Origin: Bacillota bacterium
GTDB taxonomy: Bacteria > Sysuimicrobiota > Sysuimicrobiia > Sysuimicrobiales > Segetimicrobiaceae
Length of the DNA: 61,681 bases
Direction: 5' to 3'
Assembly (NCBI GenBank): GCA_021324295.1
Contig: JAJPJJ010000017.1
Location: 1-61,681 of the forward strand
In this document: positions 1 to 61,681 of the stretch, in pieces
How the letters are laid out: every line of letters starts with the position of its first letter
Numbering within the stretch: the stretch's first letter is position 1
The notes under the pieces: generated by a model
The model's database searches: none
The model's input: the letters and a program-made list of their open reading frames with translations, nothing else
Told to the model about the DNA's origin: nothing
Program-made: the position numbers and the translations under genes

Positions 1-1251
1 CCCCGCGGACGTCCGTGCCGCGCCGGCCCGCCGCCGACCGCCCGGCCGCGCCGGGCGCCACTCGGGATCCAAAGGCTCGTCGATGCGCGGGGCCGGCGCG
101 CTGCGCGCGGGAGCGAGGATGACGTCGACTTCCGAGAAGATCCGGGCCAGCTCATCTTGCAGCATGCGCCGGACCCGCATCGCGTTGAGATAGTCCACCG
201 CCGGGATCTCGCGGCCGGCCCGCAACCCGAGCGCCTGCCTGCGGTCGACGAGCTGTGCCAGCCGCGGGCTGGCGATCAGGTCCTGGAAGGCGGCCGAGCC
301 CTCGGCCCGGATGATGATCCGCGCGACCGCGTCGATGGGCAGCGGCGGGAGCACCGCTCGCCTCAGCCTGATGCCGAGGCTCCGGAACGCCGCGAGCGCG
401 TCGCGCATCGCGGCTCGGGCCGATGCGTCCACGCCACGCTCGAAATCCTCGGCCGCGTACCCGACCCGCAGCGTGGACGGCCGGCGCGCCCGCCGCCGGC
501 TGAAGCGGAAGGCCCGGCCCGCGGATGTCGGATCGCGCGGGTCGGGTCCGGCGATCGCTTCGAGGACGAGACCACAGTCTTCCGCGCTGCGGCACATCGG
601 TCCGAGCTTGTCCATCGTCCAGGAGAGCGCCATCGCCCCGTAGCGGCTCACGAGCCCGTAGGTCGGCCGCAGCCCCGTGATGCCGCAGTACGCGGCCGGC
701 GCGAGGATCGAGCCGGAAGTCTCGGACCCGATCCCAAACGGCACGAGCCCGGCTGCGACTGCGATCCCGGTGCCGCTCGACGAGCCGCCGGACCAGTGGA
801 GCGGATTCCAGGGATTCCTCCCGGGCCCCTGGAGCGATGCCGAGGGATACCGGTATCCGCCGCCGCCGGCCAGCTCCACCATCGCGAGCTTGGCCACGAG
901 CACCGCGCCGGCCCCGCGCAGCCGCTCGACGACGGACGCGTCGTAGTCGAGGACCTGGCGGGCGTACGGCGGCGCGCCCCAGGTCGTGATGCTGCCCCTG
1001 GCCGCGAGCAGGTCCTTGGCCCCGTACGGGATGCCGGTAAGGGGGCCGGCGCGCCGGCCCCGCAGCAGGCGGTCCGCCTCCCGCGCCTCGCGGAGGGCGC
1101 TCCGGCGCAGTGTGCTGGCCACCGCGTTGTAGCGGCGACCCAGCGACTCGAGGCGGTCGAGGGCGAGCGTCGCGAGCTCCACCGACGAGAACCGCTTGCG
1201 CCGGAGGCCCGCGCCCAGCTCACTCAGCGTCGCAAAGAGCAGCTCGTCCAC
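1..1251 (-). CDS. Amidase signature family hydrolase, cut by window edge
   Basis: Amidase-signature enzyme that would hydrolyse an amide with a Ser-cisSer-Lys triad. The frame opens with GTG at 1251 (VDELLFATLSELG) and stays open to base 1, giving 417 residues without a stop, so the C-terminal part lies outside the window. The Lys of the triad is in GIPYGAKDLL, the Gly/Ser-rich loop reads HWSGGSSSGTGIAVAAGL, and GIGSETSGSI carries the nucleophilic Ser region. The gene starts only 3 bases after the stop of the small upstream ORF and closes a leftward operon with an acyl-CoA synthetase and an FAD oxidase. The substrate is unknown; GatA is unlikely because no GatB or GatC is nearby. Confidence 0.88.
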   Translation of the reverse strand, partial: MDELLFATLSELGAGLRRKRFSSVELATLALDRLESLGRRYNAVASTLRRSALREAREADRLLRGRRAGPLTGIPYGAKDLLAARGSITTWGAPPYARQVLDYDASVVERLRGAGAVLVAKLAMVELAGGGGYRYPSASLQGPGRNPWNPLHWSGGSSSGTGIAVAAGLVPFGIGSETSGSILAPAAYCGITGLRPTYGLVSRYGAMALSWTMDKLGPMCRSAEDCGLVLEAIAGPDPRDPTSAGRAFRFSRRRARRPSTLRVGYAAEDFERGVDASARAAMRDALAAFRSLGIRLRRAVLPPLPIDAVARIIIRAEGSAAFQDLIASPRLAQLVDRRQALGLRAGREIPAVDYLNAMRVRRMLQDELARIFSEVDVILAPARSAPAPRIDEPLDPEWRPARPGGRRRAGAARTSAG

Positions 1252-1254
1252 GGG

Positions 1255-1476
1255 CTACGCCTTGAAGACGAACGAAGGCTCGGAAGCGTTGGAGAGGCCC
1301 ACGTTCCGGATCGCGGCGCCGGAGCGGCGCTGGAACCTCAGGATGCCGCGCAGCTCGGCGGCGATCCGCGGCCGCGCGGCGCGACGGCGCTTGGCCGCGC
1401 CGCGCCCGCTCTGCGGGGGCCGCCGGCGCCGTGCCCGGCGCGGCGGGTGCGTCGTGGCCGTAGGGCGTCGCGCCAT
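1255..1476 (-). CDS. Small hypothetical protein between acyl-CoA synthetase and amidase
   Basis: This 73-residue ORF fills the gap between two clear genes, starting 7 bases after the synthetase stop and ending 3 bases before the amidase GTG. The N-terminal half is Arg/Pro-rich; the C-terminal half (FQRRSGAAIRNVGLSNASEP) has more normal composition. I do not recognise a family. The tight packing supports a real gene, but in such GC-rich DNA a short open frame can arise by chance. It could be a small accessory protein of the amidase. Confidence 0.4.
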   Translation of the reverse strand: MARRPTATTHPPRRARRRRPPQSGRGAAKRRRAARPRIAAELRGILRFQRRSGAAIRNVGLSNASEPSFVFKA

Positions 1477-1483
1477 GCGAGGG

Positions 1484-3394
1484 TCAGGTGCCGGCTTGGA
1501 TCTCGGCCTGGATCCGCCGCCAGGCCTCCCGTGCTTCCTCGATCGATCCCTCGTCCTCGATCGTCGAGACGTCCCCGGGCTCGCGGCCCAGGACGATCGC
1601 CTTGAGGACGCGCCGCATGATCTTGCCGCTACGGGTCTTGGGCACCATGCGGACGAAGTTGAGCTCCGCGATCACCGCCACCGGCCCCAGCTCTCGCCGG
1701 GCGGTCTCGATCACCTCCCGCCTGAGCGCCTCCGAGGGCTCGTGGCCGACCTTCAGCACGACGAACGCGGCGATCGTCTCGCCCCGCACGGGATCCGGAC
1801 GGCCGGTCGCCGCGGCCTCCGCCACCGCGGGGTGCTTCAGGAGGGCGGTCTCCACCTCGATCGTGCCGATCCGGTGCGCGGCGATCTTGATGATCTCGTC
1901 CGCGCGGCCCGCGAACCAGACATAGCCGTCCTCGTCGACGTGCGCCGAGTCGCCGGTATAGTAGACGCCCGGGATGCGCTCCCAGTAGTCGCGGGCGTAG
2001 CGCTCGGGCTCACCCCACAGCGTCTGGATCAGCCCGGGGAACGGGCGCGTGAGGACCATGACGCCCTTCTCCCCGGGCCCGCAGCGCTCGCCGTCCGGCG
2101 TGACCACGGCCGCCTCGATGCCCGGGAGGGCGATGCCGGCCGACCCCGGCTTGATCGGCAGCATCATCAGGCCGTACGGGTTGCCGAAGACCGGGCCTGC
2201 GGTCTCCGTCTGCCACATGTGATCGATCACCGGGATCTCGTCGCGGAACACCTGCTTCTGGAGCCACTCCCACGCCGGCGCGTTCAGCACCTCGCCGGCG
2301 CAGAACACCCGCTCGAGCGAGGAGAGATCGAACGCCCGGGCCGGCCCCTCGCCGTAGCGCATCAGCAACCGCACCGCGGTGGGCGACGTGAAGATGCCGG
2401 TGACCCCGAACTCCTCGACGAGCTGCCACACCGTCTCCGGTCCGGGGTGGTCGAGCGCGCCCTCGTAGGCGATCGTGGTGCAGCCGGCGAGCAGCGGGGC
2501 GTAGACGATGTAGCTGTGCCCGACGACCCAGCCGATGTCGGACGTGGACCACCAGACGTCGGCCGGCCGCATGCCGAACAGCCAGCGCGCCATGCTGTGG
2601 ATGAACACCTGGTAGCCGCCGTGCACGTGGACCGCGAGCTTCGGCTTCGCGGTGGTGCCCGACGTCGCGAGGATGTAGGCCGGCTCGTTTGCTTCCATCG
2701 GTACCCAGGCGCCACTCTGCCCCGCGGCGCGGGCCAGGAAGGCGGGCCACGCGATGTCCCGGCCGGGCCGCAGCGGCGCGCCCTCCCCGCCCCGGGAGAG
2801 GACCACGACGTGCTCGACGGTCCCTCCCGCGGCCTCGAGCGCGGCATCCACGATCCCCCACAGCGGCACGTCGCGGCCCTTGCGGAAGGTGGCGTCGGCC
2901 GTGAACACGAGCCGGGAGCCGCTCGCGTGGATCCGGTCCGCCAGCGCCCCGGCGCCGAACCCGGCGTAGACGACGGAGTGGATCGCGCCGATGCGCACCG
3001 CGGCCAGCATCAGGACGATCGCCTCGGGGCACGTCGGCATGTAGATCGTGACGCGGTCGCCCTTCCGGATCCCCATCCCGCGTAGCGCCGCGGCGGCGCG
3101 CTCGACCTCGCGCCGGAGCTGCGCGTACGAGTACAGCCGGCGCTCCCCGCGCTCGCTGGCGTAGACGAGGGCCGTGGTGCCGCCGCGGCCCTGGGCCACG
3201 TGCTGGTCGAGGCAGTTGACGGCGAGGTTGGTCTGGCCGCCGAGGTACCAGCGGAACGTCGGAAACGTCCATTCGAAGACCCGCTCCCACTTGCGGAACC
3301 ACGGGAGTTGCTCGGCGGCGCGGGCCCAGAAGCCCGCGGGATCGTCCCGCGCCCGGCGGACCCACCGCCTGACGATGGGATTGATGAGCTCCAT
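1484..3394 (-). CDS. AMP-forming acetyl/acyl-CoA synthetase
   Basis: Activates a short carboxylic acid to its CoA thioester through an acyl-adenylate. At 636 residues it has the length of AcsA/PrpE-type ligases. An ACAS_N-like start (FRWYLGGQTNLAVNCLDQHV) precedes the phosphate-binding loop TSGTTAKPK near residue 235, followed by the WWSTSDIGWVVGHSY segment, the YYTGDSAHVDEDGY hinge and GRADEIIKIAAHRIG. The C-terminal KTRSGKIMRR near residue 590 contains the Lys that is acetylated in this family. ATG is preceded by a purine-rich stretch. It sits between the FAD oxidase and the amidase, so it probably captures the acid they release. Acetate versus propionate or longer acids cannot be told from sequence alone. 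Confidence 0.9.
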   Translation of the reverse strand: MELINPIVRRWVRRARDDPAGFWARAAEQLPWFRKWERVFEWTFPTFRWYLGGQTNLAVNCLDQHVAQGRGGTTALVYASERGERRLYSYAQLRREVERAAAALRGMGIRKGDRVTIYMPTCPEAIVLMLAAVRIGAIHSVVYAGFGAGALADRIHASGSRLVFTADATFRKGRDVPLWGIVDAALEAAGGTVEHVVVLSRGGEGAPLRPGRDIAWPAFLARAAGQSGAWVPMEANEPAYILATSGTTAKPKLAVHVHGGYQVFIHSMARWLFGMRPADVWWSTSDIGWVVGHSYIVYAPLLAGCTTIAYEGALDHPGPETVWQLVEEFGVTGIFTSPTAVRLLMRYGEGPARAFDLSSLERVFCAGEVLNAPAWEWLQKQVFRDEIPVIDHMWQTETAGPVFGNPYGLMMLPIKPGSAGIALPGIEAAVVTPDGERCGPGEKGVMVLTRPFPGLIQTLWGEPERYARDYWERIPGVYYTGDSAHVDEDGYVWFAGRADEIIKIAAHRIGTIEVETALLKHPAVAEAAATGRPDPVRGETIAAFVVLKVGHEPSEALRREVIETARRELGPVAVIAELNFVRMVPKTRSGKIMRRVLKAIVLGREPGDVSTIEDEGSIEEAREAWRRIQAEIQAGT

Positions 3395-3437
3395 CGGGTC
3401 CCCCTTCCCCTTCGTGCGCGTCGGCCGCGCGAATCGC

Positions 3438-4619
3438 TCAGAGGATCGCGTCTTCGGGATTGGGCCGGCCCTCCGCGAACCGGGAGGGCCGCAGCGCGTC
3501 GATCGCGAGCGAGCGAGCCCTGCCCTCGAGCACGATCTCGGCCAGGAGCTGGCCGAGCGCGGGAGCGTGCATCACGCCGTGGCCGGACGAGCCGGTGATC
3601 AGGTACAGGCCCTCCACGCCGGGCGCCGGCCCCAGGAGCGCGTGCGTATCGGGAGACATCTCGTAGAGGCCGGCCCAGCAGCGTTCGACGTCGACCGTGG
3701 CCTCGGCCAGGATTGGGAACCGGTCGTACGCCCGGGGCAGCAGCGCGTCGAGCCACGGTCGGTAGAACGTGGTGTCGAACGGATCCGCGGGATCCCTGCC
3801 CGGGGTGTCCACGTGCCAGAGCAGCAGCACGCGCCCGTCGCGCACCCGCAGGTGGAGCCCGTCCCACAGGCAGATCGTGAGCGGCGCGTCCTCGGGTATG
3901 CCGGAGAACGGGTGGGTGATGGCGGTCTGCCGGCGGACCGGCCGCACCGGGATCTCCAGGCCCGCGCGCGCGCCCACCAACCCGGCCCAGGGGCCGGCGG
4001 CGTTGACCACGCGCCGGGTGGCGACCACGTCGCGCTCGGTGCGTACGCCCGCGACGCGGCGCTCCAGCCCCCGCCCCTCCACGAGGCAGTCCGCCCACCC
4101 GGCGCCGTACGCGAAGCGCACGCCCAGGCGCTCCGCCGCCTCGCGGTAGCCGCGGAGGATCTCCAGCGGACGGATGAACCCGTCGATCGGGCAGAAGGTG
4201 CCTCCCACGAGGTCGTCGGCGCGCACCCACGGGACGAGCCGGCGGATCTCGCCGGCGTCCACCTCGCGCACCTCGCGCACCCCGGCGGCCCGCTGGATCG
4301 CCATGGCGCGGCGCAACGGCGCGAGCTCGGCCTCCGCGCGCGCCATGAAGAGGTAGCCGCACGGCCGGTAGCCGGCGTCGACGCCGGTCTCCTCGCGGAA
4401 CCGCAGCAGCTTCTCGCGCGAGAGCAGCGACAGCCGGACGTGCGTCTCGCTGCCAAACTGGACGCGGAAGCCGCCCGTCGCCGCCCCGGTGCTCCCGAGG
4501 CCCGGCTCGCCGTATCGCTCGACGACGAGGACGTTCCGGCAGCCGCCCCGGGCGAGGTGATAGGCGGCGCTCGCGCCCATCACGCCTGCCCCGATGACGA
4601 CGACGTCTGCGGTCTCCGT
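3438..4619 (-). CDS. FAD-dependent amine/glycine oxidase (DAO family), unusual start
   Basis: DAO-family flavoenzyme, related to sarcosine oxidase beta subunits and glycine oxidase, expected to oxidise a secondary amine or amino acid. The FAD-binding Rossmann motif VVVIGAGVMGASAAYHL is visible only if translation begins upstream of the GTG at 4583, and the frame back to a stop near 4685 contains no ATG, GTG or TTG. An AAGGAG Shine-Dalgarno (4629-4634) lies 9 bases before an ACG at 4619, which I use here. C-terminal motifs include CWAGLYEMSPD and ITGSSGHGVMHAPALG. Alternatively a one-base frameshift joins it to the ATG at 4686, which overlaps the DinB stop. The function call is firm; the start is not. 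Confidence 0.82.
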   Translation of the reverse strand, partial: TETADVVVIGAGVMGASAAYHLARGGCRNVLVVERYGEPGLGSTGAATGGFRVQFGSETHVRLSLLSREKLLRFREETGVDAGYRPCGYLFMARAEAELAPLRRAMAIQRAAGVREVREVDAGEIRRLVPWVRADDLVGGTFCPIDGFIRPLEILRGYREAAERLGVRFAYGAGWADCLVEGRGLERRVAGVRTERDVVATRRVVNAAGPWAGLVGARAGLEIPVRPVRRQTAITHPFSGIPEDAPLTICLWDGLHLRVRDGRVLLLWHVDTPGRDPADPFDTTFYRPWLDALLPRAYDRFPILAEATVDVERCWAGLYEMSPDTHALLGPAPGVEGLYLITGSSGHGVMHAPALGQLLAEIVLEGRARSLAIDALRPSRFAEGRPNPEDAIL

Positions 4620-4623
4620 GGGG

Positions 4624-4686
4624 CTACGCTCCTTCGGTGGGGACGGTCCGCGGTGGAGCCGCCTCCGCCCCGATGCGTCCGCTCAT
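4624..4686 (-). CDS. Possible 20-residue leader or displaced N-terminus of the FAD oxidase
   Basis: An ATG at 4686 overlaps the TGA of the DinB gene (ATGA) and opens a 20-codon frame (MSGRIGAEAAPPRTVPTEGA) ending in TAG four bases before the putative ACG start of the oxidase. Its Shine-Dalgarno-like end (GAAGGAG) serves the downstream gene. It is either a translationally coupled leader peptide or the true N-terminus of the oxidase separated by a one-base sequence difference. Nothing indicates an independent function. Confidence 0.3.
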   Translation of the reverse strand: MSGRIGAEAAPPRTVPTEGA

Positions 4687-5141
4687 CGCGGCAGGGGCTT
4701 GCCGAGCAGGGCGCGCAGCGTGGCGATCTTGCCGATGTGGTACCCGCGGTGGAAACACGAGTAGACGAGCATCTCGCCGACGCTCTTGTAGGCCGGAAAG
4801 TCGAGCGGCGCGGCGAGGTCCGCCGCGCGCGCGACGCTCAGCAGGCCGCGCTGGGCGCCCTCGAAGACGCTCCACACCTCGCCGAGAGGCGGGTAGTCCT
4901 GCTGCCCGCCGGTGCCGGGCTTGAAGAGGTCGGCGTAGTGGGGCGGCGCCGGGGGAGACCCGCCGCCACGCTGCACGTAGTTCGAATCGACGTAGGCGAG
5001 GTGTCCGACCTGCCAGACGACCGGGGCGAGGCGGCCGGCAAGCACCTGCCGCGCGTCGTCCTCGGTCAGCCCGTCGATCGCGCGCCTGAGGCGGTCGTGC
5101 GTGACGGTGAGTTGCTGGGCGATCGTTGCCGCAGCATCCAT
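4683..5141 (-). CDS. DinB-family metal-binding four-helix protein
   Basis: The 152-residue product fits the DinB/YfiT superfamily of four-helix-bundle metalloproteins, which includes thiol-dependent S-transferases and dehydrochlorinases. The three expected His ligands are visible: one in VWQVGHLAYVDSNY and two in CFHRGYHIGKIATLR (HxxxH). I start at MDAAATIAQQL because GGAG lies 10 bases upstream; the longer frame begins inside the 80-bp repeats. It is the first gene of the leftward operon leading to the FAD oxidase, synthetase and amidase. Its substrate is not predictable. Confidence 0.82.
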   Translation of the reverse strand: MDAAATIAQQLTVTHDRLRRAIDGLTEDDARQVLAGRLAPVVWQVGHLAYVDSNYVQRGGGSPPAPPHYADLFKPGTGGQQDYPPLGEVWSVFEGAQRGLLSVARAADLAAPLDFPAYKSVGEMLVYSCFHRGYHIGKIATLRALLGKPLPR

Positions 5142-5154
5142 GCGGTGCACGCTC

Positions 5155-5340
5155 CTTTCAAAGGCCCGGGCCCCCAGCGCACGGGGGCAGGCTGCGTCCA
5201 TGCCCAAGCCGTGTGTCCACGTGGCGACGTCTGAGTTTCAAAGGCCCGGGCCCCCATCGGGCCGAGGCGGGCTACCTTAGCTCCCAGGCCGTTTGCCGCC
5301 GTCGCGGTGCCCGTGTTACGGGCCCGGGCGCCCATGGGGG
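5155..5340. repeat. Three degenerate ~80-bp tandem repeats with GGCCCGGG core
   Basis: The block GGCCCGGGCCCCCA recurs at 5163 and 5243, and as GGCCCGGGCGCCCA at 5321, giving spacings of 80 and 78 bp. Units 1 and 2 also share TTTCAAA just before the core and a later GCCGT.TG segment, so whole units are diverged copies. They lie between the divergent DinB and serine-hydrolase genes and fill most of that intergenic space, which holds no convincing gene. Confidence 0.75.
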
Positions 5341-5362
5341 TATTCGTTGGACACCCCCATGG
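5332..5362. other. 10-bp perfect hairpin in the intergenic repeat
   Basis: CCATGGGGGT (5332-5341) is followed by an 11-base loop and its exact complement ACCCCCATGG (5353-5362). It overlaps the third 80-bp repeat, about 157 bases ahead of the serine-hydrolase ATG. There is no U-run, so it is not a classical intrinsic terminator; an RNA structure in the 5' leader or a protein site are alternatives. Confidence 0.6.
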
Positions 5363-5518
5363 TGTTCGCCGGGAAGGGGAAGGTCCCTGCGCCCGCGGCC
5401 CGATGCCGAGACGGGATGCTCCAGCCTCACCGCGAAGTAGCCACCCCGGGGCGGCGACACGTCCCTTCGGACCGCGGGCCTCAGAGCCGCGTGTGTCCTC
5501 GGAGGAGGTCAGCTGCAG

Positions 5519-6295
5519 ATGAAACCGCATCTTGTGGACGCGATCCGCCGGATCGCCGACGGCCTGGACGGTCGGCTGGGGTGCCTGGTCTGCGACGCCG
5601 GCGGGGCCGTGTGGGCTGCGCATCGTGCCGACGAGCGGTTCGCGGCGGCGAGCGTGATCAAGGTGCCGATCCTGGCCGCGCTCGCCGCCGAGATCGACGC
5701 CGGGATGCGCCGGTGGGATCAGGTGGTGCCGCTCGACCCGTGCGACGACGCGGCCGGCAGCGGCGTCATCCAGTACCTCTCCCCGCACGCCTACACGCTG
5801 CGCGACCTGGCCACGCTGATGATCATCGTCAGCGACAACCGGGCGACCAACCTCATCATCGACCTGCTGGGCATCGAGCGCATCAACGCCTACATCGCCC
5901 GCGCCGGATGGCGCGACACGGTCCTCGGCCGGCGGATGTACGACTTCGCGGCCCGCGCGCAGGGCCGTGAGAACCTCTCGACGCCGCGCGATCTCGCGGA
6001 TCTCTTCGTCCGGCTGTTGCAGGGACGGCTCGCCTCGCCCGCGACCTCGGAGATCGTGCTGGGGATCCTGCGGGCGCAGCAGTTCCGCGACAAGCTCCCG
6101 GCGTGGTTGCCGCCGGACGCCGCGGCGGCGCACAAGACCGGGGAGCTCCCCGGCGTGCAGAACGACTGCGGGATCCTGTTCTTGCCCTCCGGCCCGGTGG
6201 TGGTGGCGGTGCTCACGAGCGACCTCACGCGGGCCGCGCGGGGCCGGCTCGCGGTGCAGGAGATCGGCCGCGCGATCGTGGAGGCCGCGGCGTAG
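5519..6295 (+). CDS. Serine hydrolase with class A beta-lactamase fold
   Basis: A 258-residue penicillin-interacting fold protein. The catalytic SxxK is SVIK at 45-48, the SDN motif is at 105-107 and KTG at 206-208. The omega-loop region reads GRENLSTPRD near 150-158, with Glu-Asn adjacent rather than in the spacing of classical class A enzymes. No signal peptide or membrane segment is visible, unlike secreted resistance enzymes, so the protein may act in the cytoplasm or on another ester or amide. ATG is preceded by GGAGGAGGT at good spacing. It ends 4 bases from the convergent PLP enzyme. Calling it a resistance gene would be premature. Confidence 0.88.
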   Translation: MKPHLVDAIRRIADGLDGRLGCLVCDAGGAVWAAHRADERFAAASVIKVPILAALAAEIDAGMRRWDQVVPLDPCDDAAGSGVIQYLSPHAYTLRDLATLMIIVSDNRATNLIIDLLGIERINAYIARAGWRDTVLGRRMYDFAARAQGRENLSTPRDLADLFVRLLQGRLASPATSEIVLGILRAQQFRDKLPAWLPPDAAAAHKTGELPGVQNDCGILFLPSGPVVVAVLTSDLTRAARGRLAVQEIGRAIVEAAA

Positions 6296-6299
6296 CCGT

Positions 6300-7409
6300 C
6301 TACTGGACCTGCGCGCGCGCGGCCACCGCCCACGTCTCCTCCACGCGACCGCGCCGCACGCAGACGAGCTGCCGCGCCAGGTTGACGGTCGGGCAGACGT
6401 GCGTCGGGATGATCTCGACGAGGTCGCCTACCCGCAGGTGCCGCGCGTCCGCGGTCAGGCGCACGCGCCCGTGCTCCTCCCAGAGGCGATCGATCTGGCA
6501 GTCGGGGTAGCCGCGGATGACGCCGTGGCTGTCGCCCGCGCTGCTGAACGGGCCCTTCTCCGCCGTCAGCGCCTTGCTGCCGGCGTCGAGCACCGCGACG
6601 TCCGGCGACGGGCGGCTGATCACCCGTGCGAGGACGACGAGCGCGCACTCGTCCGGTGTCGCGACCCCCCAGCGCACCTGCGTGGCGTCGTTGAACACGT
6701 ACGTGCCCGGCCGGATCTCGGTGACGCCCGGCACGCGCCCCGCCGCCCGGCCGGTCGGGGTCGAGCCCACGCTCACCTCGTCGACCGGGATGCCGGCCTT
6801 CCGCAGCCGCTCGGCCTCGCGCACCATGATCTCGCCTTCCTCCCGGCCGGCCGCCTCCGGATCGGGCCGGTACCCTCGGTACGTGAAGATGCCCGCGATC
6901 CGCAGCCCGCGCAGGCGCGCGACCCGCCGGGCGAGCGCCAGCAGCGGCTCGCCGGGCGCGACACCGCAGCGCCCCAGTCCGGTGTCGACCTCGAGGACGA
7001 CGTCGAGCGTGGCTCCGGCCCGGGCCGCGGCCTCCGCGAGCGGCTCGGCCACCTCCGGGCTGTCCACGCCGACGCGGACGGAGACGTCGCGGGCGAGCGA
7101 GAGGAGGCGCGGCAGCTTCGGCCCGCCGACGACCTCGTACGCCAGGAAGACGTCCCGCACCCCGGCGCGTGCCATCACCTCGGCTTCGCCGATCTTCGCC
7201 AGCGTGAGCCCGACTGCCCCCGCGGCGATCTGCCGGCGCGCGATCTCCACGCACTTGTGGGTCTTCGCGTGCGGCCGCAGCTTGACGCCCGCCTCCCGCG
7301 CGAAGGCGGCCCACCGCGCGATGTTGGCCTCCAGGCGGTCGAGGTCGACGACGAGCGCCGGCGTGTCCAGGGTCTCCAGCTCGGCCAGGGGCGCTGCCAC
7401 CGCAGACAT
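6300..7409 (-). CDS. D-threonine aldolase / D-serine dehydratase-like PLP enzyme
   Basis: Fold-type III (alanine-racemase-like) PLP enzyme of 369 residues that probably cleaves or dehydrates a D-hydroxy amino acid. LDTPALVVDLDRLEANI and the PLP lysine motif RPHAKTHK are typical of the DSD1/low-specificity D-threonine aldolase family. The C-terminal metal-binding pair is seen as DSHG and the later PTHVCPT, matching the His/Cys zinc site of D-serine dehydratases. ATG at 7409 has GGGAGGAGG just upstream. It lies 20 bases after the nitroreductase stop and is probably co-transcribed with it. Confidence 0.88.
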   Translation of the reverse strand: MSAVAAPLAELETLDTPALVVDLDRLEANIARWAAFAREAGVKLRPHAKTHKCVEIARRQIAAGAVGLTLAKIGEAEVMARAGVRDVFLAYEVVGGPKLPRLLSLARDVSVRVGVDSPEVAEPLAEAAARAGATLDVVLEVDTGLGRCGVAPGEPLLALARRVARLRGLRIAGIFTYRGYRPDPEAAGREEGEIMVREAERLRKAGIPVDEVSVGSTPTGRAAGRVPGVTEIRPGTYVFNDATQVRWGVATPDECALVVLARVISRPSPDVAVLDAGSKALTAEKGPFSSAGDSHGVIRGYPDCQIDRLWEEHGRVRLTADARHLRVGDLVEIIPTHVCPTVNLARQLVCVRRGRVEETWAVAARAQVQ

Positions 7410-7429
7410 CGAGCCTCCTCCCTCGTGGC

Positions 7430-8017
7430 TCACGGCCGGTCGAGCCACACGGTCTTCTCCGTGGCCGGGGTGCGCCGCCGCTGGGGGACCTCGGCCGGGT
7501 AGCCGACGTAGAGCACGCCGACGATGCGCCGGGTCTCCGGCAGGCCCAACAGCGCCCTGAGCGCAGGGGCATCGCGCATCGCGCCCGTGCGGAAGTACGT
7601 GCCCACGCCGTGCGCCCACGCGCCGAGCATGAAGGCATAGGCCGCGCCGAACGTCGCCCAGGCGTCCTCCTCGCGCGTCTCCGGGTCGTCGGATACGTGC
7701 GACGTGACGACGATGATCGCGGGGGTCGCGACCGTCTCCTGGTAGACCCTCTCGAGCGCTGCCGCTACGCCGGGCGCGTGCGGGTCCGGGAGCTGGCTCC
7801 GCCGCCACTCGCGGCGGATCTCGGCGAACCGGTGCTTGGACTCGCCGTCGAGCACGAAGAACTGCCACGGCTCGGTGAGGCGGTGGTTGGGCACCCAGAC
7901 CGCCGCGTCCAGGAGCTGCTGGATCAACGGGCGCGGCACCGGATCCGGCTTCATCCTGGGGATGCTCCGGCGGCTCCGGATGACGTCGAGCACGCGCCCG
8001 TTGGCCCGCTCCTCCAT
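7430..8017 (-). CDS. Nitroreductase-family FMN oxidoreductase
   Basis: NAD(P)H-dependent FMN enzyme of the nitroreductase superfamily, 195 residues. The FMN-binding N-terminus VIRSRRSIPRMK, the PNHRLTEPWQFFVLDG segment and the C-terminal GVLYVGYPAEVP (NfsB/YdjA-like) are diagnostic. GGAGGAGGATCG precedes the ATG at 8017. Whether it reduces nitro compounds, quinones or another acceptor is open. It heads a two-gene transcription unit with the PLP enzyme. Confidence 0.88.
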   Translation of the reverse strand: MEERANGRVLDVIRSRRSIPRMKPDPVPRPLIQQLLDAAVWVPNHRLTEPWQFFVLDGESKHRFAEIRREWRRSQLPDPHAPGVAAALERVYQETVATPAIIVVTSHVSDDPETREEDAWATFGAAYAFMLGAWAHGVGTYFRTGAMRDAPALRALLGLPETRRIVGVLYVGYPAEVPQRRRTPATEKTVWLDRP

Positions 8018-8126
8018 GATCGATCCTCCTCCGCAGCGTCGTCCGCGCCGTCCCGCGGTCACGCCGGCGCCCGGATGATCTTCGACCCGGGACGCCGCGC
8101 GGCCTGTCTGTCGTGAGGAGGAGGGG

Positions 8127-9551
8127 CTAGAAGGCGGCGTCTACGGCGAGGGGGTCGGCGCCGGCGCGGTGCACGGCCGGCGCCTCGCCGGAAGCCGCGT
8201 CGGTCGCGCGGGTCAGGCACCGCTGGAGCGCGCTGATGGCCTCGGCGTCGAGCCGCGCGCCGCCTTCCCGTTCGAGCAGGAACAGGGCCGTGTCCTGCGG
8301 CAGCGGCGCGCAGTACGGCCGCCAGGACGTCATCGCCTCGTACGCGTCGGCGACGGCGAGGATGCGCGCGGCCGGGTCGAGCCGTCTCGCGTCGAGCGCC
8401 CACGGGTAGCCGCTGCCGTCCAGCCGCTCGTGGTGCAGCGCGGCCGGGCGCGCGATGTCGCTAAACGCGCGCACCCGCTGCAGGATCTCCCACGTGCGGA
8501 CCGGATGCTCCCGGATGCGGGTCCACTCGTCGGCCGTGAGCGAGCCTGGCTTCTCCAGGATCTGGTTGGACACCCCGAGCTTGCCGATGTCGTGCAGCAG
8601 CCCGGCGCGGTAGAGCCGGCAGCACGCCGCGCCGTCCATGCCGAGCTCGGCCCCGATGTCGCGCGCGTACTGCGCCACGCGCCGGGAGTGCTGGTGTGTG
8701 AAGGGCGTCTTGGCGTCCACGATGCCGGCGAACACCTCGGCCACTTCGTCCAGGCCCGCCTCGTCGACCATTCGCGCGTGTGCGGCCGGCTCCGCGGCGA
8801 CGCAGAGTCGCGAGGCCTGCGGCGCCCGCAGCCCCTCCCACCAGCCGTGGTCGCCGTGCCAGGAGAGGACCACGTCGGCGAGGTCGGGGTCGAACCACGT
8901 GCCGCGCCGGGCGCGCACCGCCGCCAGCGCGGCCTCGGCGCCCCGGTCCGTGAGGAGCGCGTCCGCGCCCTGCGCCAGCGCCGCAATCCGGGCGAGGAGC
9001 GGGATCGCCGGTCCGCGGAGCCCGTCCGGATACCCGCGGCCGTCCCAGTGCTCGTCGATGGCGCCGATCGCCTCGGCCGCGGCGGCCGGGAGCCCCAGCC
9101 GGTGCGCGGCTTCCGCCCCGCTCCGGCATCGGATGCGCGCGAGCTCCCGCACGGCCCCGCGGCCGGCCCTGACGAGCCGGGCGAGGTGGCGCAGCCGCGC
9201 GGCGGCCGGGCGCCCCATCGCCGCGCAGCGGAGGCCGCAGAGCGCGGCGTGCGTGGCGCGGGACCAGTCGACGAGCCGGAGGCGCCGCTGGACGGCGTGG
9301 TCGTCCGATCCGAACAGGGCCGTGAGGCGCGCCGCCTGGGCCGAGCATCCGGCGTCCTTGAGGATCAGCGCGTAGTACAGCGCGGACCGGGCCTCGCCGT
9401 CGAGGCCCAGCTCCTCGGCCAGCCGCATCCCGATGAGGCACGAGCGCACCGTGTGCCCGTCCGGCTGGCCGCTCGCAAGGTCGAGGGCGGATGACAGCGC
9501 GGAGAGGACCTCGGCGAGGCTTACGAGTGGCACAGATCGTCTGGCGTCCAT
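8127..9551 (-). CDS. HD-GYP phosphodiesterase-like protein with a degenerate N-terminal HD module
   Basis: Two HD-type modules lie in tandem. The C-terminal HD-GYP domain is intact: HDIGKLGV near residue 320, then HHERLDGSGYP near 375, and the earlier HQHSRRVAQYA helix, so it could hydrolyse cyclic di-GMP or a related nucleotide. In the N-terminal module the expected HD pair reads KD (LKDAGCSA), although EHWDGRGYPDG is retained, so this half has probably lost metal binding and may act as a sensor or in dimerisation. No membrane segment is seen. I use the ATG at 9551; an in-frame GTG lies four codons upstream. No GGDEF protein is in the window. Confidence 0.85.
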   Translation of the reverse strand: MDARRSVPLVSLAEVLSALSSALDLASGQPDGHTVRSCLIGMRLAEELGLDGEARSALYYALILKDAGCSAQAARLTALFGSDDHAVQRRLRLVDWSRATHAALCGLRCAAMGRPAAARLRHLARLVRAGRGAVRELARIRCRSGAEAAHRLGLPAAAAEAIGAIDEHWDGRGYPDGLRGPAIPLLARIAALAQGADALLTDRGAEAALAAVRARRGTWFDPDLADVVLSWHGDHGWWEGLRAPQASRLCVAAEPAAHARMVDEAGLDEVAEVFAGIVDAKTPFTHQHSRRVAQYARDIGAELGMDGAACCRLYRAGLLHDIGKLGVSNQILEKPGSLTADEWTRIREHPVRTWEILQRVRAFSDIARPAALHHERLDGSGYPWALDARRLDPAARILAVADAYEAMTSWRPYCAPLPQDTALFLLEREGGARLDAEAISALQRCLTRATDAASGEAPAVHRAGADPLAVDAAF

Positions 9552-9728
9552 CGCGGCGGCCACCGGATCCCCGGCCGGGGAGGGCTGCCGATCACCACCC
9601 GCGGTCCCCGGGGACCTTTCCCCCCACTCGGCATTATGCCCCGGACGATGGTTGCAGCGGACCCGCCTCGACGCCGTGGAGTTCCGCGCGGTGTGGCGGT
9701 ACGTGGGGAGAGGGGCCGCGCGCGGAGC

Positions 9729-11066
9729 CTACGGGGTGCCGCGATGCGCCGGGGCCGCCCGGATGTGATCCAGGTGGCGCATCACGATCGGCTGGAGCTC
9801 CTCCCACTCGATGCTGGTCTGCCGCCCGCCGTCGAACTCGCGCGTGACCCAGGCGTGCACCTCGAGCAGGCCGGGATCGTCCTTTGCGACGTCCACGCCG
9901 AGGTGCTGCTTGATCAGGAAGACCAGGCCGGCGAGGCCGGAATCCTTGGTGAGCGAGACTTCGAGGGGCCGCCCGAGGAGCGCCGGCACGTTGAACGGCG
10001 CGTACATCCACCAGAACTTGTTGAGCCCGTCGGCGTGAATGCCGGCGCGCGTCCGGTGCGCGTCCCGGCCGAACAGCGGGTACTTGGCCGGCAGCGGCTC
10101 CCCGATCCGCGCGTACAGCGCCGCGAGGTCGTTGAGGACCGTGAAGTCCGGCCGGGGCCGCGCGAAGTATCCCATTCCGATGAGGTGGAGGATCACCTGC
10201 TCGAGCGGGGCGTTCCCGGTGCGCTCACCCTTGCCCAGGCACGTGCCGTTGATGGCCCCGCAGCCCTCCCGCACCGCGGCCAGACAGTTCGCCACCACGA
10301 GGCCGGTGTCGTTATGGGGATGGAACTCGAGGTCCCGGGGCTGGAGGCCCAGGGCGCGTAGCGCCCGGAAGATCCGGGGCACGCTGCGGGGGAGCGCGAC
10401 GTCGTCGTAGGGCAGGCCGAGCCCCATCGTGTCGCAGACGCGGAACTTGGGCCGCAGCGCCTCCCCGTACGGCGCCGCCGTCTCCAGCACGGCCTCGATG
10501 AAGGCGCGCATGAAGTCCATCGGCGCCCGGGTCGCGTCCTCCAGGTGCAGCCGCGGGCGGATCCCGGCGTCCAGCGCGAGCTTGACCGCGTCGAGGTACG
10601 TCTGCGCGGCCTGCACGCGGCCGCCGGGCTTGAACTTGTGAAACGTGTGGTAGTCCGAGATCGAGGACAGCATGCCGGTCTCGCGCACGCCGAGCGCGCG
10701 GATCAGCTCCGCGTCCCTGGCCGTCGCCCGGATCCAGGTCGTCGGCTCGATCGGCGCGCCCGACCGGTGGCGTTCGAGCGCGGATTGCAGCGCGCTGCGG
10801 TCGGAAGCCCGGTAGACAAAGAACTCGGCCTGGCGGATCGCCCCCGAGGCGCCGGTGAAGCGGCAGAGGATATCGTAGATCTCGAGGCTCTGCTCGGCGG
10901 TGAGCGGCAGCCCGCCCTGCTGGCCGTCGCGGTGCGTGGTCTCGGTCGTCCAGACGTCCGCGGGGAGGGTCGACGGGCGCTCCGTCCAGAGATACCGGGG
11001 GAAGTCGTCGCGGGGGAAGCTCTCGAGGAAGTACTCCGGCGCTGGGGGATCGCTGAGGTGCGCCAC
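9729..11066 (-). CDS. DRE-TIM metallolyase (2-isopropylmalate/citramalate synthase-like)
   Basis: HMGL-like TIM-barrel enzyme of 445 residues that would condense or cleave a 2-oxo acid with an acyl-CoA. TTHRDGQQGG near residue 43-52 supplies the metal/general-base motif, FHPHNDTG the metal His pair, and LGKGERTGNAPLE the glycine-rich loop. There is no LeuA regulatory domain, since the protein stops after about 70 residues beyond the barrel. The GTG start has AGGAGGG closely upstream. No leucine or isoleucine genes adjoin it, so the substrate is uncertain: citramalate, isopropylmalate, homocitrate or another product are possible. Confidence 0.85.
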   Translation of the reverse strand: MAHLSDPPAPEYFLESFPRDDFPRYLWTERPSTLPADVWTTETTHRDGQQGGLPLTAEQSLEIYDILCRFTGASGAIRQAEFFVYRASDRSALQSALERHRSGAPIEPTTWIRATARDAELIRALGVRETGMLSSISDYHTFHKFKPGGRVQAAQTYLDAVKLALDAGIRPRLHLEDATRAPMDFMRAFIEAVLETAAPYGEALRPKFRVCDTMGLGLPYDDVALPRSVPRIFRALRALGLQPRDLEFHPHNDTGLVVANCLAAVREGCGAINGTCLGKGERTGNAPLEQVILHLIGMGYFARPRPDFTVLNDLAALYARIGEPLPAKYPLFGRDAHRTRAGIHADGLNKFWWMYAPFNVPALLGRPLEVSLTKDSGLAGLVFLIKQHLGVDVAKDDPGLLEVHAWVTREFDGGRQTSIEWEELQPIVMRHLDHIRAAPAHRGTP

Positions 11067-11174
11067 GGTGCCCTCCTGGGACCCGGGATGCGCTGTGCCT
11101 CTATGATAGCACGGCGCGGGCCCCCGGCTCCACCGTCCGCGGCCGGCCGGGCCGGCCGCACGGCGCCGGCCGGT

Positions 11175-12770
11175 TCACTCCGCCGCGATCCCGCCGTCGG
11201 CCGGGCCAGGGAGCTGGCCGCGGCGCATCAGCAGCACGAGCGGGAGGCACGTGAGAAACACGATCCCGACGATCGCAAAGACGTAGTCGAAGGCGATGAC
11301 CGCGGCCTGCTGGCTGATCAGGAAGTGGAGGACCCCCAGCGCCTGCCGGTGGGCCGTCGCCGGATCGCTCCCCCGTGCAACCAGGCCGGCCTGGATCGTC
11401 TGCCACCACTGCATGAACGTCGGGTTGTACGGGGACGCGTATGTGACCAGCCGGGCGCTCGTGGCCGTCATCTTGTGGTCCAGCAGCGTGATGACGATCG
11501 CGGTGCCCAGGCTGCCGCCGAGCTGCCGGACGAGGTTGTAGAGTCCGGTCGCGCTCTGCATCTGCGGCCTCGCGATCGTGGAGAGCGAGGCGGTTGACAG
11601 GGAGACGAACATGAACGCGAACCCGACGCCCTGGATGAGCTGGGGCAGCAGGATCTGGAGCGGGCCGCTGTCGAGGTTGAACCGCGCCATCATGAGGCCG
11701 GCGAACGCGCTCACGACGAGCCCGAAGGGGAGCATCACGTACACGCCGAGCCGGTTGTACAGCGCGCCCGCGATCGGCATCATCAGCACCATCGTGAGCG
11801 ACCGCGGCATCAACGCGAGCCCGGCCTGCGTCGCGTCGTAGCGCAGGAGGTTCTGCAGGAAGAGCGGCAGCAGGATCAGGCTCCCGAACAGCACGAGCCC
11901 GAGGATGCCGATGATGACCGTCCCCGCCGCGAACGTGACGTCCGTGAGCACGCGCAGGTTGACCGCGGGGGCCGGCGCGCGCAGTTCCCAGGCGATGAAC
12001 GCGGCGAGCGCGATCAGCGAGATCACGGCGAGGGCGGCGATGAACGGGCTGCTGAACCAGCCGTCCCGCTCGCCTTCCTCGAGGAGGACCTGCAGCGCGG
12101 CCAGGCCCACAGCGAGCAACCCGATGCCGGGGAAGTCGAATCGGCCCCAGCCGCGGGCGCGCATGTACGGCGGGTCGACGATGAACTGCGCGCTCATGAG
12201 CAAGGCCAGGGCGCCCACCGGCAGGTTCACGAAGAAGATCCACGGCCAGGAGTAGTTGTCCGTCAGCCAGCCTCCCAGCGTCGGACCGACCGCCGGCCCG
12301 AGGAGCACGATCATGCCGAAGAACCCCATCGCCTGGCCCTGCTCCTCCGGCGGGAACGTCTCGCGCATGATCGCCTGCGCGATCGGCTGCAGCGCGCCAC
12401 CGCCCAGCCCCTGGATGATCCGGAAGGCGATCAGCTGGCCCAGGGTACGGGAGAACCCGCAGAACGCGGACGCGACCGTGAAGAGGAGCACCGACAGCAT
12501 GTACACGCGCCGGCGGCCGAGCACCGTGCCCAGCCAGGCCGTGAGCGGCATGACGATCACGACCGCGATGAGGTAGGATGTGCTCACCCAGGTGACCTGC
12601 TGGATCGTCACCCCGTAGGACGCCTGGATGTGGGCGAGCGCGACGTTGACGACGCTCGTGTCGATCGCGCCCATGACCGATCCCAGCAGGACGGAGAGGG
12701 CGACGAGCCACTTGCTGGCGGCCGGCCGGGCCCGCGCGCCTGCCCGCCCGGCCGGGATCTCAGCCGCCAT
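11175..12770 (-). CDS. MFS drug efflux transporter, DHA2 (EmrB/QacA) family
   Basis: Proton-driven inner-membrane exporter of 531 residues with the hydrophobic pattern of a 14-helix DHA2 transporter. DTSVVNVALAHIQ (helix 1), WLGTVLGRRRVY (loop 2-3 motif A) and LGPAVGPTLGGWL (motif C of drug/H+ antiporters) are all present. It begins 13 bases after the stop of the HlyD/EmrA-type partner, and the two together with the MerR gene make one operon. In diderm bacteria such a pair normally works with an outer-membrane channel, none of which is encoded here. Confidence 0.92.
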   Translation of the reverse strand: MAAEIPAGRAGARARPAASKWLVALSVLLGSVMGAIDTSVVNVALAHIQASYGVTIQQVTWVSTSYLIAVVIVMPLTAWLGTVLGRRRVYMLSVLLFTVASAFCGFSRTLGQLIAFRIIQGLGGGALQPIAQAIMRETFPPEEQGQAMGFFGMIVLLGPAVGPTLGGWLTDNYSWPWIFFVNLPVGALALLMSAQFIVDPPYMRARGWGRFDFPGIGLLAVGLAALQVLLEEGERDGWFSSPFIAALAVISLIALAAFIAWELRAPAPAVNLRVLTDVTFAAGTVIIGILGLVLFGSLILLPLFLQNLLRYDATQAGLALMPRSLTMVLMMPIAGALYNRLGVYVMLPFGLVVSAFAGLMMARFNLDSGPLQILLPQLIQGVGFAFMFVSLSTASLSTIARPQMQSATGLYNLVRQLGGSLGTAIVITLLDHKMTATSARLVTYASPYNPTFMQWWQTIQAGLVARGSDPATAHRQALGVLHFLISQQAAVIAFDYVFAIVGIVFLTCLPLVLLMRRGQLPGPADGGIAAE

Positions 12771-12783
12771 GCGCCGGGTCTCC

Positions 12784-14295
12784 CTACCGCGCCCTGTGGT
12801 GCGTGGTGTCGATCGCGACCTCGGCGGAGAGGCCCACCTGCAGCCGCTGGTCCGGATCCGTCCCCGGGTCCAGCGCGATCCGCACGGGGACGAGCTGGAC
12901 GACCTTGACGAAGTTGCCGGTCGCGTTGTCGGGAGGCAGCAGCGCGGTGGTCGAGCCGGTTGCCGCGCCGATGCTCTCGACGTGCCCGTGGAACGTGCGG
13001 CCCGGAAGCGCATCCACCCGGATCCGCACGGGGTCGCCCACGCGGATCCGCCCGAGCTGGGTTTCCTTGATGTTGGCCACGACCCAGACGCCGCGGGAGA
13101 GGGTCAGGGACATCAGCGGCTGGTTCGGCTGGACCACCTGCCCGATCTGCACCGTGCGGTTCGTCACCCACCCGTCGGCCGGCGCGCGGATCAGGGTCCG
13201 GCTCAGGTTCAGCTCGGCGGTCCGGACGGCCTGCGCCGCGGCGGCCGCCTGCGCCTGGGCCGCCGCGAGCTCCTGGGCGCGCTGGCGGACGACCGCCGCG
13301 CCCGCGAGGGCCTGTTGGAGCTGCGCTTCCGCCTGGGACACTTGGCCCCGGTTCTCCGCGACCGCGTTGCGGGCGATCGCGACCTGCTGGCGGGCCGCCT
13401 GCGCGGCCGCGAGCGTGGCCTGGGCCTGGCGCAGCGCGTCCTGGGCCGCCTGGTACTGCGCGCGCGCCTGCGCGTAGGCCGCGGTGTCGGCGTCCACCTG
13501 CTGGGCGGCGATCGCGCCGTCTGCCAGGAGCCGGCGATCCCGCTCCAGCGTGCGGCTCGCCGTGGTGAAGGTGGCCTGCGCCGCCTGCACATTCGACCGG
13601 GCGGTAGCGACCTGCGCCTCCGCCTGCGCCACCTGCGCGGCGGTCGTTCCCTCCTGCATCACGAGCTGCGCTTGGGCCTGCGGCAGCCTCGGCTGCGTGG
13701 CCTCGAGGGCCGCGCGCGCGGCGCTGACGCTGCTCGCGAACTGCTGCTCCTGCGCCGCGAGCCCGGCCTGCGCCGCCTGCACCTGGGCCTGTGCCACCGC
13801 GAGCTGGGAGCGCGCCTGGCTGAGCGCGAGCCGGTAGTCTGAGGGATCGAGCTCGACGAGCACGGTGCCTGCCTTGACGAGCTGGTTCTCCTGGACGTCC
13901 ACCTTCGTCACGGTGCCGGTGATCCGGGAGCTGACCGGCGCGAGATCCCCTGCGGTCTGCGCGTTGTCGGTCTTGATGAGCCCGGCGTTCGCCCGCCAGT
14001 AGAGGAAGGTCGCCACCGCGAGGACGAGCAGGGCCGCGGCCGCGACCGGCAGGCCGAGGCGCCGCAGCCGCCTGCGGGCCGCGCCCTGCGGGCGCGGGCT
14101 CCGGGGGCGGGGCGCCTGTCCGCCGGATCCGTCCGGAGACGCGCTGCCGGGTGCCTGCGGGCCGGCCTGCCGCTCGCCGGCAGGCGCCGGCCTCCCGGCG
14201 TATCCTCCCGCCGATCCGGACGGGCGGCGCTCGGGATCGCTGTGCGCCGCCGCGGGCGCGGGATCCAGCCCTGTCCGGGACGGTGCGTCGCTCAT
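12784..14295 (-). CDS. HlyD/EmrA-type periplasmic adaptor
   Basis: Membrane-fusion protein of 503 residues. A long Pro/Gly/Arg-rich cytoplasmic N-terminus of about 75 residues precedes one membrane segment (80-98), the lipoyl/barrel start VSSRITGTVTKVDVQENQ, a very long Ala/Gln-rich alpha-helical hairpin (about 150-330) and the beta-barrel end with GWVTNRTVQIGQVVQPNQPL. The N-terminal extension is longer than in E. coli EmrA. The ATG overlaps the MerR stop (ATGA), so translation is coupled. It would link the inner-membrane transporter to an outer-membrane exit duct. Confidence 0.9.
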   Translation of the reverse strand: MSDAPSRTGLDPAPAAAHSDPERRPSGSAGGYAGRPAPAGERQAGPQAPGSASPDGSGGQAPRPRSPRPQGAARRRLRRLGLPVAAAALLVLAVATFLYWRANAGLIKTDNAQTAGDLAPVSSRITGTVTKVDVQENQLVKAGTVLVELDPSDYRLALSQARSQLAVAQAQVQAAQAGLAAQEQQFASSVSAARAALEATQPRLPQAQAQLVMQEGTTAAQVAQAEAQVATARSNVQAAQATFTTASRTLERDRRLLADGAIAAQQVDADTAAYAQARAQYQAAQDALRQAQATLAAAQAARQQVAIARNAVAENRGQVSQAEAQLQQALAGAAVVRQRAQELAAAQAQAAAAAQAVRTAELNLSRTLIRAPADGWVTNRTVQIGQVVQPNQPLMSLTLSRGVWVVANIKETQLGRIRVGDPVRIRVDALPGRTFHGHVESIGAATGSTTALLPPDNATGNFVKVVQLVPVRIALDPGTDPDQRLQVGLSAEVAIDTTHHRAR

Positions 14296-14834
14296 CTCTC
14301 GTTCCTCACGTGTGGGTGATCTGCGGGGGCGCCGTCCTCCCCGGCCGCGAGCTGCTTCCGCAACGTCTCGAGGCGAGCGAGGCGCTCCCCGTACTCCTCG
14401 CGCAGCTTCGCGAGGCGCGCCATGCGCTCGTCGATGATGCGGATCTGGGACTGGACGAGCTCGGTCCCCTGCTCCACGAGCCGCCGCCGGGTCGCCGGGT
14501 CGGTGGCCTTGGCGTACGCCTGCCGCAGCTCGGCCCGCACCGCGTCGACGTGGAGCGTCTCCTTGATCTCGGCCAGCGAGAACCCGAGCAGCGTCTGCAG
14601 CTCCTTGATCCGCATGAGTTGCGTGATCTCGGCTTCCGTGAAGAGGCGGAACCCCCCGGCGGTCCTGCCGCACGGGGCGAGCAACCCCATCTCCTCGTAG
14701 TAGCGGACCGCCCGCGGGGTCAGACCGGTCCGGCGGACGACGTCCTCCATCCGGTAGCGGGCAGCGCCATCCGCGCCGGTCGCGCCCTCGACCGTCCCGG
14801 CTCCCGATCCGTGCGGCTCTCTCGCGTGCTTCAT
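14292..14834 (-). CDS. MerR-family transcriptional regulator
   Basis: A 180-residue regulator. The winged-helix DNA-binding part RYRMEDVVRRTGLTPRAVRYYEEMG lies at about 27-51, followed by the MerR-type GGFRLFTEAEITQLMRIKEL and a long coiled coil. No Cys-rich metal site is visible at the C-terminus, so an organic effector is more likely than a metal. It heads the efflux operon and overlaps the adaptor gene by 4 bases; by analogy it probably twists the promoter just upstream when a drug-like ligand binds. Confidence 0.9.
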   Translation of the reverse strand: MKHAREPHGSGAGTVEGATGADGAARYRMEDVVRRTGLTPRAVRYYEEMGLLAPCGRTAGGFRLFTEAEITQLMRIKELQTLLGFSLAEIKETLHVDAVRAELRQAYAKATDPATRRRLVEQGTELVQSQIRIIDERMARLAKLREEYGERLARLETLRKQLAAGEDGAPADHPHVRNER

Positions 14835-14882
14835 CTCGCGCCCCCGTCCGCGGCCGAGGGGCGGCCTCCCCCATCGGCCTAC

Positions 14883-14911
14883 ACTATACTATAACTCTCC
14901 CGTGAGCGTAA
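14883..14911 (-). promoter_or_regulatory. Candidate promoter of the MerR efflux operon
   Basis: Reading leftward, TTACGC (14911-14906) and TATAGT (14888-14883) are separated by 17 bases, in an AT-rich island that stands out from the surrounding DNA. A second TATAGT lies 5 bases nearer the -35. The spacer contains CTCACGGGAG, a short inverted repeat. The site lies 49 bases upstream of the MerR start. Confidence 0.5.
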
Positions 14912-15062
14912 TATTCCGGCGCCGCGCATGGGGCAGGTGCCTGGACGATCCTTGGACGGGAGCGCGCACCGCTGGGCCCCGATCCGGCCGCGGGCGCGCC
15001 TCCGGCGGCCGAATCAACCGGCCGGTGCCGGGCGCCGGGCGTCTCCCGGGCCCGCGACGTGC

Positions 15063-15080
15063 CCGCCTCCGAGGAGGCGG
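15063..15080. terminator. Palindrome after the NMT1-type binding-protein gene
   Basis: CCGCCTCC-GA-GGAGGCGG is a perfect palindrome directly after the stop codon of the leftward binding-protein gene. There is no U-tract, so termination is only a suggestion. Confidence 0.4.
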
Positions 15081-16115
15081 CTAGAATTTCAGCGTTCTGT
15101 GCGCCTCCTCTACGAACTCGTTCGTGAACGCCGCCTGCGGGTTGATCCTGCCGGCGTTCGCGACGACGCTCCGGTCGAACGCGGAGAGGACCTTGACGAT
15201 CGTCTGCAGCCCGCTCAGCGGCACGCGGCCGTCCGGCGAGAACATCTCCAGGTTCTCCCTGAGCGACGCCACGTACAGCCCCTTATCGGATTGGTAGAAC
15301 TGCTCCGGCATCCGGTTCGCGATCTCGCCCGCGCTGTGCGTCTTGATCCAGTGGAGCGCGCGGACCGAGGCGAGCGCCAGCGCCAGGGCCGTCTTGGGGT
15401 TCCGTTCCAGGAACGACGGGGTGGCGTACAGCCCGCCGGCCGGATAGGGGCCGCCGAAGACGCGCAGCGTGCCGAGCGTCGTGCGGGTGTCCGCGAGGAT
15501 CGTGGCGTCGCCGCCGCGCGCGAGGATCGTGATCGTCGGATCGACGTTCACCAGCGCGTCCACGACGCCGCGGCGCGCGGCGGCGACCGCGGTGCTGGCC
15601 GTCCCGATCCCGACGTAGGACTCCTGGTCGACCGGCACGCCGTTCTTGGCGAGCAGGTACTCGGCAAAGAACTGCGTGCTGCTGCCGGGCGCGGTGACCC
15701 CGATCCGGGCGCCCTTGAGGTCCGCGATCGCCTTGATCCCCCTGGCCTGCCCGGCCCTTGTCACCGCGAGCACCAGGCCCGGGTACCGATCGTACAGCAC
15801 GAACATCCGGATCGCCTTGCCCTGCGCCTGCATCTCGATCGTGTGGTCGATGAACCCGCAGACCACGTCCGCGCTCCCGCCGAGCAGCGCCTCGAGGGCT
15901 TTGGCGCCGCCCGCCAGGTCCACGATGTTCACATCGACCCCGGCCTGCTTGAAGTACCCGAGCTGCGCGGCCAGCGTCAGCGGCAGGTAGATGTACAGGG
16001 GCTGTCCGCCGACCGCCAGCGTGAGACGGGGCCGCTCCACCTGTGCCCCGCCCGGGCCGGCCAGCGCGGCGAGCATCACGCCGGCGACGACCGCGATCGC
16101 GAACACCTTGCGCAT
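15081..16115 (-). CDS. NMT1/ThiY-type ABC transporter substrate-binding protein
   Basis: Periplasmic solute receptor of 344 residues with a signal peptide (MRKVFAIAVVAGVMLAALA, cleavage after GGA). LTLAVGGQPLYIYLPLTLA, AQLGYFKQAGVDV and GSADVVCGFIDHT follow the NMT1/SsuA pattern. Genes for the permease and ATPase lie upstream in the same orientation, with a 111-base gap. Members of this family import thiamine precursors, alkanesulfonates, nitrate or aromatic acids; the sequence does not decide between them. Confidence 0.9.
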   Translation of the reverse strand: MRKVFAIAVVAGVMLAALAGPGGAQVERPRLTLAVGGQPLYIYLPLTLAAQLGYFKQAGVDVNIVDLAGGAKALEALLGGSADVVCGFIDHTIEMQAQGKAIRMFVLYDRYPGLVLAVTRAGQARGIKAIADLKGARIGVTAPGSSTQFFAEYLLAKNGVPVDQESYVGIGTASTAVAAARRGVVDALVNVDPTITILARGGDATILADTRTTLGTLRVFGGPYPAGGLYATPSFLERNPKTALALALASVRALHWIKTHSAGEIANRMPEQFYQSDKGLYVASLRENLEMFSPDGRVPLSGLQTIVKVLSAFDRSVVANAGRINPQAAFTNEFVEEAHRTLKF

Positions 16116-16226
16116 CGTCCACCTCCTGGGCGTCCCGCGCCGCCGCGGGCGCGAAGACGCGGGGAGTCACGGGAGAGTACGCGCGCGGCGGCAGGCCCTC
16201 CTCCACCATGCCGGCGCGGCGCCGCC

Positions 16227-17003
16227 CTACGTCTGCTCCGCGGCGCCCTGCTTCCACGCCAGCAGCCGCCGCTCGATCAGGGTGACGGCGAGGTCGACCG
16301 CGAGCGTGAAGATCGCGAGCACGGTCATCCCGGCAAAGACCCCTGTGGTATCGAAGGTGCCCTCCGCCTGCGCGATCACGTAGCCCAGCCCTCGGCCCGA
16401 CCCCAGGTACTCGCCGACGACGGCGCCGACGAGCGCCAGGCCGACGCTCGTGTGCAGGCTGCTCAGGATCCACACGAGCGCCGAGGGGAACAGGACGTGG
16501 CGCACCAGATCCCGTTCGGTCGCACCCAGCATGCGCGTGTTGTCGAGGAGGTTGCGGTCCACCTCGCGGATCCCCTGGTACGTGTTGAAGAACACGATGA
16601 AGAACACCAGCGTCACGCCGAACGCGACCTTGGAGAGCACGCCGAGCCCGAACCAGAGCGTGAAGATCGGCGCCAGCACCACCCGCGGCAGCGCGTTGGC
16701 GATCTTGAGGTAGGGGTCGAAGATCCCGGACAGCGCGGGGCTGCGCGCGAACGCGAAGCCGAAGGCGACCCCCAGCGCCGCGCCGGCGAGGAACGCGAGC
16801 ACGGTCTCGAGCGCGGTGGTCCACAGGTGCCGGTAGATCGACCCGCTCCCAAACCACTGAACGATGCGCGCGGCGATCGCCGACGGCATGCTGAAGAAGA
16901 AGGGATCCAGCCACCTGCGCTGTGCCGTCACCTGCCACGCGGCGACGAGCGCGACGAGCACGCCGGCCTGGTACGGCAGCAGGCGGAATCGCCCGGCCGT
17001 CAC
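16227..17003 (-). CDS. ABC transporter permease (SsuC/ThiX type)
   Basis: Inner-membrane permease of 258 residues with about six hydrophobic helices. The EAA loop reads LGATERDLVRHVLFPSALVW, which docks to the ATPase. The GTG start overlaps the ATPase stop (GTGA), so the two are translationally coupled. It belongs with the adjacent ATPase and binding protein in one importer. Confidence 0.9.
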   Translation of the reverse strand: MTAGRFRLLPYQAGVLVALVAAWQVTAQRRWLDPFFFSMPSAIAARIVQWFGSGSIYRHLWTTALETVLAFLAGAALGVAFGFAFARSPALSGIFDPYLKIANALPRVVLAPIFTLWFGLGVLSKVAFGVTLVFFIVFFNTYQGIREVDRNLLDNTRMLGATERDLVRHVLFPSALVWILSSLHTSVGLALVGAVVGEYLGSGRGLGYVIAQAEGTFDTTGVFAGMTVLAIFTLAVDLAVTLIERRLLAWKQGAAEQT

Positions 17004-17827
17004 GGCGCCGCACTCCCTTCGGTAGGCGCCCGGGCGGCGTAGGCGCGCAGCACCTCGCCGCGAAGCTGCGCCCAGATCTCCCGGTACACCTCGACGAACG
17101 CCGGGTGCAGCCGGATTTCCGTCACGTCGCGCGGCCGCGGCAGCGCCACCGGGTGCGAGCCGAGCACCCGGGCGCCCGGCCCGGCGGAGAGGACGAGCAC
17201 CCGGTCGGCGAGCGCGATCGCCTCGTCGAGGTCGTGCGTCACGAACACGACGGTCTTCCGGTCCTCCTGCCAGAGCCTCAGGAGGTCGTTCTCCATGAGG
17301 GCGCGCGTCTGGACGTCGAGCGCGCTGAACGGCTCGTCCATGAGCAGGATCTCGGGGCCGACGATCAGGCTCTGCGCGAGCGCCACCCGCTTGCGCATCC
17401 CACCCGAGAGCTGGTGGGGGTAGCGGTTCTCGAAGCCGGCGAGGCCGACGCGGGCGAGCCACCGCATCGCGTGCTCCTGCGCCTCGCGCCGCGGCTGGCG
17501 GTGCAGGAGGGGTCCCAGCATGACGTTCTCGAGCGCGGTCTTCCAGGGGAGGAGGACGTCCTGCTGGAACAGGTACGCGGCGCGCCGGTTGACGCCGTCA
17601 ACCGGCGCGCCGAAGGCAAGCACCTGGCCCGCGCTCGGACGCAGCAGGCCGGCGGCGAGGTTGAGCAGCGTCGACTTCCCGCCGCCGGTCGGCCCGACGA
17701 TCGCCAGGAACTCCCCGCGGGCGACCGCGAACGACACACCCTCCAGTGCCGCGTACGTGCCGCCCCCCGGCACCGGGAAGCGGCGGGCGACATCGTAGAA
17801 CTCCAGCGCGGCAACGGCGCCGCTCAG
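17000..17827 (-). CDS. ABC transporter ATPase (SsuB/TauB type)
   Basis: Nucleotide-binding subunit of about 275 residues. Walker A is GPTGGGKST, the signature is LSGGMRKRVALAQ, Walker B is ILLMDEPFSALD and the switch His lies in VFVTHDLDEA. No clear ATG is available; I use CTG at 17827 because GGGAGGCGGGAT precedes it, while a GTG at 17869 is an alternative without a ribosome-binding site. The much longer open frame upstream is spurious because it runs antisense across tRNA-Ser and the riboswitch. Confidence 0.88.
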   Translation of the reverse strand: MSGAVAALEFYDVARRFPVPGGGTYAALEGVSFAVARGEFLAIVGPTGGGKSTLLNLAAGLLRPSAGQVLAFGAPVDGVNRRAAYLFQQDVLLPWKTALENVMLGPLLHRQPRREAQEHAMRWLARVGLAGFENRYPHQLSGGMRKRVALAQSLIVGPEILLMDEPFSALDVQTRALMENDLLRLWQEDRKTVVFVTHDLDEAIALADRVLVLSAGPGARVLGSHPVALPRPRDVTEIRLHPAFVEVYREIWAQLRGEVLRAYAARAPTEGSAAP

Positions 17828-17995
17828 ATCCCGCCTCCCCGTCCGCGGCGCCTGCCCCGACGGCCGCACCGGGCCGGTGCGCTGAGCCGGTGGGCGATGC
17901 GGCGTCGCACGGGTATCGTACTGTACGCGCCGGCGGAAGAGGATTCCTGCGCTGCCGACTCGCGGCGGCGCGCCGAGTGCCGCCCGGGGGCATGG

Positions 17996-18001
17996 TACAA
18001 T
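17996..18001 (+). promoter_or_regulatory. Extended -10 promoter of tRNA-Ser
   Basis: TGGTACAAT places an extended -10 element (TACAAT at 17996-18001) 14 bases ahead of the mature tRNA 5' end. No good -35 box is visible. Confidence 0.55.
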
Positions 18002-18014
18002 AGGGTTTGGCCGC

Positions 18015-18106
18015 GGAGGGGTGCGAGAGCCTGGCTGAATCGGGCGGTCTCGAAAACCGCTAGGCGGGCAACTGCCTCGGGGGTTCAAATCCCTCCCCCT
18101 CCGCCA
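18015..18106 (+). tRNA. tRNA-Ser (anticodon CGA)
   Basis: Acceptor GGAGGGG pairs with CCCCTCC, followed by discriminator G and encoded CCA. The anticodon loop CTCGAAA is held by GCGGT/ACCGC and gives anticodon CGA, reading UCG. A long variable arm (GGCGGGCAACTGCC) and the T-loop TTCAAAT are typical of a type II serine tRNA. Length is 92 bases. Confidence 0.95.
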
Positions 18107-18219
18107 GGCAGCGGTCACGCCAGCCTCGTCGCTGTGCGTTCCCCGGAGATCGTGGCCCACCGGCCCTCCTCCGACGGCCTGACGCGCCGGAGGAGGCGCG
18201 TCGCGCATGTCGCGCACGC

Positions 18220-18248
18220 TTGACGGGCAGAGCGGTCCCGCGTATACT
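18220..18248 (+). promoter_or_regulatory. btuB: Sigma-70-type promoter of the B12 riboswitch operon
   Basis: TTGACG (18220-18225) and TATACT (18243-18248) are separated by exactly 17 bases. Transcription would begin near 18255, just ahead of the cobalamin riboswitch. Confidence 0.8.
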
Positions 18249-18267
18249 GGCCTCACAACTGCATACC

Positions 18268-18492
18268 GTACTGGACGGGTGCTCCCGGCTCGCCGGGAGT
18301 AAAAGGGAAGTCCGGTGCGCGGCCTGCGAGCTGCTCGGCACCTGCGTGATCGAGCGGCGGCGCAGAGGCCGCCAGGCCGGCGCGGTCCCGCCACTGTAAC
18401 GGGGAGCCGATCCGCAACGCCACTGGGTCGACCGGGAAGGCGCGGAGCGGCGAGGATCCGGAGCCAGGAAACCTGCCCGTCCGGTTGCGTAC
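18268..18492 (+). ncRNA. Cobalamin riboswitch
   Basis: The leader carries the conserved cobalamin-aptamer elements in order: AGGGAAGTCCGGTG near 18302, GCCACTGTAACGGGGA near 18390-18405, GGGAAGG near 18433 and the B12 box GAGCCAGGAAACCTGCC at 18461-18477. It lies between a strong promoter and an intrinsic terminator ahead of btuB. When cobalamin is abundant, the expected outcome is reduced expression of the receptor and tonB-like gene. Confidence 0.95.
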
Positions 18493-18541
18493 GGTGACCT
18501 TCGGCCGAAAGGTAAGTACGCCCGCGGTGCTGCGCCGCCTG

Positions 18542-18574
18542 GTCCCCGTGCCTTGCTCGGGGGCTCTTTTGTTT
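18542..18574 (+). terminator. Intrinsic terminator used as riboswitch expression platform
   Basis: A stem of seven pairs (GTCCCCG with CGGGGGC, one G-U pair) with a 9-base loop is followed by TCTTTTGTTT. It lies between the aptamer and the btuB start, so ligand-dependent termination is the likely mechanism. Confidence 0.7.
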
Positions 18575-18603
18575 GCGGGCGCGGCGCCGCGCACGGAGGG
18601 ACC

Positions 18604-20439
18604 ATGATGCCTGGCCGCTCTGCGCGCCGTCGGGCGCTCGCCCCGCTCCTGGTGCTGCTCGTGGCTCTCGGCACGGACGCCCCCGCATGGTCGCAGCCGC
18701 CGGCAGGCCCTCCCACGTTCGAGCTGCCCGAAGTCGAGGTGGCCGGCAAGCGGCCGCAGCTTCCGTCGACCACGCCCGCCTCGGTCAGCGTGATCACCGC
18801 GGCCGAGATCGCGGCGATGGGCGCCTTGACCGTCGCGGACGCGCTGCGCGTGCTGCCGGAGGTGCTCATCAAGGGCACCGGCGGAGCGGGCTCGCTCACG
18901 ACGATCAGCATCCGCGGATCGTCCTCGACGCAGGTGCTGATCCTTCTCGACGGCGTTCCGCTCAACCGGCCGGACCAGCCCACCGTCGATCTGAGCACGC
19001 TGCCGATCCAGGACGTCGACCACATCGAGGTGCTGCGCGGACCGTTCTCGGCGATCTACGGCAGCGCCACCCTCGGAGGCGTGGTCAACATCGTCACGCG
19101 GTCCGCCCCCCGGACCTCGCTCTCCGCCCGCATCGGGTCGTACGGGGAGAGCGTGAACGTCGTGTCGGTCGGCGAGCGGATCGGCGGCCTCACGTACCTG
19201 ATCCAGGGGATCCTGACCGGCAGCACCGGGTTCGCGCCCGACACCGACTACAGCAACTCCACGGTGATGGCAAAGCTCCACTGGGCGACCTCCGACGACG
19301 CCGGCCTGACGCTCACCCTGAACAGGCTCTGGCATGTGACCGGCAGCCCCGGAGCGGCGCCCTTTCAGGACGTCCTCGCGCGGCTCTGGGAGGGGCGGAC
19401 GCTCCTGGACCTCGCCTGGCGCAGCGGCGGCGCCGGCGGGCCCGGCGCGCTGCTCCGCGTGTACCGCCTCGACGACGATGTCGCGTTTGCGAGCCCCGGA
19501 ACGGCGTTTCAATCGGACGACGTCGCGCACCTGTGGGGCGCGCAGGGCCAGCTCGTGCTCGCGCCGCATCCGGCGCATCTTCTGACGCTGGGGGCCGAGT
19601 ACCAGGGCCAAACGATCGCGCACACCGACAGCTCGCCTGCCGCGTTCGCCAACCGGGGCAGCGACCTGGGGCTGTACGTGCAGGACGACTGGCAGATCAC
19701 CCCGCGCGTGCTGCTCTCCACCTGCGTGCGCGAGGACATCTTCGAGCTGTACGGGGCGCAGGTGAGCCCCCGGATCGGCGTGGTCCTGCTGCTGAGCGAC
19801 CGGCTCGTCCTGCGGGCCGCCGCCGGGCGGACGTTTCGGGCACCGAGCTTCGACGAGATCGCGCCGGCGTTCTCGGGGAACCCGAGCCTCCAGCCCGAGA
19901 CGGCGTGGTCGTACGATGCGGGCCTCGAGTACGCGGTGGCGCCCGGGCTGGCGCTGCGCGTGACCGGCTACTACAAGGATGCGACCAACCTGATCACGTC
20001 GTCGCCGCCCCTGTTCACGCCGATGAACGTCGGCCACGCCGTCGTCTCGGGAGGGTCGGTCGAGCTGGCGGGGCAGCTCGCGGACCGCTGGTTCGTTCGT
20101 GCCAGCTACACCGGACAGCGCGCGCGCGACGTCGCTACCGGCCTCGACGTCATCTACGTGCCGCGGTCCCTCGGCGGCCTCGAGATCGACTACCGCGCGG
20201 GGGCGGGGACGACGCTCGCGATGATCCTAAGCTACGTCGGCGACCGATTCGCCGACACGGCCAACACACAGGTGGTCCCGGGCTACTGGCTCACCTCTGT
20301 TGCGGCGACGTGGACGGCCCCGAGCGGCTGGGCCGTGCAGGCCGGTGTGACCAACGTGCTCGACACCGTGTATCAGGAGTCGCTGGGCTTCCCGGAGCCG
20401 GGCAGGAGGTACTTCCTGACGGCAACAAAGACCCTATAG
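18604..20439 (+). CDS. btuB: TonB-dependent outer-membrane vitamin B12 receptor
   Basis: Outer-membrane beta-barrel receptor of 611 residues. A signal peptide (about 1-30) leads to a TonB-box-like ELPEVEVAGKR, then the plug domain with SVSVITAAEIAAMG, VLILLDGVPLN and IEVLRGPFSAIYGSATLGGVVNI. The remaining barrel carries typical YYKDATNLI and FRAPSFDEIAPAFSGNPSLQ segments. The protein ends KTL instead of the usual aromatic residue. GGAGGG lies just ahead of two adjacent ATG codons. Position under a cobalamin riboswitch is strong evidence for cobalamin or cobinamide as ligand. It also proves the host has an outer membrane. Confidence 0.95.
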   Translation: MMPGRSARRRALAPLLVLLVALGTDAPAWSQPPAGPPTFELPEVEVAGKRPQLPSTTPASVSVITAAEIAAMGALTVADALRVLPEVLIKGTGGAGSLTTISIRGSSSTQVLILLDGVPLNRPDQPTVDLSTLPIQDVDHIEVLRGPFSAIYGSATLGGVVNIVTRSAPRTSLSARIGSYGESVNVVSVGERIGGLTYLIQGILTGSTGFAPDTDYSNSTVMAKLHWATSDDAGLTLTLNRLWHVTGSPGAAPFQDVLARLWEGRTLLDLAWRSGGAGGPGALLRVYRLDDDVAFASPGTAFQSDDVAHLWGAQGQLVLAPHPAHLLTLGAEYQGQTIAHTDSSPAAFANRGSDLGLYVQDDWQITPRVLLSTCVREDIFELYGAQVSPRIGVVLLLSDRLVLRAAAGRTFRAPSFDEIAPAFSGNPSLQPETAWSYDAGLEYAVAPGLALRVTGYYKDATNLITSSPPLFTPMNVGHAVVSGGSVELAGQLADRWFVRASYTGQRARDVATGLDVIYVPRSLGGLEIDYRAGAGTTLAMILSYVGDRFADTANTQVVPGYWLTSVAATWTAPSGWAVQAGVTNVLDTVYQESLGFPEPGRRYFLTATKTL

Positions 20440-20443
20440 CCGC

Positions 20444-21493
20444 ATGCGCGGGCGCTCACTTCTCGTCTGGAGCATCGTCGCCGTCCTGGCCGGCGCCGCG
20501 GGCTGGGTGGCGAGGGTCGGGATGGACCGGCTGCACCCGGCGCTTGAGGACGGCACCGGCCGTCCGCCGGGCGGGGCAGGCGCTCGACTCGGGGCCGGCG
20601 GATCCGCTCCCGGGCGTCCTCGTCCGGGCGGGGCGCCAGCGCGCCAGGCCGAGGTCGAGACCGCCCCGACGGCTTCGGAAGAGGCCGGGACACCGATGCG
20701 CGACGGGCCGGCGCACGCGTCCGCTCCGTCCCAGCAGCCGGCCACGCTCGGCCGGCCGGCGCCCGCTGATCGGACGCCATCGCGCGTCGAGCGCGCCCGC
20801 GCGCGCCCCGCCGCGCCGCGCCGCCGCGTCGCCGCCGCCGTGCCGCCGGCGGCGACGCGGTCCGCGTCGCCCGCGCCGGGCCCGTACGCCCCGCCGCGCC
20901 GCGCCGCGCCGGCACCCACCGGCCGCGCGGATCGCGGGGAGGTCTCCGGATCGAGCGCTGCGTCCGGCGAGGCACGGCCCGCCGAGCCGAAGACAGCCGT
21001 GGCCGCTCCCTCCGCCCGGTCCGCCCCGGGCTCGGCGGTCTCCGGGTCGATCCCCGTGGCAGACGCGAGCGGCGCCGGGGGAGAGCAGAGCGGAGGCGGG
21101 GACGGTGGCATCAGCGGAGGAACCGGCCCGGCCGGCGCAGCGGCCGCCCCCGGCGCCGTGTCCCCCCAGCGCGCGCCGCGCCTCACCCCGCCGAGGGTGC
21201 TCGCGGTCGCGGGGACGGGCTACCCGCAGGACGCGTTTCGCCTCACGCTCCGGCGGCAGGAGCTCGGGACAGGGCTCGTCGTGGAAGCCGCGGAGGGCAC
21301 GGTGGTGCTGCGCGTGCTCGTCGCTGCCGATGGGGCGGTACGGAGTGTGGACGTGGTCACTTCGTCGGGCTCCCAGGTCCTGGATCGCGCTGCGGAGGAG
21401 GCCGTCCGCCGCTGGCAGTTCGCGCCCGCGACCCGCGACGGCGTGCCGATCGATGCCTACGCGGTGCTTCGGGTCCGCTATGTCGTGCGCTGA
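20444..21493 (+). CDS. tonB: TonB-like energy transducer with very long Ala/Pro/Arg linker
   Basis: Inner-membrane anchored protein of 349 residues that should transmit proton-motive force to the receptor. One N-terminal membrane segment (LLVWSIVAVLAGAAGWVA) is followed by roughly 200 low-complexity residues rich in Ala, Pro, Gly and Arg that would span the periplasm. The C-terminal TonB domain is clear: GTGYPQDAF, VVLRVLVAADGAVRSVDV, SSGSQVLDRAAEEAVRRWQF and GVPIDAYAV. It starts 4 bases after btuB and so shares its riboswitch control. ExbB and ExbD are not in the window. The linker is longer than in classical TonB and has little of the usual Glu/Lys-Pro pattern. Confidence 0.85.
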   Translation: MRGRSLLVWSIVAVLAGAAGWVARVGMDRLHPALEDGTGRPPGGAGARLGAGGSAPGRPRPGGAPARQAEVETAPTASEEAGTPMRDGPAHASAPSQQPATLGRPAPADRTPSRVERARARPAAPRRRVAAAVPPAATRSASPAPGPYAPPRRAAPAPTGRADRGEVSGSSAASGEARPAEPKTAVAAPSARSAPGSAVSGSIPVADASGAGGEQSGGGDGGISGGTGPAGAAAAPGAVSPQRAPRLTPPRVLAVAGTGYPQDAFRLTLRRQELGTGLVVEAAEGTVVLRVLVAADGAVRSVDVVTSSGSQVLDRAAEEAVRRWQFAPATRDGVPIDAYAVLRVRYVVR

Positions 21494-21569
21494 GGCGGCG
21501 CGTCGCGCCAGCGTCCCAGGGTCACGCGGTCCTCGGCGTCCCTGCGGCTCCTGCTTCGATGGGGCGCGG

Positions 21570-22115
21570 TCAGGGCGCCAGGCTCCGCGGGTACGCGGCG
21601 CGCCGCCCCGCCGCGCGCAGCGCGCCCTCGTACAGCCCGAAGAGCGCGAGCGAGTATCCGAGGTCGCTCAGCGCGGTGTTGCGGAAGAACGGGATCGCGG
21701 CGATGTAGTCGGCACGCAGCCCGGGCAGCGTGTGCGGGTAGAGCGGCCCGAGCCACTCCCCGAAGTTCGTTACGACGAAGAACAGCGCGGAGGCCGCGAA
21801 CGAGGTGCAGGCGATCCGCAGAACGGTCCGCCGCCGCCGGAGCGCGACTGCGCCGAGCAGCGCGATCAACACGAAGCTCCCGTACACCCATGCCATGCCG
21901 GGGTAGTAGCCCAGCACGGCATCGGCGAGGGCGACGGCCGCCAGCGAGACGACCGCGCTCCACGGCAGCGGCAGCACGCCGCCGCCGAACAGCGCGATCG
22001 CGCCGATGGGCGCGAAGTTTGCGGGATGCGGGACGATCCTAAGCAGCGCGCCCGCGGCGATGAGGGCGTACGGCAGCGCGCCGACCCAGGGCGTCAGGGG
22101 ACGTCTCTGCGGCAT
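21570..22115 (-). CDS. DUF6580-type small integral membrane protein
   Basis: A 181-residue protein with about five hydrophobic helices. NFAPIGAIALFGGG, the ADAVLGYYPGMAWVYGSF segment, VVTNFGEWLGPLYPHTLPG and IPFFRNTALSDLGYS match the DUF6580 family as I remember it, whose members resemble the substrate-binding components of ECF-type importers. It lies between the btuB-tonB pair and cobQ, divergently from cobQ, which suggests a role in handling a corrinoid or related compound. The function is inferred from context only. Confidence 0.75.
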   Translation of the reverse strand: MPQRRPLTPWVGALPYALIAAGALLRIVPHPANFAPIGAIALFGGGVLPLPWSAVVSLAAVALADAVLGYYPGMAWVYGSFVLIALLGAVALRRRRTVLRIACTSFAASALFFVVTNFGEWLGPLYPHTLPGLRADYIAAIPFFRNTALSDLGYSLALFGLYEGALRAAGRRAAYPRSLAP

Positions 22116-22171
22116 CCGGCCATCACCGGATCCGGAAGTTCTCCGGTCCGCGCACCGAATCCTCTCCGCAG

Positions 22172-23713
22172 GTGCAGTCGGTGATGCGCACGATGCGGCG
22201 CGGGGCCCCGGCGCGCGTGCTCATGGTGCAGGGCACCGCGTCGTACGCGGGCAAGAGCCTGCTCGTCGCCGCGCTGTGCCGGCTGTTCGCCCGCGAGGGC
22301 CTGCGCGTCGCCCCGTTCAAGGCCCAGAACCTCTCGCTGAATGCGTGCGTCACGCCCGGGGGCGGCGAGATCGGCGTCGCGCAGGCCGTGCAGGCTCATG
22401 CCGCCGGGATCGCGCCGTCGGTCGAGATGAACCCGGTGCTCGTGAAGCCCGAGCCCGGCGGCCGTGCGCAGGTCGTGGTGCTGGGCCGGGTCCGCAGCGG
22501 GCCGCCGGATCGCACCCATCTGTGGCGCGCGATCACGCGGTCGCTCGATACCCTGCGGTCCCGCTACGATCTCGTCGTGCTGGAGGGCGCGGGCTCCCCG
22601 GCCGAGATCAATCTCCGGCGGCAGGATCTCGCCAACATGCGGGTCGCCCGGTACGCCGGCGCGCCGGTTCTGATCGTCGGCGACATCGACCGGGGCGGCG
22701 TCTTCGCCTCGCTCATCGGGACGGTCGAGCTGCTACGGCAAGACGAGCGCGCGCTCGTCCGGGGATTCGTCATCAACAAGCTCCGGGGCGATCCGGCTGC
22801 GCTGCGGCCGGGCATCGCCGCGCTCGAGGCCCGCACCGGCCGGCCGGTCCTCGGGGTCCTTCCCTACATCCCGGGGTGCCGCCTGCCGGAGGAGGACGCC
22901 GTTGCGCTGGAGGCGCGTCCGCGCCGCCCCGGGCCGGACGAGCGAGCACGGAACGGTGGGCGGCTGGACGTGGCGATCGTTCACCTGCCCTACATCTCGA
23001 ACTTCGACGAGTTCGACGCCCTCGAGCGGGATCCGCGTGTGCGGGTCAGGTACGTTCGCCCCGGCGAGGCACTCGGGCGTCCGGACCTCCTCATCCTGCC
23101 CGGCAGCAAAGCCACAGTGGCCGACCTGGAGGTCCTCCGCGCGTCCGGGCTGGACCGGCAGGTGACGTCGCTGGCGGCGTCCGGCATCCCCGTGCTGGGG
23201 ATCTGCGGCGGCTACCAGATGCTCGGTGAGCACATCGGCGATCCAGAGCGCGTCGAGTCGCCCGCGGCCGGCGTGCCGGGGCTTGGGTTGTTGCGTGCAG
23301 CGACCGTGTTCGGCCGGGTGAAGCGGACGGCGCAGGTGCGCGCCCGCACCGTCCGCATCCCCTGGGCCGAGGACCTTCGCCCGCTCGAGCTCGACGGCTA
23401 CCAGATCCACATGGGCCGCACCACCGCGGCCGGCGCCCCGTTTCTCCGCATCGTCCGCCGAGGCGGCGTGCCTTGCGACGAGCCCGACGGGGCCGTCTCG
23501 CCGGGCGGCGCGGTGGTGGGCACGAGCGTGCACGGGCTCATGAGGAGCCCCGCGTTTCGCGATGCGCTCGTGAGCGCGCTCGCGCGGCGGCGCCCAGGCC
23601 GGGCCGCAGCCGTGCCATGCGCGGACCTCGACGAGATCTTCGATGACCTGGCCGGGGTGGCCGCGCGGCACCTCGACCTCGACCGGCTCAGGCGGATCAT
23701 CGGGCTTGCCTGA
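22172..23713 (+). CDS. cobQ: Cobyric acid synthase
   Basis: Glutamine-dependent ligase that amidates four carboxyl groups of adenosylcobyrinic acid a,c-diamide. The N-terminal ATP-binding part has VQGTASYAGKS, PFKAQNLSLNACVTPGGGEI and the Mg/ATP motif IVGDIDRGGVFAS. The C-terminal class I amidotransferase domain has the nucleophile Cys in LGICGGYQMLG, and YQIHMG and GTSVHGLM supply the later catalytic His region. Length 513 is normal. The first GTG is at 22172; ATG at 22184 is an alternative start. No other corrin-ring genes are adjacent, which fits salvage or a scattered pathway. Confidence 0.95.
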   Translation: MQSVMRTMRRGAPARVLMVQGTASYAGKSLLVAALCRLFAREGLRVAPFKAQNLSLNACVTPGGGEIGVAQAVQAHAAGIAPSVEMNPVLVKPEPGGRAQVVVLGRVRSGPPDRTHLWRAITRSLDTLRSRYDLVVLEGAGSPAEINLRRQDLANMRVARYAGAPVLIVGDIDRGGVFASLIGTVELLRQDERALVRGFVINKLRGDPAALRPGIAALEARTGRPVLGVLPYIPGCRLPEEDAVALEARPRRPGPDERARNGGRLDVAIVHLPYISNFDEFDALERDPRVRVRYVRPGEALGRPDLLILPGSKATVADLEVLRASGLDRQVTSLAASGIPVLGICGGYQMLGEHIGDPERVESPAAGVPGLGLLRAATVFGRVKRTAQVRARTVRIPWAEDLRPLELDGYQIHMGRTTAAGAPFLRIVRRGGVPCDEPDGAVSPGGAVVGTSVHGLMRSPAFRDALVSALARRRPGRAAAVPCADLDEIFDDLAGVAARHLDLDRLRRIIGLA

Positions 23714-23822
23714 CAGGGCCGGTGTCGTGCGTACGGGTCCGGCGCCCCGTGTCGCCTGCTGCCGGGTGCTGGACTCGGGGCGTGCGGGCCCGCCTTGCGA
23801 CGCTCCGCGCGGTCCTGTGGCT

Positions 23823-23841
23823 TATGATATTATTACTGTAG
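23823..23841 (+). promoter_or_regulatory. AT-rich promoter-like island before the Ala/Pro-rich protein
   Basis: TATGATATTATTACTGTAG is the most AT-rich stretch in this part of the window and holds overlapping -10-like hexamers (TATGAT, TATTAT), about 35-50 bases ahead of the ATG at 23874. No convincing -35 is seen. Confidence 0.4.
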
Positions 23842-23873
23842 CGAGGGTAAATGAGTCCTCGGGGTGATGATCG

Positions 23874-24476
23874 ATGATGCGGTGGGTCACGGGCGGCCTG
23901 GGCGTGCTGACGTTGCTGGCCGTGACGGGATCGGTGACGCCGTCAGGTCAGGCGATGCTGGGGCTGCGGCCCACGGAGGCCGTGTCGTCGCCGGTGACGG
24001 TGATCAAGGATGCGCCGCCCCTTGCAGAGGCCGAGGCCACTCGTGCCACCCCGGCGCGGCTGGCGACGGTGACGAAGCAGCCTGCCGCCGCGGCCGCGCC
24101 CGCCCCGGCGCGGCCCGCGCCCGCAGCGGCCATGCGTGTCGCGCCTGTGCGCGTCGCCGCAGCCCCAGCGGTGCGTGTGACGCCGGCGCCTGTGCCGGCC
24201 CGCCGGCCGGCGCCACCGGCACCGGTAGGCAGGCCCGCCGTGGCAGCGCCCGCGGCGCAGCCTCCGAGCGGGCTGGGGCAGATGGCGAGCGTCGCGAACA
24301 TCCTCCTGAACCTGCCGCAGGTGCTCTCGGAGACGCAGGTGCGACCGGCCCCGGACAACGGCCCGGCCCGGCGGCAGGACGGCCATCCGGTCTGGCGGGA
24401 CCAGTGGACGCGCGGGCATCCGGAGAAGGTCAAGAAGCATCGAGCCGATCACGACGAGGACGTAGACACCCACTGA
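23874..24476 (+). CDS. Hypothetical Ala/Pro-rich secreted or anchored protein
   Basis: A 200-residue protein with a hydrophobic N-terminus (MMRWVTGGLGVLTLLAVTGSV) that looks like a signal peptide or anchor. The middle (about 60-130) is low-complexity Ala/Pro/Arg/Val with repeated RVAP and RPAP units. The C-terminus is charged and His/Asp-rich (KKHRADHDEDVDTH), possibly metal-binding. I do not recognise a family. An AT-rich promoter-like island lies directly upstream and a strong hairpin directly downstream, supporting a real monocistronic gene. Confidence 0.6.
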   Translation: MMRWVTGGLGVLTLLAVTGSVTPSGQAMLGLRPTEAVSSPVTVIKDAPPLAEAEATRATPARLATVTKQPAAAAAPAPARPAPAAAMRVAPVRVAAAPAVRVTPAPVPARRPAPPAPVGRPAVAAPAAQPPSGLGQMASVANILLNLPQVLSETQVRPAPDNGPARRQDGHPVWRDQWTRGHPEKVKKHRADHDEDVDTH

Positions 24477-24515
24477 GCGAACGGCGACGCCCACCGGGCG
24501 GACGCTCCAGAAGCC

Positions 24516-24548
24516 GATCAGCCGGCCGATCTCTCCGGCCGGCTGATC
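24516..24548. terminator. 13-bp hairpin between convergent genes
   Basis: GATCAGCCGGCCG (24516-24528), a 7-base loop and CGGCCGGCTGATC (24536-24548) form a perfect stem. It lies between a rightward gene ending at 24476 and a leftward gene ending at 24614, so it can serve as a bidirectional terminator, although no long U-run follows. Confidence 0.7.
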
Positions 24549-24613
24549 TCGTGCGGCACGCCCTCAGCCCAGGGTGGACCGCACCCACCCGCTCACGGTG
24601 CGTCAAGCATGGG

Positions 24614-25075
24614 TTAGAACTTCAGCGTCGGCGGGAGCGGCTGTCCGGGGAGCCCTGGCGCGCCGGGCACTGTGGGGCTCGGGAATCCCGGGATCTGCGG
24701 GCCGTCGTAGGGCTGCATGAAGAAGAACTCCGGATTACCGCCGTTGCGGGGCATGGGCCCCGGGCGGAGCTGGTAGAGGCGGCCCTGGTAGAAGTACAGA
24801 ATTTTGTCGCAGTTCTGGTTGCCTGTGCCGGGTGTGGGCTGCTGTCCGGCTCCGGGCAGGGTGCCGGTGTTCGGCACCGGGATGAACTCCTTCGGGTTGA
24901 GAGCCGGAGCCTGATCTTGGGCTGGCCGGACCGGGACGAGGATCAGGTCGTGGCCGCGCGCGGCCGCTCCCGCCCGCCAGCCCCAGGAAGCCGCGCTGCC
25001 GCCGATCGCAAAGATCCCCGCGAGACCGCCGAGGAGAACTCCCAGGACGAGAACTCTCACGCTCCGGCTGTCCAT
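24614..25075 (-). CDS. Hypothetical Pro/Gly-rich exported protein
   Basis: A 153-residue protein starting at MDSRSVRVLVLGVLLGG with a clear signal peptide or membrane anchor. The mature part has one Cys-containing segment (NQNCDKILYFYQGRLYQLRP) and a Pro/Gly-rich tail (PGFPSPTVPGAPGLPGQPLP). No family is recognised. GGGAG lies upstream of the ATG. It is probably an envelope-associated protein; the tail composition suggests an unstructured region. Confidence 0.6.
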   Translation of the reverse strand: MDSRSVRVLVLGVLLGGLAGIFAIGGSAASWGWRAGAAARGHDLILVPVRPAQDQAPALNPKEFIPVPNTGTLPGAGQQPTPGTGNQNCDKILYFYQGRLYQLRPGPMPRNGGNPEFFFMQPYDGPQIPGFPSPTVPGAPGLPGQPLPPTLKF

Positions 25076-25208
25076 GGCCGATCGCTCCCGTGGCACGACA
25101 TCCCCGATGACGCTATCCTAGCACACACATCCCGGCTTTCCTAGGTCCGGCCGGCGTGCTCCATTCGGTTTTACCCGCACCGATGGCCCGTACAGCCCGG
25201 CCGCTGTC

Positions 25209-25217
25209 GTGCTACAA
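25209..25217 (+). promoter_or_regulatory. Extended -10 promoter of the zinc-ribbon gene
   Basis: TGCTACAAT is a TGn-TACAAT extended -10 about 34 bases ahead of the GTG at 25251. It resembles the tRNA-Ser promoter (TGGTACAAT). Confidence 0.5.
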
Positions 25218-25250
25218 TTACTGGAGAAATTCGAGGCGGGGTGATTCCGG

Positions 25251-25649
25251 GTGGCGCTGGTCTTCACGTTTCCCTGCGGCCGGTGTGGAAAGAAGTACAG
25301 CGTCTACTATCCCAAAGCGTTTGTGTACTCCGTCTACGGCACCGGGACTCCGGCGCAGGGCGCGCGCGAGGACGCCGAGGAGCAGGCGGCGGGAGCCGTC
25401 GACGCCGCGAAGCGGCGCGCCGAAGCGGTCGGAAACGTCTGGGTCGATGTCAGCCAGCAGCCGAAGATCACATGTACGTGCGGGAAGAACCTCGACCTCG
25501 ACCTCGCGCACCATCCCCGCGTGCCGCAGCGCAAAGGCGTCTCGGGGGCACGGCAGGCCGGTGTGATCGCGTTCCCCAGCACGCCGAAGGGAGGACACGG
25601 CACGCATAAGGGAACGCCGGGCATGCCCAAGGCATCCCCGTCCTCGTAG
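25251..25649 (+). CDS. Small zinc-ribbon-like protein
   Basis: A 132-residue hypothetical protein. An N-terminal CGRCGKKYSVYYPK and a later TCTCGKNLDLDL give two Cys pairs (CxxC and CxC) that could bind one zinc atom. Between them is an Ala/Glu-rich helical stretch (GAREDAEEQAAGAVDAAKRR), and the C-terminus is basic and low-complexity. The GTG start follows GGCGGGGTG. Function unknown; a nucleic-acid or metal-binding role is only suggested. Confidence 0.6.
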   Translation: MALVFTFPCGRCGKKYSVYYPKAFVYSVYGTGTPAQGAREDAEEQAAGAVDAAKRRAEAVGNVWVDVSQQPKITCTCGKNLDLDLAHHPRVPQRKGVSGARQAGVIAFPSTPKGGHGTHKGTPGMPKASPSS

Positions 25650-25765
25650 CGGCACTTGCCGAGCGCCCTCGTGCATGCTCCCCGAAGTCTGAGGGAGGTT
25701 GCAGCGAGACGAATCGGCCGCGGGGGTGCCCCGCGCGTCCGATCGAGGCACGGCGTCCCGCCCCA

Positions 25766-25792
25766 ACGAATCGCGGGAGCACGGCGATTCGT
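25766..25792. terminator. 9-bp hairpin between convergent genes
   Basis: ACGAATCGC (25766-25774) and GCGATTCGT (25784-25792) flank a 9-base loop. The stem lies between the rightward zinc-ribbon gene and the leftward cold-shock gene. The rest of 25650-25901 holds no supported gene. Confidence 0.5.
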
Positions 25793-25901
25793 ACTCCCCA
25801 GGTCCTCGATGGCTGCCGTCCGGGGCGGTGCGGCGGGCGGAGCCCGCGCCGCCTGCGCACGCGGGGAGCGGAGCCTGGGGCGGCGCCGCTAGCCGCAGCG
25901 T

Positions 25902-26108
25902 TCAGGGCCGCGCCACGACGATCCGCGTGGCCTTGATGCCGCGCGGTGTGGCCTCCGCCTCGTACTCCACGGGCTCCCCGGGCTCCAGCCGTCGGCGCCC
26001 AGCCCGGCGGACGATCCGCCGGTGCACGAAGACGTCCCGTCCCTGCGCATCCACGATGAAGCCGTACCCCATCCGGGCGTCGAACCACTTCACCACGCCT
26101 CGTTCCAC
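25902..26108 (-). CDS. Cold-shock domain protein
   Basis: A 68-residue single-strand nucleic-acid-binding OB-fold protein. RNP1-like WFDARMGYGFI and RNP2-like DVFVHRRIV are conserved. The usual NxxKGYGFI is changed to DARMGYGFI, and RRAGRRRLEPGEPVEYE is more basic than in CspA. I start at the GTG before ERGVVKWF because this matches the family length and GGGGAG lies upstream; the longer frame adds an unconserved Arg/Pro stretch. It is the last gene of the leftward RHH to SpoIIIAA-like unit, after a gap of 186 bases. Confidence 0.82.
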   Translation of the reverse strand: MERGVVKWFDARMGYGFIVDAQGRDVFVHRRIVRRAGRRRLEPGEPVEYEAEATPRGIKATRIVVARP

Positions 26109-26294
26109 GTCGATCTCGCTCCCCGCCACCGTGCCGACGCGTCTTCGGACGCCGCGCGGGCTGAGCCGGCGCGGTCCGGTCCGAGCGGCGCTGTTCGCAG
26201 GGTCTCCGGGCAGCGCACGGGGCACGGGCGATCGCCCTGCGCTCGGGCAGATTGGGCACACGCCGACCGGCCTCCTCCGCGGCCGGCCGCGCTC

Positions 26295-27308
26295 TCACTG
26301 CCGGCCGCCGTCCCCCGCCGGTCCGGGCCTCCTGATCTCGACCTTCGGCGGGAGCCCGGCGAGGATGAGATCCACCGATGCGCCGGCATCCGGGTGCACC
26401 ACGAACAGATCTCGCCGCGCAACCTCTACGACGTGGTCAAACACCGGCGGCTCGGTGCGCTCGAGCACCGTGTGCCGCGCCTCCCCGCGTCGGGCAACCT
26501 CCTCCGGAGACAGGACGACCGGACGCGGGCTGCCGACGAGGCTGTTCAGGTCGGGGTTGAAGACCACGTCGTGCAGCCGTCGTCCGTGGGCGGTCGCGAC
26601 GAGCTGGATGCCGCGGCGCGCGATCGTGCGGGCCACGCGCGCGTCCGACTCGAACCCGATCTCGTCGATGATAATCGACTCGGCGCCGTGGTTCACGACC
26701 GCCTGGAGGACGATCTGCGCTTGTGCGTCTCGGACCGGGCGCGCGGGATCCGGCAGGGGGATCTGCAGGCGGCGCGCGCTGCCGATCGCGGGATGCGGGA
26801 CTTGGCCGTCCCCGCCGATCTCGTTGCTCGTGTCGGCGATCACGACCCGGCGGTGGATCTCGTCGGCGAGAATGGCTGCAGCGCTGCGCAGCAGCGTCGT
26901 CTTCCCCACGCCGGGGGCGCCGACGAGCAAGAGGTTGCGTCCGGATGCCAGGAGGTCTGAGAGCGGGCGGGCCGCCCCCTCCACCGCGCGGCCGGCGCGG
27001 AAGGTGAAGCCCACGATCTCGTGGTACCGGTCCCGGATGCACGCGATCCGGTGCAGCGTCCGGTCGATCCCGGTCCGGTTATCGTCCCGGAATCGCGTCA
27101 CCCGGCCGAGCACGTACTGCAGGTCGTCGCGGCTCACCTCCCCCGGAAGCACAAGCGGCGCACCGTCCCCGCGGAAGCGGATGCGTGGCGGCCGGCCGAG
27201 ATCGATGGTGATCTCCTCGAGCTGGCCGGGATCCCGGGCCGCGATGTGCGCGGCGACCCAGCGAGGCACCAGCGCCAGCAGCGCATCGACTTCGCGAGGC
27301 GACGACAC
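26295..27308 (-). CDS. SpoIIIAA/Ycf45-like secretion-type ATPase
   Basis: AAA/RecA-fold ATPase of 337 residues related to stage III sporulation protein AA, plastid Ycf45 and more distantly VirB11/GspE ATPases. Walker A is LLLVGAPGVGKTTLLRS near 125-140, ADTSNEIGGDG follows, and Walker B lies in ESIIIDEIGFESDA. Other SpoIIIA genes are absent, so a sporulation role is not supported here. It is packed 15 bases after a secreted protein with a pilus/secretin N-terminal-like domain, which suggests the ATPase serves an envelope or secretion function, as already considered for Ycf45-type proteins. Confidence 0.85.
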   Translation of the reverse strand: MSSPREVDALLALVPRWVAAHIAARDPGQLEEITIDLGRPPRIRFRGDGAPLVLPGEVSRDDLQYVLGRVTRFRDDNRTGIDRTLHRIACIRDRYHEIVGFTFRAGRAVEGAARPLSDLLASGRNLLLVGAPGVGKTTLLRSAAAILADEIHRRVVIADTSNEIGGDGQVPHPAIGSARRLQIPLPDPARPVRDAQAQIVLQAVVNHGAESIIIDEIGFESDARVARTIARRGIQLVATAHGRRLHDVVFNPDLNSLVGSPRPVVLSPEEVARRGEARHTVLERTEPPVFDHVVEVARRDLFVVHPDAGASVDLILAGLPPKVEIRRPGPAGDGGRQ

Positions 27309-27323
27309 CGAAGGCCCCCACGG

Positions 27324-28361
27324 CTACGGAGCCGGCAACAGCAGCAGGCGGTCCACGCCGGTGAACGTGGTCTGGAACGTGGTGGGGAGGGCAACGCCGG
27401 CGGTCGCCTCGGCGGTCGCGGGGAAGAGCGAGAGGATCAGCCGTACCTCGCGCGCCGCGGCACCCGGCACATCGACGATGCCCGTCTCCGTCGCGCCCCG
27501 TGGCAAGACGTCCGGGCGGCCGCGGTCCACGCTGTCTCGCGCCATGGCGTAGGGCGCGACCCGGCCGTTCACCCGCACGAGGACGCCGCCCGGCCGGATC
27601 ACAAGATCCGCCTGGCTCTCGTTGGTGATGCGGTAGCGGATCACCACGCCGCTCGCGATCCTCGTCACCTGAAAGACGCCCGCGATCGGTCCGATGGTCT
27701 GCCGCACCTCGAGGAGCGGCGGGCCCGTTTGCCCGGCAGCGGCCGGCGTGCCCGGCGCAGCGGATCCTGCGGCCACCGGCGCGGTGGATGGCGCAGGCGG
27801 CCGTGCGGGTGGCGCACCCGGCGCCGCGGATGCCGGAGCGCCGGGACCGGGCCGCACCGCCGGTGGGCGGGACGGCGTCGCCGCCGCGCCCGTGGAGCGG
27901 CCACCGGCGGCCGGGGCCGGCGGAGAAGCCGCAGGCGCGTCCGCGCCGGATGAGCGGGCCGGCTTCGGCGGGTCCGCAGCGCCGGACGTCACGACGTAGA
28001 CGACGTCCGCCGTGCGTGGACCCGGCCCGATCTCGAGCTCCCAGACGGTCGCCAGGTCGCCGAACCAGACGACCATATTGGTGGAGCCTCCCTCGGCCTG
28101 CGGTTGGAGGACGAGGTCGTAGGCATCCTGGCCGCGGCGCACGGCCGTTGCGGTCACGAGGCGGGGGTCGCCGATCGCGACGGTATCGATCCGGTGGTCG
28201 GCTCGCAGCACGGTGGCGAACCCGGGCTGCAGGCGCAACGCGGTGGCCGCCGCCTTGCGCGATACGTGGACCGTCAGGGCAGCCACCGGCGCCGCGCCCG
28301 CCGGCGGTGGAGACGCCGCGGCGAGGGCTGCGGCGACCACGGCAGCGCCGATGCGGCGCAC
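27324..28361 (-). CDS. Exported protein with secretin/pilus-assembly N-terminal-like domain
   Basis: A 345-residue protein. The GTG at 28361 gives a signal peptide (VRRIGAAVVAAALAAASPPP). Residues about 35-115 resemble the T2SS/T3SS pilus N-terminal domain: LQPGFATVLRADHRIDTVAI, GDPRLVTATAV and TNMVVWFGDLATVWELEI. A low-complexity Pro/Ala linker (about 120-205) leads to a beta-rich C-terminal domain with YRITNESQADLVI. It lies between a ribbon-helix-helix gene (11-base gap) and the SpoIIIAA-like ATPase. The domain assignment is by pattern and needs a profile search. Confidence 0.65.
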   Translation of the reverse strand: MRRIGAAVVAAALAAASPPPAGAAPVAALTVHVSRKAAATALRLQPGFATVLRADHRIDTVAIGDPRLVTATAVRRGQDAYDLVLQPQAEGGSTNMVVWFGDLATVWELEIGPGPRTADVVYVVTSGAADPPKPARSSGADAPAASPPAPAAGGRSTGAAATPSRPPAVRPGPGAPASAAPGAPPARPPAPSTAPVAAGSAAPGTPAAAGQTGPPLLEVRQTIGPIAGVFQVTRIASGVVIRYRITNESQADLVIRPGGVLVRVNGRVAPYAMARDSVDRGRPDVLPRGATETGIVDVPGAAAREVRLILSLFPATAEATAGVALPTTFQTTFTGVDRLLLLPAP

Positions 28362-28372
28362 CGCGGCGAGTC

Positions 28373-28684
28373 CTATGAGGCGCGCTCCTTGAGGAACTGC
28401 TCCATCCGCTCGGTGCCCCACTGGGAGATGTTGCGTCCTTCGATGAGGAGCTTGCTCTTGAGGCGGCGGATCTTCTCCTGCTCGATCGGCACCGCGATCG
28501 CCGCCAGCGTGCTCCGGTCCACGCCCTTGAAGAACCTCAGCCCTCCCGCGGCAGGAGGGCGCATGCGGTGGGACGCGATCTCCTCGTCCACCCACTGACG
28601 AATCACGTCCTGCATCTGCCGGCCTTCGAGGATCAGCCGCGCCCGGAAGCGCCGGTGCAGTTCCTTCGGGACATGGATCCCCAT
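28373..28684 (-). CDS. Tandem ribbon-helix-helix-like DNA-binding protein
   Basis: A 103-residue protein with two similar halves: VPKELHRRFRARLILEGR followed by QMQDVIRQWVDEEI, and VPIEQEKIRRLKSKLLIEGR followed by NISQWGTERMEQFL. Each half looks like a CopG/Arc ribbon-helix-helix unit, so one chain could mimic the usual dimer. GGAGGCGAAG precedes the ATG at 28684; a second ATG at 28753 also has a good Shine-Dalgarno and would add 23 Arg-rich residues. It heads the operon and may control its own AT-rich promoter. No toxin partner is adjacent. Confidence 0.7.
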   Translation of the reverse strand: MGIHVPKELHRRFRARLILEGRQMQDVIRQWVDEEIASHRMRPPAAGGLRFFKGVDRSTLAAIAVPIEQEKIRRLKSKLLIEGRNISQWGTERMEQFLKERAS

Positions 28685-28781
28685 CTTCGCCTCCGCGCGC
28701 GCCCTCGATTCGCCCGCGCGTCCGGTCCGGCCCTCTCGCGCCCGGCCCCTCATCGGCTACCCCTCCCCGGCGTGCCCGCGT

Positions 28782-28810
28782 GGATATCATAACATTGAAT
28801 ATTCTAAACG
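28782..28810 (-). promoter_or_regulatory. AT-rich promoter/operator candidate for the RHH operon
   Basis: An AT-rich island includes the perfect palindrome GAATATTC (28797-28804) and, reading leftward, a TATGAT -10-like box at about 28790-28785. It lies just upstream of the two candidate RHH starts. Such a short palindrome is a plausible operator for an RHH protein. Confidence 0.4.
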
Positions 28811-28939
28811 ACGTGACATCGAAATGCAAGGGGTGCCGGCACACCGCGGCGCGGCCCCCGGCCGGGCCACGTGCGCATCCCGTGTCCGCTCGGCTTCCCT
28901 GGCGACCGGCGCGGCTGCCGCGGACGGGCTGCGGCGTCA

Positions 28940-29194
28940 TCAGTGTGGCCCGGAGCTGCGCGCTCGAAGCGCCGCAGCCACCTCCGTGAGGCACCTCAGC
29001 ATGTGGTCATTGAGCCTGGCCACCTGCACGACGATCAACTGGGGGTCCTCACCGTTCTCCGCCAGGCACTCCATCATCGAACAGAACAGCGCCTGCGGCA
29101 AGCGGGTTGCGCAGTCGAGCGCCTCCTCAACCGTGAGACGTCCGGCGCGCTCCGCCCCCTTGACTTGCGCCCAAAGCTTCTCAAACAGGAACAT
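28940..29194 (-). CDS. Hypothetical small protein
   Basis: An 84-residue ORF (MFLFEKLWAQVKGAERAGRL at the start) with normal amphipathic composition, including two Cys in TRLPQALFCSMMECLAENGE. GGGGGGACAGG precedes the ATG at 29194. No family is recognised and no membrane segment is seen. It could be co-transcribed with the RHH gene about 255 bases downstream, but the AT-rich promoter between them argues against this. Confidence 0.45.
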   Translation of the reverse strand: MFLFEKLWAQVKGAERAGRLTVEEALDCATRLPQALFCSMMECLAENGEDPQLIVVQVARLNDHMLRCLTEVAAALRARSSGPH

Positions 29195-29746
29195 CCTGTC
29201 CCCCCGGCAGGTCGTGATGAAGGTGGTACGGTGGCGCACTCTGCAGGCGACTGCGTGCGGCGATTGCCCACATCCTAGCGACAACGGCCCGTCGTGGCAA
29301 CCAAGCGCAGCGGTCGTGCAGGGCCGCCTGAGGCGAGAGGCGTAACGCGATCGCTGTTAATCTCATCGACGCGCAATCTAGCGGTCTTTGACTGATCCGG
29401 CCAATCCTCTAAACTTCGCCGCCGCCAGGGTGCGGGCGGGTCTCCATTGATCTTATGTTTTACTTCCCTCCGCGGGCTGCGCGATGCGAAGGGTCGTGTC
29501 GAATCCCGCACGCCGGCTCTCTCGGTGCGGATCGCTCACGGAACCCCGACTACGACGGGGCCGCGTCTCAACGACGGCACCGCACGCGATGCTGGACTGG
29601 CAACCTTGCTCAGGGTGGTCGTCTCGAGGGTCCCGGTGGCTCCGATTCTTGTCTTGTCCGGGAGTGCTCTCCGTGAGTGGCGCCGTCGGCAGTTCTACCC
29701 CATCGGGCCGAAGTTCCTTGACCGCCGGTCTTCGCCGGGTTCCGAG
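29195..29746. other. Gene-poor stretch with no supported coding region
   Basis: About 550 bases with lower GC than the neighbourhood. Several short frames overlap on both strands, none with a ribosome-binding site plus a recognisable protein. A plus-strand TTGACT at 29390-29395 with TAAACT 16 bases downstream resembles a promoter, but nothing clear follows. It may be decayed DNA. Confidence 0.5.
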
Positions 29747-30271
29747 CTATTCGCCTTGTTCGCGGTGGCGCGCGCCCGTATCGACGGAGGGGTTTGGTAG
29801 CGCATCCTGGACCATTTGGCGGATTTCTGCCAGCGCGTATCCGCGCTTCGTCGGAACGCGGAGGAGCGGCAGGCCAGCCGCGCGCAAGACCGCGTCGACG
29901 ACATGGTCGCGGGTCTGGCGGTCCGGCCTCTGATGGCTAGCATCGTCGAGTTCAATGGCCAACACCGGACTGAGCGAAGAACGCGAGCACAGGACAAAGT
30001 CGATGTGTTTCGAACTCACGCGGTTAAAGAGCGCGAGGCGATGTTGCACTCCGCGTGGCAGCCACACGAGATCCGCCAACCTGACCTTAGAAAAGATGTA
30101 CAGATCGCGGTCGACGACCCGGCAGAGCACGTCGAAGAAGGAGCGCTCCGCGCGGGTGAGCAGGTAGTCCTTCCTTCGGAACGGCAGATCGGACAAGTCC
30201 ACCCGCTCGACCCAGAGTCGAACCACCCAGACGATCCCGAGGCAAATCAGGAGCAGGATCAGGATGCGCAT
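29747..30271 (-). CDS. DUF2726-type nuclease-like membrane protein
   Basis: A 174-residue protein: one N-terminal membrane helix (MRILILLLICLGIVWVVRLW) followed by a cytoplasmic DUF2726 domain. YLLTRAERSFFDVLCRVV, FNRVSSKHIDFVLC and VLAIELDDASHQ fit this family, and the D...E.D-x-x-S-H pattern resembles restriction-endonuclease-like folds. The later segment LRAAGLPLLRVPTKRGY is also typical. GAGGAGGGCGAGGGG precedes the ATG. It is usually an orphan accessory gene; here it lies beside a tRNA in a gene-poor region. Confidence 0.82.
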   Translation of the reverse strand: MRILILLLICLGIVWVVRLWVERVDLSDLPFRRKDYLLTRAERSFFDVLCRVVDRDLYIFSKVRLADLVWLPRGVQHRLALFNRVSSKHIDFVLCSRSSLSPVLAIELDDASHQRPDRQTRDHVVDAVLRAAGLPLLRVPTKRGYALAEIRQMVQDALPNPSVDTGARHREQGE

Positions 30272-30292
30272 GCCCCTCGCCCTCCTCGTTCC

Positions 30293-30317
30293 CCGCACGT
30301 TACGACAGAACGTGCGG
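30293..30317. other. 9-bp hairpin in the DUF2726 leader
   Basis: CCGCACGTT, a 7-base loop and AACGTGCGG form a perfect stem 22 bases upstream of the DUF2726 ATG and directly before its Shine-Dalgarno. It could influence translation or be a protein-binding site. Confidence 0.5.
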
Positions 30318-30500
30318 TCCCCCCTCCACAGGGGCTGTCGCCTTCGCGCGGGGAAAGGCTTCCCGGATGCGATGATGTCCGACCGTGTTCGCGGCCGTCA
30401 GGTGATGTGACGGCGTGCCAGCATATGAACATTCCAATGTGTTGGTGCCTGATCGCGGCCGGGGACGACCGCGAGCGCCATTGCCCAGTCCGTGCGGTCT

Positions 30501-30530
30501 TTGACAGAGACCCTCCGCTCCTGCGATAAT
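30501..30530 (+). promoter_or_regulatory. Promoter of tRNA-Val
   Basis: TTGACA (30501-30506) and extended TGC-GATAAT (-10 at 30525-30530) are separated by 18 bases. The mature tRNA begins 26 bases after the -10. Confidence 0.75.
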
Positions 30531-30555
30531 GACGATGCCGCGATCGCGGCCATAC

Positions 30556-30630
30556 GGGCGGTTAGCTCAGGGGTAGAGCGCATCCTTCACACGGATGAGG
30601 CCGCAGGTTCAAGACCTGCACCGCCCACCA
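30556..30630 (+). tRNA. tRNA-Val (anticodon CAC)
   Basis: Acceptor GGGCGGT pairs with ACCGCCC, discriminator A and encoded CCA follow. The anticodon stem CATCC/GGATG holds loop TTCACAC, giving anticodon CAC for GUG codons. The D-arm TTAGCTCAGGGGTAGAGC and T-loop TTCAAGA are normal. Length is 75 bases. Confidence 0.96.
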
Positions 30631-30870
30631 CGCACCCCGCTGCACCGGAATGCACGACGTCGCCAAAACCCGTGTCATTGCTCGCCCCCAGCCTTGCCCC
30701 CCGTTGGACGGCGTGACACGCGCGGATCCCCTCCGTGACGTGACTCTGCCAGGTGCCTGCCCGGACTAATGCCCAGCGGGGCGTCAGCGTAGCTGGAGCG
30801 GGATGTGGGTCGCGGGGAGTCCTACGTCCAACCGGGGCCCGGCGCGTCACGCCGGACTTCGCTCGGCGAA

Positions 30871-31134
30871 TCAGGCGGAACTCGGCTCGCCGTTGGGATG
30901 ACCGTTCACGACTTGGCTCAAGGCGCTGCATCGAGGGCACTTGAATACGATGCCCATGACACAGTACGGCTGGACGTGCTCAGCCAGCACACCGTCGCAG
31001 GCACCGCACAGATACGATGCTTCGCCGCCTCCGCAGAGCACGGGACCTCGGGTGCCGGCGAGCGCCCATGCGCCGGGCGGCAGGGCCGAAATCACACGCG
31101 TGCGAAACGCCGGTGGCGGGGAGCCACGCAGCAT
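30871..31134 (-). CDS. Small zinc-ribbon protein
   Basis: An 87-residue hypothetical protein. The conserved-looking part is LCGACDGVLAEHVQPYCVMG followed by IVFKCPRCSALSQVV, giving two CxxC pairs separated by about 22 residues, a rubredoxin-knuckle zinc site. GGAGGG lies upstream of the ATG at 31134; an ATG at 31167 is an alternative. The remaining sequence is unremarkable. Function unknown. Confidence 0.55.
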   Translation of the reverse strand: MLRGSPPPAFRTRVISALPPGAWALAGTRGPVLCGGGEASYLCGACDGVLAEHVQPYCVMGIVFKCPRCSALSQVVNGHPNGEPSSA

Positions 31135-31427
31135 CCCGTAGCCCTCCGAGGCGGGGCTCTCCTTCATTATTTAGGGCCTCCGAGCCGAGCGGTACACCGA
31201 ATCAGGCCGTCCCTCTGAGAACGGCGTGCACGACCAGCACCAGGAGTGTCCGTCCGAGTGCGTGCCCCGCCCATGCGCATGCTGCGAGGGCGGCGCCGCC
31301 CCCTGCCTCCGAAGAAGGGAATTGGGTCCTCGAACGAGGGCTCGAACGAGGCAGCTGGGTGGAGCAGGGGCCTTACGCTCGGCCCGTGGCCTACCGCAAC
31401 CCGGGGCGCCGATCGAGAGCTAGGCAG
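31135..31427. other. Intergenic stretch with a 12-bp direct repeat
   Basis: No gene is supported. A direct repeat of the core CTCGAACGAGG occurs twice in succession near 31333-31355. Short open frames on both strands lack recognisable products. Confidence 0.4.
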
Positions 31428-32666
31428 CTAGACTCCGTCCATCCGGCTATCGCGCGACGGTGACCGGTGGGAGCGCGTTCGTCCCTGTGCCGTCGCCTGG
31501 AGGAGCGCGGCCATCCGCGACACGGCCTCTTTCAGCGTCTCCTCCGGCTGCAGGAGCGTCGTGCGGATGTACCCGTCACTGCTGCCGAAGGCCGTCCCGG
31601 GGAAGGCGAGGACGCCCGCCTGCTCGAGGAGCGTCACGCAGAACTCGTACGCGCCGAGCCCCCCCGATGGCACGCGCGCGTAGACGTACAGGGCGCCCCG
31701 AGACCACCGGCCCCCCAGGCCGAGCGGCTCGAATCCATCGAGGAGAACGCGGCGGCGATGGGCATAAGTGCGCCGCATGTCTTCGACGCAGTCTTGCGGG
31801 CCTGTGAGCGCTGCCAGGGCGGCCGCCTGCGAGACCGCGGGCGCGCAGATGGTCAGCGTATGCTTGATCACCTCGACCGCCGCGACGAGCGGGCGCGGAA
31901 CGACCATGTACCCGATGCGCCACCCCGTCATGGCGTAGGTCTTGCTGAACCCGTTGATCATGATCGTCCGGTCGCTGAGGCCTGGGGCGGACGCGACGCT
32001 CATGTGCGGCGGCCCTTCGTAGACGAATCGCTCATAGATATCGTCGGCGATCACCAGCAGGTCGTGCCGCAGCGCGATGTCGGCGAGCGCCGCAATCGCT
32101 TCCGGTGGGATCACAGCGCCCGTGGGGTTCTCCGGGGTCACGACCACGAGGAGCTTTGTGCGTGGCGACACGCGGGCTTCGACATCCGCCGGGTCAACGA
32201 CGAACGCCCGCGCCTCGGTGCACGGCACCGCGACGGGCACCCCACCGGCGAGCCGGATCGCCCTGGAGTAGGACGTGTAGTGCGGATCGGCGAGGAGCAC
32301 CTCATCTCCGGGGTCGAGCAAGGTTTGGAACGCCGTGTATACGGCCTCCTGCGCGCCGGCCGTAAGCACGACCTGGTCGGGGTGTACGGCGAGGCCGTAG
32401 TCGCGGCGGCACTTCTCGGCGATCGCCTCCCGCAGATCTGCACGGCCCTGCCAGTGTGTGTAATGCGTCGCGCCGTCGTCCAGCGCCCGCTTCGCGGCCT
32501 CCAGGATGTGCGGCGGAGTCGGGAGGTCGGGGTCGCCGCGCCCCAGGTTGACGAGGTCACGGCGGCCCTGTGCCATGGCGAGGAGGCGCTCGCGCGGCCC
32601 GGGTTGGCTGCCCGCGGCGCGCCGGGCGGCCTTCGCCATCAGAGCGTTCTCCGAGGGGAGCGTCAC
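31428..32666 (-). CDS. Class I/II PLP aminotransferase
   Basis: Fold-type I aminotransferase of 412 residues, AspC-like. Visible motifs are LGRGDPDLPTPPHI, TAGAQEAVYTAFQTLLDPGD, the PLP-binding VVTPENPTGAVI, ADDIYERFVY and the Schiff-base lysine in INGFSKTYAMTGWRIGY. The terminal Arg for the substrate carboxylate fits YIRTTLLQP. GTG at 32666 has AGGAGG 6 bases upstream. It lies 160 bases downstream of the binding-protein gene. The donor and acceptor are unknown; it may act on amino acids delivered by that importer. Confidence 0.92.
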   Translation of the reverse strand: MTLPSENALMAKAARRAAGSQPGPRERLLAMAQGRRDLVNLGRGDPDLPTPPHILEAAKRALDDGATHYTHWQGRADLREAIAEKCRRDYGLAVHPDQVVLTAGAQEAVYTAFQTLLDPGDEVLLADPHYTSYSRAIRLAGGVPVAVPCTEARAFVVDPADVEARVSPRTKLLVVVTPENPTGAVIPPEAIAALADIALRHDLLVIADDIYERFVYEGPPHMSVASAPGLSDRTIMINGFSKTYAMTGWRIGYMVVPRPLVAAVEVIKHTLTICAPAVSQAAALAALTGPQDCVEDMRRTYAHRRRVLLDGFEPLGLGGRWSRGALYVYARVPSGGLGAYEFCVTLLEQAGVLAFPGTAFGSSDGYIRTTLLQPEETLKEAVSRMAALLQATAQGRTRSHRSPSRDSRMDGV

Positions 32667-32825
32667 GCGTTGCCTCCTATGTCGGCAGGTTTTGGCGCCG
32701 TGGCCCGCAAAGGGTCCCCACGCCGGGCGGTCGACCTTCCTCCGCACGAGCCCGGCGGGGCGTAGATTGCCGCCCCCGCGGGGGCGGGCTCCTCGTGTAC
32801 ATCCCCCGCCGGCGGTGCGCCGCCC

Positions 32826-34421
32826 CTACCGCAGCCAGACCGCTTCCAGCCGCTCGTTGCCGTCCGGCTGCGGGATGAGGCCCTGAACGCGTCGGTTCAT
32901 CAGGATCGGCACCCCCGCGTGGGCGATCGGGAGCAGCGGCAGATCCCGGGCGATGATGTCCTGGATCTCGGCGTAGAGCGTCGCCCGCTGGGCCCGATTC
33001 GTGAGCGCCCGGGCCCGTGCGACGAGCGCGAACACTGTTGGGTTGTTGTATGAGTGGATAGCGCTGTTAGGTTCGTGTCCGCCGAAGTAAAAGCTGAACC
33101 AATCGTCGGGGTCGCCCGTGTCACCGATCCACCCATACATCCACAGCGGGAACTTGTTCAAGCGGTCTTTCCGGTAGGCGGCCCAGTCCTCGGTCATCAG
33201 ATGCACGCGGATGCCGGCCTTACCGAGGTCGTTTGCGATGGCGGTCGCGATCTCCTTCCCGTCGGGGAAGTAGGGCCGGCTGACCGGCAGATACCAGAAT
33301 TCGAGAGAGACCCCGTTGGGATATCCGGCGTCGGCCAGCAGCGCGCGCGCCGCCTCCGGGCTGTAGGCGTACACGGGCACGTCGCGTGAGCGTCCCCACA
33401 TCGCCGGCGGCATGATCTGGTCGGCCACCTCGCCATACTCGCCGTACAGGGCGTGCACGATCGCCGGTTTGTCGATCGCGCGCGCAATGGCTTCGCGGAT
33501 CCGGCGATCTCTGAAGAGAGGGTCTTGCAGGTTGAACTGGAGCCAGCCGGTGCTGAACGCCGGCCGCGGTCCGACCCGCAGCAACGGATCGACCTGCGCG
33601 GCGCGGACGTTGTCGGGATTCGGGAGCTCCATTACCTGGATTTCGCCCGACTTGAGCGCCAGGTATCGCGCGGCGTTGTCCTTCATGATGCGGTAGACGA
33701 CCCGCGGGATCCTGGGAAGGCCCTTGCGGAAGTATCCAGGGCTGGCCTGGAGCACGATATGATCGTCCCGCACCCACTCCACGAAGGCGTATGGGCCGGT
33801 GCCGACGGGGTGCGCTCCCACCCCTGTCGCCCCGTATCGTCTGAGGGATGCCGGACTGGCGAAGTTGAAGGCGGGAATCGCCAGGTCACTCAGCAGCGGC
33901 CCGAGCGGCGTTTTGAACACGAGCCGCAACGTGTAGGCATCCGGGGCCCGCGCGGCCTCGAAGTCTTTGGAGAGGAAATCGTGCCAGTAGGCGAAGTCCA
34001 CTCCATGACCGTGGTAGGGGTTTCGCGCATCGGCCCAACGATCGATGTTGAACTTCGCCGCCTGGGCCGTCCACGGCGTGCCGTCGTGGAACGTCACCCC
34101 TCGTCGCAGCGTGAACGTCCAAGTGCGGCCGTCCGGCGATACGGACCAGCTTGTGGCCAGGTCCGGCTCGATCGCCGTGCCTCCGGCCTTCATTCGCACG
34201 AGGGTATTGAAGATCTGCGTCACGACGGGCCCGGCCTCCCCATTGTACGTGGCCGGATAATCCAAGCTGTTGGGATCGCCGCCGAGCCCCCATACGAGGG
34301 TCGGCGCCGCGCCGGCCGCCCCGGCCTGAATGATCGGGGAGCACAACAGACCGGCCAGCGTGACGCCGGCGGCGACGAGGATCGCTGGTGAGTGCTTGCT
34401 TGGCCTCCGTTGCCTGCTCAC
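32826..34421 (-). CDS. Oligopeptide/opine-type ABC substrate-binding protein (SBP_bac_5)
   Basis: Periplasmic receptor of about 531 residues. An N-terminal basic stretch and hydrophobic segment (AILVAAGVTLAGLLCSPII) form the signal; the Cys might suit lipidation, but no clear lipobox is present. Family motifs include PDLATSWSVSPDGRTWTFTL, LRRGVTFHDGTPWTA, GTGPYAFVEW and IREAIARAIDKPAIV. A GTG at 34430 is an alternative start. It sits between a DegT-family gene and the class I aminotransferase, without permease genes next to it, so it may share the DppBC-type permeases at 48-50 kb. Confidence 0.92.
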   Translation of the reverse strand: MSRQRRPSKHSPAILVAAGVTLAGLLCSPIIQAGAAGAAPTLVWGLGGDPNSLDYPATYNGEAGPVVTQIFNTLVRMKAGGTAIEPDLATSWSVSPDGRTWTFTLRRGVTFHDGTPWTAQAAKFNIDRWADARNPYHGHGVDFAYWHDFLSKDFEAARAPDAYTLRLVFKTPLGPLLSDLAIPAFNFASPASLRRYGATGVGAHPVGTGPYAFVEWVRDDHIVLQASPGYFRKGLPRIPRVVYRIMKDNAARYLALKSGEIQVMELPNPDNVRAAQVDPLLRVGPRPAFSTGWLQFNLQDPLFRDRRIREAIARAIDKPAIVHALYGEYGEVADQIMPPAMWGRSRDVPVYAYSPEAARALLADAGYPNGVSLEFWYLPVSRPYFPDGKEIATAIANDLGKAGIRVHLMTEDWAAYRKDRLNKFPLWMYGWIGDTGDPDDWFSFYFGGHEPNSAIHSYNNPTVFALVARARALTNRAQRATLYAEIQDIIARDLPLLPIAHAGVPILMNRRVQGLIPQPDGNERLEAVWLR

Positions 34422-34449
34422 GCTCCTCACCCCTCCGCCCGCTGCGCAG

Positions 34450-35649
34450 TCAGGTTCGGTAGAACTCCGAGATCTTACCCACCACGTACTCGACATCCCG
34501 GTCGGCGATCCAGGGGTGGATCGGCAGGGTCAGGATCTCGCTCACCACGCGCGATGCGATCGGATACGTGCCCGCGGGCGTTGGATGGTGCTGCCGGTAG
34601 TACCGCATCTCCGGGAGGAGCTGAGGGTAATGGATCAGCGCCTCCACGCCGGCGCCGACCAGGAAGTCCCGGAGCGCATCGCGCCGCGGGGCGCGAATCA
34701 CGTAGTGAAGGAACGCGTGCTTCGTCCACCGGTGGACGACCGGCGGACGGACTGGCAACCCGGCCTCTTCGATGGACCGTGTGTACAGCCGCGCGACCTC
34801 GCGGCGCCGCTCGTTCCACTCCTCGAGGTGCCGCAGGCCGATCCGTCCGATCGCGCACGGGATCTCGTCCAGCTGGAGGTTCAGCCCCGGCCGGATCGAG
34901 TCCCGATCGAGCGGGGACATCCCCGACATCGGCGACTCCGCGAAGGGAATCTCCTTGAAGAAGGCCGGAGGCAGCGGCAGCCGCCTCCACCCGTGCCGTG
35001 AGATCGCCGTGGCGTCCTCGTAGATGGCCGTGGAATCCGTGGCGATCGCGCCGCCCGTGGCGCACATCGAGATATTCTTGCTGCCGAGGCTGAACACGGC
35101 GATGTCGCCGAAGGTCCCAAGCCTCCTGCCTCTGTACTCGCCGCCCAACGCATGGGCGCAGATCTCGATGACCCGGATGTTGTGCGGCCGCGTCGCACGC
35201 AGGATCGCGTCCATGTCGGCCGCGTGGCCGTACATGTGCGTGACGACCACCGCCTTGGTACGTGGAGAGATCCGTGCCGCGATCGCGTCGGCCGTGACAT
35301 TGGCCGTGCCCTCGTCGACGTCGCAGAACAGCGGCGTTGCGCCAAGGAAGGCGGGTACCTCCGCGCTGGACACGTAGACGTTCGCCGGGACGATCACATC
35401 GTCGCCGGGCCCGATCCCGAGTGCCATCGCTGCCACAAGCAGCGCCGACGTCCCGGAGTTAACGGTCACGGCATGCCGCACGCCCACGTACGCGGCCAGC
35501 TCTTGCTCGAACAGGTAGGCTTGCTCCCCGCCGTAGTACACGCCGCGCTCGAGTTGCGCGAGGACCGCCTCGCGGATCTCGCCGGTGATGTGCACCCGCT
35601 TGGACTGAACCGTGCGTCGCGCGTCCGTCTTCGTTGGCTCATCCGTCAC
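34450..35649 (-). CDS. DegT/DnrJ/EryC1 family protein A, catalytic Asp replaced
   Basis: Fold-type I PLP protein of 399 residues in the sugar-aminotransferase family. VTVNSGTSALLVAAMALGIG, GDDVIVPANVYVSS, VTHMYGHAADMD and the Schiff-base lysine context FSLGSKNISMC are conserved. The Asp that normally contacts the PLP ring nitrogen (in VIEDxAHALG) is Ile here (VIEICAHALGGEY), and the later NYR motif is NLQ (GLNLQLDEI). It may therefore be altered in activity or no longer an aminotransferase. It resembles protein D at 42-43 kb more than the others. It heads the leftward unit with the binding protein and class I aminotransferase. Confidence 0.88.
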   Translation of the reverse strand: MTDEPTKTDARRTVQSKRVHITGEIREAVLAQLERGVYYGGEQAYLFEQELAAYVGVRHAVTVNSGTSALLVAAMALGIGPGDDVIVPANVYVSSAEVPAFLGATPLFCDVDEGTANVTADAIAARISPRTKAVVVTHMYGHAADMDAILRATRPHNIRVIEICAHALGGEYRGRRLGTFGDIAVFSLGSKNISMCATGGAIATDSTAIYEDATAISRHGWRRLPLPPAFFKEIPFAESPMSGMSPLDRDSIRPGLNLQLDEIPCAIGRIGLRHLEEWNERRREVARLYTRSIEEAGLPVRPPVVHRWTKHAFLHYVIRAPRRDALRDFLVGAGVEALIHYPQLLPEMRYYRQHHPTPAGTYPIASRVVSEILTLPIHPWIADRDVEYVVGKISEFYRT

Positions 35650-35990
35650 AGGAGTCCCCCGCCGCTACGTCCTGCGGACCAACTGCGCACGCGCCCGCTT
35701 CGTGGGCCGCCGGCGGCCACGATGTCTTGCTCGGTGAGGCGGGCGGACGCGTCGGGCACCAGAGAGACGCGAGTTAGCCACAGCTCGCGCTGGAACGGCG
35801 CACCGGCCGGCACGCTTGGCCAGATGACGAAACGTCATTCCGTATTCACCATACGATCGCACGGTTCCTGCTACGTCGTTCTAGTCTTGGAGCGAAAGTG
35901 GAAGGGGATTTCATTTTCGTCGGCGAATCCCACCCCGGTGGCCTGACCCGCGGGACCGATCGATGGACCCCGATCGACCGGGAGGAGCAC
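35650..35990. promoter_or_regulatory. Divergent regulatory region between DegT A and iclR
   Basis: This 341-base region drives a leftward DegT unit and the rightward iclR unit. It contains a perfect 15-bp palindrome ATGACG-AAA-CGTCAT (35824-35838), of the size of IclR operators, and an AT-rich motif at 35909-35925 that recurs upstream of the transporter operon. No further gene is supported. Confidence 0.6.
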
Positions 35991-36758
35991 ATGGCCAAGT
36001 CCGACTCCATCAAGACCGTGAAGCGCTCCATCGATATCCTCAACGTGCTCGCCGAGGATGGCCATCAATTGGGCGTCATCGAGCTCAGCAAGCGGCTCAA
36101 GACGAGCCAGAGCACAGTCTACCGCATCCTGTCCACCCTCGTGGCCGAAGGCTATGTCGCTCAGGATGCTCGGACCGAGAAGTACGGATTGGGCCTCCAG
36201 GGCATCATTCTCGCCGGCGCCGCGCTCAACCAGCTCGAGATCCGCAAGCAGGCGATCTCGCTGCTCGAGCGGATCTCGTCGGCGACGGGCTGCAACGCGA
36301 ATCTGGGGATCTTCCACCGGGGCGAGGTGATGTACGTGGCCCGCATCGATGGGCCGAAGAGCGCCCGGATGTACACACCGATCGGCCGGCGGGCACCGGT
36401 CCACGCGACCGCCCTCGGCAAGGCGATCCTCGCCTTCCTGCCCGCCGAGGAGGCGGATGCGATCATCCGGAGCCGCGAACTCGCGGCCTGCACTCCGCAC
36501 ACCATCACCGACCCTTCGGCGCTTGCGGAGGAGCTTCGCCGGACCCGTGATCGCGGCTACGCGGTCGACCAGGAAGAGTTCATCTTGGGCATCCGGTGCG
36601 TGGCCGTGCCCGTGCGGGGCCACTCGGGGACGATCGCGGGCGCCATGAGCGTGTCGGGGTCCGTGTTCCAGGTGCGAGCGGAGGACGCCGAGCACCTCGC
36701 GGGCGTGCTTCAGGACGCGGCCTACGAGCTATCTGGCCGGCTTGGATACATCGCCTGA
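35991..36758 (+). CDS. IclR-family transcriptional regulator
   Basis: A 255-residue regulator. The winged helix-turn-helix is at about 8-60 (SIKTVKRSIDILNVLAEDG, LSKRLKTSQSTVYRILSTL, AEGYVAQD). The effector-binding domain includes YTPIGRRAPVHATALGKAIL and DQEEFILGIRCVAVPVRGH, typical of the family. GGAGGAGCAC precedes the ATG. It is 6 bases from the asparaginase-fold gene and is the only dedicated regulator in the 30-kb catabolic island, so it is the best candidate for its control. IclR proteins bind 15-bp palindromes, one of which lies in its own upstream region. Confidence 0.95.
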   Translation: MAKSDSIKTVKRSIDILNVLAEDGHQLGVIELSKRLKTSQSTVYRILSTLVAEGYVAQDARTEKYGLGLQGIILAGAALNQLEIRKQAISLLERISSATGCNANLGIFHRGEVMYVARIDGPKSARMYTPIGRRAPVHATALGKAILAFLPAEEADAIIRSRELAACTPHTITDPSALAEELRRTRDRGYAVDQEEFILGIRCVAVPVRGHSGTIAGAMSVSGSVFQVRAEDAEHLAGVLQDAAYELSGRLGYIA

Positions 36759-36764
36759 CGGCCG

Positions 36765-37745
36765 GTGGCGCTCCCGAGAGTCCGCATCATCGCCACGGGC
36801 GGCACCATCGCGGGCGCACGGCTGCCCTCGGGCACCGTGGCGCCGGGGCTCGCACCCAACGAGCTGCTCGCCCGCATCCCGGCCGCAGCCTCCTACGCCG
36901 AGTGCGACGTCGACCCGTGGCTCCAGGTCGCCAGCAGCGCGATCGGGTTTCGCGAGATGCTGCAGCTCTCCCAGCGGGTGACGGCAGCGTTGGCCGACCG
37001 AGACGTGGCCGGCATCGTCATCACGCACGGGACGGCGACGCTTGAGCACACCGCGTATTTTCTCGACGTCACGCTGAATGCCGAGCGGCCCGTCGTGCTC
37101 ACAGGCGCGATGCGCAACCCGACACTGCCGAGCGACGACGGACCGCTGAACCTGTTGAATGCTATTCAAGTCGCCGCGTGCGAGCGGTCCCGCGGCCTCG
37201 GAGTCCTCGTCGTCATGAACGGCACGATCCATTGCGCGAAGGACGTGACGAAGTGCCACTCGGCGAGCACGGCGGCCTTTCAGTCGCCCGAGTTTGGGCC
37301 ACTCGGCGCCATCGACGAAGACTATGTGTTCTACGCCCGGCGGCCGTTTCGTCGGATTCCGGGCATCATGCCGCCGGCCATCACGGCGCGCGTGGAACGG
37401 ATCCCGTTCGTCGCCGATCCGAGCGACGTGCTGCTCCGCGCGGCGCTCGACGCCCGTGTCGACGGGCTGGTCGTGGAATCGGGACGGCTCAGCCGGCCAC
37501 ACTTCGACCTGCTGAAAGGGGCGGTCGATCGCGGCACCGCCGTCGTGATCGCCAACCCGTATCACGCCGGCCGGCTGCATCGAAATACGTACCGGCACGA
37601 GGGCGCGGAAGCGCATCTGCTGTCGGCGGGCATGATCTTCTCGGGCACGCCGGGCGTGAAGGCACGCGTGAAGCTGACGGTTCTGTTGAGCGCCGGCCTG
37701 AGCCACGCGCGGATCCGTGAGCTGTTTCACGCGGAATGGCGGTGA
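36765..37745 (+). CDS. L-asparaginase-fold amidohydrolase with altered active site
   Basis: A 326-residue member of the bacterial asparaginase/glutaminase family. The first catalytic Thr is in IIATGGTIAG, and the Lys of the second triad is in KDVTKCHSASTAAFQSPEFG. The second Thr motif, usually HGTDT, reads ITHGTATLEHTAYFLD: the Asp that binds the substrate amino group is Ala. This suggests another amide substrate without a free alpha-amino group, or loss of activity. GTG starts 6 bases after iclR with no strong Shine-Dalgarno, consistent with coupled translation. The end overlaps the convergent DegT B gene by 19 bases. Confidence 0.88.
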   Translation: MALPRVRIIATGGTIAGARLPSGTVAPGLAPNELLARIPAAASYAECDVDPWLQVASSAIGFREMLQLSQRVTAALADRDVAGIVITHGTATLEHTAYFLDVTLNAERPVVLTGAMRNPTLPSDDGPLNLLNAIQVAACERSRGLGVLVVMNGTIHCAKDVTKCHSASTAAFQSPEFGPLGAIDEDYVFYARRPFRRIPGIMPPAITARVERIPFVADPSDVLLRAALDARVDGLVVESGRLSRPHFDLLKGAVDRGTAVVIANPYHAGRLHRNTYRHEGAEAHLLSAGMIFSGTPGVKARVKLTVLLSAGLSHARIRELFHAEWR

Positions 37746-38869
37746 TAATGGCACACCTCTGTGAGCAGGTCGCCCAGCCGGTCCATATCGTCCGTGCCAT
37801 AGCGTTCGTCGACGGGCAGGCTCAACAGCTCGGCGCGTAGCCGGTCGGCCACAGGGCAGCCCGCCGCGGGCATCGCCGCCGGCCGCGGCCAGTGGTGGAC
37901 GGCCTCGACGCCCCGCGCGGCCAGGGCGCTGCGCACCTGGTCGCGTGCCACCACCCTCACGGGGAGGACCATCGGCACGACTCCGGGATCGATCCGCGAG
38001 AACAGCGGCGTGATGCCCGGGCGCCCCCGGACGCGCTCGAGCAGCCGCGCGGCGTTCCGGCGGCGGGCCGCGGCCGCCGCCACGATATCGAAGCGCTCGA
38101 TGATACGCCGTGAAGCGGGGCTCCACGGCGCGATCTCCACCGGCCCCGCGCGCCAGCTCCGCAGCGCCCCCACAGCGCGCGGCACCGCGCCACGGTGGTC
38201 CGGCATGAAGCCCGCCCACACCATCGTCGCGGTCCTGGCGATCCCGTGCGCCCGGTAGCACCATCCGGATGCGCGCGGTGCCGCGCGCGGGAGGGGGAGG
38301 GCCTCTCGGAACGACAGGCCGCACCCGTCGGGGCACGGAAGCAGCTTGCGGTAGCTCGCGAGCCGGGCGTCGGCCCAGGTGCCGAGGGGCGATCCATCGA
38401 CACGCGTAAACAGCGCGTGCGTCAGGTCCTCGATCCAGAACACGTTCCCGTCCGCGGGACTCCTGCCACGCAACCACGCCTGCACCGCGCCCGGCTGCGG
38501 CCAGCCGAAGTAGTGAATCACGATCCCCGCGCGCACCCCTGGGCCGGTGCGCCGTGCCAGATCGTCGAGATCTACGGAGAGATCCTCCTTCACGGCGTAG
38601 AACTCCGGCGCCAGGCCGGCCGCGACGAAGGGGACCACGACGCTCTCGCACGCATACGCGGGAAGCAAAACCCGGTCGCCCGGGCCCCAGCCCATCGCCC
38701 GGCAGAGCCATAGCAGCGCGGCGCGTCCAAGCGCGAACTGCCGGTGTCCGACGCCCGGGAGAAGATCCTCTACCCGCCGGCGCGGCGGCGCCGTCCACAG
38801 CGCGGGAGGGATGGCACCGTACTCTACGGCGCACCACCCGCCGTCGCCCGCCTGTCGCGCACGCGCCAC
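37727..38869 (-). CDS. Divergent DegT/DnrJ-like PLP protein B
   Basis: A 380-residue fold-type I PLP protein, the most divergent of the five. FALGRAALLWLCRAMGWGPG replaces the usual SGTxAL region, VLLPAYACESVVVPF follows, the Asp motif is kept (FWIEDLTHALF) and the Schiff-base lysine lies in ASYRKLLPCPDGCGLSF. The C-terminus LSLPVDERYGTDDMDRLGDL is typical of the family. It overlaps the asparaginase-fold gene and precedes DegT C by 15 bases in the genome. It could be a sugar aminotransferase or a related lyase. The start at 38869 is uncertain. Confidence 0.78.
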   Translation of the reverse strand: MARARQAGDGGWCAVEYGAIPPALWTAPPRRRVEDLLPGVGHRQFALGRAALLWLCRAMGWGPGDRVLLPAYACESVVVPFVAAGLAPEFYAVKEDLSVDLDDLARRTGPGVRAGIVIHYFGWPQPGAVQAWLRGRSPADGNVFWIEDLTHALFTRVDGSPLGTWADARLASYRKLLPCPDGCGLSFREALPLPRAAPRASGWCYRAHGIARTATMVWAGFMPDHRGAVPRAVGALRSWRAGPVEIAPWSPASRRIIERFDIVAAAAARRRNAARLLERVRGRPGITPLFSRIDPGVVPMVLPVRVVARDQVRSALAARGVEAVHHWPRPAAMPAAGCPVADRLRAELLSLPVDERYGTDDMDRLGDLLTEVCHYHRHSA

Positions 38870-38884
38870 GGACCCGCCGATCGG

Positions 38885-40069
38885 CTACGCCGTCACGGAG
38901 GCCTGCTGCCGAAAGAACGCCGCCAGGTGGTCCACGACGTACGCCACGTCGTCCTCGGTCATTTGGGGATACAGCGGCAGGGTCAGGATCTCGCGGGCGA
39001 GCCGTTCGGTCACCGGCAACCCTCCTTCGCGCCAGCCCAGTTGCTCGCGGTAGGGGACGTCGAGGTGAATCGGCGTCGGATAGTGAACCGTGGTCGCGAT
39101 GCCATGGCGCCCCAGGTACCGGCGGAGCGCCGCGCGGTTCGGCACGCGGACCTCGAAGCGCACATAGGAGTGATACGCCCACGGTCGCTCGCCGGGGAGA
39201 GCGATCGGGAGGTCGTGTGCCGCGATGAGCGTTCGGTACAGCGCGGCCCGCCGGCGGCGCTGCTCGATCCACCCCGGCAGCCGGCGCAACTGGACGCGCG
39301 CCACGGCGGAGAGGATCTCGGATTGGCGGTAGTTGAACCCGATCTCGTCGTGCGTAACGGGAGCTCCCTCGTCGGCGTGGCCGCGATGATAGTGCTCCCC
39401 GCGCCCGTGGTTGGCCAGATTGAAGATCCGCCGCACGCGCATCTCATCGAACGAGGCGACCGCGCCGCCTTCGCCCGCGCATGTCATCGCCTTGTTCTGG
39501 ACGAAGCTGTAGCACCCCATGTCGCCCAGCGTCCCCGCGGCCCGGCCCTTGTATCGGGCGCCGATCGCCTGGCACGCGTCTTCGATCACGACCAGCCGGT
39601 GCCGGCGCGCCAGCTCCAGGATCGGGTCGAGATCCGCGGGATGTCCCGCCGTATGCACGGGCATGATCCCGCGGGTCCGGGGGGTGATCGCGGCGGCGGC
39701 CGCCGCGGGGTCGATGTTGTACGTATCCGGCTCGACGTCGACCGGCACGGGCGTCGCGCCGACGAGTGAGACGCAGTGAGCGACGCTGGCGAACGTGTTG
39801 GCCGGAATCACCACCTCGTCTCCCGGCCCAACGCCGTAGGCGATCCACGCCAGGTGCATCGCCGCGGTGCCGCTGGAGAGGTTGGCGACGTGCGGCCGGC
39901 GGCCGTCGCGTCCTGCCAGGAACGCGCCGAGCTCTTCCTCGAGGGCTTTCCCTTCCGATGCCTCATCCGGGGACGTACGGATATAGTGCCCCGAGTCGAG
40001 CACCCTGCAGGCGGCGTCCTTCATCTCCTGGTCGACGACCGGCCGGAAGGCCACGATCCGACTGGCCAT
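38885..40069 (-). CDS. DegT/DnrJ/EryC1 aminotransferase C
   Basis: A 394-residue PLP aminotransferase with all expected residues: NLSSGTAAMHLAWIAYGVG, PGDEVVIPANTFAS, DVEPDTYN, the Asp in VVIEDACQAIGARYKG, the lysine in YSFVQNKAMTCAGEGG and the Asn/Arg motif GFNYRQSEILSAVARVQL. It closely resembles protein E at 45-46 kb (shared EPDTYN, SFVQNK and GFNYRQ motifs), so the two look like paralogues. Such enzymes usually transaminate keto-sugars or ketocyclitols with glutamate or glutamine. The gene is leftward, just upstream of DegT B, and diverges from the dehydrogenase. Confidence 0.92.
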   Translation of the reverse strand: MASRIVAFRPVVDQEMKDAACRVLDSGHYIRTSPDEASEGKALEEELGAFLAGRDGRRPHVANLSSGTAAMHLAWIAYGVGPGDEVVIPANTFASVAHCVSLVGATPVPVDVEPDTYNIDPAAAAAAITPRTRGIMPVHTAGHPADLDPILELARRHRLVVIEDACQAIGARYKGRAAGTLGDMGCYSFVQNKAMTCAGEGGAVASFDEMRVRRIFNLANHGRGEHYHRGHADEGAPVTHDEIGFNYRQSEILSAVARVQLRRLPGWIEQRRRRAALYRTLIAAHDLPIALPGERPWAYHSYVRFEVRVPNRAALRRYLGRHGIATTVHYPTPIHLDVPYREQLGWREGGLPVTERLAREILTLPLYPQMTEDDVAYVVDHLAAFFRQQASVTA

Positions 40070-40244
40070 GAGCTCCTCCTCTCCCTTCTCGTCCGGTGCG
40101 CTGAGGAGGGTTCCGTCGCTCCGGACCGAATCCCTGCAGGGTTTGAAACGATGCTGCGCTTACCTGGCCGACCGGGCGCAAATCCACACATCAGGTTCAC
40201 AGCGGCTCGCGCATCCGTGGGCCTCCTCGGGGAAGGGTGACCAG

Positions 40245-41243
40245 GTGACCGACGCACGCTGGTACTGCATCCGCACCGAGTCCCGCAGCCTGCCGTCCTA
40301 CGACATCAGGATCGAACGAGAGATCCTCGAGCCAAAGGGCGTCCGTGTCGAACCGGTCGACATGGACGACGAATCGGCGTTCGACCGGGTCGCCCCCAGC
40401 GTGGACGCCGTGCTCCACTCGCGAGGCGTGCTCGACGCCGCCCGTATCGCGCGCCTCCGCCGGTGCCGGATCATCGCCCACTACGGGACGGGGGTGGACC
40501 GCGTCGACGTGTCGGCGGCCACCGACCGCGGAATCTGGGTCACCAACGGACCACGATACGCCGTGGAGGAGGTGTCCTCGCACGCGATCGCGCTGCTCCT
40601 GGCCGTCGCGCGAAAGATCGTCGCGGCCGACCGGGCCGTGCGCGCGGGCGCCTGGCACATCAAGCCGATCGTTCCGCTCCACCGCATCGCCGGACGCACG
40701 CTCGGCCTGCTGGGGTTCGGCAACATCGCCCGCGCCACCGGGCGCAAGGCGCGGGCGCTCGGGCTCCAGATCATCGCCTACGATCCGTACCTCGATGCGC
40801 AGGTCTTCCGCGACGAGGGCGTCCGGTCGGCCGATCTGCAGACGTGCCTCTCCGAGGCCGACATCGTGTCGGTCCATCTGCCTCTCACCGATGAGACGCG
40901 TGGCATCATCGACCGCGACGCGCTGGGCCTGATGAAGCCGGGCGCGCTGCTGATCAACACGTCGCGTGGCGCGGTGGTGGACGAGGGGGCGCTCGTGGAG
41001 GCGCTGCGGTCCGGCCGGTTGGCCGGCGCGGGCCTCGACGTGTTCGCTCAAGAACCGCTTCCGACGAATCATCCGCTGCTGGCGTTGCCGAACGTGACGG
41101 TGTCCGGGCACATCGCGTTCTACTCGGAGGAGTCGATCCAGCAGATGCAGCGGGATGCGGCGGAGCAGGTGCTCGCGGCGCTCGAAGGACGGCTGCCCGC
41201 ATTCCTTGTGAACCGGCAGGTCCTGGAGCGGCCGCCCCGCTGA
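40245..41243 (+). CDS. D-isomer-specific 2-hydroxyacid dehydrogenase
   Basis: NAD-dependent dehydrogenase of 332 residues related to SerA-type and hydroxypyruvate/phosphonate dehydrogenases. The Rossmann motif is LGLLGFGNIARATGRKARAL, the catalytic Arg is in LINTSRGAVVDEGAL, the Glu in GLDVFAQEPLP and the His in TVSGHIAFYSEES. GTG at 40245 has GGGGAAGGGTG upstream; the longer frame to 40068 is not supported. It could reduce the 2-oxo acid made by transamination. No ACT domain is present, so it is not a regulated SerA. It is followed 36 bases later by the PIG-L/GalB-like gene. Confidence 0.93.
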   Translation: MTDARWYCIRTESRSLPSYDIRIEREILEPKGVRVEPVDMDDESAFDRVAPSVDAVLHSRGVLDAARIARLRRCRIIAHYGTGVDRVDVSAATDRGIWVTNGPRYAVEEVSSHAIALLLAVARKIVAADRAVRAGAWHIKPIVPLHRIAGRTLGLLGFGNIARATGRKARALGLQIIAYDPYLDAQVFRDEGVRSADLQTCLSEADIVSVHLPLTDETRGIIDRDALGLMKPGALLINTSRGAVVDEGALVEALRSGRLAGAGLDVFAQEPLPTNHPLLALPNVTVSGHIAFYSEESIQQMQRDAAEQVLAALEGRLPAFLVNRQVLERPPR

Positions 41244-41279
41244 TGCCACGCGCCTGGACGCCACGTGGGAGGGATCGCC

Positions 41280-42014
41280 ATGGCACACGCCGATCGCATC
41301 TTATGCATCAGCGCCCACGCCGCCGACTTCTGCGTGCGGGCGGGCGGGACGCTGGCCCGGTACGCCGCCTCCGGCGCGGACGTCCGCGTCGTCGTGCTGA
41401 GCCCCGGGGCGCGGGGAGAGTCCAACGAGTTCTGGAAAGCGCGCCAGGGGCGGACCACCGAGGAGGAAGTAGCCGAGGTGCGCCGCACGGAGGCGCGAAA
41501 GGCCGCCGAGATTCTCGGCGTCGAGGTCGTATTCTACGACTATCGCGACCAGCCCCTCACGTTCGACTACGAGCGCTTGATGAGGCTCGTGCGCGAAATC
41601 CGAAGCTTCAGGCCGCGCGTCATCATCACGCATCCCGCCAGGGAACCGTACAACCCGGACCACACCGCGGCGTACCAGGCGACCATGGACGCGGCGTACT
41701 ACGCCGGCCTGGCCGGGGTCGAGCCTGACCTGCCGGTGCTCGCGCCGATGCAGATCTTCGCGTGCGAGCCCACGCAACCGCTCACCGAGATGACAGGCTT
41801 CGTGCCCGAGTACTTCATCGATATCACCGACGTCATGGACACGAAGATGCGGGCCACCGCGGAGTTCCGGGCACAGCCGTACCACGTCGAGCGCTACCGC
41901 ACGCGCTCGCAGCAGCGCGGCACGCAGGCGGCCTATGTCGCGGGGGACCCGGCGATCAAGTTCGCCGAGGCGTTTCAGCGGCTCACGCCGTGGACCGGAC
42001 GGCTGTTCCCGTAG
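41280..42014 (+). CDS. PIG-L family hydratase, GalB-like
   Basis: A 244-residue zinc protein of the LmbE/PIG-L fold. The usual deacetylase motif AHPDDE is replaced by SAHAADFCVRAGGTLA, a variant that I associate with GalB-type 4-oxalomesaconate hydratases rather than GlcNAc deacetylases. SPGARGESNEFW, the second metal motif HPAREPYNPDHTAAY and FACEPTQPLTEMTGFVPEYF agree. It may hydrate an unsaturated oxo-dicarboxylic acid from ring cleavage. GGGAGGG precedes the ATG. It is probably co-transcribed with the dehydrogenase and ends at a strong bidirectional hairpin. Confidence 0.85.
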   Translation: MAHADRILCISAHAADFCVRAGGTLARYAASGADVRVVVLSPGARGESNEFWKARQGRTTEEEVAEVRRTEARKAAEILGVEVVFYDYRDQPLTFDYERLMRLVREIRSFRPRVIITHPAREPYNPDHTAAYQATMDAAYYAGLAGVEPDLPVLAPMQIFACEPTQPLTEMTGFVPEYFIDITDVMDTKMRATAEFRAQPYHVERYRTRSQQRGTQAAYVAGDPAIKFAEAFQRLTPWTGRLFP

Positions 42015-42031
42015 CCCGTCCCGCCAGGAGC

Positions 42032-42062
42032 GCGCTCCCCCGGCAGGCCGCCGGGGGAGCGC
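42032..42062. terminator. 13-bp bidirectional terminator-like hairpin
   Basis: GCGCTCCCCCGGC (42032-42044), a 5-base loop and GCCGGGGGAGCGC (42050-42062) form a perfect stem between two convergent genes, touching the stop codon of DegT D. No U-run is present, as in other hairpins of this window. Confidence 0.75.
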
Positions 42063-43210
42063 TACGCGACCGCGCGCCGCTCCCTAAAGAACGCGATGAC
42101 CGCGTCCGCCACGCGCTCCTGCATCTCCTCCGTCATGTGCGGCCCCACCGGCAGCGAAAGCGTCTCGCGGCACAACCGCTCCGCGACGGGGAACTGGCCC
42201 TCGCGCGTGCCGTACCGCGCCTTCACCGGCTCCAGCAGGTGGAGCGGCCTCGGATAGTACACGCCCGTCTCGATGTCCCGGGCCCGCAGGAACTCAGCCA
42301 GCGCGTCCCGCTTCGGCGTCCAGATCGCATAGTGCAGATACGACGGACGGGCCCACGGCTGCTCAGGGGGAAGGCGGAACGGCAGGTCGGCGTCGCGAAA
42401 GCGCGTCGTATAGTAGGCGGCGGCCTTCCGCCGGTGCGCCGTGAACCCGCCAAGGAGGCGCAACTGGATCCGCCCGAGGGCGGCGCCCATCTCGGACATG
42501 TGCATGTTGTAGCCGATCCATCGTTGGTCGTACCAGGAGGCGTCTGTGCGGCGGACGAAGCTGATCTTCTCGTCGCGGAGCCGCCCCTGATCTCGCAGGC
42601 TGGAGACGCCCTCGGCGAGCCCATGATCGTCGGTGACGATGGCGCCGCCCGGGCTGAAGGTGGTGATCATCTTTCCAGAAAAGCTGAAGAGCCCCGCATC
42701 GCCGAGCCCGCCGGCGGGGCGCCCCTTGTACTCCGCACCCAGCGCGTGGGCGGCGTCCTCCAGCACAAACGCGTCCCGCTTCTTCGTCGCCTCCACGATC
42801 GGGTCCATGTCGCACGGGAAGCCGTACATGTGGATCGGGACGACCGCGCGGGTCTGCGCGGTCATCGCCGCCCCGATGGCCGGCGGTGATACGTTGCCGG
42901 TGTCGGCGTCCGCTTCGACGAAAATGGGCGTCGCGCCGAGCTTCACGACCGCGGCCAGCACGCCGATGTACGCGTTGGCGGCCATGACGACCTCGTCCCC
43001 CGGTCCGATCCCCCGCGTGTCCAGCGCCAGCATGGCGGCGGACGTCCCGGAGTTGGCGGTGACCCCGTACCGCTTCCCACACAGGTGCGCCAGCTCGACC
43101 TCGAAGCGCTCGGTCTCCTCGCCTCCGAACGCCTTGCCCGTCTCCAGCATCTCCAGGGCCTTCCGCCTCATCTCGTCGTTCAGGATCGGAGCGCGATACG
43201 GGATATGCAC
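42062..43210 (-). CDS. DegT/DnrJ/EryC1 aminotransferase D
   Basis: A 382-residue PLP aminotransferase. GVTANSGTSAAMLALDTRGI, GDEVVMAANAYIGV, VPIHMYGFPCDMDPI, the Asp in AFVLEDAAHALGAEYKG and the lysine in FSFSGKMITTFSPGG are present; the usual NYR reads NMH (GYNMHMSEMGAALG). It shares the NSGTSA and HMYG features with protein A but keeps the catalytic Asp. It lies at the end of a leftward unit after the amidase and its small partner. Its product could be an amino sugar, aminocyclitol or, in reverse, the corresponding ketone. Confidence 0.92.
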   Translation of the reverse strand: MHIPYRAPILNDEMRRKALEMLETGKAFGGEETERFEVELAHLCGKRYGVTANSGTSAAMLALDTRGIGPGDEVVMAANAYIGVLAAVVKLGATPIFVEADADTGNVSPPAIGAAMTAQTRAVVPIHMYGFPCDMDPIVEATKKRDAFVLEDAAHALGAEYKGRPAGGLGDAGLFSFSGKMITTFSPGGAIVTDDHGLAEGVSSLRDQGRLRDEKISFVRRTDASWYDQRWIGYNMHMSEMGAALGRIQLRLLGGFTAHRRKAAAYYTTRFRDADLPFRLPPEQPWARPSYLHYAIWTPKRDALAEFLRARDIETGVYYPRPLHLLEPVKARYGTREGQFPVAERLCRETLSLPVGPHMTEEMQERVADAVIAFFRERRAVA

Positions 43211-43261
43211 GGACGTCCCTCCTCAAGAGAGTCACTCGGATGGAGATCGTCGTGGGCTGAT

Positions 43262-43477
43262 TTAGCCGTCGTCGTGCGGCGGCGCACCCTCGGGCAGCAG
43301 ACCCGGCGGGATGAACCCGCAGGGCACGTCGGGTTCATCGCCGAGCAGCGGCCGCGCCCGTGCGAGGCCCGCCCGGCTCGCGGCGAGGATCTCCCCGATC
43401 GCCGCCAGGTCGTCGTCGGTGAGGGCGATGCCCTGCGCCGCCACCTCGGCTTTGAGCCGGTCCATGTCCACGTCCAT
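43262..43477 (-). CDS. Small AtzG/GatC-like partner of the amidase
   Basis: A 71-residue helical protein (VDMDRLKAEVAAQGIALTDD, then IGEILAASRAGLARARPLLG, ending in an Asp/Pro-rich tail). Its ATG follows the amidase TAG directly with no gap and GGAGG lies inside the amidase end, so translation is coupled. Size, helices and location recall the small AtzG/DUF4089 and GatC proteins that wrap around amidase subunits. The family call is by pattern and context. Confidence 0.6.
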   Translation of the reverse strand: MDVDMDRLKAEVAAQGIALTDDDLAAIGEILAASRAGLARARPLLGDEPDVPCGFIPPGLLPEGAPPHDDG

Positions 43478-44866
43478 CTAGGCCGCCTCCAGCGACTCCG
43501 GACGCCGCGTATGCCAGGAAGTCGACTGCTCGTACGCGTGGCCGATCCGGAACAGCGTTGCCTCGTCGAAGAACCGTCCCGCGAGCTGCATCCCGATCGG
43601 GAGCCCGGCCGCGGTGAAGCCGCAAGGCACCGTGAGCGCGGGATGCCCGGACAGGTTGAAATGGCGCGTGCCCCAGCTCGTGTCGGGCGGCCCCGACAGC
43701 TGCGTTTCGACGGGAAACGCCACGCCCGGTAGTGTCGGCGTGACGATGGCGTGCACCCGCTCCATGGCTCGCGCGACCTGCCGCGCCCAGGCGGCGCGAA
43801 TGCGCACCGCCTCCTCGTACTCCCCCGACGTGTAGCAGGCGCCCGCGACGATCCGCCGCCGGGTGCGCGGGCCGTAATCCATGGCGCGGGTGCGCAGCCG
43901 CTGAGCGTGCCAGCCGTAGGCCTCGGCCATGATGAGGATCGAGCCGGCCCCCGCCAGCTCCCCCGAGAGCGGCAGCTCCACCGGCTCCAACCGGGCGCCC
44001 TCGGCCTCGAGGTGCCGGAGCGCCGCTCGGAGGGCCGCGTCCACCTCGGCCTCGAGACCCTCGTAGAAGTGCTGCCGCGGCACGCCCAGCACGAGCCCGC
44101 GGAGCCCGCCCTCGAGGCCGTCGGTGAAGTCGGGCACCGGCGCGCGGGCGCTCGTTGGATCCCGCGGATCGTATCCGGCCATCGCGTTCAACAGCAACGC
44201 GCAATCCGCCACGGTGCGCGCCATCGGCCCGACGTGATCCATGCTCCAGCTCAGCGGAATGAGCCCGTACCGGCTGACGCGCCCGTAGGTGGGCTTGACG
44301 CCGACGACGCCGCAGAGGCTCGCGGGCACGCGAATCGACCCACCCGTATCCGACCCCGTCGCGGCAACAGCCAGGCCCGCGGCCAGCGCGTTGGCCGAGC
44401 CGCCGCTGGAGCCGCCGGCGTAGCGGCTCGGGTCCCACGGATTCCGGGCGACGCCGAAGAGCTCCATGGTACCGCAGGCAAACTCCGTGGTGTTGGTCTT
44501 TCCGAGGAGGATCATGCCGGCCTCGGCCAGCCGCCGCACGTGCGTCGCGTCGCGGTCGGGTATGTGCTCGATGAGAAGACGCGAGTGCGCCGTCGTGCGG
44601 ACACCCCTGGTGAGGCTGACATCCTTGTGCGCGATCGGGAGCCCGTGCAGGGGGCCGCGCCGCCGCCCGCGCACGATCTCGCGCTCGACCCGGCGGGCCT
44701 CGGCAAGCGCGGCATCCCCGCAGACCGTGATGTAGCTGCAGAGGCGCTCGTTGTGCCGGCTGATGCGGTCGAGCACCGCGGCGACGATGTCCACGGGTGA
44801 CACGCGCCGCTCATCGAGCAGGCGGCTGAGCGCAGTCAGCGACAGGTAGGGGAGGTCGTTCTGCAC
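43478..44866 (-). CDS. Amidase signature enzyme (AtzE/GatA-like)
   Basis: A 462-residue amidase. The catalytic Lys is in HGLPIAHKDVSLTRG, the cis-Ser in RYAGGSSGGSANALAAGLAV and the nucleophile Ser in ATGSDTGGSIRVPA. The C-terminal part has VPCGFTAAGLPIGMQLAGRF and FDEATLFRIGHAYEQ. I start at the GTG at 44866 because GAGGGAGAGG precedes it; a GTG seven codons upstream is also open. Coupled to the small GatC-like gene it resembles the AtzE-AtzG (1-carboxybiuret hydrolase) arrangement, which would suit a ureide or amide pathway. Confidence 0.92.
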   Translation of the reverse strand: MQNDLPYLSLTALSRLLDERRVSPVDIVAAVLDRISRHNERLCSYITVCGDAALAEARRVEREIVRGRRRGPLHGLPIAHKDVSLTRGVRTTAHSRLLIEHIPDRDATHVRRLAEAGMILLGKTNTTEFACGTMELFGVARNPWDPSRYAGGSSGGSANALAAGLAVAATGSDTGGSIRVPASLCGVVGVKPTYGRVSRYGLIPLSWSMDHVGPMARTVADCALLLNAMAGYDPRDPTSARAPVPDFTDGLEGGLRGLVLGVPRQHFYEGLEAEVDAALRAALRHLEAEGARLEPVELPLSGELAGAGSILIMAEAYGWHAQRLRTRAMDYGPRTRRRIVAGACYTSGEYEEAVRIRAAWARQVARAMERVHAIVTPTLPGVAFPVETQLSGPPDTSWGTRHFNLSGHPALTVPCGFTAAGLPIGMQLAGRFFDEATLFRIGHAYEQSTSWHTRRPESLEAA

Positions 44867-44974
44867 GGCTGCCCTCTCCCTCGTCACGGCGGCGCCGCCG
44901 TGACGGCGGACGTCACGGAACGCAGCGATCCGGTCCGGCGTGGCCGGCTGTGCGCCGGGCCACCGCGGTCTCCG

Positions 44975-46144
44975 CTACGCACGGTAGAACTGCCGGATCA
45001 CGCCGACGGTGTAGCGGATATCCTCGGCCTCCAGGGTCTGGTAGCACGGAAGCGTCAGGATCGTCTGGGCCAGCCGCTCGGTCACCGGGAACGTGCCTTC
45101 CGGCGCGCCGCAATACGGCTGGTAGGCGTGGTCCAGGTGAATGGGCGTCCCATATTCGACCATCGCGTGCACGCCGTGCGCCTCCAGGTGCGCGCGGAGC
45201 GCGTCCCGTTGCGGCGTTTGCACGACGTAGCGCAGCATGCTGTGCGTGGCGTAGGGCCTCGTCGTGGGAAGCCTCAGGTCGTGCCGGAACTGGCTCAGCA
45301 GCGCGGCGTAGAGGGCCGCGTGCTCGCGGCGGCGCGCGTTCCACTGGTCGAGGTACCGGAGCTGGATGCGGCCGATGGCCGACAGCACCTCGTTCTGCCG
45401 GTAGTTGAACCCCACCGTCTCGATCTGCTGGGCACGGTAGACGTGGTAGGCCTTGGCGCCATCGAACCACCGGCGGCCCCGCCCGTGGTTGGAGAGCATC
45501 ATCGCCAGCTCCCACACCCGCGTGTCTGCGGTGACCAGCATGCCCCCTTCGCCGCCCACCGATATGCACTTGTTCTGCACGAATGAGAAGCACCCGGCGT
45601 CCCCGATGGTCCCGAGGCGTTTCCCCTTGTACGCCGCGCCGGCGGCGTGGCAGACGTCCTCGACGACCTTGAGCTCGTGGCGCCGCGCGATCTCCATCAG
45701 CGGGTCCATGTCGACCGCGTGCCCGTTCATGTGCACGGGGAGGATCGCCTTCGTCCGCGGCGTAATCGCGGCCTCGACGAGGCTGACGTTCATGTTGTAG
45801 GTGTCCGGTTCAACGTCCACCAGGACCGGCTTCGCCCTGCACAGGATGATGACGTCGGCCACCGAGGAGAAGGTGTTGGGAACGGTGATGACCTCGTCGC
45901 CGGGGCGGACACCCACGGCGAGGAGCGCGATGTGCAGCGCCGCCGTGCCGCTCGACACGTTGACGGCGTGCGGCGCGCCGAGGTAGGCGCAGAACTCGTC
46001 CTCGAACCGCTTGCCCTCCGAATCCTCCAGGGGGAAGCTGCGGATGTACTTCCCGCTGCGGAGGATGCGGGTGGCCGCGTCGATCATCTCGTCCGTCATC
46101 ACGGGCCTGTAGCGGATCTCCCTGACCGGCGCCTCGCGGGCCAT
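44975..46144 (-). CDS. DegT/DnrJ/EryC1 aminotransferase E
   Basis: A 389-residue PLP aminotransferase with full motifs: VNVSSGTAALHIALLAVGV, PGDEVITVPNTFSS, DVEPDTYNMNV, Asp in KVVEDVCHAAGAAYKG, lysine in FSFVQNKCISVGGEGG and GFNYRQNEVLSAIGRIQL. It is the apparent paralogue of protein C. GGGAGGGGACG precedes the ATG at 46144. It lies 108 bases upstream of the amidase in the same leftward direction and diverges from the transporter operon. Confidence 0.93.
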   Translation of the reverse strand: MAREAPVREIRYRPVMTDEMIDAATRILRSGKYIRSFPLEDSEGKRFEDEFCAYLGAPHAVNVSSGTAALHIALLAVGVRPGDEVITVPNTFSSVADVIILCRAKPVLVDVEPDTYNMNVSLVEAAITPRTKAILPVHMNGHAVDMDPLMEIARRHELKVVEDVCHAAGAAYKGKRLGTIGDAGCFSFVQNKCISVGGEGGMLVTADTRVWELAMMLSNHGRGRRWFDGAKAYHVYRAQQIETVGFNYRQNEVLSAIGRIQLRYLDQWNARRREHAALYAALLSQFRHDLRLPTTRPYATHSMLRYVVQTPQRDALRAHLEAHGVHAMVEYGTPIHLDHAYQPYCGAPEGTFPVTERLAQTILTLPCYQTLEAEDIRYTVGVIRQFYRA

Positions 46145-46291
46145 CGTCCCCTCCCGCCGCCCGTCCACGAACGGCAGCGGCCGAGACGGGCCGCCGGGGA
46201 CGACCACGCCGGCCTACGTCGGCCGATGGACGAACGAGCAAGGAGGATCTTCGACGAAAAGAGAAACAATCCCTCTACTATCGGCGCCTAG

Positions 46292-46312
46292 GCCGGCAAA
46301 AATGAAATGACG
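46292..46312 (+). promoter_or_regulatory. Putative operator upstream of the transporter operon
   Basis: The AT-rich stretch GCCGGCAAAAATGAAATGAC is identical at 15 of 17 positions to the reverse complement of 35909-35925 upstream of iclR. It also carries ATGACG, the half-site of the iclR palindrome. It lies 23 bases ahead of the binding-protein ATG, overlapping the expected promoter. Confidence 0.5.
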
Positions 46313-46334
46313 TTCTGCTCTAAGGAGGCTGACG

Positions 46335-47978
46335 ATGACCGAGCACCGGAGGGGGAGATCCTGCGAAGGCGTTTCGCGCCGCGAGCTGTTCCGGCTGATC
46401 GGCGGTGGGGCCGGCTTCGCTCTCGTCAACAAGCTGGCGGCCGCCACGCCCGCGCTCGCCGCCGCGGGCGCGTCCACGCTCGTCGTAGGCGGCGGCGGCT
46501 TCGACATCAAGACGCTCGATCCGGGCCGCGAGCTGGAGAACGGCACCAACAACATCGACCACGCCACATACGACTCCCTCGTCACATTCTACGGTGAAGA
46601 TTTGACGACGCCCAGACCGTCCCTTGCAACTGGCTGGACGATCTCGCCGGACGGCAAGACCTACACGTTCAAGCTGCGGCCGAACGTGAAGTTCGTCAGC
46701 GGCAATCCCCTGACCTCCGCCGACGTCAAATGGTCGATCGACCGCGTCCGGTACATCAAAGGGAACGCCGCGTTTCTGCTCGATGGCGTGGAGGAGGTCC
46801 AGGCGCCGGATCCGCTCACCGTCGTCGTCCGGTTGAGCGAGCCGCGGCCCGCCATTCTCCCGATCCTCTCGAGCCCGGTGCTGAGCGCGATCGACAGCAA
46901 GCTCGTCATGGAGAACGGCGGAGACGCCAGCCCGGACGCGAAGGACAAGGACAAGGCCGAAGCCTATTTGAACGCGCACTCCGCCGGCACGGGCGCGTAC
47001 ATCCTCGAGCGCTACACACCGAAGCAGGAGATCGTGCTCGTCAAGAATCCCAACCACTGGCGCGGCGCGCCGAAGATCGACCGGATCGTGCTGCGGAACG
47101 TCCAGGAGCCGGCCGCCCAGGAGCTGATGATCAAGCGCGGCGACCTCGACATCGCCACGGGCATCGGCCCGGATCAAGTGCGGAACCTCGCGGGCGTCCC
47201 CGGCGTCACCGTGAAGACCAGCCTGGCATCCACGCTCGTCTACGTGATGATGAACCAAAACCCCCAGGTCGGCGGCCCGTTCAGCAACCCCAAGGTCGTG
47301 CAGGCGGTACGCTACGCCATCGACTACCAGGGCATGCTCGCGCTGGCCGGGAAGGGCGCGCTCCGCGTCGCGGGCATCATCCCCAACAACTTCCCCGGCG
47401 CGTTGCCGGCCCGGGAAGCGGTGAAGATGGACCGCGAACGCGCCCGGGCGCTGCTCCGGGAGGCGAACCTCGGGGAGATCACGGGCACGCTCACGTACGC
47501 GAGCGATCTGGTCTTCTACGGCGTCCATGCCAACCTGATCGCGCAAAAGGTGCAGGAAGACCTGGCGACGGTCGGTATCAAGATCGTCCTGAACGGCCTC
47601 CCGTACAGCGTGGCGATCCAGCAGTACCGTGACGGCAAGAATCAGCTCGGCATCTGGCAGTGGGCGGCGGACTATCCGGACGTCAGCGACTACCTCGTCT
47701 TCGTGCCCGGACGCACGGTCGCCAAGCGCACGGGGTGGATGCCGGACGCCGGGCCGCAGGCGCAGGAGATCGTGAAGATCGCCAGGGCGGCCGAGTCGGA
47801 AGTGGACACGCCCAAGCGCGTCGCGCTCTACCAGAAGCTCAATCGCATGATCGCAGAGCACGGTCCCTGGGCGCCGCTGTTCCAGCCGGTCGTCCCCTAC
47901 GCGTTCCGGTCGAACGTCCGCGGCGTGACGTTTGCGAGCGCGTGGATGGTCGACTACTATACCGTCAGCAAGACGTAG
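46335..47978 (+). CDS. Peptide/opine-type ABC substrate-binding protein with Tat-like signal
   Basis: A 547-residue SBP_bac_5 family receptor. The N-terminus SRRELFRLIGGGAGFALVN is a twin-arginine-like signal, so the protein may be exported folded. Family motifs are PSLATGWTISPDGKTYTFKL, LRPNVKFVSGNPLTSADVKW, GTGAYILERYTPKQEIVLVK and YAIDYQGMLALAGKGALRVA. TAAGGAGG precedes the ATG. It heads an operon with two permeases and hyuAB, so its ligand is likely the substrate of the Hyu enzymes or of the wider island. Confidence 0.94.
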   Translation: MTEHRRGRSCEGVSRRELFRLIGGGAGFALVNKLAAATPALAAAGASTLVVGGGGFDIKTLDPGRELENGTNNIDHATYDSLVTFYGEDLTTPRPSLATGWTISPDGKTYTFKLRPNVKFVSGNPLTSADVKWSIDRVRYIKGNAAFLLDGVEEVQAPDPLTVVVRLSEPRPAILPILSSPVLSAIDSKLVMENGGDASPDAKDKDKAEAYLNAHSAGTGAYILERYTPKQEIVLVKNPNHWRGAPKIDRIVLRNVQEPAAQELMIKRGDLDIATGIGPDQVRNLAGVPGVTVKTSLASTLVYVMMNQNPQVGGPFSNPKVVQAVRYAIDYQGMLALAGKGALRVAGIIPNNFPGALPAREAVKMDRERARALLREANLGEITGTLTYASDLVFYGVHANLIAQKVQEDLATVGIKIVLNGLPYSVAIQQYRDGKNQLGIWQWAADYPDVSDYLVFVPGRTVAKRTGWMPDAGPQAQEIVKIARAAESEVDTPKRVALYQKLNRMIAEHGPWAPLFQPVVPYAFRSNVRGVTFASAWMVDYYTVSKT

Positions 47979-48028
47979 GAGGCGGGGAACAAGCCGCGAC
48001 GCGCCCGGACCGTGGGCTCGGGCCGGCC

Positions 48029-49048
48029 ATGACGCTCTACCGGTACATCATCCGGCGGGTCCTGCTGCTGGTGCCGATGCTCGTGGGGATCACGCTGCTC
48101 AGCTTTGTGCTCTCCCACGCGGTGCCGGCCGACCCTGTCGCGGCCAACCTGGGCGAGCAGGCGGCGGCGGACCCGGCGATCGTCGCGGCGTTCAAGCATC
48201 GCTGGGGGCTGGACCAGCCGCTCTACAGGCAGTACCTCGTCTACCTGTGGAACCTCGCCCACGGGGACATGGGTACGTCTATCTCCACCCGCCAGCCGGT
48301 GCTGCTGGACCTGCGGCAGCACCTCCCGGCGACGATCGAGATCTCCGTGGCCGCCATGATGCTGAGCATCCTGGCCGGGATCCCGCTCGGCATCCTGGCG
48401 GCCGTGAACCGCGAGCGTCCGATCGACCAGGCGGCCCGCGTCACCTCGCTCGTCGGCGTGTCCACGCCGGTCTTCTGGCTCGGTCTCGTCGCGATCCTGG
48501 TCTTCTACGCGCGCCTCGGATGGGCGCCTGCGCCCGGGCGCCTGAGCGCCAGCATCTCCCCGCCGCCGTTCGTCACCGGGTTCGTGCTGGCCGACGCCGT
48601 CCTGGCCCATCGGTGGGACGCCGCCCTCGACTGGCTCCGGCACCTCTTGTTGCCGGCCGTGGTGCTGTCGTCCTACAGCCTCGGCATCGTGACGCGGATG
48701 ATGCGGGGCAGCATGCTCGAGGTCCTCGGCGAAGAGTACGTGCGCACGGCGCGGGCGAAGGGCGTGCCGCGATGGGCGCTCCTGTTTCGCCACGCGGCAC
48801 GCAACGCGCTCATTCCCATCATCACCATCGTCGGGCTGAGCTTCGGCGGCCTGCTCTCCGGAGCCGTTGTGACCGAAACGGTGTTCAACTGGCCGGGACT
48901 CGGCCTCTACGCGTTTAGCAGCGCGACTTCGCTCGACTTCCCCGCGATCATGGGGACCGGGATCGTCGTCGCCGCGGTCTACATCGTCGTCAACCTGCTG
49001 GTCGACATCGCCTACGCGTTCTTCGATCCGCGGATCCGGGTCGGCTGA
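48029..49048 (+). CDS. ABC transporter permease, DppB type
   Basis: A 339-residue inner-membrane permease. The start MTLYRYIIRRVLLLVPMLVG and RWGLDQPLYRQYLVYLWNLA are typical of DppB/OppB, and the EAA loop reads EYVRTARAKGVPRWALLFRH. About six hydrophobic helices are visible. It forms the channel with the DppC-type permease that starts 2 bases after its stop. The ATPase genes that should complete the importer are absent from the window. Confidence 0.94.
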   Translation: MTLYRYIIRRVLLLVPMLVGITLLSFVLSHAVPADPVAANLGEQAAADPAIVAAFKHRWGLDQPLYRQYLVYLWNLAHGDMGTSISTRQPVLLDLRQHLPATIEISVAAMMLSILAGIPLGILAAVNRERPIDQAARVTSLVGVSTPVFWLGLVAILVFYARLGWAPAPGRLSASISPPPFVTGFVLADAVLAHRWDAALDWLRHLLLPAVVLSSYSLGIVTRMMRGSMLEVLGEEYVRTARAKGVPRWALLFRHAARNALIPIITIVGLSFGGLLSGAVVTETVFNWPGLGLYAFSSATSLDFPAIMGTGIVVAAVYIVVNLLVDIAYAFFDPRIRVG

Positions 49049-49050
49049 CC

Positions 49051-49941
49051 ATGGGCACCGCGGTCAAGCCCCAGGACATCACACCCGTGCAGCCGCCGCT
49101 GCTGCGGCGCCGCCGTCTCCTGCCGCGTCAGCTCGCCGGATCGCCGGTGGCGCTCCTGGCGCTCCTGGTCGTGATCGCATGGATCTGCCTCGCGATCCTC
49201 GCTCCCTCGATCGCGCCGTATCCGCCGCTCGCCCAGCATATCACGTCCCGCCTGGATCCGCCGAGCCACGCGCACTGGCTCGGCACCGATCCGCTTGGAC
49301 GGGATATCCTGAGCCGGATCCTCTACGGCGCGCGCCTCTCGATTCCCGTCGGGATCGTGGCCGTGGCGCTTGCCATGCTCCTCGGCACCCTGATCGGCGG
49401 GACGGCCGGGTTCCTCAAGGGAGCCGCGGACGAGGTGATCATGCGGGCGACGGATCTCATGCTGGCCTTCCCGACGGTGATCCTGGCGTTGGTGATCACA
49501 GCCGCGCTTGGCCCCGGCATCCGCAACGCCATCGTCGCGATCATGATCGCCTGGTGGCCGTCCTACGCACGGCTTGTGCGCGGCCTCGTGCTGTCGCTTC
49601 GGGACCGCGAATACGTCCTGGCCGCGGAGGCCCTGGGCGGGTCCCGGCTGCGCGTGTTTGTGCGGCACGTGCTGCCGGGCACGATCTCGCCCGTCGTGAT
49701 CCTGAGCACGCTCGATGTCGGCCACGCGATCCTCACATTTGCGTCGCTGAGCTTCCTCGGCCTGGGACCGCCACCGCAGATCCCGGAGTGGGGCTCGATG
49801 ATCGCCTCGGGCCGCAACTATCTCGACCAGTGGTGGATCAGCACGTTCCCTGGACTCGCCATTCTGACGCTGGTTCTGGCGTTCAACATCCTCGGCGACG
49901 GTCTGCGCGACCTCCTCGATCCGCGGTTCCGTGCGCGATAG
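49051..49941 (+). CDS. ABC transporter permease, DppC type
   Basis: A 296-residue permease. The N-terminal cytoplasmic OppC_N-like part is followed by WLGTDPLGRDILSRILYGAR, typical of DppC/OppC, and the EAA loop LAAEALGGSRLRVFVRHVLP. The C-terminus ends with NILGDGLRDLLDPRFRAR as in the family. It pairs with the preceding permease. The hyuA gene follows after 79 bases. Confidence 0.94.
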   Translation: MGTAVKPQDITPVQPPLLRRRRLLPRQLAGSPVALLALLVVIAWICLAILAPSIAPYPPLAQHITSRLDPPSHAHWLGTDPLGRDILSRILYGARLSIPVGIVAVALAMLLGTLIGGTAGFLKGAADEVIMRATDLMLAFPTVILALVITAALGPGIRNAIVAIMIAWWPSYARLVRGLVLSLRDREYVLAAEALGGSRLRVFVRHVLPGTISPVVILSTLDVGHAILTFASLSFLGLGPPPQIPEWGSMIASGRNYLDQWWISTFPGLAILTLVLAFNILGDGLRDLLDPRFRAR

Positions 49942-50020
49942 CGCCGGACCCTGGGCTCGTGGCAACGCGCGGGGCCGCCTGCGCGCGGACGCCAAACACG
50001 CGGGAGGTGTCTGCCCGACC

Positions 50021-52021
50021 ATGGCCGGCACAACGGGGTTGCGGCTCGGGGTTGAAGTCGGCGGCACGTTTACCGACTGGGTGCTCGCGCGTGACGACCG
50101 CATCGAAGCCACCGGCAAGGTGCTGTCCACACCCGCACAGCCGGAGCGCGCCGTCCTGGCGGCGGTGTCCGACTGTGGGATAGCGCCGGCCGGGATCGAT
50201 GCCATCGTCCACGGCTCGACCGTTGTGACGAATGCCGTCCTGGAGCACAAGGGTGCCCGGACGTGCCTGCTCACGACCAAAGGGTTCCGCGACGTCCTGA
50301 TGATCCAGCGCCAGGCCAAGACCCGGCTCTTCGATCTCTTCTACCGCCAGCCGGAGCCCCTCGTGTCGCGTGACCATATCATCGAGGTCGACGAGCGGAT
50401 GGGGCCGGACGGGACGGTCCGGCGCCCGCTCTCGGACTACTCCTTTGTTGCCACCGTCAGGCAGTTGGTGGAGGCCGAAGGCATCCAGTCGGTGGCGATC
50501 TGCCTGCTGCATGCGTACGCCAATCCGGCGCACGAGCTGGCCGTCGAGCAGGCGCTCGCCGCCGCGCTGCCCGGGATCGCGGTGACGCGCTCGTCCGAGG
50601 TGATCCCGGAATTCAGGGAATACGAGCGGACAAGCACGTGTGTCATCAGCGCGTACGCTAAACCCGTGGTGGACGCCTATCTCCGCGGCCTCGAAGAAGG
50701 ACTGCGGGCCCGCGCCTTCGAGGGGCCGCTCACGATCGTTCAAGCAAACGGCGGCACCGTGCCGGCCCACGCGATCAGGCGGCACGCCGCCAAGATGATC
50801 CTCTCCGGCCCGGCCGCCGGCGTGGTCGGCGCTACCGCGGTCGCCCTCGAGGCCGGGTTCCCGCACGTCATCACGTTCGATATGGGCGGCACGAGCACGG
50901 ACGTGTGCCTCGTCACCGGGGGCCGCCCCGGTATCACGCGCGAGTACAAGATCGCCGGGCTGCCGCTGACCGTGCCGATGATCGATATCGCGACGGTCGG
51001 CGCGGGCGGCGGCAGTATCGCCGATGTCGACCGCGGCGGCATGCTCAAGGTCGGGCCCGAGAGCGCGGGGGCCGACCCCGGGCCTGCCGCGTACGGCAAG
51101 GGCGGCAAGGCGTTTACCGTGACGGATGCAAACGTGCTGGCGGGCCGCATTCGCCCTCAGGCGTTCTTTGGAGGCCGCCTGCCGCTGGACGTGGCCGCCG
51201 CGGAAGCGGCGCTCGCCGCGCTGGCGGATCGCGTCGGCCTGCCGCGTGATGAGACCCTCGAGGGCGTCCTGCGCCTGGTGAACGTCACCATGGCCCAGGC
51301 GGTCCGCCTCGTCACGATCGAGCGCGGCCACGATCCACGCGACTACACCATCGTGGCGTACGGCGGCTCCGGGCCGCTCCACGCGGCTGCGGTTGCCGCG
51401 GATCTCGGCATCACGCGTGTGCTTGTGCCGACCAACCCCGGGCTCGTGTCCGCGTACGGTCTGCTGATCGCCGACACACGGCAGGACTTCTCGACCACGC
51501 GCGTGATGTCCGCCGCGCGCCTCACAGACGATCTCGTCGCCGGCGTCTTTGCGGAGTTACAGGCGCAAGCGCAGCAGGAATTCGCTGCCTACGGGCGGCC
51601 GTGGGCCGACGTGCGCTGCCGCCGCGAGATGGACATGCGCTACGCGGGCCAAGCCTACGAGATCGCCGTCCCCTGCGACGGGCTCGCGGCCCCCGCGATC
51701 ACGCGGGCGTTCCACGAGGCGCATCGCGCGCGATACGGCCACGCCATCCTCGATCAGGAGGTCGAGGTGGTGGGATACCGCGTGGTGGCGAGCGCGCCGT
51801 CACCCCTGCGCACCATCCGGCCCGCGCCCACGCGCGGCCGGATCCCCGCGGCGCGCGCTGCCGGGTACCACGCCCGGGACGAGCTCGAACCCGGCGCCAC
51901 GATCGCCGGCCCGTGCGTCGTCGAAGAAGCCACCGCCACCACGTTTGTGCCGGATGGATGGACCGTCCGCGCCGATCCGTCCGGCAACCTCATCCTGGAG
52001 GCCGCGCCATGGACCCGGTGA
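50021..52021 (+). CDS. hyuA: Hydantoinase/oxoprolinase subunit A
   Basis: ATP-dependent ring-opening or carboxylating enzyme subunit, 666 residues. The actin/acetate-kinase-like ATP fold is seen in LGVEVGGTFTDWVL at the N-terminus, VHGSTVVTNAVLEHKGART, and FDMGGTSTDVCLVTGG with VGAGGGSIA later; ADPGPAAYGKGG is also typical. Together with HyuB it may hydrolyse N-methylhydantoin, 5-oxoproline or a similar cyclic amide using ATP; acetophenone-carboxylase-like roles exist in the family. GGGAGGTG lies upstream of the ATG with a rather long spacer. Its stop overlaps hyuB by 13 bases. Confidence 0.93.
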   Translation: MAGTTGLRLGVEVGGTFTDWVLARDDRIEATGKVLSTPAQPERAVLAAVSDCGIAPAGIDAIVHGSTVVTNAVLEHKGARTCLLTTKGFRDVLMIQRQAKTRLFDLFYRQPEPLVSRDHIIEVDERMGPDGTVRRPLSDYSFVATVRQLVEAEGIQSVAICLLHAYANPAHELAVEQALAAALPGIAVTRSSEVIPEFREYERTSTCVISAYAKPVVDAYLRGLEEGLRARAFEGPLTIVQANGGTVPAHAIRRHAAKMILSGPAAGVVGATAVALEAGFPHVITFDMGGTSTDVCLVTGGRPGITREYKIAGLPLTVPMIDIATVGAGGGSIADVDRGGMLKVGPESAGADPGPAAYGKGGKAFTVTDANVLAGRIRPQAFFGGRLPLDVAAAEAALAALADRVGLPRDETLEGVLRLVNVTMAQAVRLVTIERGHDPRDYTIVAYGGSGPLHAAAVAADLGITRVLVPTNPGLVSAYGLLIADTRQDFSTTRVMSAARLTDDLVAGVFAELQAQAQQEFAAYGRPWADVRCRREMDMRYAGQAYEIAVPCDGLAAPAITRAFHEAHRARYGHAILDQEVEVVGYRVVASAPSPLRTIRPAPTRGRIPAARAAGYHARDELEPGATIAGPCVVEEATATTFVPDGWTVRADPSGNLILEAAPWTR

Positions 52022-53676
52022 CGCTGTCGGTCATCGGCCACGCGTTTGCCGCAACCGCCGAGGAGATGGGCGTCAACCTCTACCGCTCCGCCCATTCGAC
52101 GATCGTGCGCGAGGTGCGCGACATCGCGACGGCCATCCTCGACCCGCGTGGCAGCACCGTGGCCATCGCCAACTACATCCCCCAGTTGCTCAACGCGATC
52201 GACCCCGCCGCCGCGGCGGTGGCCGAGGAGTACGACTTCCGCGATCTTCAAGAGGGGGAGGCCTTCGTCCTCAACGACCCCTTCCACGGCGGTCAGCACG
52301 TCAACGACATCCTGCTGTTCACGCCCATCCGGCTCGACGGCCGGCTCCTGGGAGTCGCTTGCGCCAACGTCCACCATCTCGACGTCGGCGGGGGCGCCGC
52401 GGCCAGCAACGCGCGGGCCACCGATGTCTTTCAGGAGGGCATCGTGTTTCCCCCGATGCGCATCCCGCTTGACGCGGCCTGGCGGCGATCACCCTTTGGA
52501 AAGTTCTTGGGCGCTAACGTCCGCACCCCGCGGACCGTCCTTGCCGATTTCGATGCCCAGATCGCGGCGTGCCGGACCGGCGAGGCGCGCGTCCGCGCGC
52601 TTGCGCGCAAGTACGGCGCCGATGCCATCGCGGAGTTCATGGTCGAAGTGCAGGACTACGCGGAACGCATTGCACGGAACGCGATCGGGGCCATCCCGGA
52701 CGGCGAGTACTCCGGCGAGGCCTTCATGGAGGACGATGGGACCGGCGAAGGTTCGTTCTACGTGCGGGTCGCCATCCGGATCGACGGTACCGAGATGACG
52801 ATCGACTTCAGAGATACGGACCCGCAGGCCCCGGGGTTCATCAACGTCCCGTGGGGTTCGACGCTATCGAGCGTCCGGACGACGGTCGTGGCAGTCCTCG
52901 GCATCACGCACCTGCTCGTGAATGCCGGCGCGATGCGGCCGATCCACGTCACCGCGCCGCTCGGTTGCCTCGTCAATCCCCGGTGGCCCGCCGCGACGCG
53001 CGCGCGCACGAGCGCCTGCTACAAGATCTTCGACGCGGTGAACATGGCTCTCGCGCCCGTGCTGCCCCGGCGCGTGATCGCTCCGGGCTTCGACTGTCAG
53101 ACGGGTATTACGTTCGGACACCGCGCCGACGGGCACACGCGGATCCTCTCCGAAGTGCTGGGCGCGGGCAACGGCGCCCTGTGGTGCCAGGACGGCGCCG
53201 ACGGGATGATCATGCACCTGACCAACGGGCAGAATACCCCGGTGGAGTCCGTCGAGATCGAGTTCCCGTTTCTGGAGGTCGTACGATACCGCCTCGTGCC
53301 CAATTCCGGGGGGGACGGCGAATACCGGGGCGGCCTCGGCATGGAACGAGCCTATCGGATTCTCGCCGACGGCGTCACGTTCGGCCTTCACTCGGATCGC
53401 CACAGGCACGGGGCCCCCGGGCTCTTCGGCGGCGGCACCGGCGCACCGGGCGCCTGCGTCCTCGTTCGCGACGGCACCGCGCGGGCGCTCGGCTCGAAGG
53501 TGCACGAGATCTTGCGCGCCGGGGATCTGCTGGTGGTCCGGTCCGGCGGAGGTGGCGGGTACGGTCCGGCCGACCGGCGGGCTCCTACGCGTCTCGCACG
53601 CGACATCCGCGAGGGCCGGCAGACGCGGGGCGCACCGGTGCCAGCGCCCACGGAGGGCCTCATCCCGCCGCGTTAG
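52009..53676 (+). CDS. hyuB: Hydantoinase/oxoprolinase subunit B
   Basis: A 555-residue HyuB-family protein, the catalytic partner of HyuA. Motifs include FVLNDPFHGGQHVNDILLFT, CANVHHLDVGGGAAASNARA, DTDPQAPGFINVPWGSTLSS and the C-terminal RSGGGGGYGPADRRAPTRLA. The ATG lies inside the end of hyuA, so expression is coupled in a 1:1 complex. It is the last gene of the transporter-hyu operon and converges with the creatininase gene. Confidence 0.94.
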   Translation: MDPVTLSVIGHAFAATAEEMGVNLYRSAHSTIVREVRDIATAILDPRGSTVAIANYIPQLLNAIDPAAAAVAEEYDFRDLQEGEAFVLNDPFHGGQHVNDILLFTPIRLDGRLLGVACANVHHLDVGGGAAASNARATDVFQEGIVFPPMRIPLDAAWRRSPFGKFLGANVRTPRTVLADFDAQIAACRTGEARVRALARKYGADAIAEFMVEVQDYAERIARNAIGAIPDGEYSGEAFMEDDGTGEGSFYVRVAIRIDGTEMTIDFRDTDPQAPGFINVPWGSTLSSVRTTVVAVLGITHLLVNAGAMRPIHVTAPLGCLVNPRWPAATRARTSACYKIFDAVNMALAPVLPRRVIAPGFDCQTGITFGHRADGHTRILSEVLGAGNGALWCQDGADGMIMHLTNGQNTPVESVEIEFPFLEVVRYRLVPNSGGDGEYRGGLGMERAYRILADGVTFGLHSDRHRHGAPGLFGGGTGAPGACVLVRDGTARALGSKVHEILRAGDLLVVRSGGGGGYGPADRRAPTRLARDIREGRQTRGAPVPAPTEGLIPPR

Positions 53677-53746
53677 CGGCACCATCAGGACGCACGTGCC
53701 CGGCGATGGCCGATCGCGGAACCGTACGAGCCCGCCGCGTTCACGC

Positions 53747-54556
53747 TCACCGCTCTTTGAGTGGCGCCTCCGCGTCGGTCCGTATCCACGGGTCCACGGT
53801 GCGGAACCAGCGCATGAACCCCGCGCAGAACTCGACCGCGTAGTCCAGCAGGGCCTCGCCCCGCTGCGGGCTGGCCGGCGACGGGTCGCCCAAGCTCCCG
53901 GTCTCCGGGGCGATGTCCCGCATATCCAACGGGATGGACACACGCGCGTTGCGGAACAGGATGGCGCCGAGGCCATCCGTGGGCATCCCGAGCACCTGCC
54001 CGCGCCCAAACCCGCCAGCCCGATCGAGCCGGACGAGGTCCGGCCGCAGCGCCATCATCAACGAGCCCACCGGTTCCCCGCCGTGTCCGAGCTGCACGCC
54101 GTCCCCGTAGACCTTGTGGATCACCGCGGGATCTTGGATCACCTGGAGGGGAGCGACAGTCGGAATCAGCAGGCCGATGCGCCGCCTGACGCGCCGCGTC
54201 AGCAGCTCCAGGATCGGGGCATTGCCCGCGTGGCCGTTGAAGATGGCGATGCGCCGTGCTCCGTGGTGCACCAGACAGTCGATCGCGTCGGCCACGACTG
54301 CGTCGAGCGTCTCCGGTCGCAGCGTGATCGTGCCGGGGTACTCGCGGAAGTACTCGGAATACCCGAAAGGGATCGTCGGCAGGACGACGTCACCGGTCGC
54401 CTCCGCGGTGCGCCCCGCGATCGCGTCGATGATCATGTAGTCGCCCATCGGCGCGTGCGGTCCGTGCTCCTCGATCGAGCCGAGGGGAACGATGACCGCC
54501 CTGCCCTCGGCCAAGGCGGCTCGCGCCTCCGTCCAGCTCACCTCCCCCAGACGCAT
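53747..54556 (-). CDS. Creatininase-family amidohydrolase
   Basis: A 269-residue metal-dependent amidohydrolase. Metal ligands are visible: Glu and His in PLGSIEEHGPHAPMGDY, His in FNGHAGNAP and Glu in LGHGGEPVGSLM. The family includes creatininase, mycofactocin MftE and Fe-dependent formamide hydrolases; none of the other mycofactocin genes is here. The ATG at 54556 matches the family N-terminus (MRLGEVSWTEARAALAEGRA); the longer frame is not supported. Lying beside hyuAB it could open or close a creatinine-like ring. It is downstream of the Nudix gene, with a 67-base gap. Confidence 0.9.
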   Translation of the reverse strand: MRLGEVSWTEARAALAEGRAVIVPLGSIEEHGPHAPMGDYMIIDAIAGRTAEATGDVVLPTIPFGYSEYFREYPGTITLRPETLDAVVADAIDCLVHHGARRIAIFNGHAGNAPILELLTRRVRRRIGLLIPTVAPLQVIQDPAVIHKVYGDGVQLGHGGEPVGSLMMALRPDLVRLDRAGGFGRGQVLGMPTDGLGAILFRNARVSIPLDMRDIAPETGSLGDPSPASPQRGEALLDYAVEFCAGFMRWFRTVDPWIRTDAEAPLKER

Positions 54557-54623
54557 CGGCCACCCCCTGTGCCACGACGTCGGTTCTTCATCGATCATCC
54601 GGTGCCAGCCGCTCTCGTCGCGA

Positions 54624-55115
54624 TCATCGCCCCTCGTGTTGCGCCGCGCAACGATGACCCAGGCCGTGACGCGCGAACCGCTCAAGCAGCGTCCGGTGAT
54701 CCCTGCGGAGGCCGGCCGGCCACGCACCCGGCTCCACGAAGCGTACCTCGGACACCTCCTCGCTGGGGCGGAACGTGCCGCCGGCCACCCGGGCCGCGTA
54801 CACGACCGTGAGGTGCCTGGGGCCTTCCGGCTGCACGGTAAGCGGAGCGATCACCTCCACGGTCAGGCCCGTTTCTTCGAGGATCTCGCGCGCGATCGTC
54901 GCGGCCGGGTCCTCGCCTCGCCGAACCCAGCCTCCGGGCAGCGCCCACGGCGCGCGGCGCCGGTAGGTGTGGCGCGCAAGCAGCACCCGGCCGTCGCCGC
55001 CCTCGGCGATGGCGACGGTGCCGATGACGAAGTGCGTATTGAGACACCAGGTGAGCGCTCCCCGCAGCCAGCCGGGCAGCCGTCGCCAGATGCGGATGCC
55101 GAGCCGCTTCCACAC
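54624..55115 (-). CDS. Nudix hydrolase
   Basis: A 163-residue Nudix protein. The Nudix box is complete: GGWVRRGEDPAATIAREILE followed by ETGLTV, with the REILEE core. It would hydrolyse a nucleoside diphosphate linked to another moiety. An amphipathic basic N-terminus (MWKRLGIRIWRRLPGWLRGA) could associate with membranes. Start is GTG at 55115. It precedes the creatininase gene; a link to the catabolic island is not evident. Confidence 0.9.
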   Translation of the reverse strand: MWKRLGIRIWRRLPGWLRGALTWCLNTHFVIGTVAIAEGGDGRVLLARHTYRRRAPWALPGGWVRRGEDPAATIAREILEETGLTVEVIAPLTVQPEGPRHLTVVYAARVAGGTFRPSEEVSEVRFVEPGAWPAGLRRDHRTLLERFARHGLGHRCAAQHEGR

Positions 55116-55287
55116 CCGCGTGCGATCGCCTCCTGCGCTCCGCCGTGACTCACCTCGAACTTACTGAACGGGCGCGCCGGGTCGCGGCACCGGCTTGCGG
55201 ACGACGTCCCGACCGGCGCGCAGCGTGAAGGCTCGCTGACCGCCACCGCGGAAGGAGTTCGCGAAACCAGATGGGAATCCCGGTTAC

Positions 55288-56703
55288 ATGCCGACGCCCG
55301 ATGCGGGTCTCCTGTTGCGCGGCGGACGGTTGGTCACGGCCGACGCGGACGGCCCGGCCGACATTCTCGTGCGCGGGGGGCGTATCGAGGCCGTCGGGAC
55401 GGATCTCACGGCGCCAAACGCGGCCGTCCGGGATGTGCGGGGGAAGATCGTCATCCCGGGCCCCATCGACCCGCACGTTCACATCGCCTGGCCGTACCAC
55501 GAGGCGCGCACCGCCGACACCTTCCGCTCCGCAACGGAGGCGGCGGCCTGGGGGGGCACGACCATGGTCATCGACTGGGCCGTGCAGCGCGGGGAGTCTC
55601 TCCTCGACGCCGTCGCCGCGCGCCGGGCGGAGGCGGACGGGGCCGCGATCCTGGACTATGCCCTGCACGGTACCGTGACGAAGGTGACCGCCACGTTGCG
55701 GAGCGAATTGCCGCGGCTCCACGACGCCGGCGTCGCTGTGCTCAAGTTGTACATGACCTACCGCAGGCGCGGCATCATGGCCGACGACGGGATGCTCTGG
55801 TACATCCTGAACGCCGCCCGCGACCTCGGATACACCGTGAGCGTGCACGCGGAGAACCCCTTCATCCACGAGTGGAACGAGGCGGAGCTGCGGGCGGCGG
55901 GGATCACGGGCGCAGCGGCCCACGGCCTCCACAAGCCTCCGATCGTGGAGGCGGAAGCGATCCACCGGGTCATCTACCTCGCGAGGGAGGCGCGCTGCCC
56001 TCTGTTGATCCGGCACGTGTCCACCGCGGCCGGCGTCGACCTGATCCGCCGGGCGCGGGCTCAGGGTGCGGAGGTGACCGGCGAGACGTGCCCGCAGTAC
56101 CTGTACCTCACCGAGGAGGTCTTCCGGAGGCCCGACGGCTACCTTTACATCTGCAGCCCTCCGGTGCGCACGGACGCCGATCGCTTGGCGCTCTGGCAGG
56201 GGCTGGCCGACGGCACGCTGTCCGTGGTCGGGTCGGACCACGCCGCGTTTCCGCGCGCTGCCAAGGTGGGCGCGACGGCATTCGACGTGCCGAACGGGCT
56301 CCCCGGCGTTGAGACCCGGGTGCCTCTGCTCTACGCCGGAGTCCGTCGGGGGCACCTCACGCCCTCCCGCTTCGTGGAGGTGGTATCGACGGCGGTGGCG
56401 CGCCTCTACGGGCTGTACCCGCGGAAGGGCGCCGTCCTGCCCGGCAGCGACGCGGACCTCGTGATCATCGACCCCGAGGAGCAGCGCGCCCTCCACGCCT
56501 CCTCGCTGCACATGGCCGTCGACTGGTCGCCCTACGAGGGCATGGCGCTTCGTGGGTACCCCGTGACCGTCATCGCGGGTGGCCGGATCGTCGTCGACGG
56601 CGATGCGATGGCGGACCCGCGTCCCGCGGGGCGGTTCGTGCCCTGCCCGCGCCGGGCGCCGAGCCGTGCGGCCCCGTCCCTCGCCGCGTCCCCGGCACCG
56701 TAG
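55288..56703 (+). CDS. Dihydropyrimidinase / D-hydantoinase
   Basis: Cyclic amidohydrolase of 471 residues that opens dihydropyrimidine or hydantoin rings. All binuclear-metal ligands appear: HVH in IDPHVHIAWPY, the carbamylated Lys in GVAVLKLYMTYRR, His in YTVSVHAENPF and LLIRHVSTAAG, and Asp in VVGSDHAAFPRAAK. The Tyr of the substrate loop fits LYMTYRR. An Ala/Pro-rich tail is dispensable-looking. It is 11 bases from a carbamoyl-amidohydrolase gene, the normal next step in reductive pyrimidine or hydantoin breakdown. Confidence 0.93.
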   Translation: MPTPDAGLLLRGGRLVTADADGPADILVRGGRIEAVGTDLTAPNAAVRDVRGKIVIPGPIDPHVHIAWPYHEARTADTFRSATEAAAWGGTTMVIDWAVQRGESLLDAVAARRAEADGAAILDYALHGTVTKVTATLRSELPRLHDAGVAVLKLYMTYRRRGIMADDGMLWYILNAARDLGYTVSVHAENPFIHEWNEAELRAAGITGAAAHGLHKPPIVEAEAIHRVIYLAREARCPLLIRHVSTAAGVDLIRRARAQGAEVTGETCPQYLYLTEEVFRRPDGYLYICSPPVRTDADRLALWQGLADGTLSVVGSDHAAFPRAAKVGATAFDVPNGLPGVETRVPLLYAGVRRGHLTPSRFVEVVSTAVARLYGLYPRKGAVLPGSDADLVIIDPEEQRALHASSLHMAVDWSPYEGMALRGYPVTVIAGGRIVVDGDAMADPRPAGRFVPCPRRAPSRAAPSLAASPAP

Positions 56704-56714
56704 AGAGGGAAGAC

Positions 56715-57560
56715 ATGCCCAGGATTGCGCTGCTGCAACTGGCTCTCGCGGGGACGGTGGAGGAGAACCGGTCACGGTGTCTCGCCATGGTGGAGCGCGC
56801 TGCGCGCGGTGGGGCGCAGATCGTGCTCCTGCCGGAGCTGTGCACCACACCGTTCTTTCCGGCATGGAAGCCCAACACGAAGTACTTCGCCTACGCGGAG
56901 GAGATCCCCGGCCCAACCACGGCAGCGGTGGCCGAACTGGCGCGCCGGCACGAGGTGGTCGTGGTCGTCCCCCTGTTCGAGCGCGTGGGGCGCAGCGTCT
57001 ACTACAACTCCGCCGCCGTCGTGGACGCGGACGGGGCGCTGCTGGGAACGTACCGCAAACACCACATTCCCCTCAATCCGATCTTTGCGGAGAAGCTCTA
57101 CTTCAAGCCGGGCAACTCGGGCTATCCCGTCTTCGACACCCGGTACGGAAAGGTCGGCGTGTACATCTGCCACGACCGGCACTACCCGGAGGGCGTGCGG
57201 TGCCTGGCGCTCGGAGGCGCCGAAGTGATCCTGATTCCCTCCGCCACCAACGACGGCAGCCTGTCCGGAAAGGTCTGGGAGGTCGAGCTGCGCGCCCATG
57301 CGATCTTCAACGAGGTGTTTGTCGGCGGGCTGAACCGGGTCGGGGTGGAGGTGGGGCCCGACGGCGAGCGGTATGCGTACTATGGACGCAGCCTCGTCTG
57401 CAACCCCGCCGGCGACGTGCTCGGCCAGCTCGGGAACGAGGAGGACCTGCTTACGGTCGACATCGACTTCGACGAGATCACGGAACGACGCATCGCCTGG
57501 CAGTTCTACCGGGATCGACGGCCCGACACCTACGGTCTGCTGACGGAGCGCATCCCGTAG
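56715..57560 (+). CDS. Nitrilase-fold N-carbamoyl amidohydrolase (beta-ureidopropionase-like)
   Basis: A 281-residue carbon-nitrogen hydrolase. The catalytic triad is Glu in VLLPELCTTPFF, Lys in GTYRKHHIPLN and Cys in VGVYICHDRHYPEG. It resembles N-carbamoylputrescine amidases and beta-ureidopropionases. GAGAGGGAAGAC precedes the ATG. Following the dihydropyrimidinase it should release NH3 and CO2 from the N-carbamoyl product, leaving a beta- or alpha-amino acid for transamination. The CoA-transferase starts 3 bases later. Confidence 0.93.
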   Translation: MPRIALLQLALAGTVEENRSRCLAMVERAARGGAQIVLLPELCTTPFFPAWKPNTKYFAYAEEIPGPTTAAVAELARRHEVVVVVPLFERVGRSVYYNSAAVVDADGALLGTYRKHHIPLNPIFAEKLYFKPGNSGYPVFDTRYGKVGVYICHDRHYPEGVRCLALGGAEVILIPSATNDGSLSGKVWEVELRAHAIFNEVFVGGLNRVGVEVGPDGERYAYYGRSLVCNPAGDVLGQLGNEEDLLTVDIDFDEITERRIAWQFYRDRRPDTYGLLTERIP

Positions 57561-57563
57561 AGG

Positions 57564-58739
57564 ATGGGCATCGCCTCCGTGGCAGACCGTCCGCTGGAAG
57601 GACTGCGCGTGGCCGACTTCAGCCGCGTGCTCGCCGGCCCCTATGCGACGTGGGTCCTGGCGGCGATGGGCGCGGACGTGATCAAGGTGGAAGAGCCCGG
57701 GCGCGGCGACCAGGCACGCCGCATCGGCCCGTTCGTCGACGGCCGCAGCGTCTACTTTCTCAGCCTCAACCGCGCAAAGCGCGGGATGACGTTGAACCTC
57801 AAGGATCCCCGCGGGCTGGAGGCGGCCCGACGGCTCATCGCCTGGTCCGACGTCGTGGTGGAGAACTTTGCCCCGGGCGTCATGGACCGCATCGGCCTCG
57901 GCTATGAGGTGGCCAGCGCGATCAACCCGCGGGTGATCTACGCGTCCATTTCGGGGTTCGGGCAGACCGGCCCCGAGCGGGACCGGCGCGCCTACGATAT
58001 GGTCATCCAGGCCCTCTCCGGCATCATGAGCATCACCGGCCCGGAGCAGGGGCCGCCCGTGCGGGTCGGCGTCTCGATCGGCGACATCATGGCGGCGCTC
58101 TTCGCCGTCGTCGGCATCCTGGCCGCCCTCCGCCGCCGGGACCGTACCGGCCGGGGCGCGTATCTCGACGTGAGCATGATGGATTGCCTGCTGGCGCTCA
58201 TGGAGAATCCTGTCGCCCGGTACCTGGCCACGGGCGAGGTCCCGCGCCCCCTCGGCGCGCGCCATCCGGTTGTGACGCCCATCGACCTCTTCGAATCCAG
58301 CGACGGGTATCTCGTCGTGGCGGCGGGCAACGATGCGCAGTGGCTCCGCTTGTGCTCGGCGATCGGCCGGCCGGACCTGGCGGAGCGGGAGGACCTGCGC
58401 ACCAACGCGGACCGGACGGCCCGGCACGAGGACGTCACGCAGGCCCTCGCCGGGGTGTTCCGCACGCAGACCTCTGGCCACTGGGTGGATGTGCTGAACG
58501 CCGCGGGGGTTCCCGCGGCTCCCCTTCACACGATCAAGGACGCCGTGGAGTGGGCACAGACCCGTGCGCGCGGCGCCACCGCCGGACGATTTGTGCGCCT
58601 GCCGATTCACGGGACCGGATTCGAAGCGCCATGCGACAGCAACGCTCCGGCGCTGGGGGAGCATACCGACGGCGCGCTCGGGGAACTGGGCTACGACAGC
58701 GACACCATTGCGTCATGGCGGCGAGGGGGCGTCCTGTGA
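57564..58739 (+). CDS. CaiB/BaiF-type (class III) CoA-transferase
   Basis: A 391-residue family III CoA-transferase. The N-terminal LRVADFSRVLAGPYATWVLA, DVIKVEEPGRGDQARRIGPF and FLSLNRAKRGMTLNLKDP are typical, and the catalytic Asp lies in AYDMVIQALSGIMSITG. It would move CoA to a carboxylate made upstream. Only 3 bases separate it from the carbamoyl-amidohydrolase and its stop overlaps the enoyl-CoA hydratase start (GTGA), so the genes are tightly coupled. Confidence 0.94.
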   Translation: MGIASVADRPLEGLRVADFSRVLAGPYATWVLAAMGADVIKVEEPGRGDQARRIGPFVDGRSVYFLSLNRAKRGMTLNLKDPRGLEAARRLIAWSDVVVENFAPGVMDRIGLGYEVASAINPRVIYASISGFGQTGPERDRRAYDMVIQALSGIMSITGPEQGPPVRVGVSIGDIMAALFAVVGILAALRRRDRTGRGAYLDVSMMDCLLALMENPVARYLATGEVPRPLGARHPVVTPIDLFESSDGYLVVAAGNDAQWLRLCSAIGRPDLAEREDLRTNADRTARHEDVTQALAGVFRTQTSGHWVDVLNAAGVPAAPLHTIKDAVEWAQTRARGATAGRFVRLPIHGTGFEAPCDSNAPALGEHTDGALGELGYDSDTIASWRRGGVL

Positions 58740-59530
58740 GCACCGCCGGGGGCGACGGCCTGCTGGTGCATCGGGAGGGACACGTGACCACGCTCACGAT
58801 CAGCCGCCCGGAAGCCCGGAACGCCCTCACCGCTGGCGTCCTGGACGAGATCGCGCGGCGTCTGGAGTCTCTGGCCGCGGATCCGCACTGCCGCGTGGCG
58901 ATCCTCACCGGCTCCGGCGAGCGGGCGTTCGCCGCAGGGGCGGACCTCGACGAGATGCGGGCCCGTGTGCGCGACGCCGCGAGCGCGCTCGCCTATGATA
59001 CCGAGGTCGAGGCGCTGCTGCGCCGGATCGCCGCCTTCCCCCTGCCGCTTGTCGCGGCGATCAACGGCGCGGCGATCGGAACCGGCTGTCTTCTCCTCCA
59101 GTGCTGCGACGTGCGGATCGCGTCGGACCTGGCGTGGATCGGCATCCCCGCCGCCCGGCTGAGCATTCTCGTCCCGTTCCCCGACGTCGTGCGCCTGACA
59201 CGCGTCGTGGGGCCGGCCCGCACGGCCGATCTGCTGCTCACGGGCCGGCTGGTCTCGGCTCACGAGGCGTTCGCGATGGGCCTGGTGAGCCACGTCGTCC
59301 CCGCGGCCCAGCTGCGGGCGTGTGCCCGCGAGGTCGCGCAGCAGATCGCCGGGAACGCGCCTCGGGCGGTCCGCGAGCTGAAGCGTCTCATTCGCGCGGC
59401 GCTGCCGGAGACGTGGCCGCTTCCGGGCGAGGCCCGCGAGAGCTACGAGGCCGTATATGGCTCCAAAGGATACCGGGAAGCGCTGGCGGCTCTGGCGGAC
59501 CGGCGTCCACCGGCGTATCCCGACGAGTGA
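58736..59530 (+). CDS. Enoyl-CoA hydratase/isomerase
   Basis: A 264-residue crotonase-fold protein. The oxyanion-hole segments AFAAGADLDEM and AINGAAIGTGCLLLQCCDV are present. The usual catalytic Glu region is replaced by GIPAARLSILVPFPDVVRL, so the exact reaction (hydration, isomerisation or hydrolysis) is uncertain. GTG overlaps the CoA-transferase stop by 3 bases. It likely processes the CoA ester produced by that transferase. Confidence 0.92.
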   Translation: MSTAGGDGLLVHREGHVTTLTISRPEARNALTAGVLDEIARRLESLAADPHCRVAILTGSGERAFAAGADLDEMRARVRDAASALAYDTEVEALLRRIAAFPLPLVAAINGAAIGTGCLLLQCCDVRIASDLAWIGIPAARLSILVPFPDVVRLTRVVGPARTADLLLTGRLVSAHEAFAMGLVSHVVPAAQLRACAREVAQQIAGNAPRAVRELKRLIRAALPETWPLPGEARESYEAVYGSKGYREALAALADRRPPAYPDE

Positions 59531-59553
59531 GGGCGGCGACGGGGCATGGGACT

Positions 59554-60549
59554 GTGACGAAGGTCCACTTTGGCGTGCTCGTCCAGGCCGTCGATGCCCC
59601 GGACGCGTTCCTCGGCGCGGTGCGACTGGTGGAGGACCTCGGCTTCGAGTACCTGTGGGTCGCCGACTCGAGCCTGCACGCCCGCGACGTGTACGCGTAC
59701 CTCACGCTGGCCGCGACGGCGAGCCGGCGCCTCCGGCTCGGGACGGGGATCACGCACCCCGTGACCCGCCATCCGGGCGTCACGGCGAACGCGATCGCGA
59801 CCCTGGCGGATCTCTCCGGGGGCCGGGCGGTCCTCGGTGTGGGCGCAGGAGACCGGCCGGTGAGAGAGCTCGGCGTCGCCCCCGCCCCCGTCGGGACGGT
59901 CCGGGAGATGGTCCTGGCGCTGCGCCGGTTGCTCGCGGGCGAAGAGATCTCGGGCGGATCCGCGTTCCGCTTTGACCACGCGCGGCTGCGCTACCCGCCG
60001 CGCTACCCGATCCCGATTTACGTGGCGGCCAGCGGGCCCCGCATGCTGGCGCTGGCAGGCGAGATCGCGGATGGCGTGGTCGTCCAGGCCGGCACCCATC
60101 CCGCCTGCGTCGGGGCGGCGTTGCGGTCCATCCGGGAGGGCGCCGCCCGGCGGCGCGCGGACGGTGCGATCGACATCGCTGTGCTTCTCTACGGCTCGGT
60201 CCGCGAGGATGAGCAGCTGGCCCGTGAGGAGGCTCGCCCGTTCGCGGCCTGGATCCCGCAGACCGCGCCGCGGTACTGCGATATCGCCGGGGTCGACCCC
60301 GCGGCCACCCGCCGCGTGCGTGAGCTCTATCGGGGAGGCGAGCTGCACGAGGCGGTCGAGGCGGCGGCCGCGGCCACCGACGAGATGATCGATGCGTTCA
60401 CGCTCGCCGGGTCGCCCGGCCGCTGCCGCGCGCTCGTGGGCCGTCTCGTCGAGATGGGCGTGCGCCACATCGAGTTCTTCCCGATGGGAGCGGACCGGGT
60501 GGGCGGGCTCCGACGCTTCGCCGCGGACGTGATGTCCGCCTTCCGGTGA
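59554..60549 (+). CDS. LLM-family flavin-dependent oxidoreductase
   Basis: A 331-residue luciferase-like TIM-barrel protein, close to F420-dependent methylene-tetrahydromethanopterin reductase types. VRLVEDLGFEYLWVADSSLH, LRLGTGITHPVTRHPGVTAN, GRAVLGVGAGDRPV and PIPIYVAASGPRMLALAGEI are typical. It may oxygenate or reduce an intermediate with F420 or FMN. The GTG at 59554 lies 23 bases after the hydratase stop. Its end overlaps a possible upstream GTG of the next gene. Confidence 0.92.
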   Translation: MTKVHFGVLVQAVDAPDAFLGAVRLVEDLGFEYLWVADSSLHARDVYAYLTLAATASRRLRLGTGITHPVTRHPGVTANAIATLADLSGGRAVLGVGAGDRPVRELGVAPAPVGTVREMVLALRRLLAGEEISGGSAFRFDHARLRYPPRYPIPIYVAASGPRMLALAGEIADGVVVQAGTHPACVGAALRSIREGAARRRADGAIDIAVLLYGSVREDEQLAREEARPFAAWIPQTAPRYCDIAGVDPAATRRVRELYRGGELHEAVEAAAAATDEMIDAFTLAGSPGRCRALVGRLVEMGVRHIEFFPMGADRVGGLRRFAADVMSAFR

Positions 60550-60575
60550 GTGGCCGTGCGCCCTGGCGATCCCAG

Positions 60576-61586
60576 ATGATCGACGTCCACAGCCACTTCT
60601 ATCCGCGCTCCTACATCGACCGCCTGAAGGCGGAGTCCGCGATCCCGCGCGTCGACACGGTGGGAGGCCAGGACTACTTTGTGATCTTTCCCCAGGAGCT
60701 GCGCGCCGCGACGGGCGGCAGCGGACCGGAAGGGCGGCCGCTCGATGCCTCGTACTGGGACCTGACTGCCAAGCTGGCATGGATGGATCGGGCGGGGATC
60801 TCGACGACGGTCCTGAGCATCGGCAACCCGTGGGTGGATTTCCTCTCCAATGCGGACGCGGAGGCGTGGGCCGGCCGGCTCAACGCGGCGCTGGCGGAGG
60901 CGGCCCGGCGGCACCCCTCACGCATCGCGGCGCTCGGCGTGCTGCCGCTTCAGGATCCCGCTGCGGCCGCCACGGAGCTCGCCGCACTGTCCGGCCTCGG
61001 GTTCCGCGGGGCGATCATCTCCACGCGCCCGGGAGGCCGGCTGCTCGACGATCGGTCGCTGTGGCCGCTCTTTGCGCGCGCGGAAGCCCTCGAGATGCCT
61101 CTCTTCGTCCATCCGCACGACGCCATGGGCGGCGAGGGCTTGATCGGATACGGGCACGGCCTGCCGCTGGTCTTCGGCTTCGTCTTCGAGACGACGGTGG
61201 CGATCGCGCGGCTCATTCTCAGCGGTGCGTTCGACGAGTTTCCGTCCCTGCGCATCGTCGTGGCCCATCTGGGCGGCACGCTGCCGTACACGCTCGGCCG
61301 GCTGAACGCCTGGGCGGCGGCGAGCGACGCGCGGGCGCCCCGGCTCCGGAAGCCGCCCGGCGACTACGTCAGGCGCCTGTACCTGGATGGGATCTCGTAT
61401 CATGGGCCGGCCGTGCGCTGCGCCATCGAGACCGTGGGGGCCGATCGGCTGCTGTTTGGCTCCGATCACCCCTTCGCCATCTCCAACATCGGGATGGTCC
61501 ACGACTCGCTCCGCAACGCCGGTTTGACCGACCGCGAACGTGACCTCGTGCTTCGCCGAAACGCGGAGGAGCTCTTCAAGCTCTAG
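60576..61586 (+). CDS. Amidohydrolase 2 / ACMSD-like decarboxylase
   Basis: A 336-residue metal-dependent TIM-barrel enzyme. The N-terminal metal motif is MIDVHSHFYPRSY, later ligands are LFVHPHDAMGG, IVVAHLGGTLPY and LLFGSDHPFAI. The family includes 2-amino-3-carboxymuconate-6-semialdehyde decarboxylase, gamma-resorcylate decarboxylase and 4-oxalomesaconate hydratase LigJ. A GTG at 60546 overlaps the LLM stop and is an alternative start adding 10 residues. Together with the GalB-like protein it hints at unsaturated dicarboxylic acids from ring cleavage. Confidence 0.92.
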   Translation: MIDVHSHFYPRSYIDRLKAESAIPRVDTVGGQDYFVIFPQELRAATGGSGPEGRPLDASYWDLTAKLAWMDRAGISTTVLSIGNPWVDFLSNADAEAWAGRLNAALAEAARRHPSRIAALGVLPLQDPAAAATELAALSGLGFRGAIISTRPGGRLLDDRSLWPLFARAEALEMPLFVHPHDAMGGEGLIGYGHGLPLVFGFVFETTVAIARLILSGAFDEFPSLRIVVAHLGGTLPYTLGRLNAWAAASDARAPRLRKPPGDYVRRLYLDGISYHGPAVRCAIETVGADRLLFGSDHPFAISNIGMVHDSLRNAGLTDRERDLVLRRNAEELFKL

Positions 61587-61598
61587 CACAGGGGAGGG

Positions 61599-61681
61599 AT
61601 GCAGATGAGGGTCATTCTGCTCGCCGCGGCCGTGCTCGCCGTCCTCGTGGGGAGCGTGCCTGCGGCGACGCTGGCCCAGGG
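61599..61681 (+). CDS. N-terminus of an exported protein, cut by window edge
   Basis: Only about 27 codons are present: a Lys-free signal peptide (MRVILLAAAVLAVLVGSVPA followed by ATLAQ). GGGGAGGG lies before two in-frame ATG codons (61599 and 61605); the second has better spacing. It follows the amidohydrolase by 12 bases. By context it may be another ABC binding protein, but this cannot be shown here. Confidence 0.6.
   Translation, partial: MQMRVILLAAAVLAVLVGSVPAATLAQ

Follow-up and report, generated by a model that had tools for sequence, protein, structure and literature searches.

DegT-family sugar aminotransferases (ArnB, WbpE, GDP-perosamine synthase, QdtB, DesV; 7b0d) are the natural reference for the protein analyzed here, DegT A, with which they share the fold, the Schiff-base lysine, the phosphate-binding SGT, an aromatic stacking residue, a His/Gln facing O3′ and the Asn of the NxR motif. 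The cofactor contacts are described for Spr1654, a DegT-family member, as follows. Asp170 lies 2.8 and 3.2 Å from PLP N1, His173 is near O3′, Tyr84 sits on the ring, Ser194 and Thr59 contact the phosphate, and Lys199 forms the Schiff base; Glu205, just before a GG motif, is reported to be conserved throughout the sugar aminotransferases (PMC5936713). The N1 aspartate is held to let PLP act as the full electron sink that transamination needs. In an alignment of the aspartate aminotransferase superfamily, the Asp and the Lys are reported to be invariant (PMC5986058).

Removal of N1 support is not equally costly for all PLP enzymes. Replacing PLP with deaza-PLP costs aspartate aminotransferase about 10^9-fold, OASS 260-fold and alanine racemase 700-fold; that is, transaminases suffer far more than racemases and β-eliminases, and in some non-transaminase PLP enzymes the N1 partner is Ser, Cys or Arg (PMC6424897). 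OASS, tryptophan synthase and serine racemase (Ser) and alanine racemase (Arg), enzymes of fold types II and III, have no acidic N1 partner, do not fully protonate N1 and carry out chemistry other than transamination, which is where they resemble the reading of DegT A given below; they differ in fold, and their N1 still has a polar residue as its partner. Within fold type I, the D168V mutant of Aeromonas jandaei L-threonine aldolase puts an aliphatic residue at the same N1 position and keeps the Lys, as DegT A does. Its kcat/Km for allo-threonine falls about 2500-fold; in the D168 mutants the internal aldimine is not formed, whereas external aldimine formation and aldol synthesis persist (PMC5986058). 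These mutants are engineered and belong to another family, whereas the DegT A state is natural and conserved. A precedent for leaving transamination is GenB2, an aminoglycoside epimerase with the fold-type I aminotransferase fold; it too belongs to another family, epimerizes by means of an N-terminal Cys and reportedly shares the crucial PLP-anchoring residues with its aminotransferase relatives (PMC11420954).

DegT A is encoded on the minus strand at 34450–35649 of the window, i.e., the entire 61,681-nucleotide stretch of DNA analyzed, and is a 399-residue protein with a GTG start. Pfam, PDB relatives, AlphaFold and Foldseek agree in placing it in the DegT/DnrJ/EryC1/StrS family of fold-type I proteins. 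PF01041 (DegT_DnrJ_EryC1) matches residues 21–393, a whole-length match, at 308 bits against a cut-off of 19.8. The AlphaFold model, a monomer without PLP, has a pLDDT of 94.7 and a pTM of 0.93 when built from a 90-row alignment, compared to a pLDDT of 45.6 with three sequences. Foldseek TMt values for this model are 0.91 for 7b0d_A, 0.93 for ArnB and 0.93–0.95 for WbpE, with GDP-perosamine synthase and DesV also matched and an overall range of 0.90–0.95. Apart from the N-terminus, confidence is lowest at about residues 230–250, the site of extra residues in the DegT A clade (clade A). None of the NCBIfam cut-offs for named sugar-transaminase equivalogs (PseC, ArnB, WecE, DesI) is exceeded; the PseC score is 209.5 against 423.5, and the ArnB score is 203 against 631.

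The residue that sets DegT A apart is Ile163. Translation of 34450–35649 gives ATC at codon 163 (35161–35163, minus strand), in the local reading R159 V I E I163 C A H A L G G E Y172. The first-pass annotation had reported that the Asp contacting the PLP ring nitrogen was missing from a motif at 35140–35180. The residue is indeed within that span, though the boundaries are off by a few bases, as the full motif, VIEICAHALGGEY, occupies 35134–35172. The segment vieicaha aligns to vIEDACQA of 7b0d, lIEDAAQA of 3frk and IIEDCAQA of 7n63; each of these close PDB relatives has Asp at the aligned position. Position 163 is the equivalent of Spr1654 Asp170 (PMC5936713), and the absence of Asp there holds up. 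Conversion of GAC or GAT to ATC takes at least two base changes. An alignment slip in which Glu162 poses as the missing Asp was considered and rejected: E162 lines up with the ED-motif Glu in 87 of 90 rows, and the spacing to His166 is preserved. A sequencing or assembly error as the source of Ile163 was rejected as well, residue and codon being common to three species.

The rest of the cofactor site is little changed. In the alignment, Spr1654 Asp170, His173, Tyr84, Ser194, Thr59 and Lys199 correspond to DegT A Ile163, His166, Tyr92, Ser187, Thr67 and Lys191, so that among these contacts the N1 partner alone has changed. His166 (35152–35154, minus strand) is the equivalent of the residue that hydrogen bonds PLP O3′. 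Lys191 (35077–35079, minus strand), the Schiff-base lysine of FSLGSKN, is kept as first reported, and is invariant in all 90 alignment rows. All three clade A members keep Lys191, Ser65–Thr67, Tyr92, His138, His166, Ser187, Asn257, His340 and Tyr341. Conservation of at least 93% in 87 other DegT proteins marks 26 columns as near-invariant. Of these, position 163 alone is replaced throughout clade A, and another three are changed in a single member each. The clade A cofactor site is thus a conserved one with a single consistent, drastic change.

Other departures from the sugar aminotransferases carry less weight. Of the residues used to recognize that group, DegT A has the Schiff-base Lys and lacks both the N1 Asp and the Glu before GG. 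The equivalent of Spr1654 Glu205, which we place at column 198, is Thr in DegT A, and Glu is likewise missing there from clades D, E and F, which bear the Asp. The change of NYR to NLQ (Asn257-Leu258-Gln259-Leu260; 34870–34881, minus strand), also raised by the first-pass annotation, is literally correct. It does not merit extra weight: Asn257 is kept, only the Arg being replaced by Gln, and Arg makes up no more than about 70% of its column, with His in clade D and Thr in clade E, both of which keep the Asp. DegT A also has extra residues at about 225–250. Thr137 and Cys164 are fixed in clade A, and position 137 is usually hydrophobic in relatives. Column comparison with the 87 other DegT proteins found no acidic residue peculiar to clade A that could compensate, and DegT A yielded no residue that would mark it as an epimerase, eliminase or aldolase.

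Clade A was sought in 43 genomes of the host phylum, all of one order, and in 343 genomes outside it. It is present in three, as follows: the window's own genome (G000), G009 of the same family, whose orthologue is 76% identical to DegT A, and G017 of another family of the same order, whose orthologue is 66% identical. All three have the IEICAH motif with ATC for Ile. Pairwise dN/dS is 0.17–0.29 (NG86; over 100 synonymous differences separate each pair), indicating purifying selection. No orthologue was found in the 343 genomes sampled outside the phylum, in plasmids or, under a stricter cut, in 44 genomes from two further groups; none was found in genome contigs or viral contigs with short peptide patterns, which can miss relatives. 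Across 185 distinct DegT proteins, the N1 column contains 179 Asp, 3 Ile, 2 Asn and 1 Val, and all six Asp-less proteins keep the Schiff-base Lys; the sample is rich in the host phylum, so its 3% Asp-less fraction is not a world frequency. DegT relatives from viral contigs all have Asp in this column.

The DegT proteins of the cluster around DegT A and of the related clusters form one radiation specific to the host phylum (43 rows, support 100/98), and all six Asp-less proteins fall within it. The clades are distinguished by their signatures: A, IEICAH/GSKN; B, EDVCHA/QNKC; C, EDACQA/QNKA; D, EDAAHA/SGKM; E, EDLAHA/ARKG; and F, EDAAHA/SNKG. Clade A, which has full support and a long stem of 0.79 changes per site, joins clade E (98/83 in one tree, 93/89 in a second). 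An Asn-type pair is sister to clade F, and the Val-type protein joins clade D. Parsimony counts three losses of the N1 Asp; a tree that places the Ile and Val types together survives the AU test (p-AU 0.31), so there may have been two losses or three. Most likely, DegT A arose by duplication within this phylum-specific radiation, which has seen repeated loss of the N1 Asp.

The gene neighborhood is unlike that of a sugar aminotransferase in that no nucleotide-sugar genes were seen among the annotated genes of the cluster. The DegT A stop lies 19 nt before the plausible GTG start (34430) of an SBP_bac_5 (oligopeptide-type) solute-binding protein gene (32826–34430, minus strand), downstream of which is a class I/II aminotransferase gene (31428–32747, minus strand). 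Divergent from DegT A is an IclR-family regulator gene (35898–36758, plus strand), followed by genes for an asparaginase-family protein (36765–37745, plus strand), a very divergent DegT-like protein (37727–38869, minus strand; 44 bits, EDLTHA and SYRK kept), a clade C paralogue (38885–40069, minus strand; EDACQA/QNKA), a D-2-hydroxyacid dehydrogenase (40068–41243, plus strand), a PIG-L family deacetylase (41265–42014, plus strand), a clade D paralogue (42062–43210, minus strand; EDAAHA/SGKM, NMH), an amidase (43478–44887, minus strand; Pfam Amidase, 382 bits) and a clade B paralogue (44975–46207, minus strand; EDVCHA/QNKC). The Asp that had been reported for the paralogues is present in clades B, C and D. 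No counterpart of the very divergent DegT-like protein was seen in the related clusters examined, and a promoter and terminator scan of 34300–36100 found nothing.

The wider cluster, including DegT B, C and D, is conserved in most genomes of the family and also holds a caprolactamase-like hydantoinase A/B pair and oligopeptide-type permeases. It looks like a system that imports and processes a compound rich in amides and amines. The linkage of DegT A to the SBP_bac_5 gene is found in G000, G009 and G017, though the position of this module in the cluster varies. Five of the six Asp-less DegT genes (the three Ile types, the Val type and one Asn type) adjoin family-5 solute-binding protein genes; the Asn type of G013 does not. 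Taken as a whole, this lineage-specific cluster (31428–53676, and L103–L113 elsewhere) contains several DegT paralogues with differing active-site signatures.

What, then, does DegT A do? Because related species keep the same replacement along with every other cofactor-binding residue examined, DegT A is probably functional, in a role other than ordinary amino-group transfer. The deaza-PLP and D168 mutant data make a shift away from transamination plausible, much as the first-pass annotation had expected. Given that the Lys and the phosphate site are kept while Ile occupies N1, the same data, those for D168V included, make an efficient transaminase unlikely. The leading reading, to which we give a probability of about 0.45, is a conserved PLP enzyme with weaker electron-sink chemistry. 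DegT A would bind PLP via Lys191. Without the Asp, the pyridine nitrogen would not be held protonated, and the unprotonated ring would make for an inefficient transaminase. The reaction would be one for which a weaker electron sink suffices, such as epimerization or racemization, elimination or dehydration, or aldol-type cleavage, and the substrate may be an amine-bearing compound imported by the linked family-5 binding protein and an ABC transporter. The absence of the internal aldimine in the aldolase D168 mutants suggests that PLP binding itself may be weak. A PLP-binding poor transaminase or a non-catalytic subunit fits best overall, and a regulator is unlikely. MocR/GabR regulators, in which a fold-type I domain binds PLP without ordinary catalysis, offer a likeness; the regulatory protein suggested by the first-pass annotation is disfavored, since the aminotransferase fold accounts for the 399 residues and Pfam finds no DNA-binding domain, the aminotransferase match beginning at residue 21.

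Ranked second, and less likely, is a non-catalytic or accessory paralogue that serves either as a structural or regulatory subunit, perhaps by forming a heterodimer with an Asp-bearing DegT of the cluster, or as a ligand-binding protein. DegT active sites form between subunits (PMC5936713), and related clusters have tandem, overlapping DegT genes, such as F, D and A end to end in L103 of G009. Clade A also evolves somewhat faster than its neighbors: in one alignment, G000–G009 identity is 73% for clade A versus 79% for clade D and 83% for clade B. In non-catalytic subunits such as LCB1 of serine palmitoyltransferase, however, the Lys is usually gone, and Lys191 and the remaining PLP site are kept in all three members; moreover, the constant neighbor of DegT A is the solute-binding protein gene rather than a fixed DegT gene. 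Less probable again, and third in rank, is an ordinary sugar-type aminotransferase that tolerates Ile, with N1 protonated or hydrogen bonded by water or by a residue such as Thr137 or Cys164. The ordinary fold and mostly ordinary cofactor residues suit this idea, as do the fixation of Thr137 in clade A and the use of Ser, Cys or Arg at N1 by some non-transaminase PLP enzymes (PMC6424897). Yet transamination is the activity for which loss of N1 support costs most (PMC6424897), Asp and Lys are invariant in the superfamily alignment cited above (PMC5986058), and clade A has gained no acidic residue of its own. A decaying pseudogene or assembly error is very improbable: the three genomes are fragmented drafts with contamination up to about 5%, but separate species share residue, codon and open frames, dN/dS is well below 1, and the active-site motifs are intact.

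The reading of DegT A as a weak-sink PLP enzyme may, tentatively, be extended to the other DegTs of this phylum's transporter-linked clusters. On this bolder view, at least two, probably three, lineages independently dropped the N1 Asp and kept the Lys, which would give natural fold-type I PLP enzymes with an unprotonated ring and a catalytic mode new to the DegT family, of the epimerase, eliminase or aldolase type. With a natural, conserved fold-type I set carrying Ile, Val or Asn, the N1 Asp rule could be tested with no need for engineered mutants, and DegT chemistry other than transamination might come to light. The gene for the Val-type protein (G017 L161:3129–4295, LIEVLAHA..GSKM) comes immediately after one for a family-5 solute-binding protein. 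The Asn types, with the Lys kept, are at G017 L160:8233–9336 (VIENGCHA..SHKL) and G013 L107:12443–13732 (MIENCSHA..SHKH), and in the latter the Asn of NxR is also changed, to Lys. In G009, adjacent DegT genes overlap or nearly so at L103:11746–14143 (B-E) and 15704–19269 (F-D-A), an arrangement that suggests translational coupling and possible heteromers.
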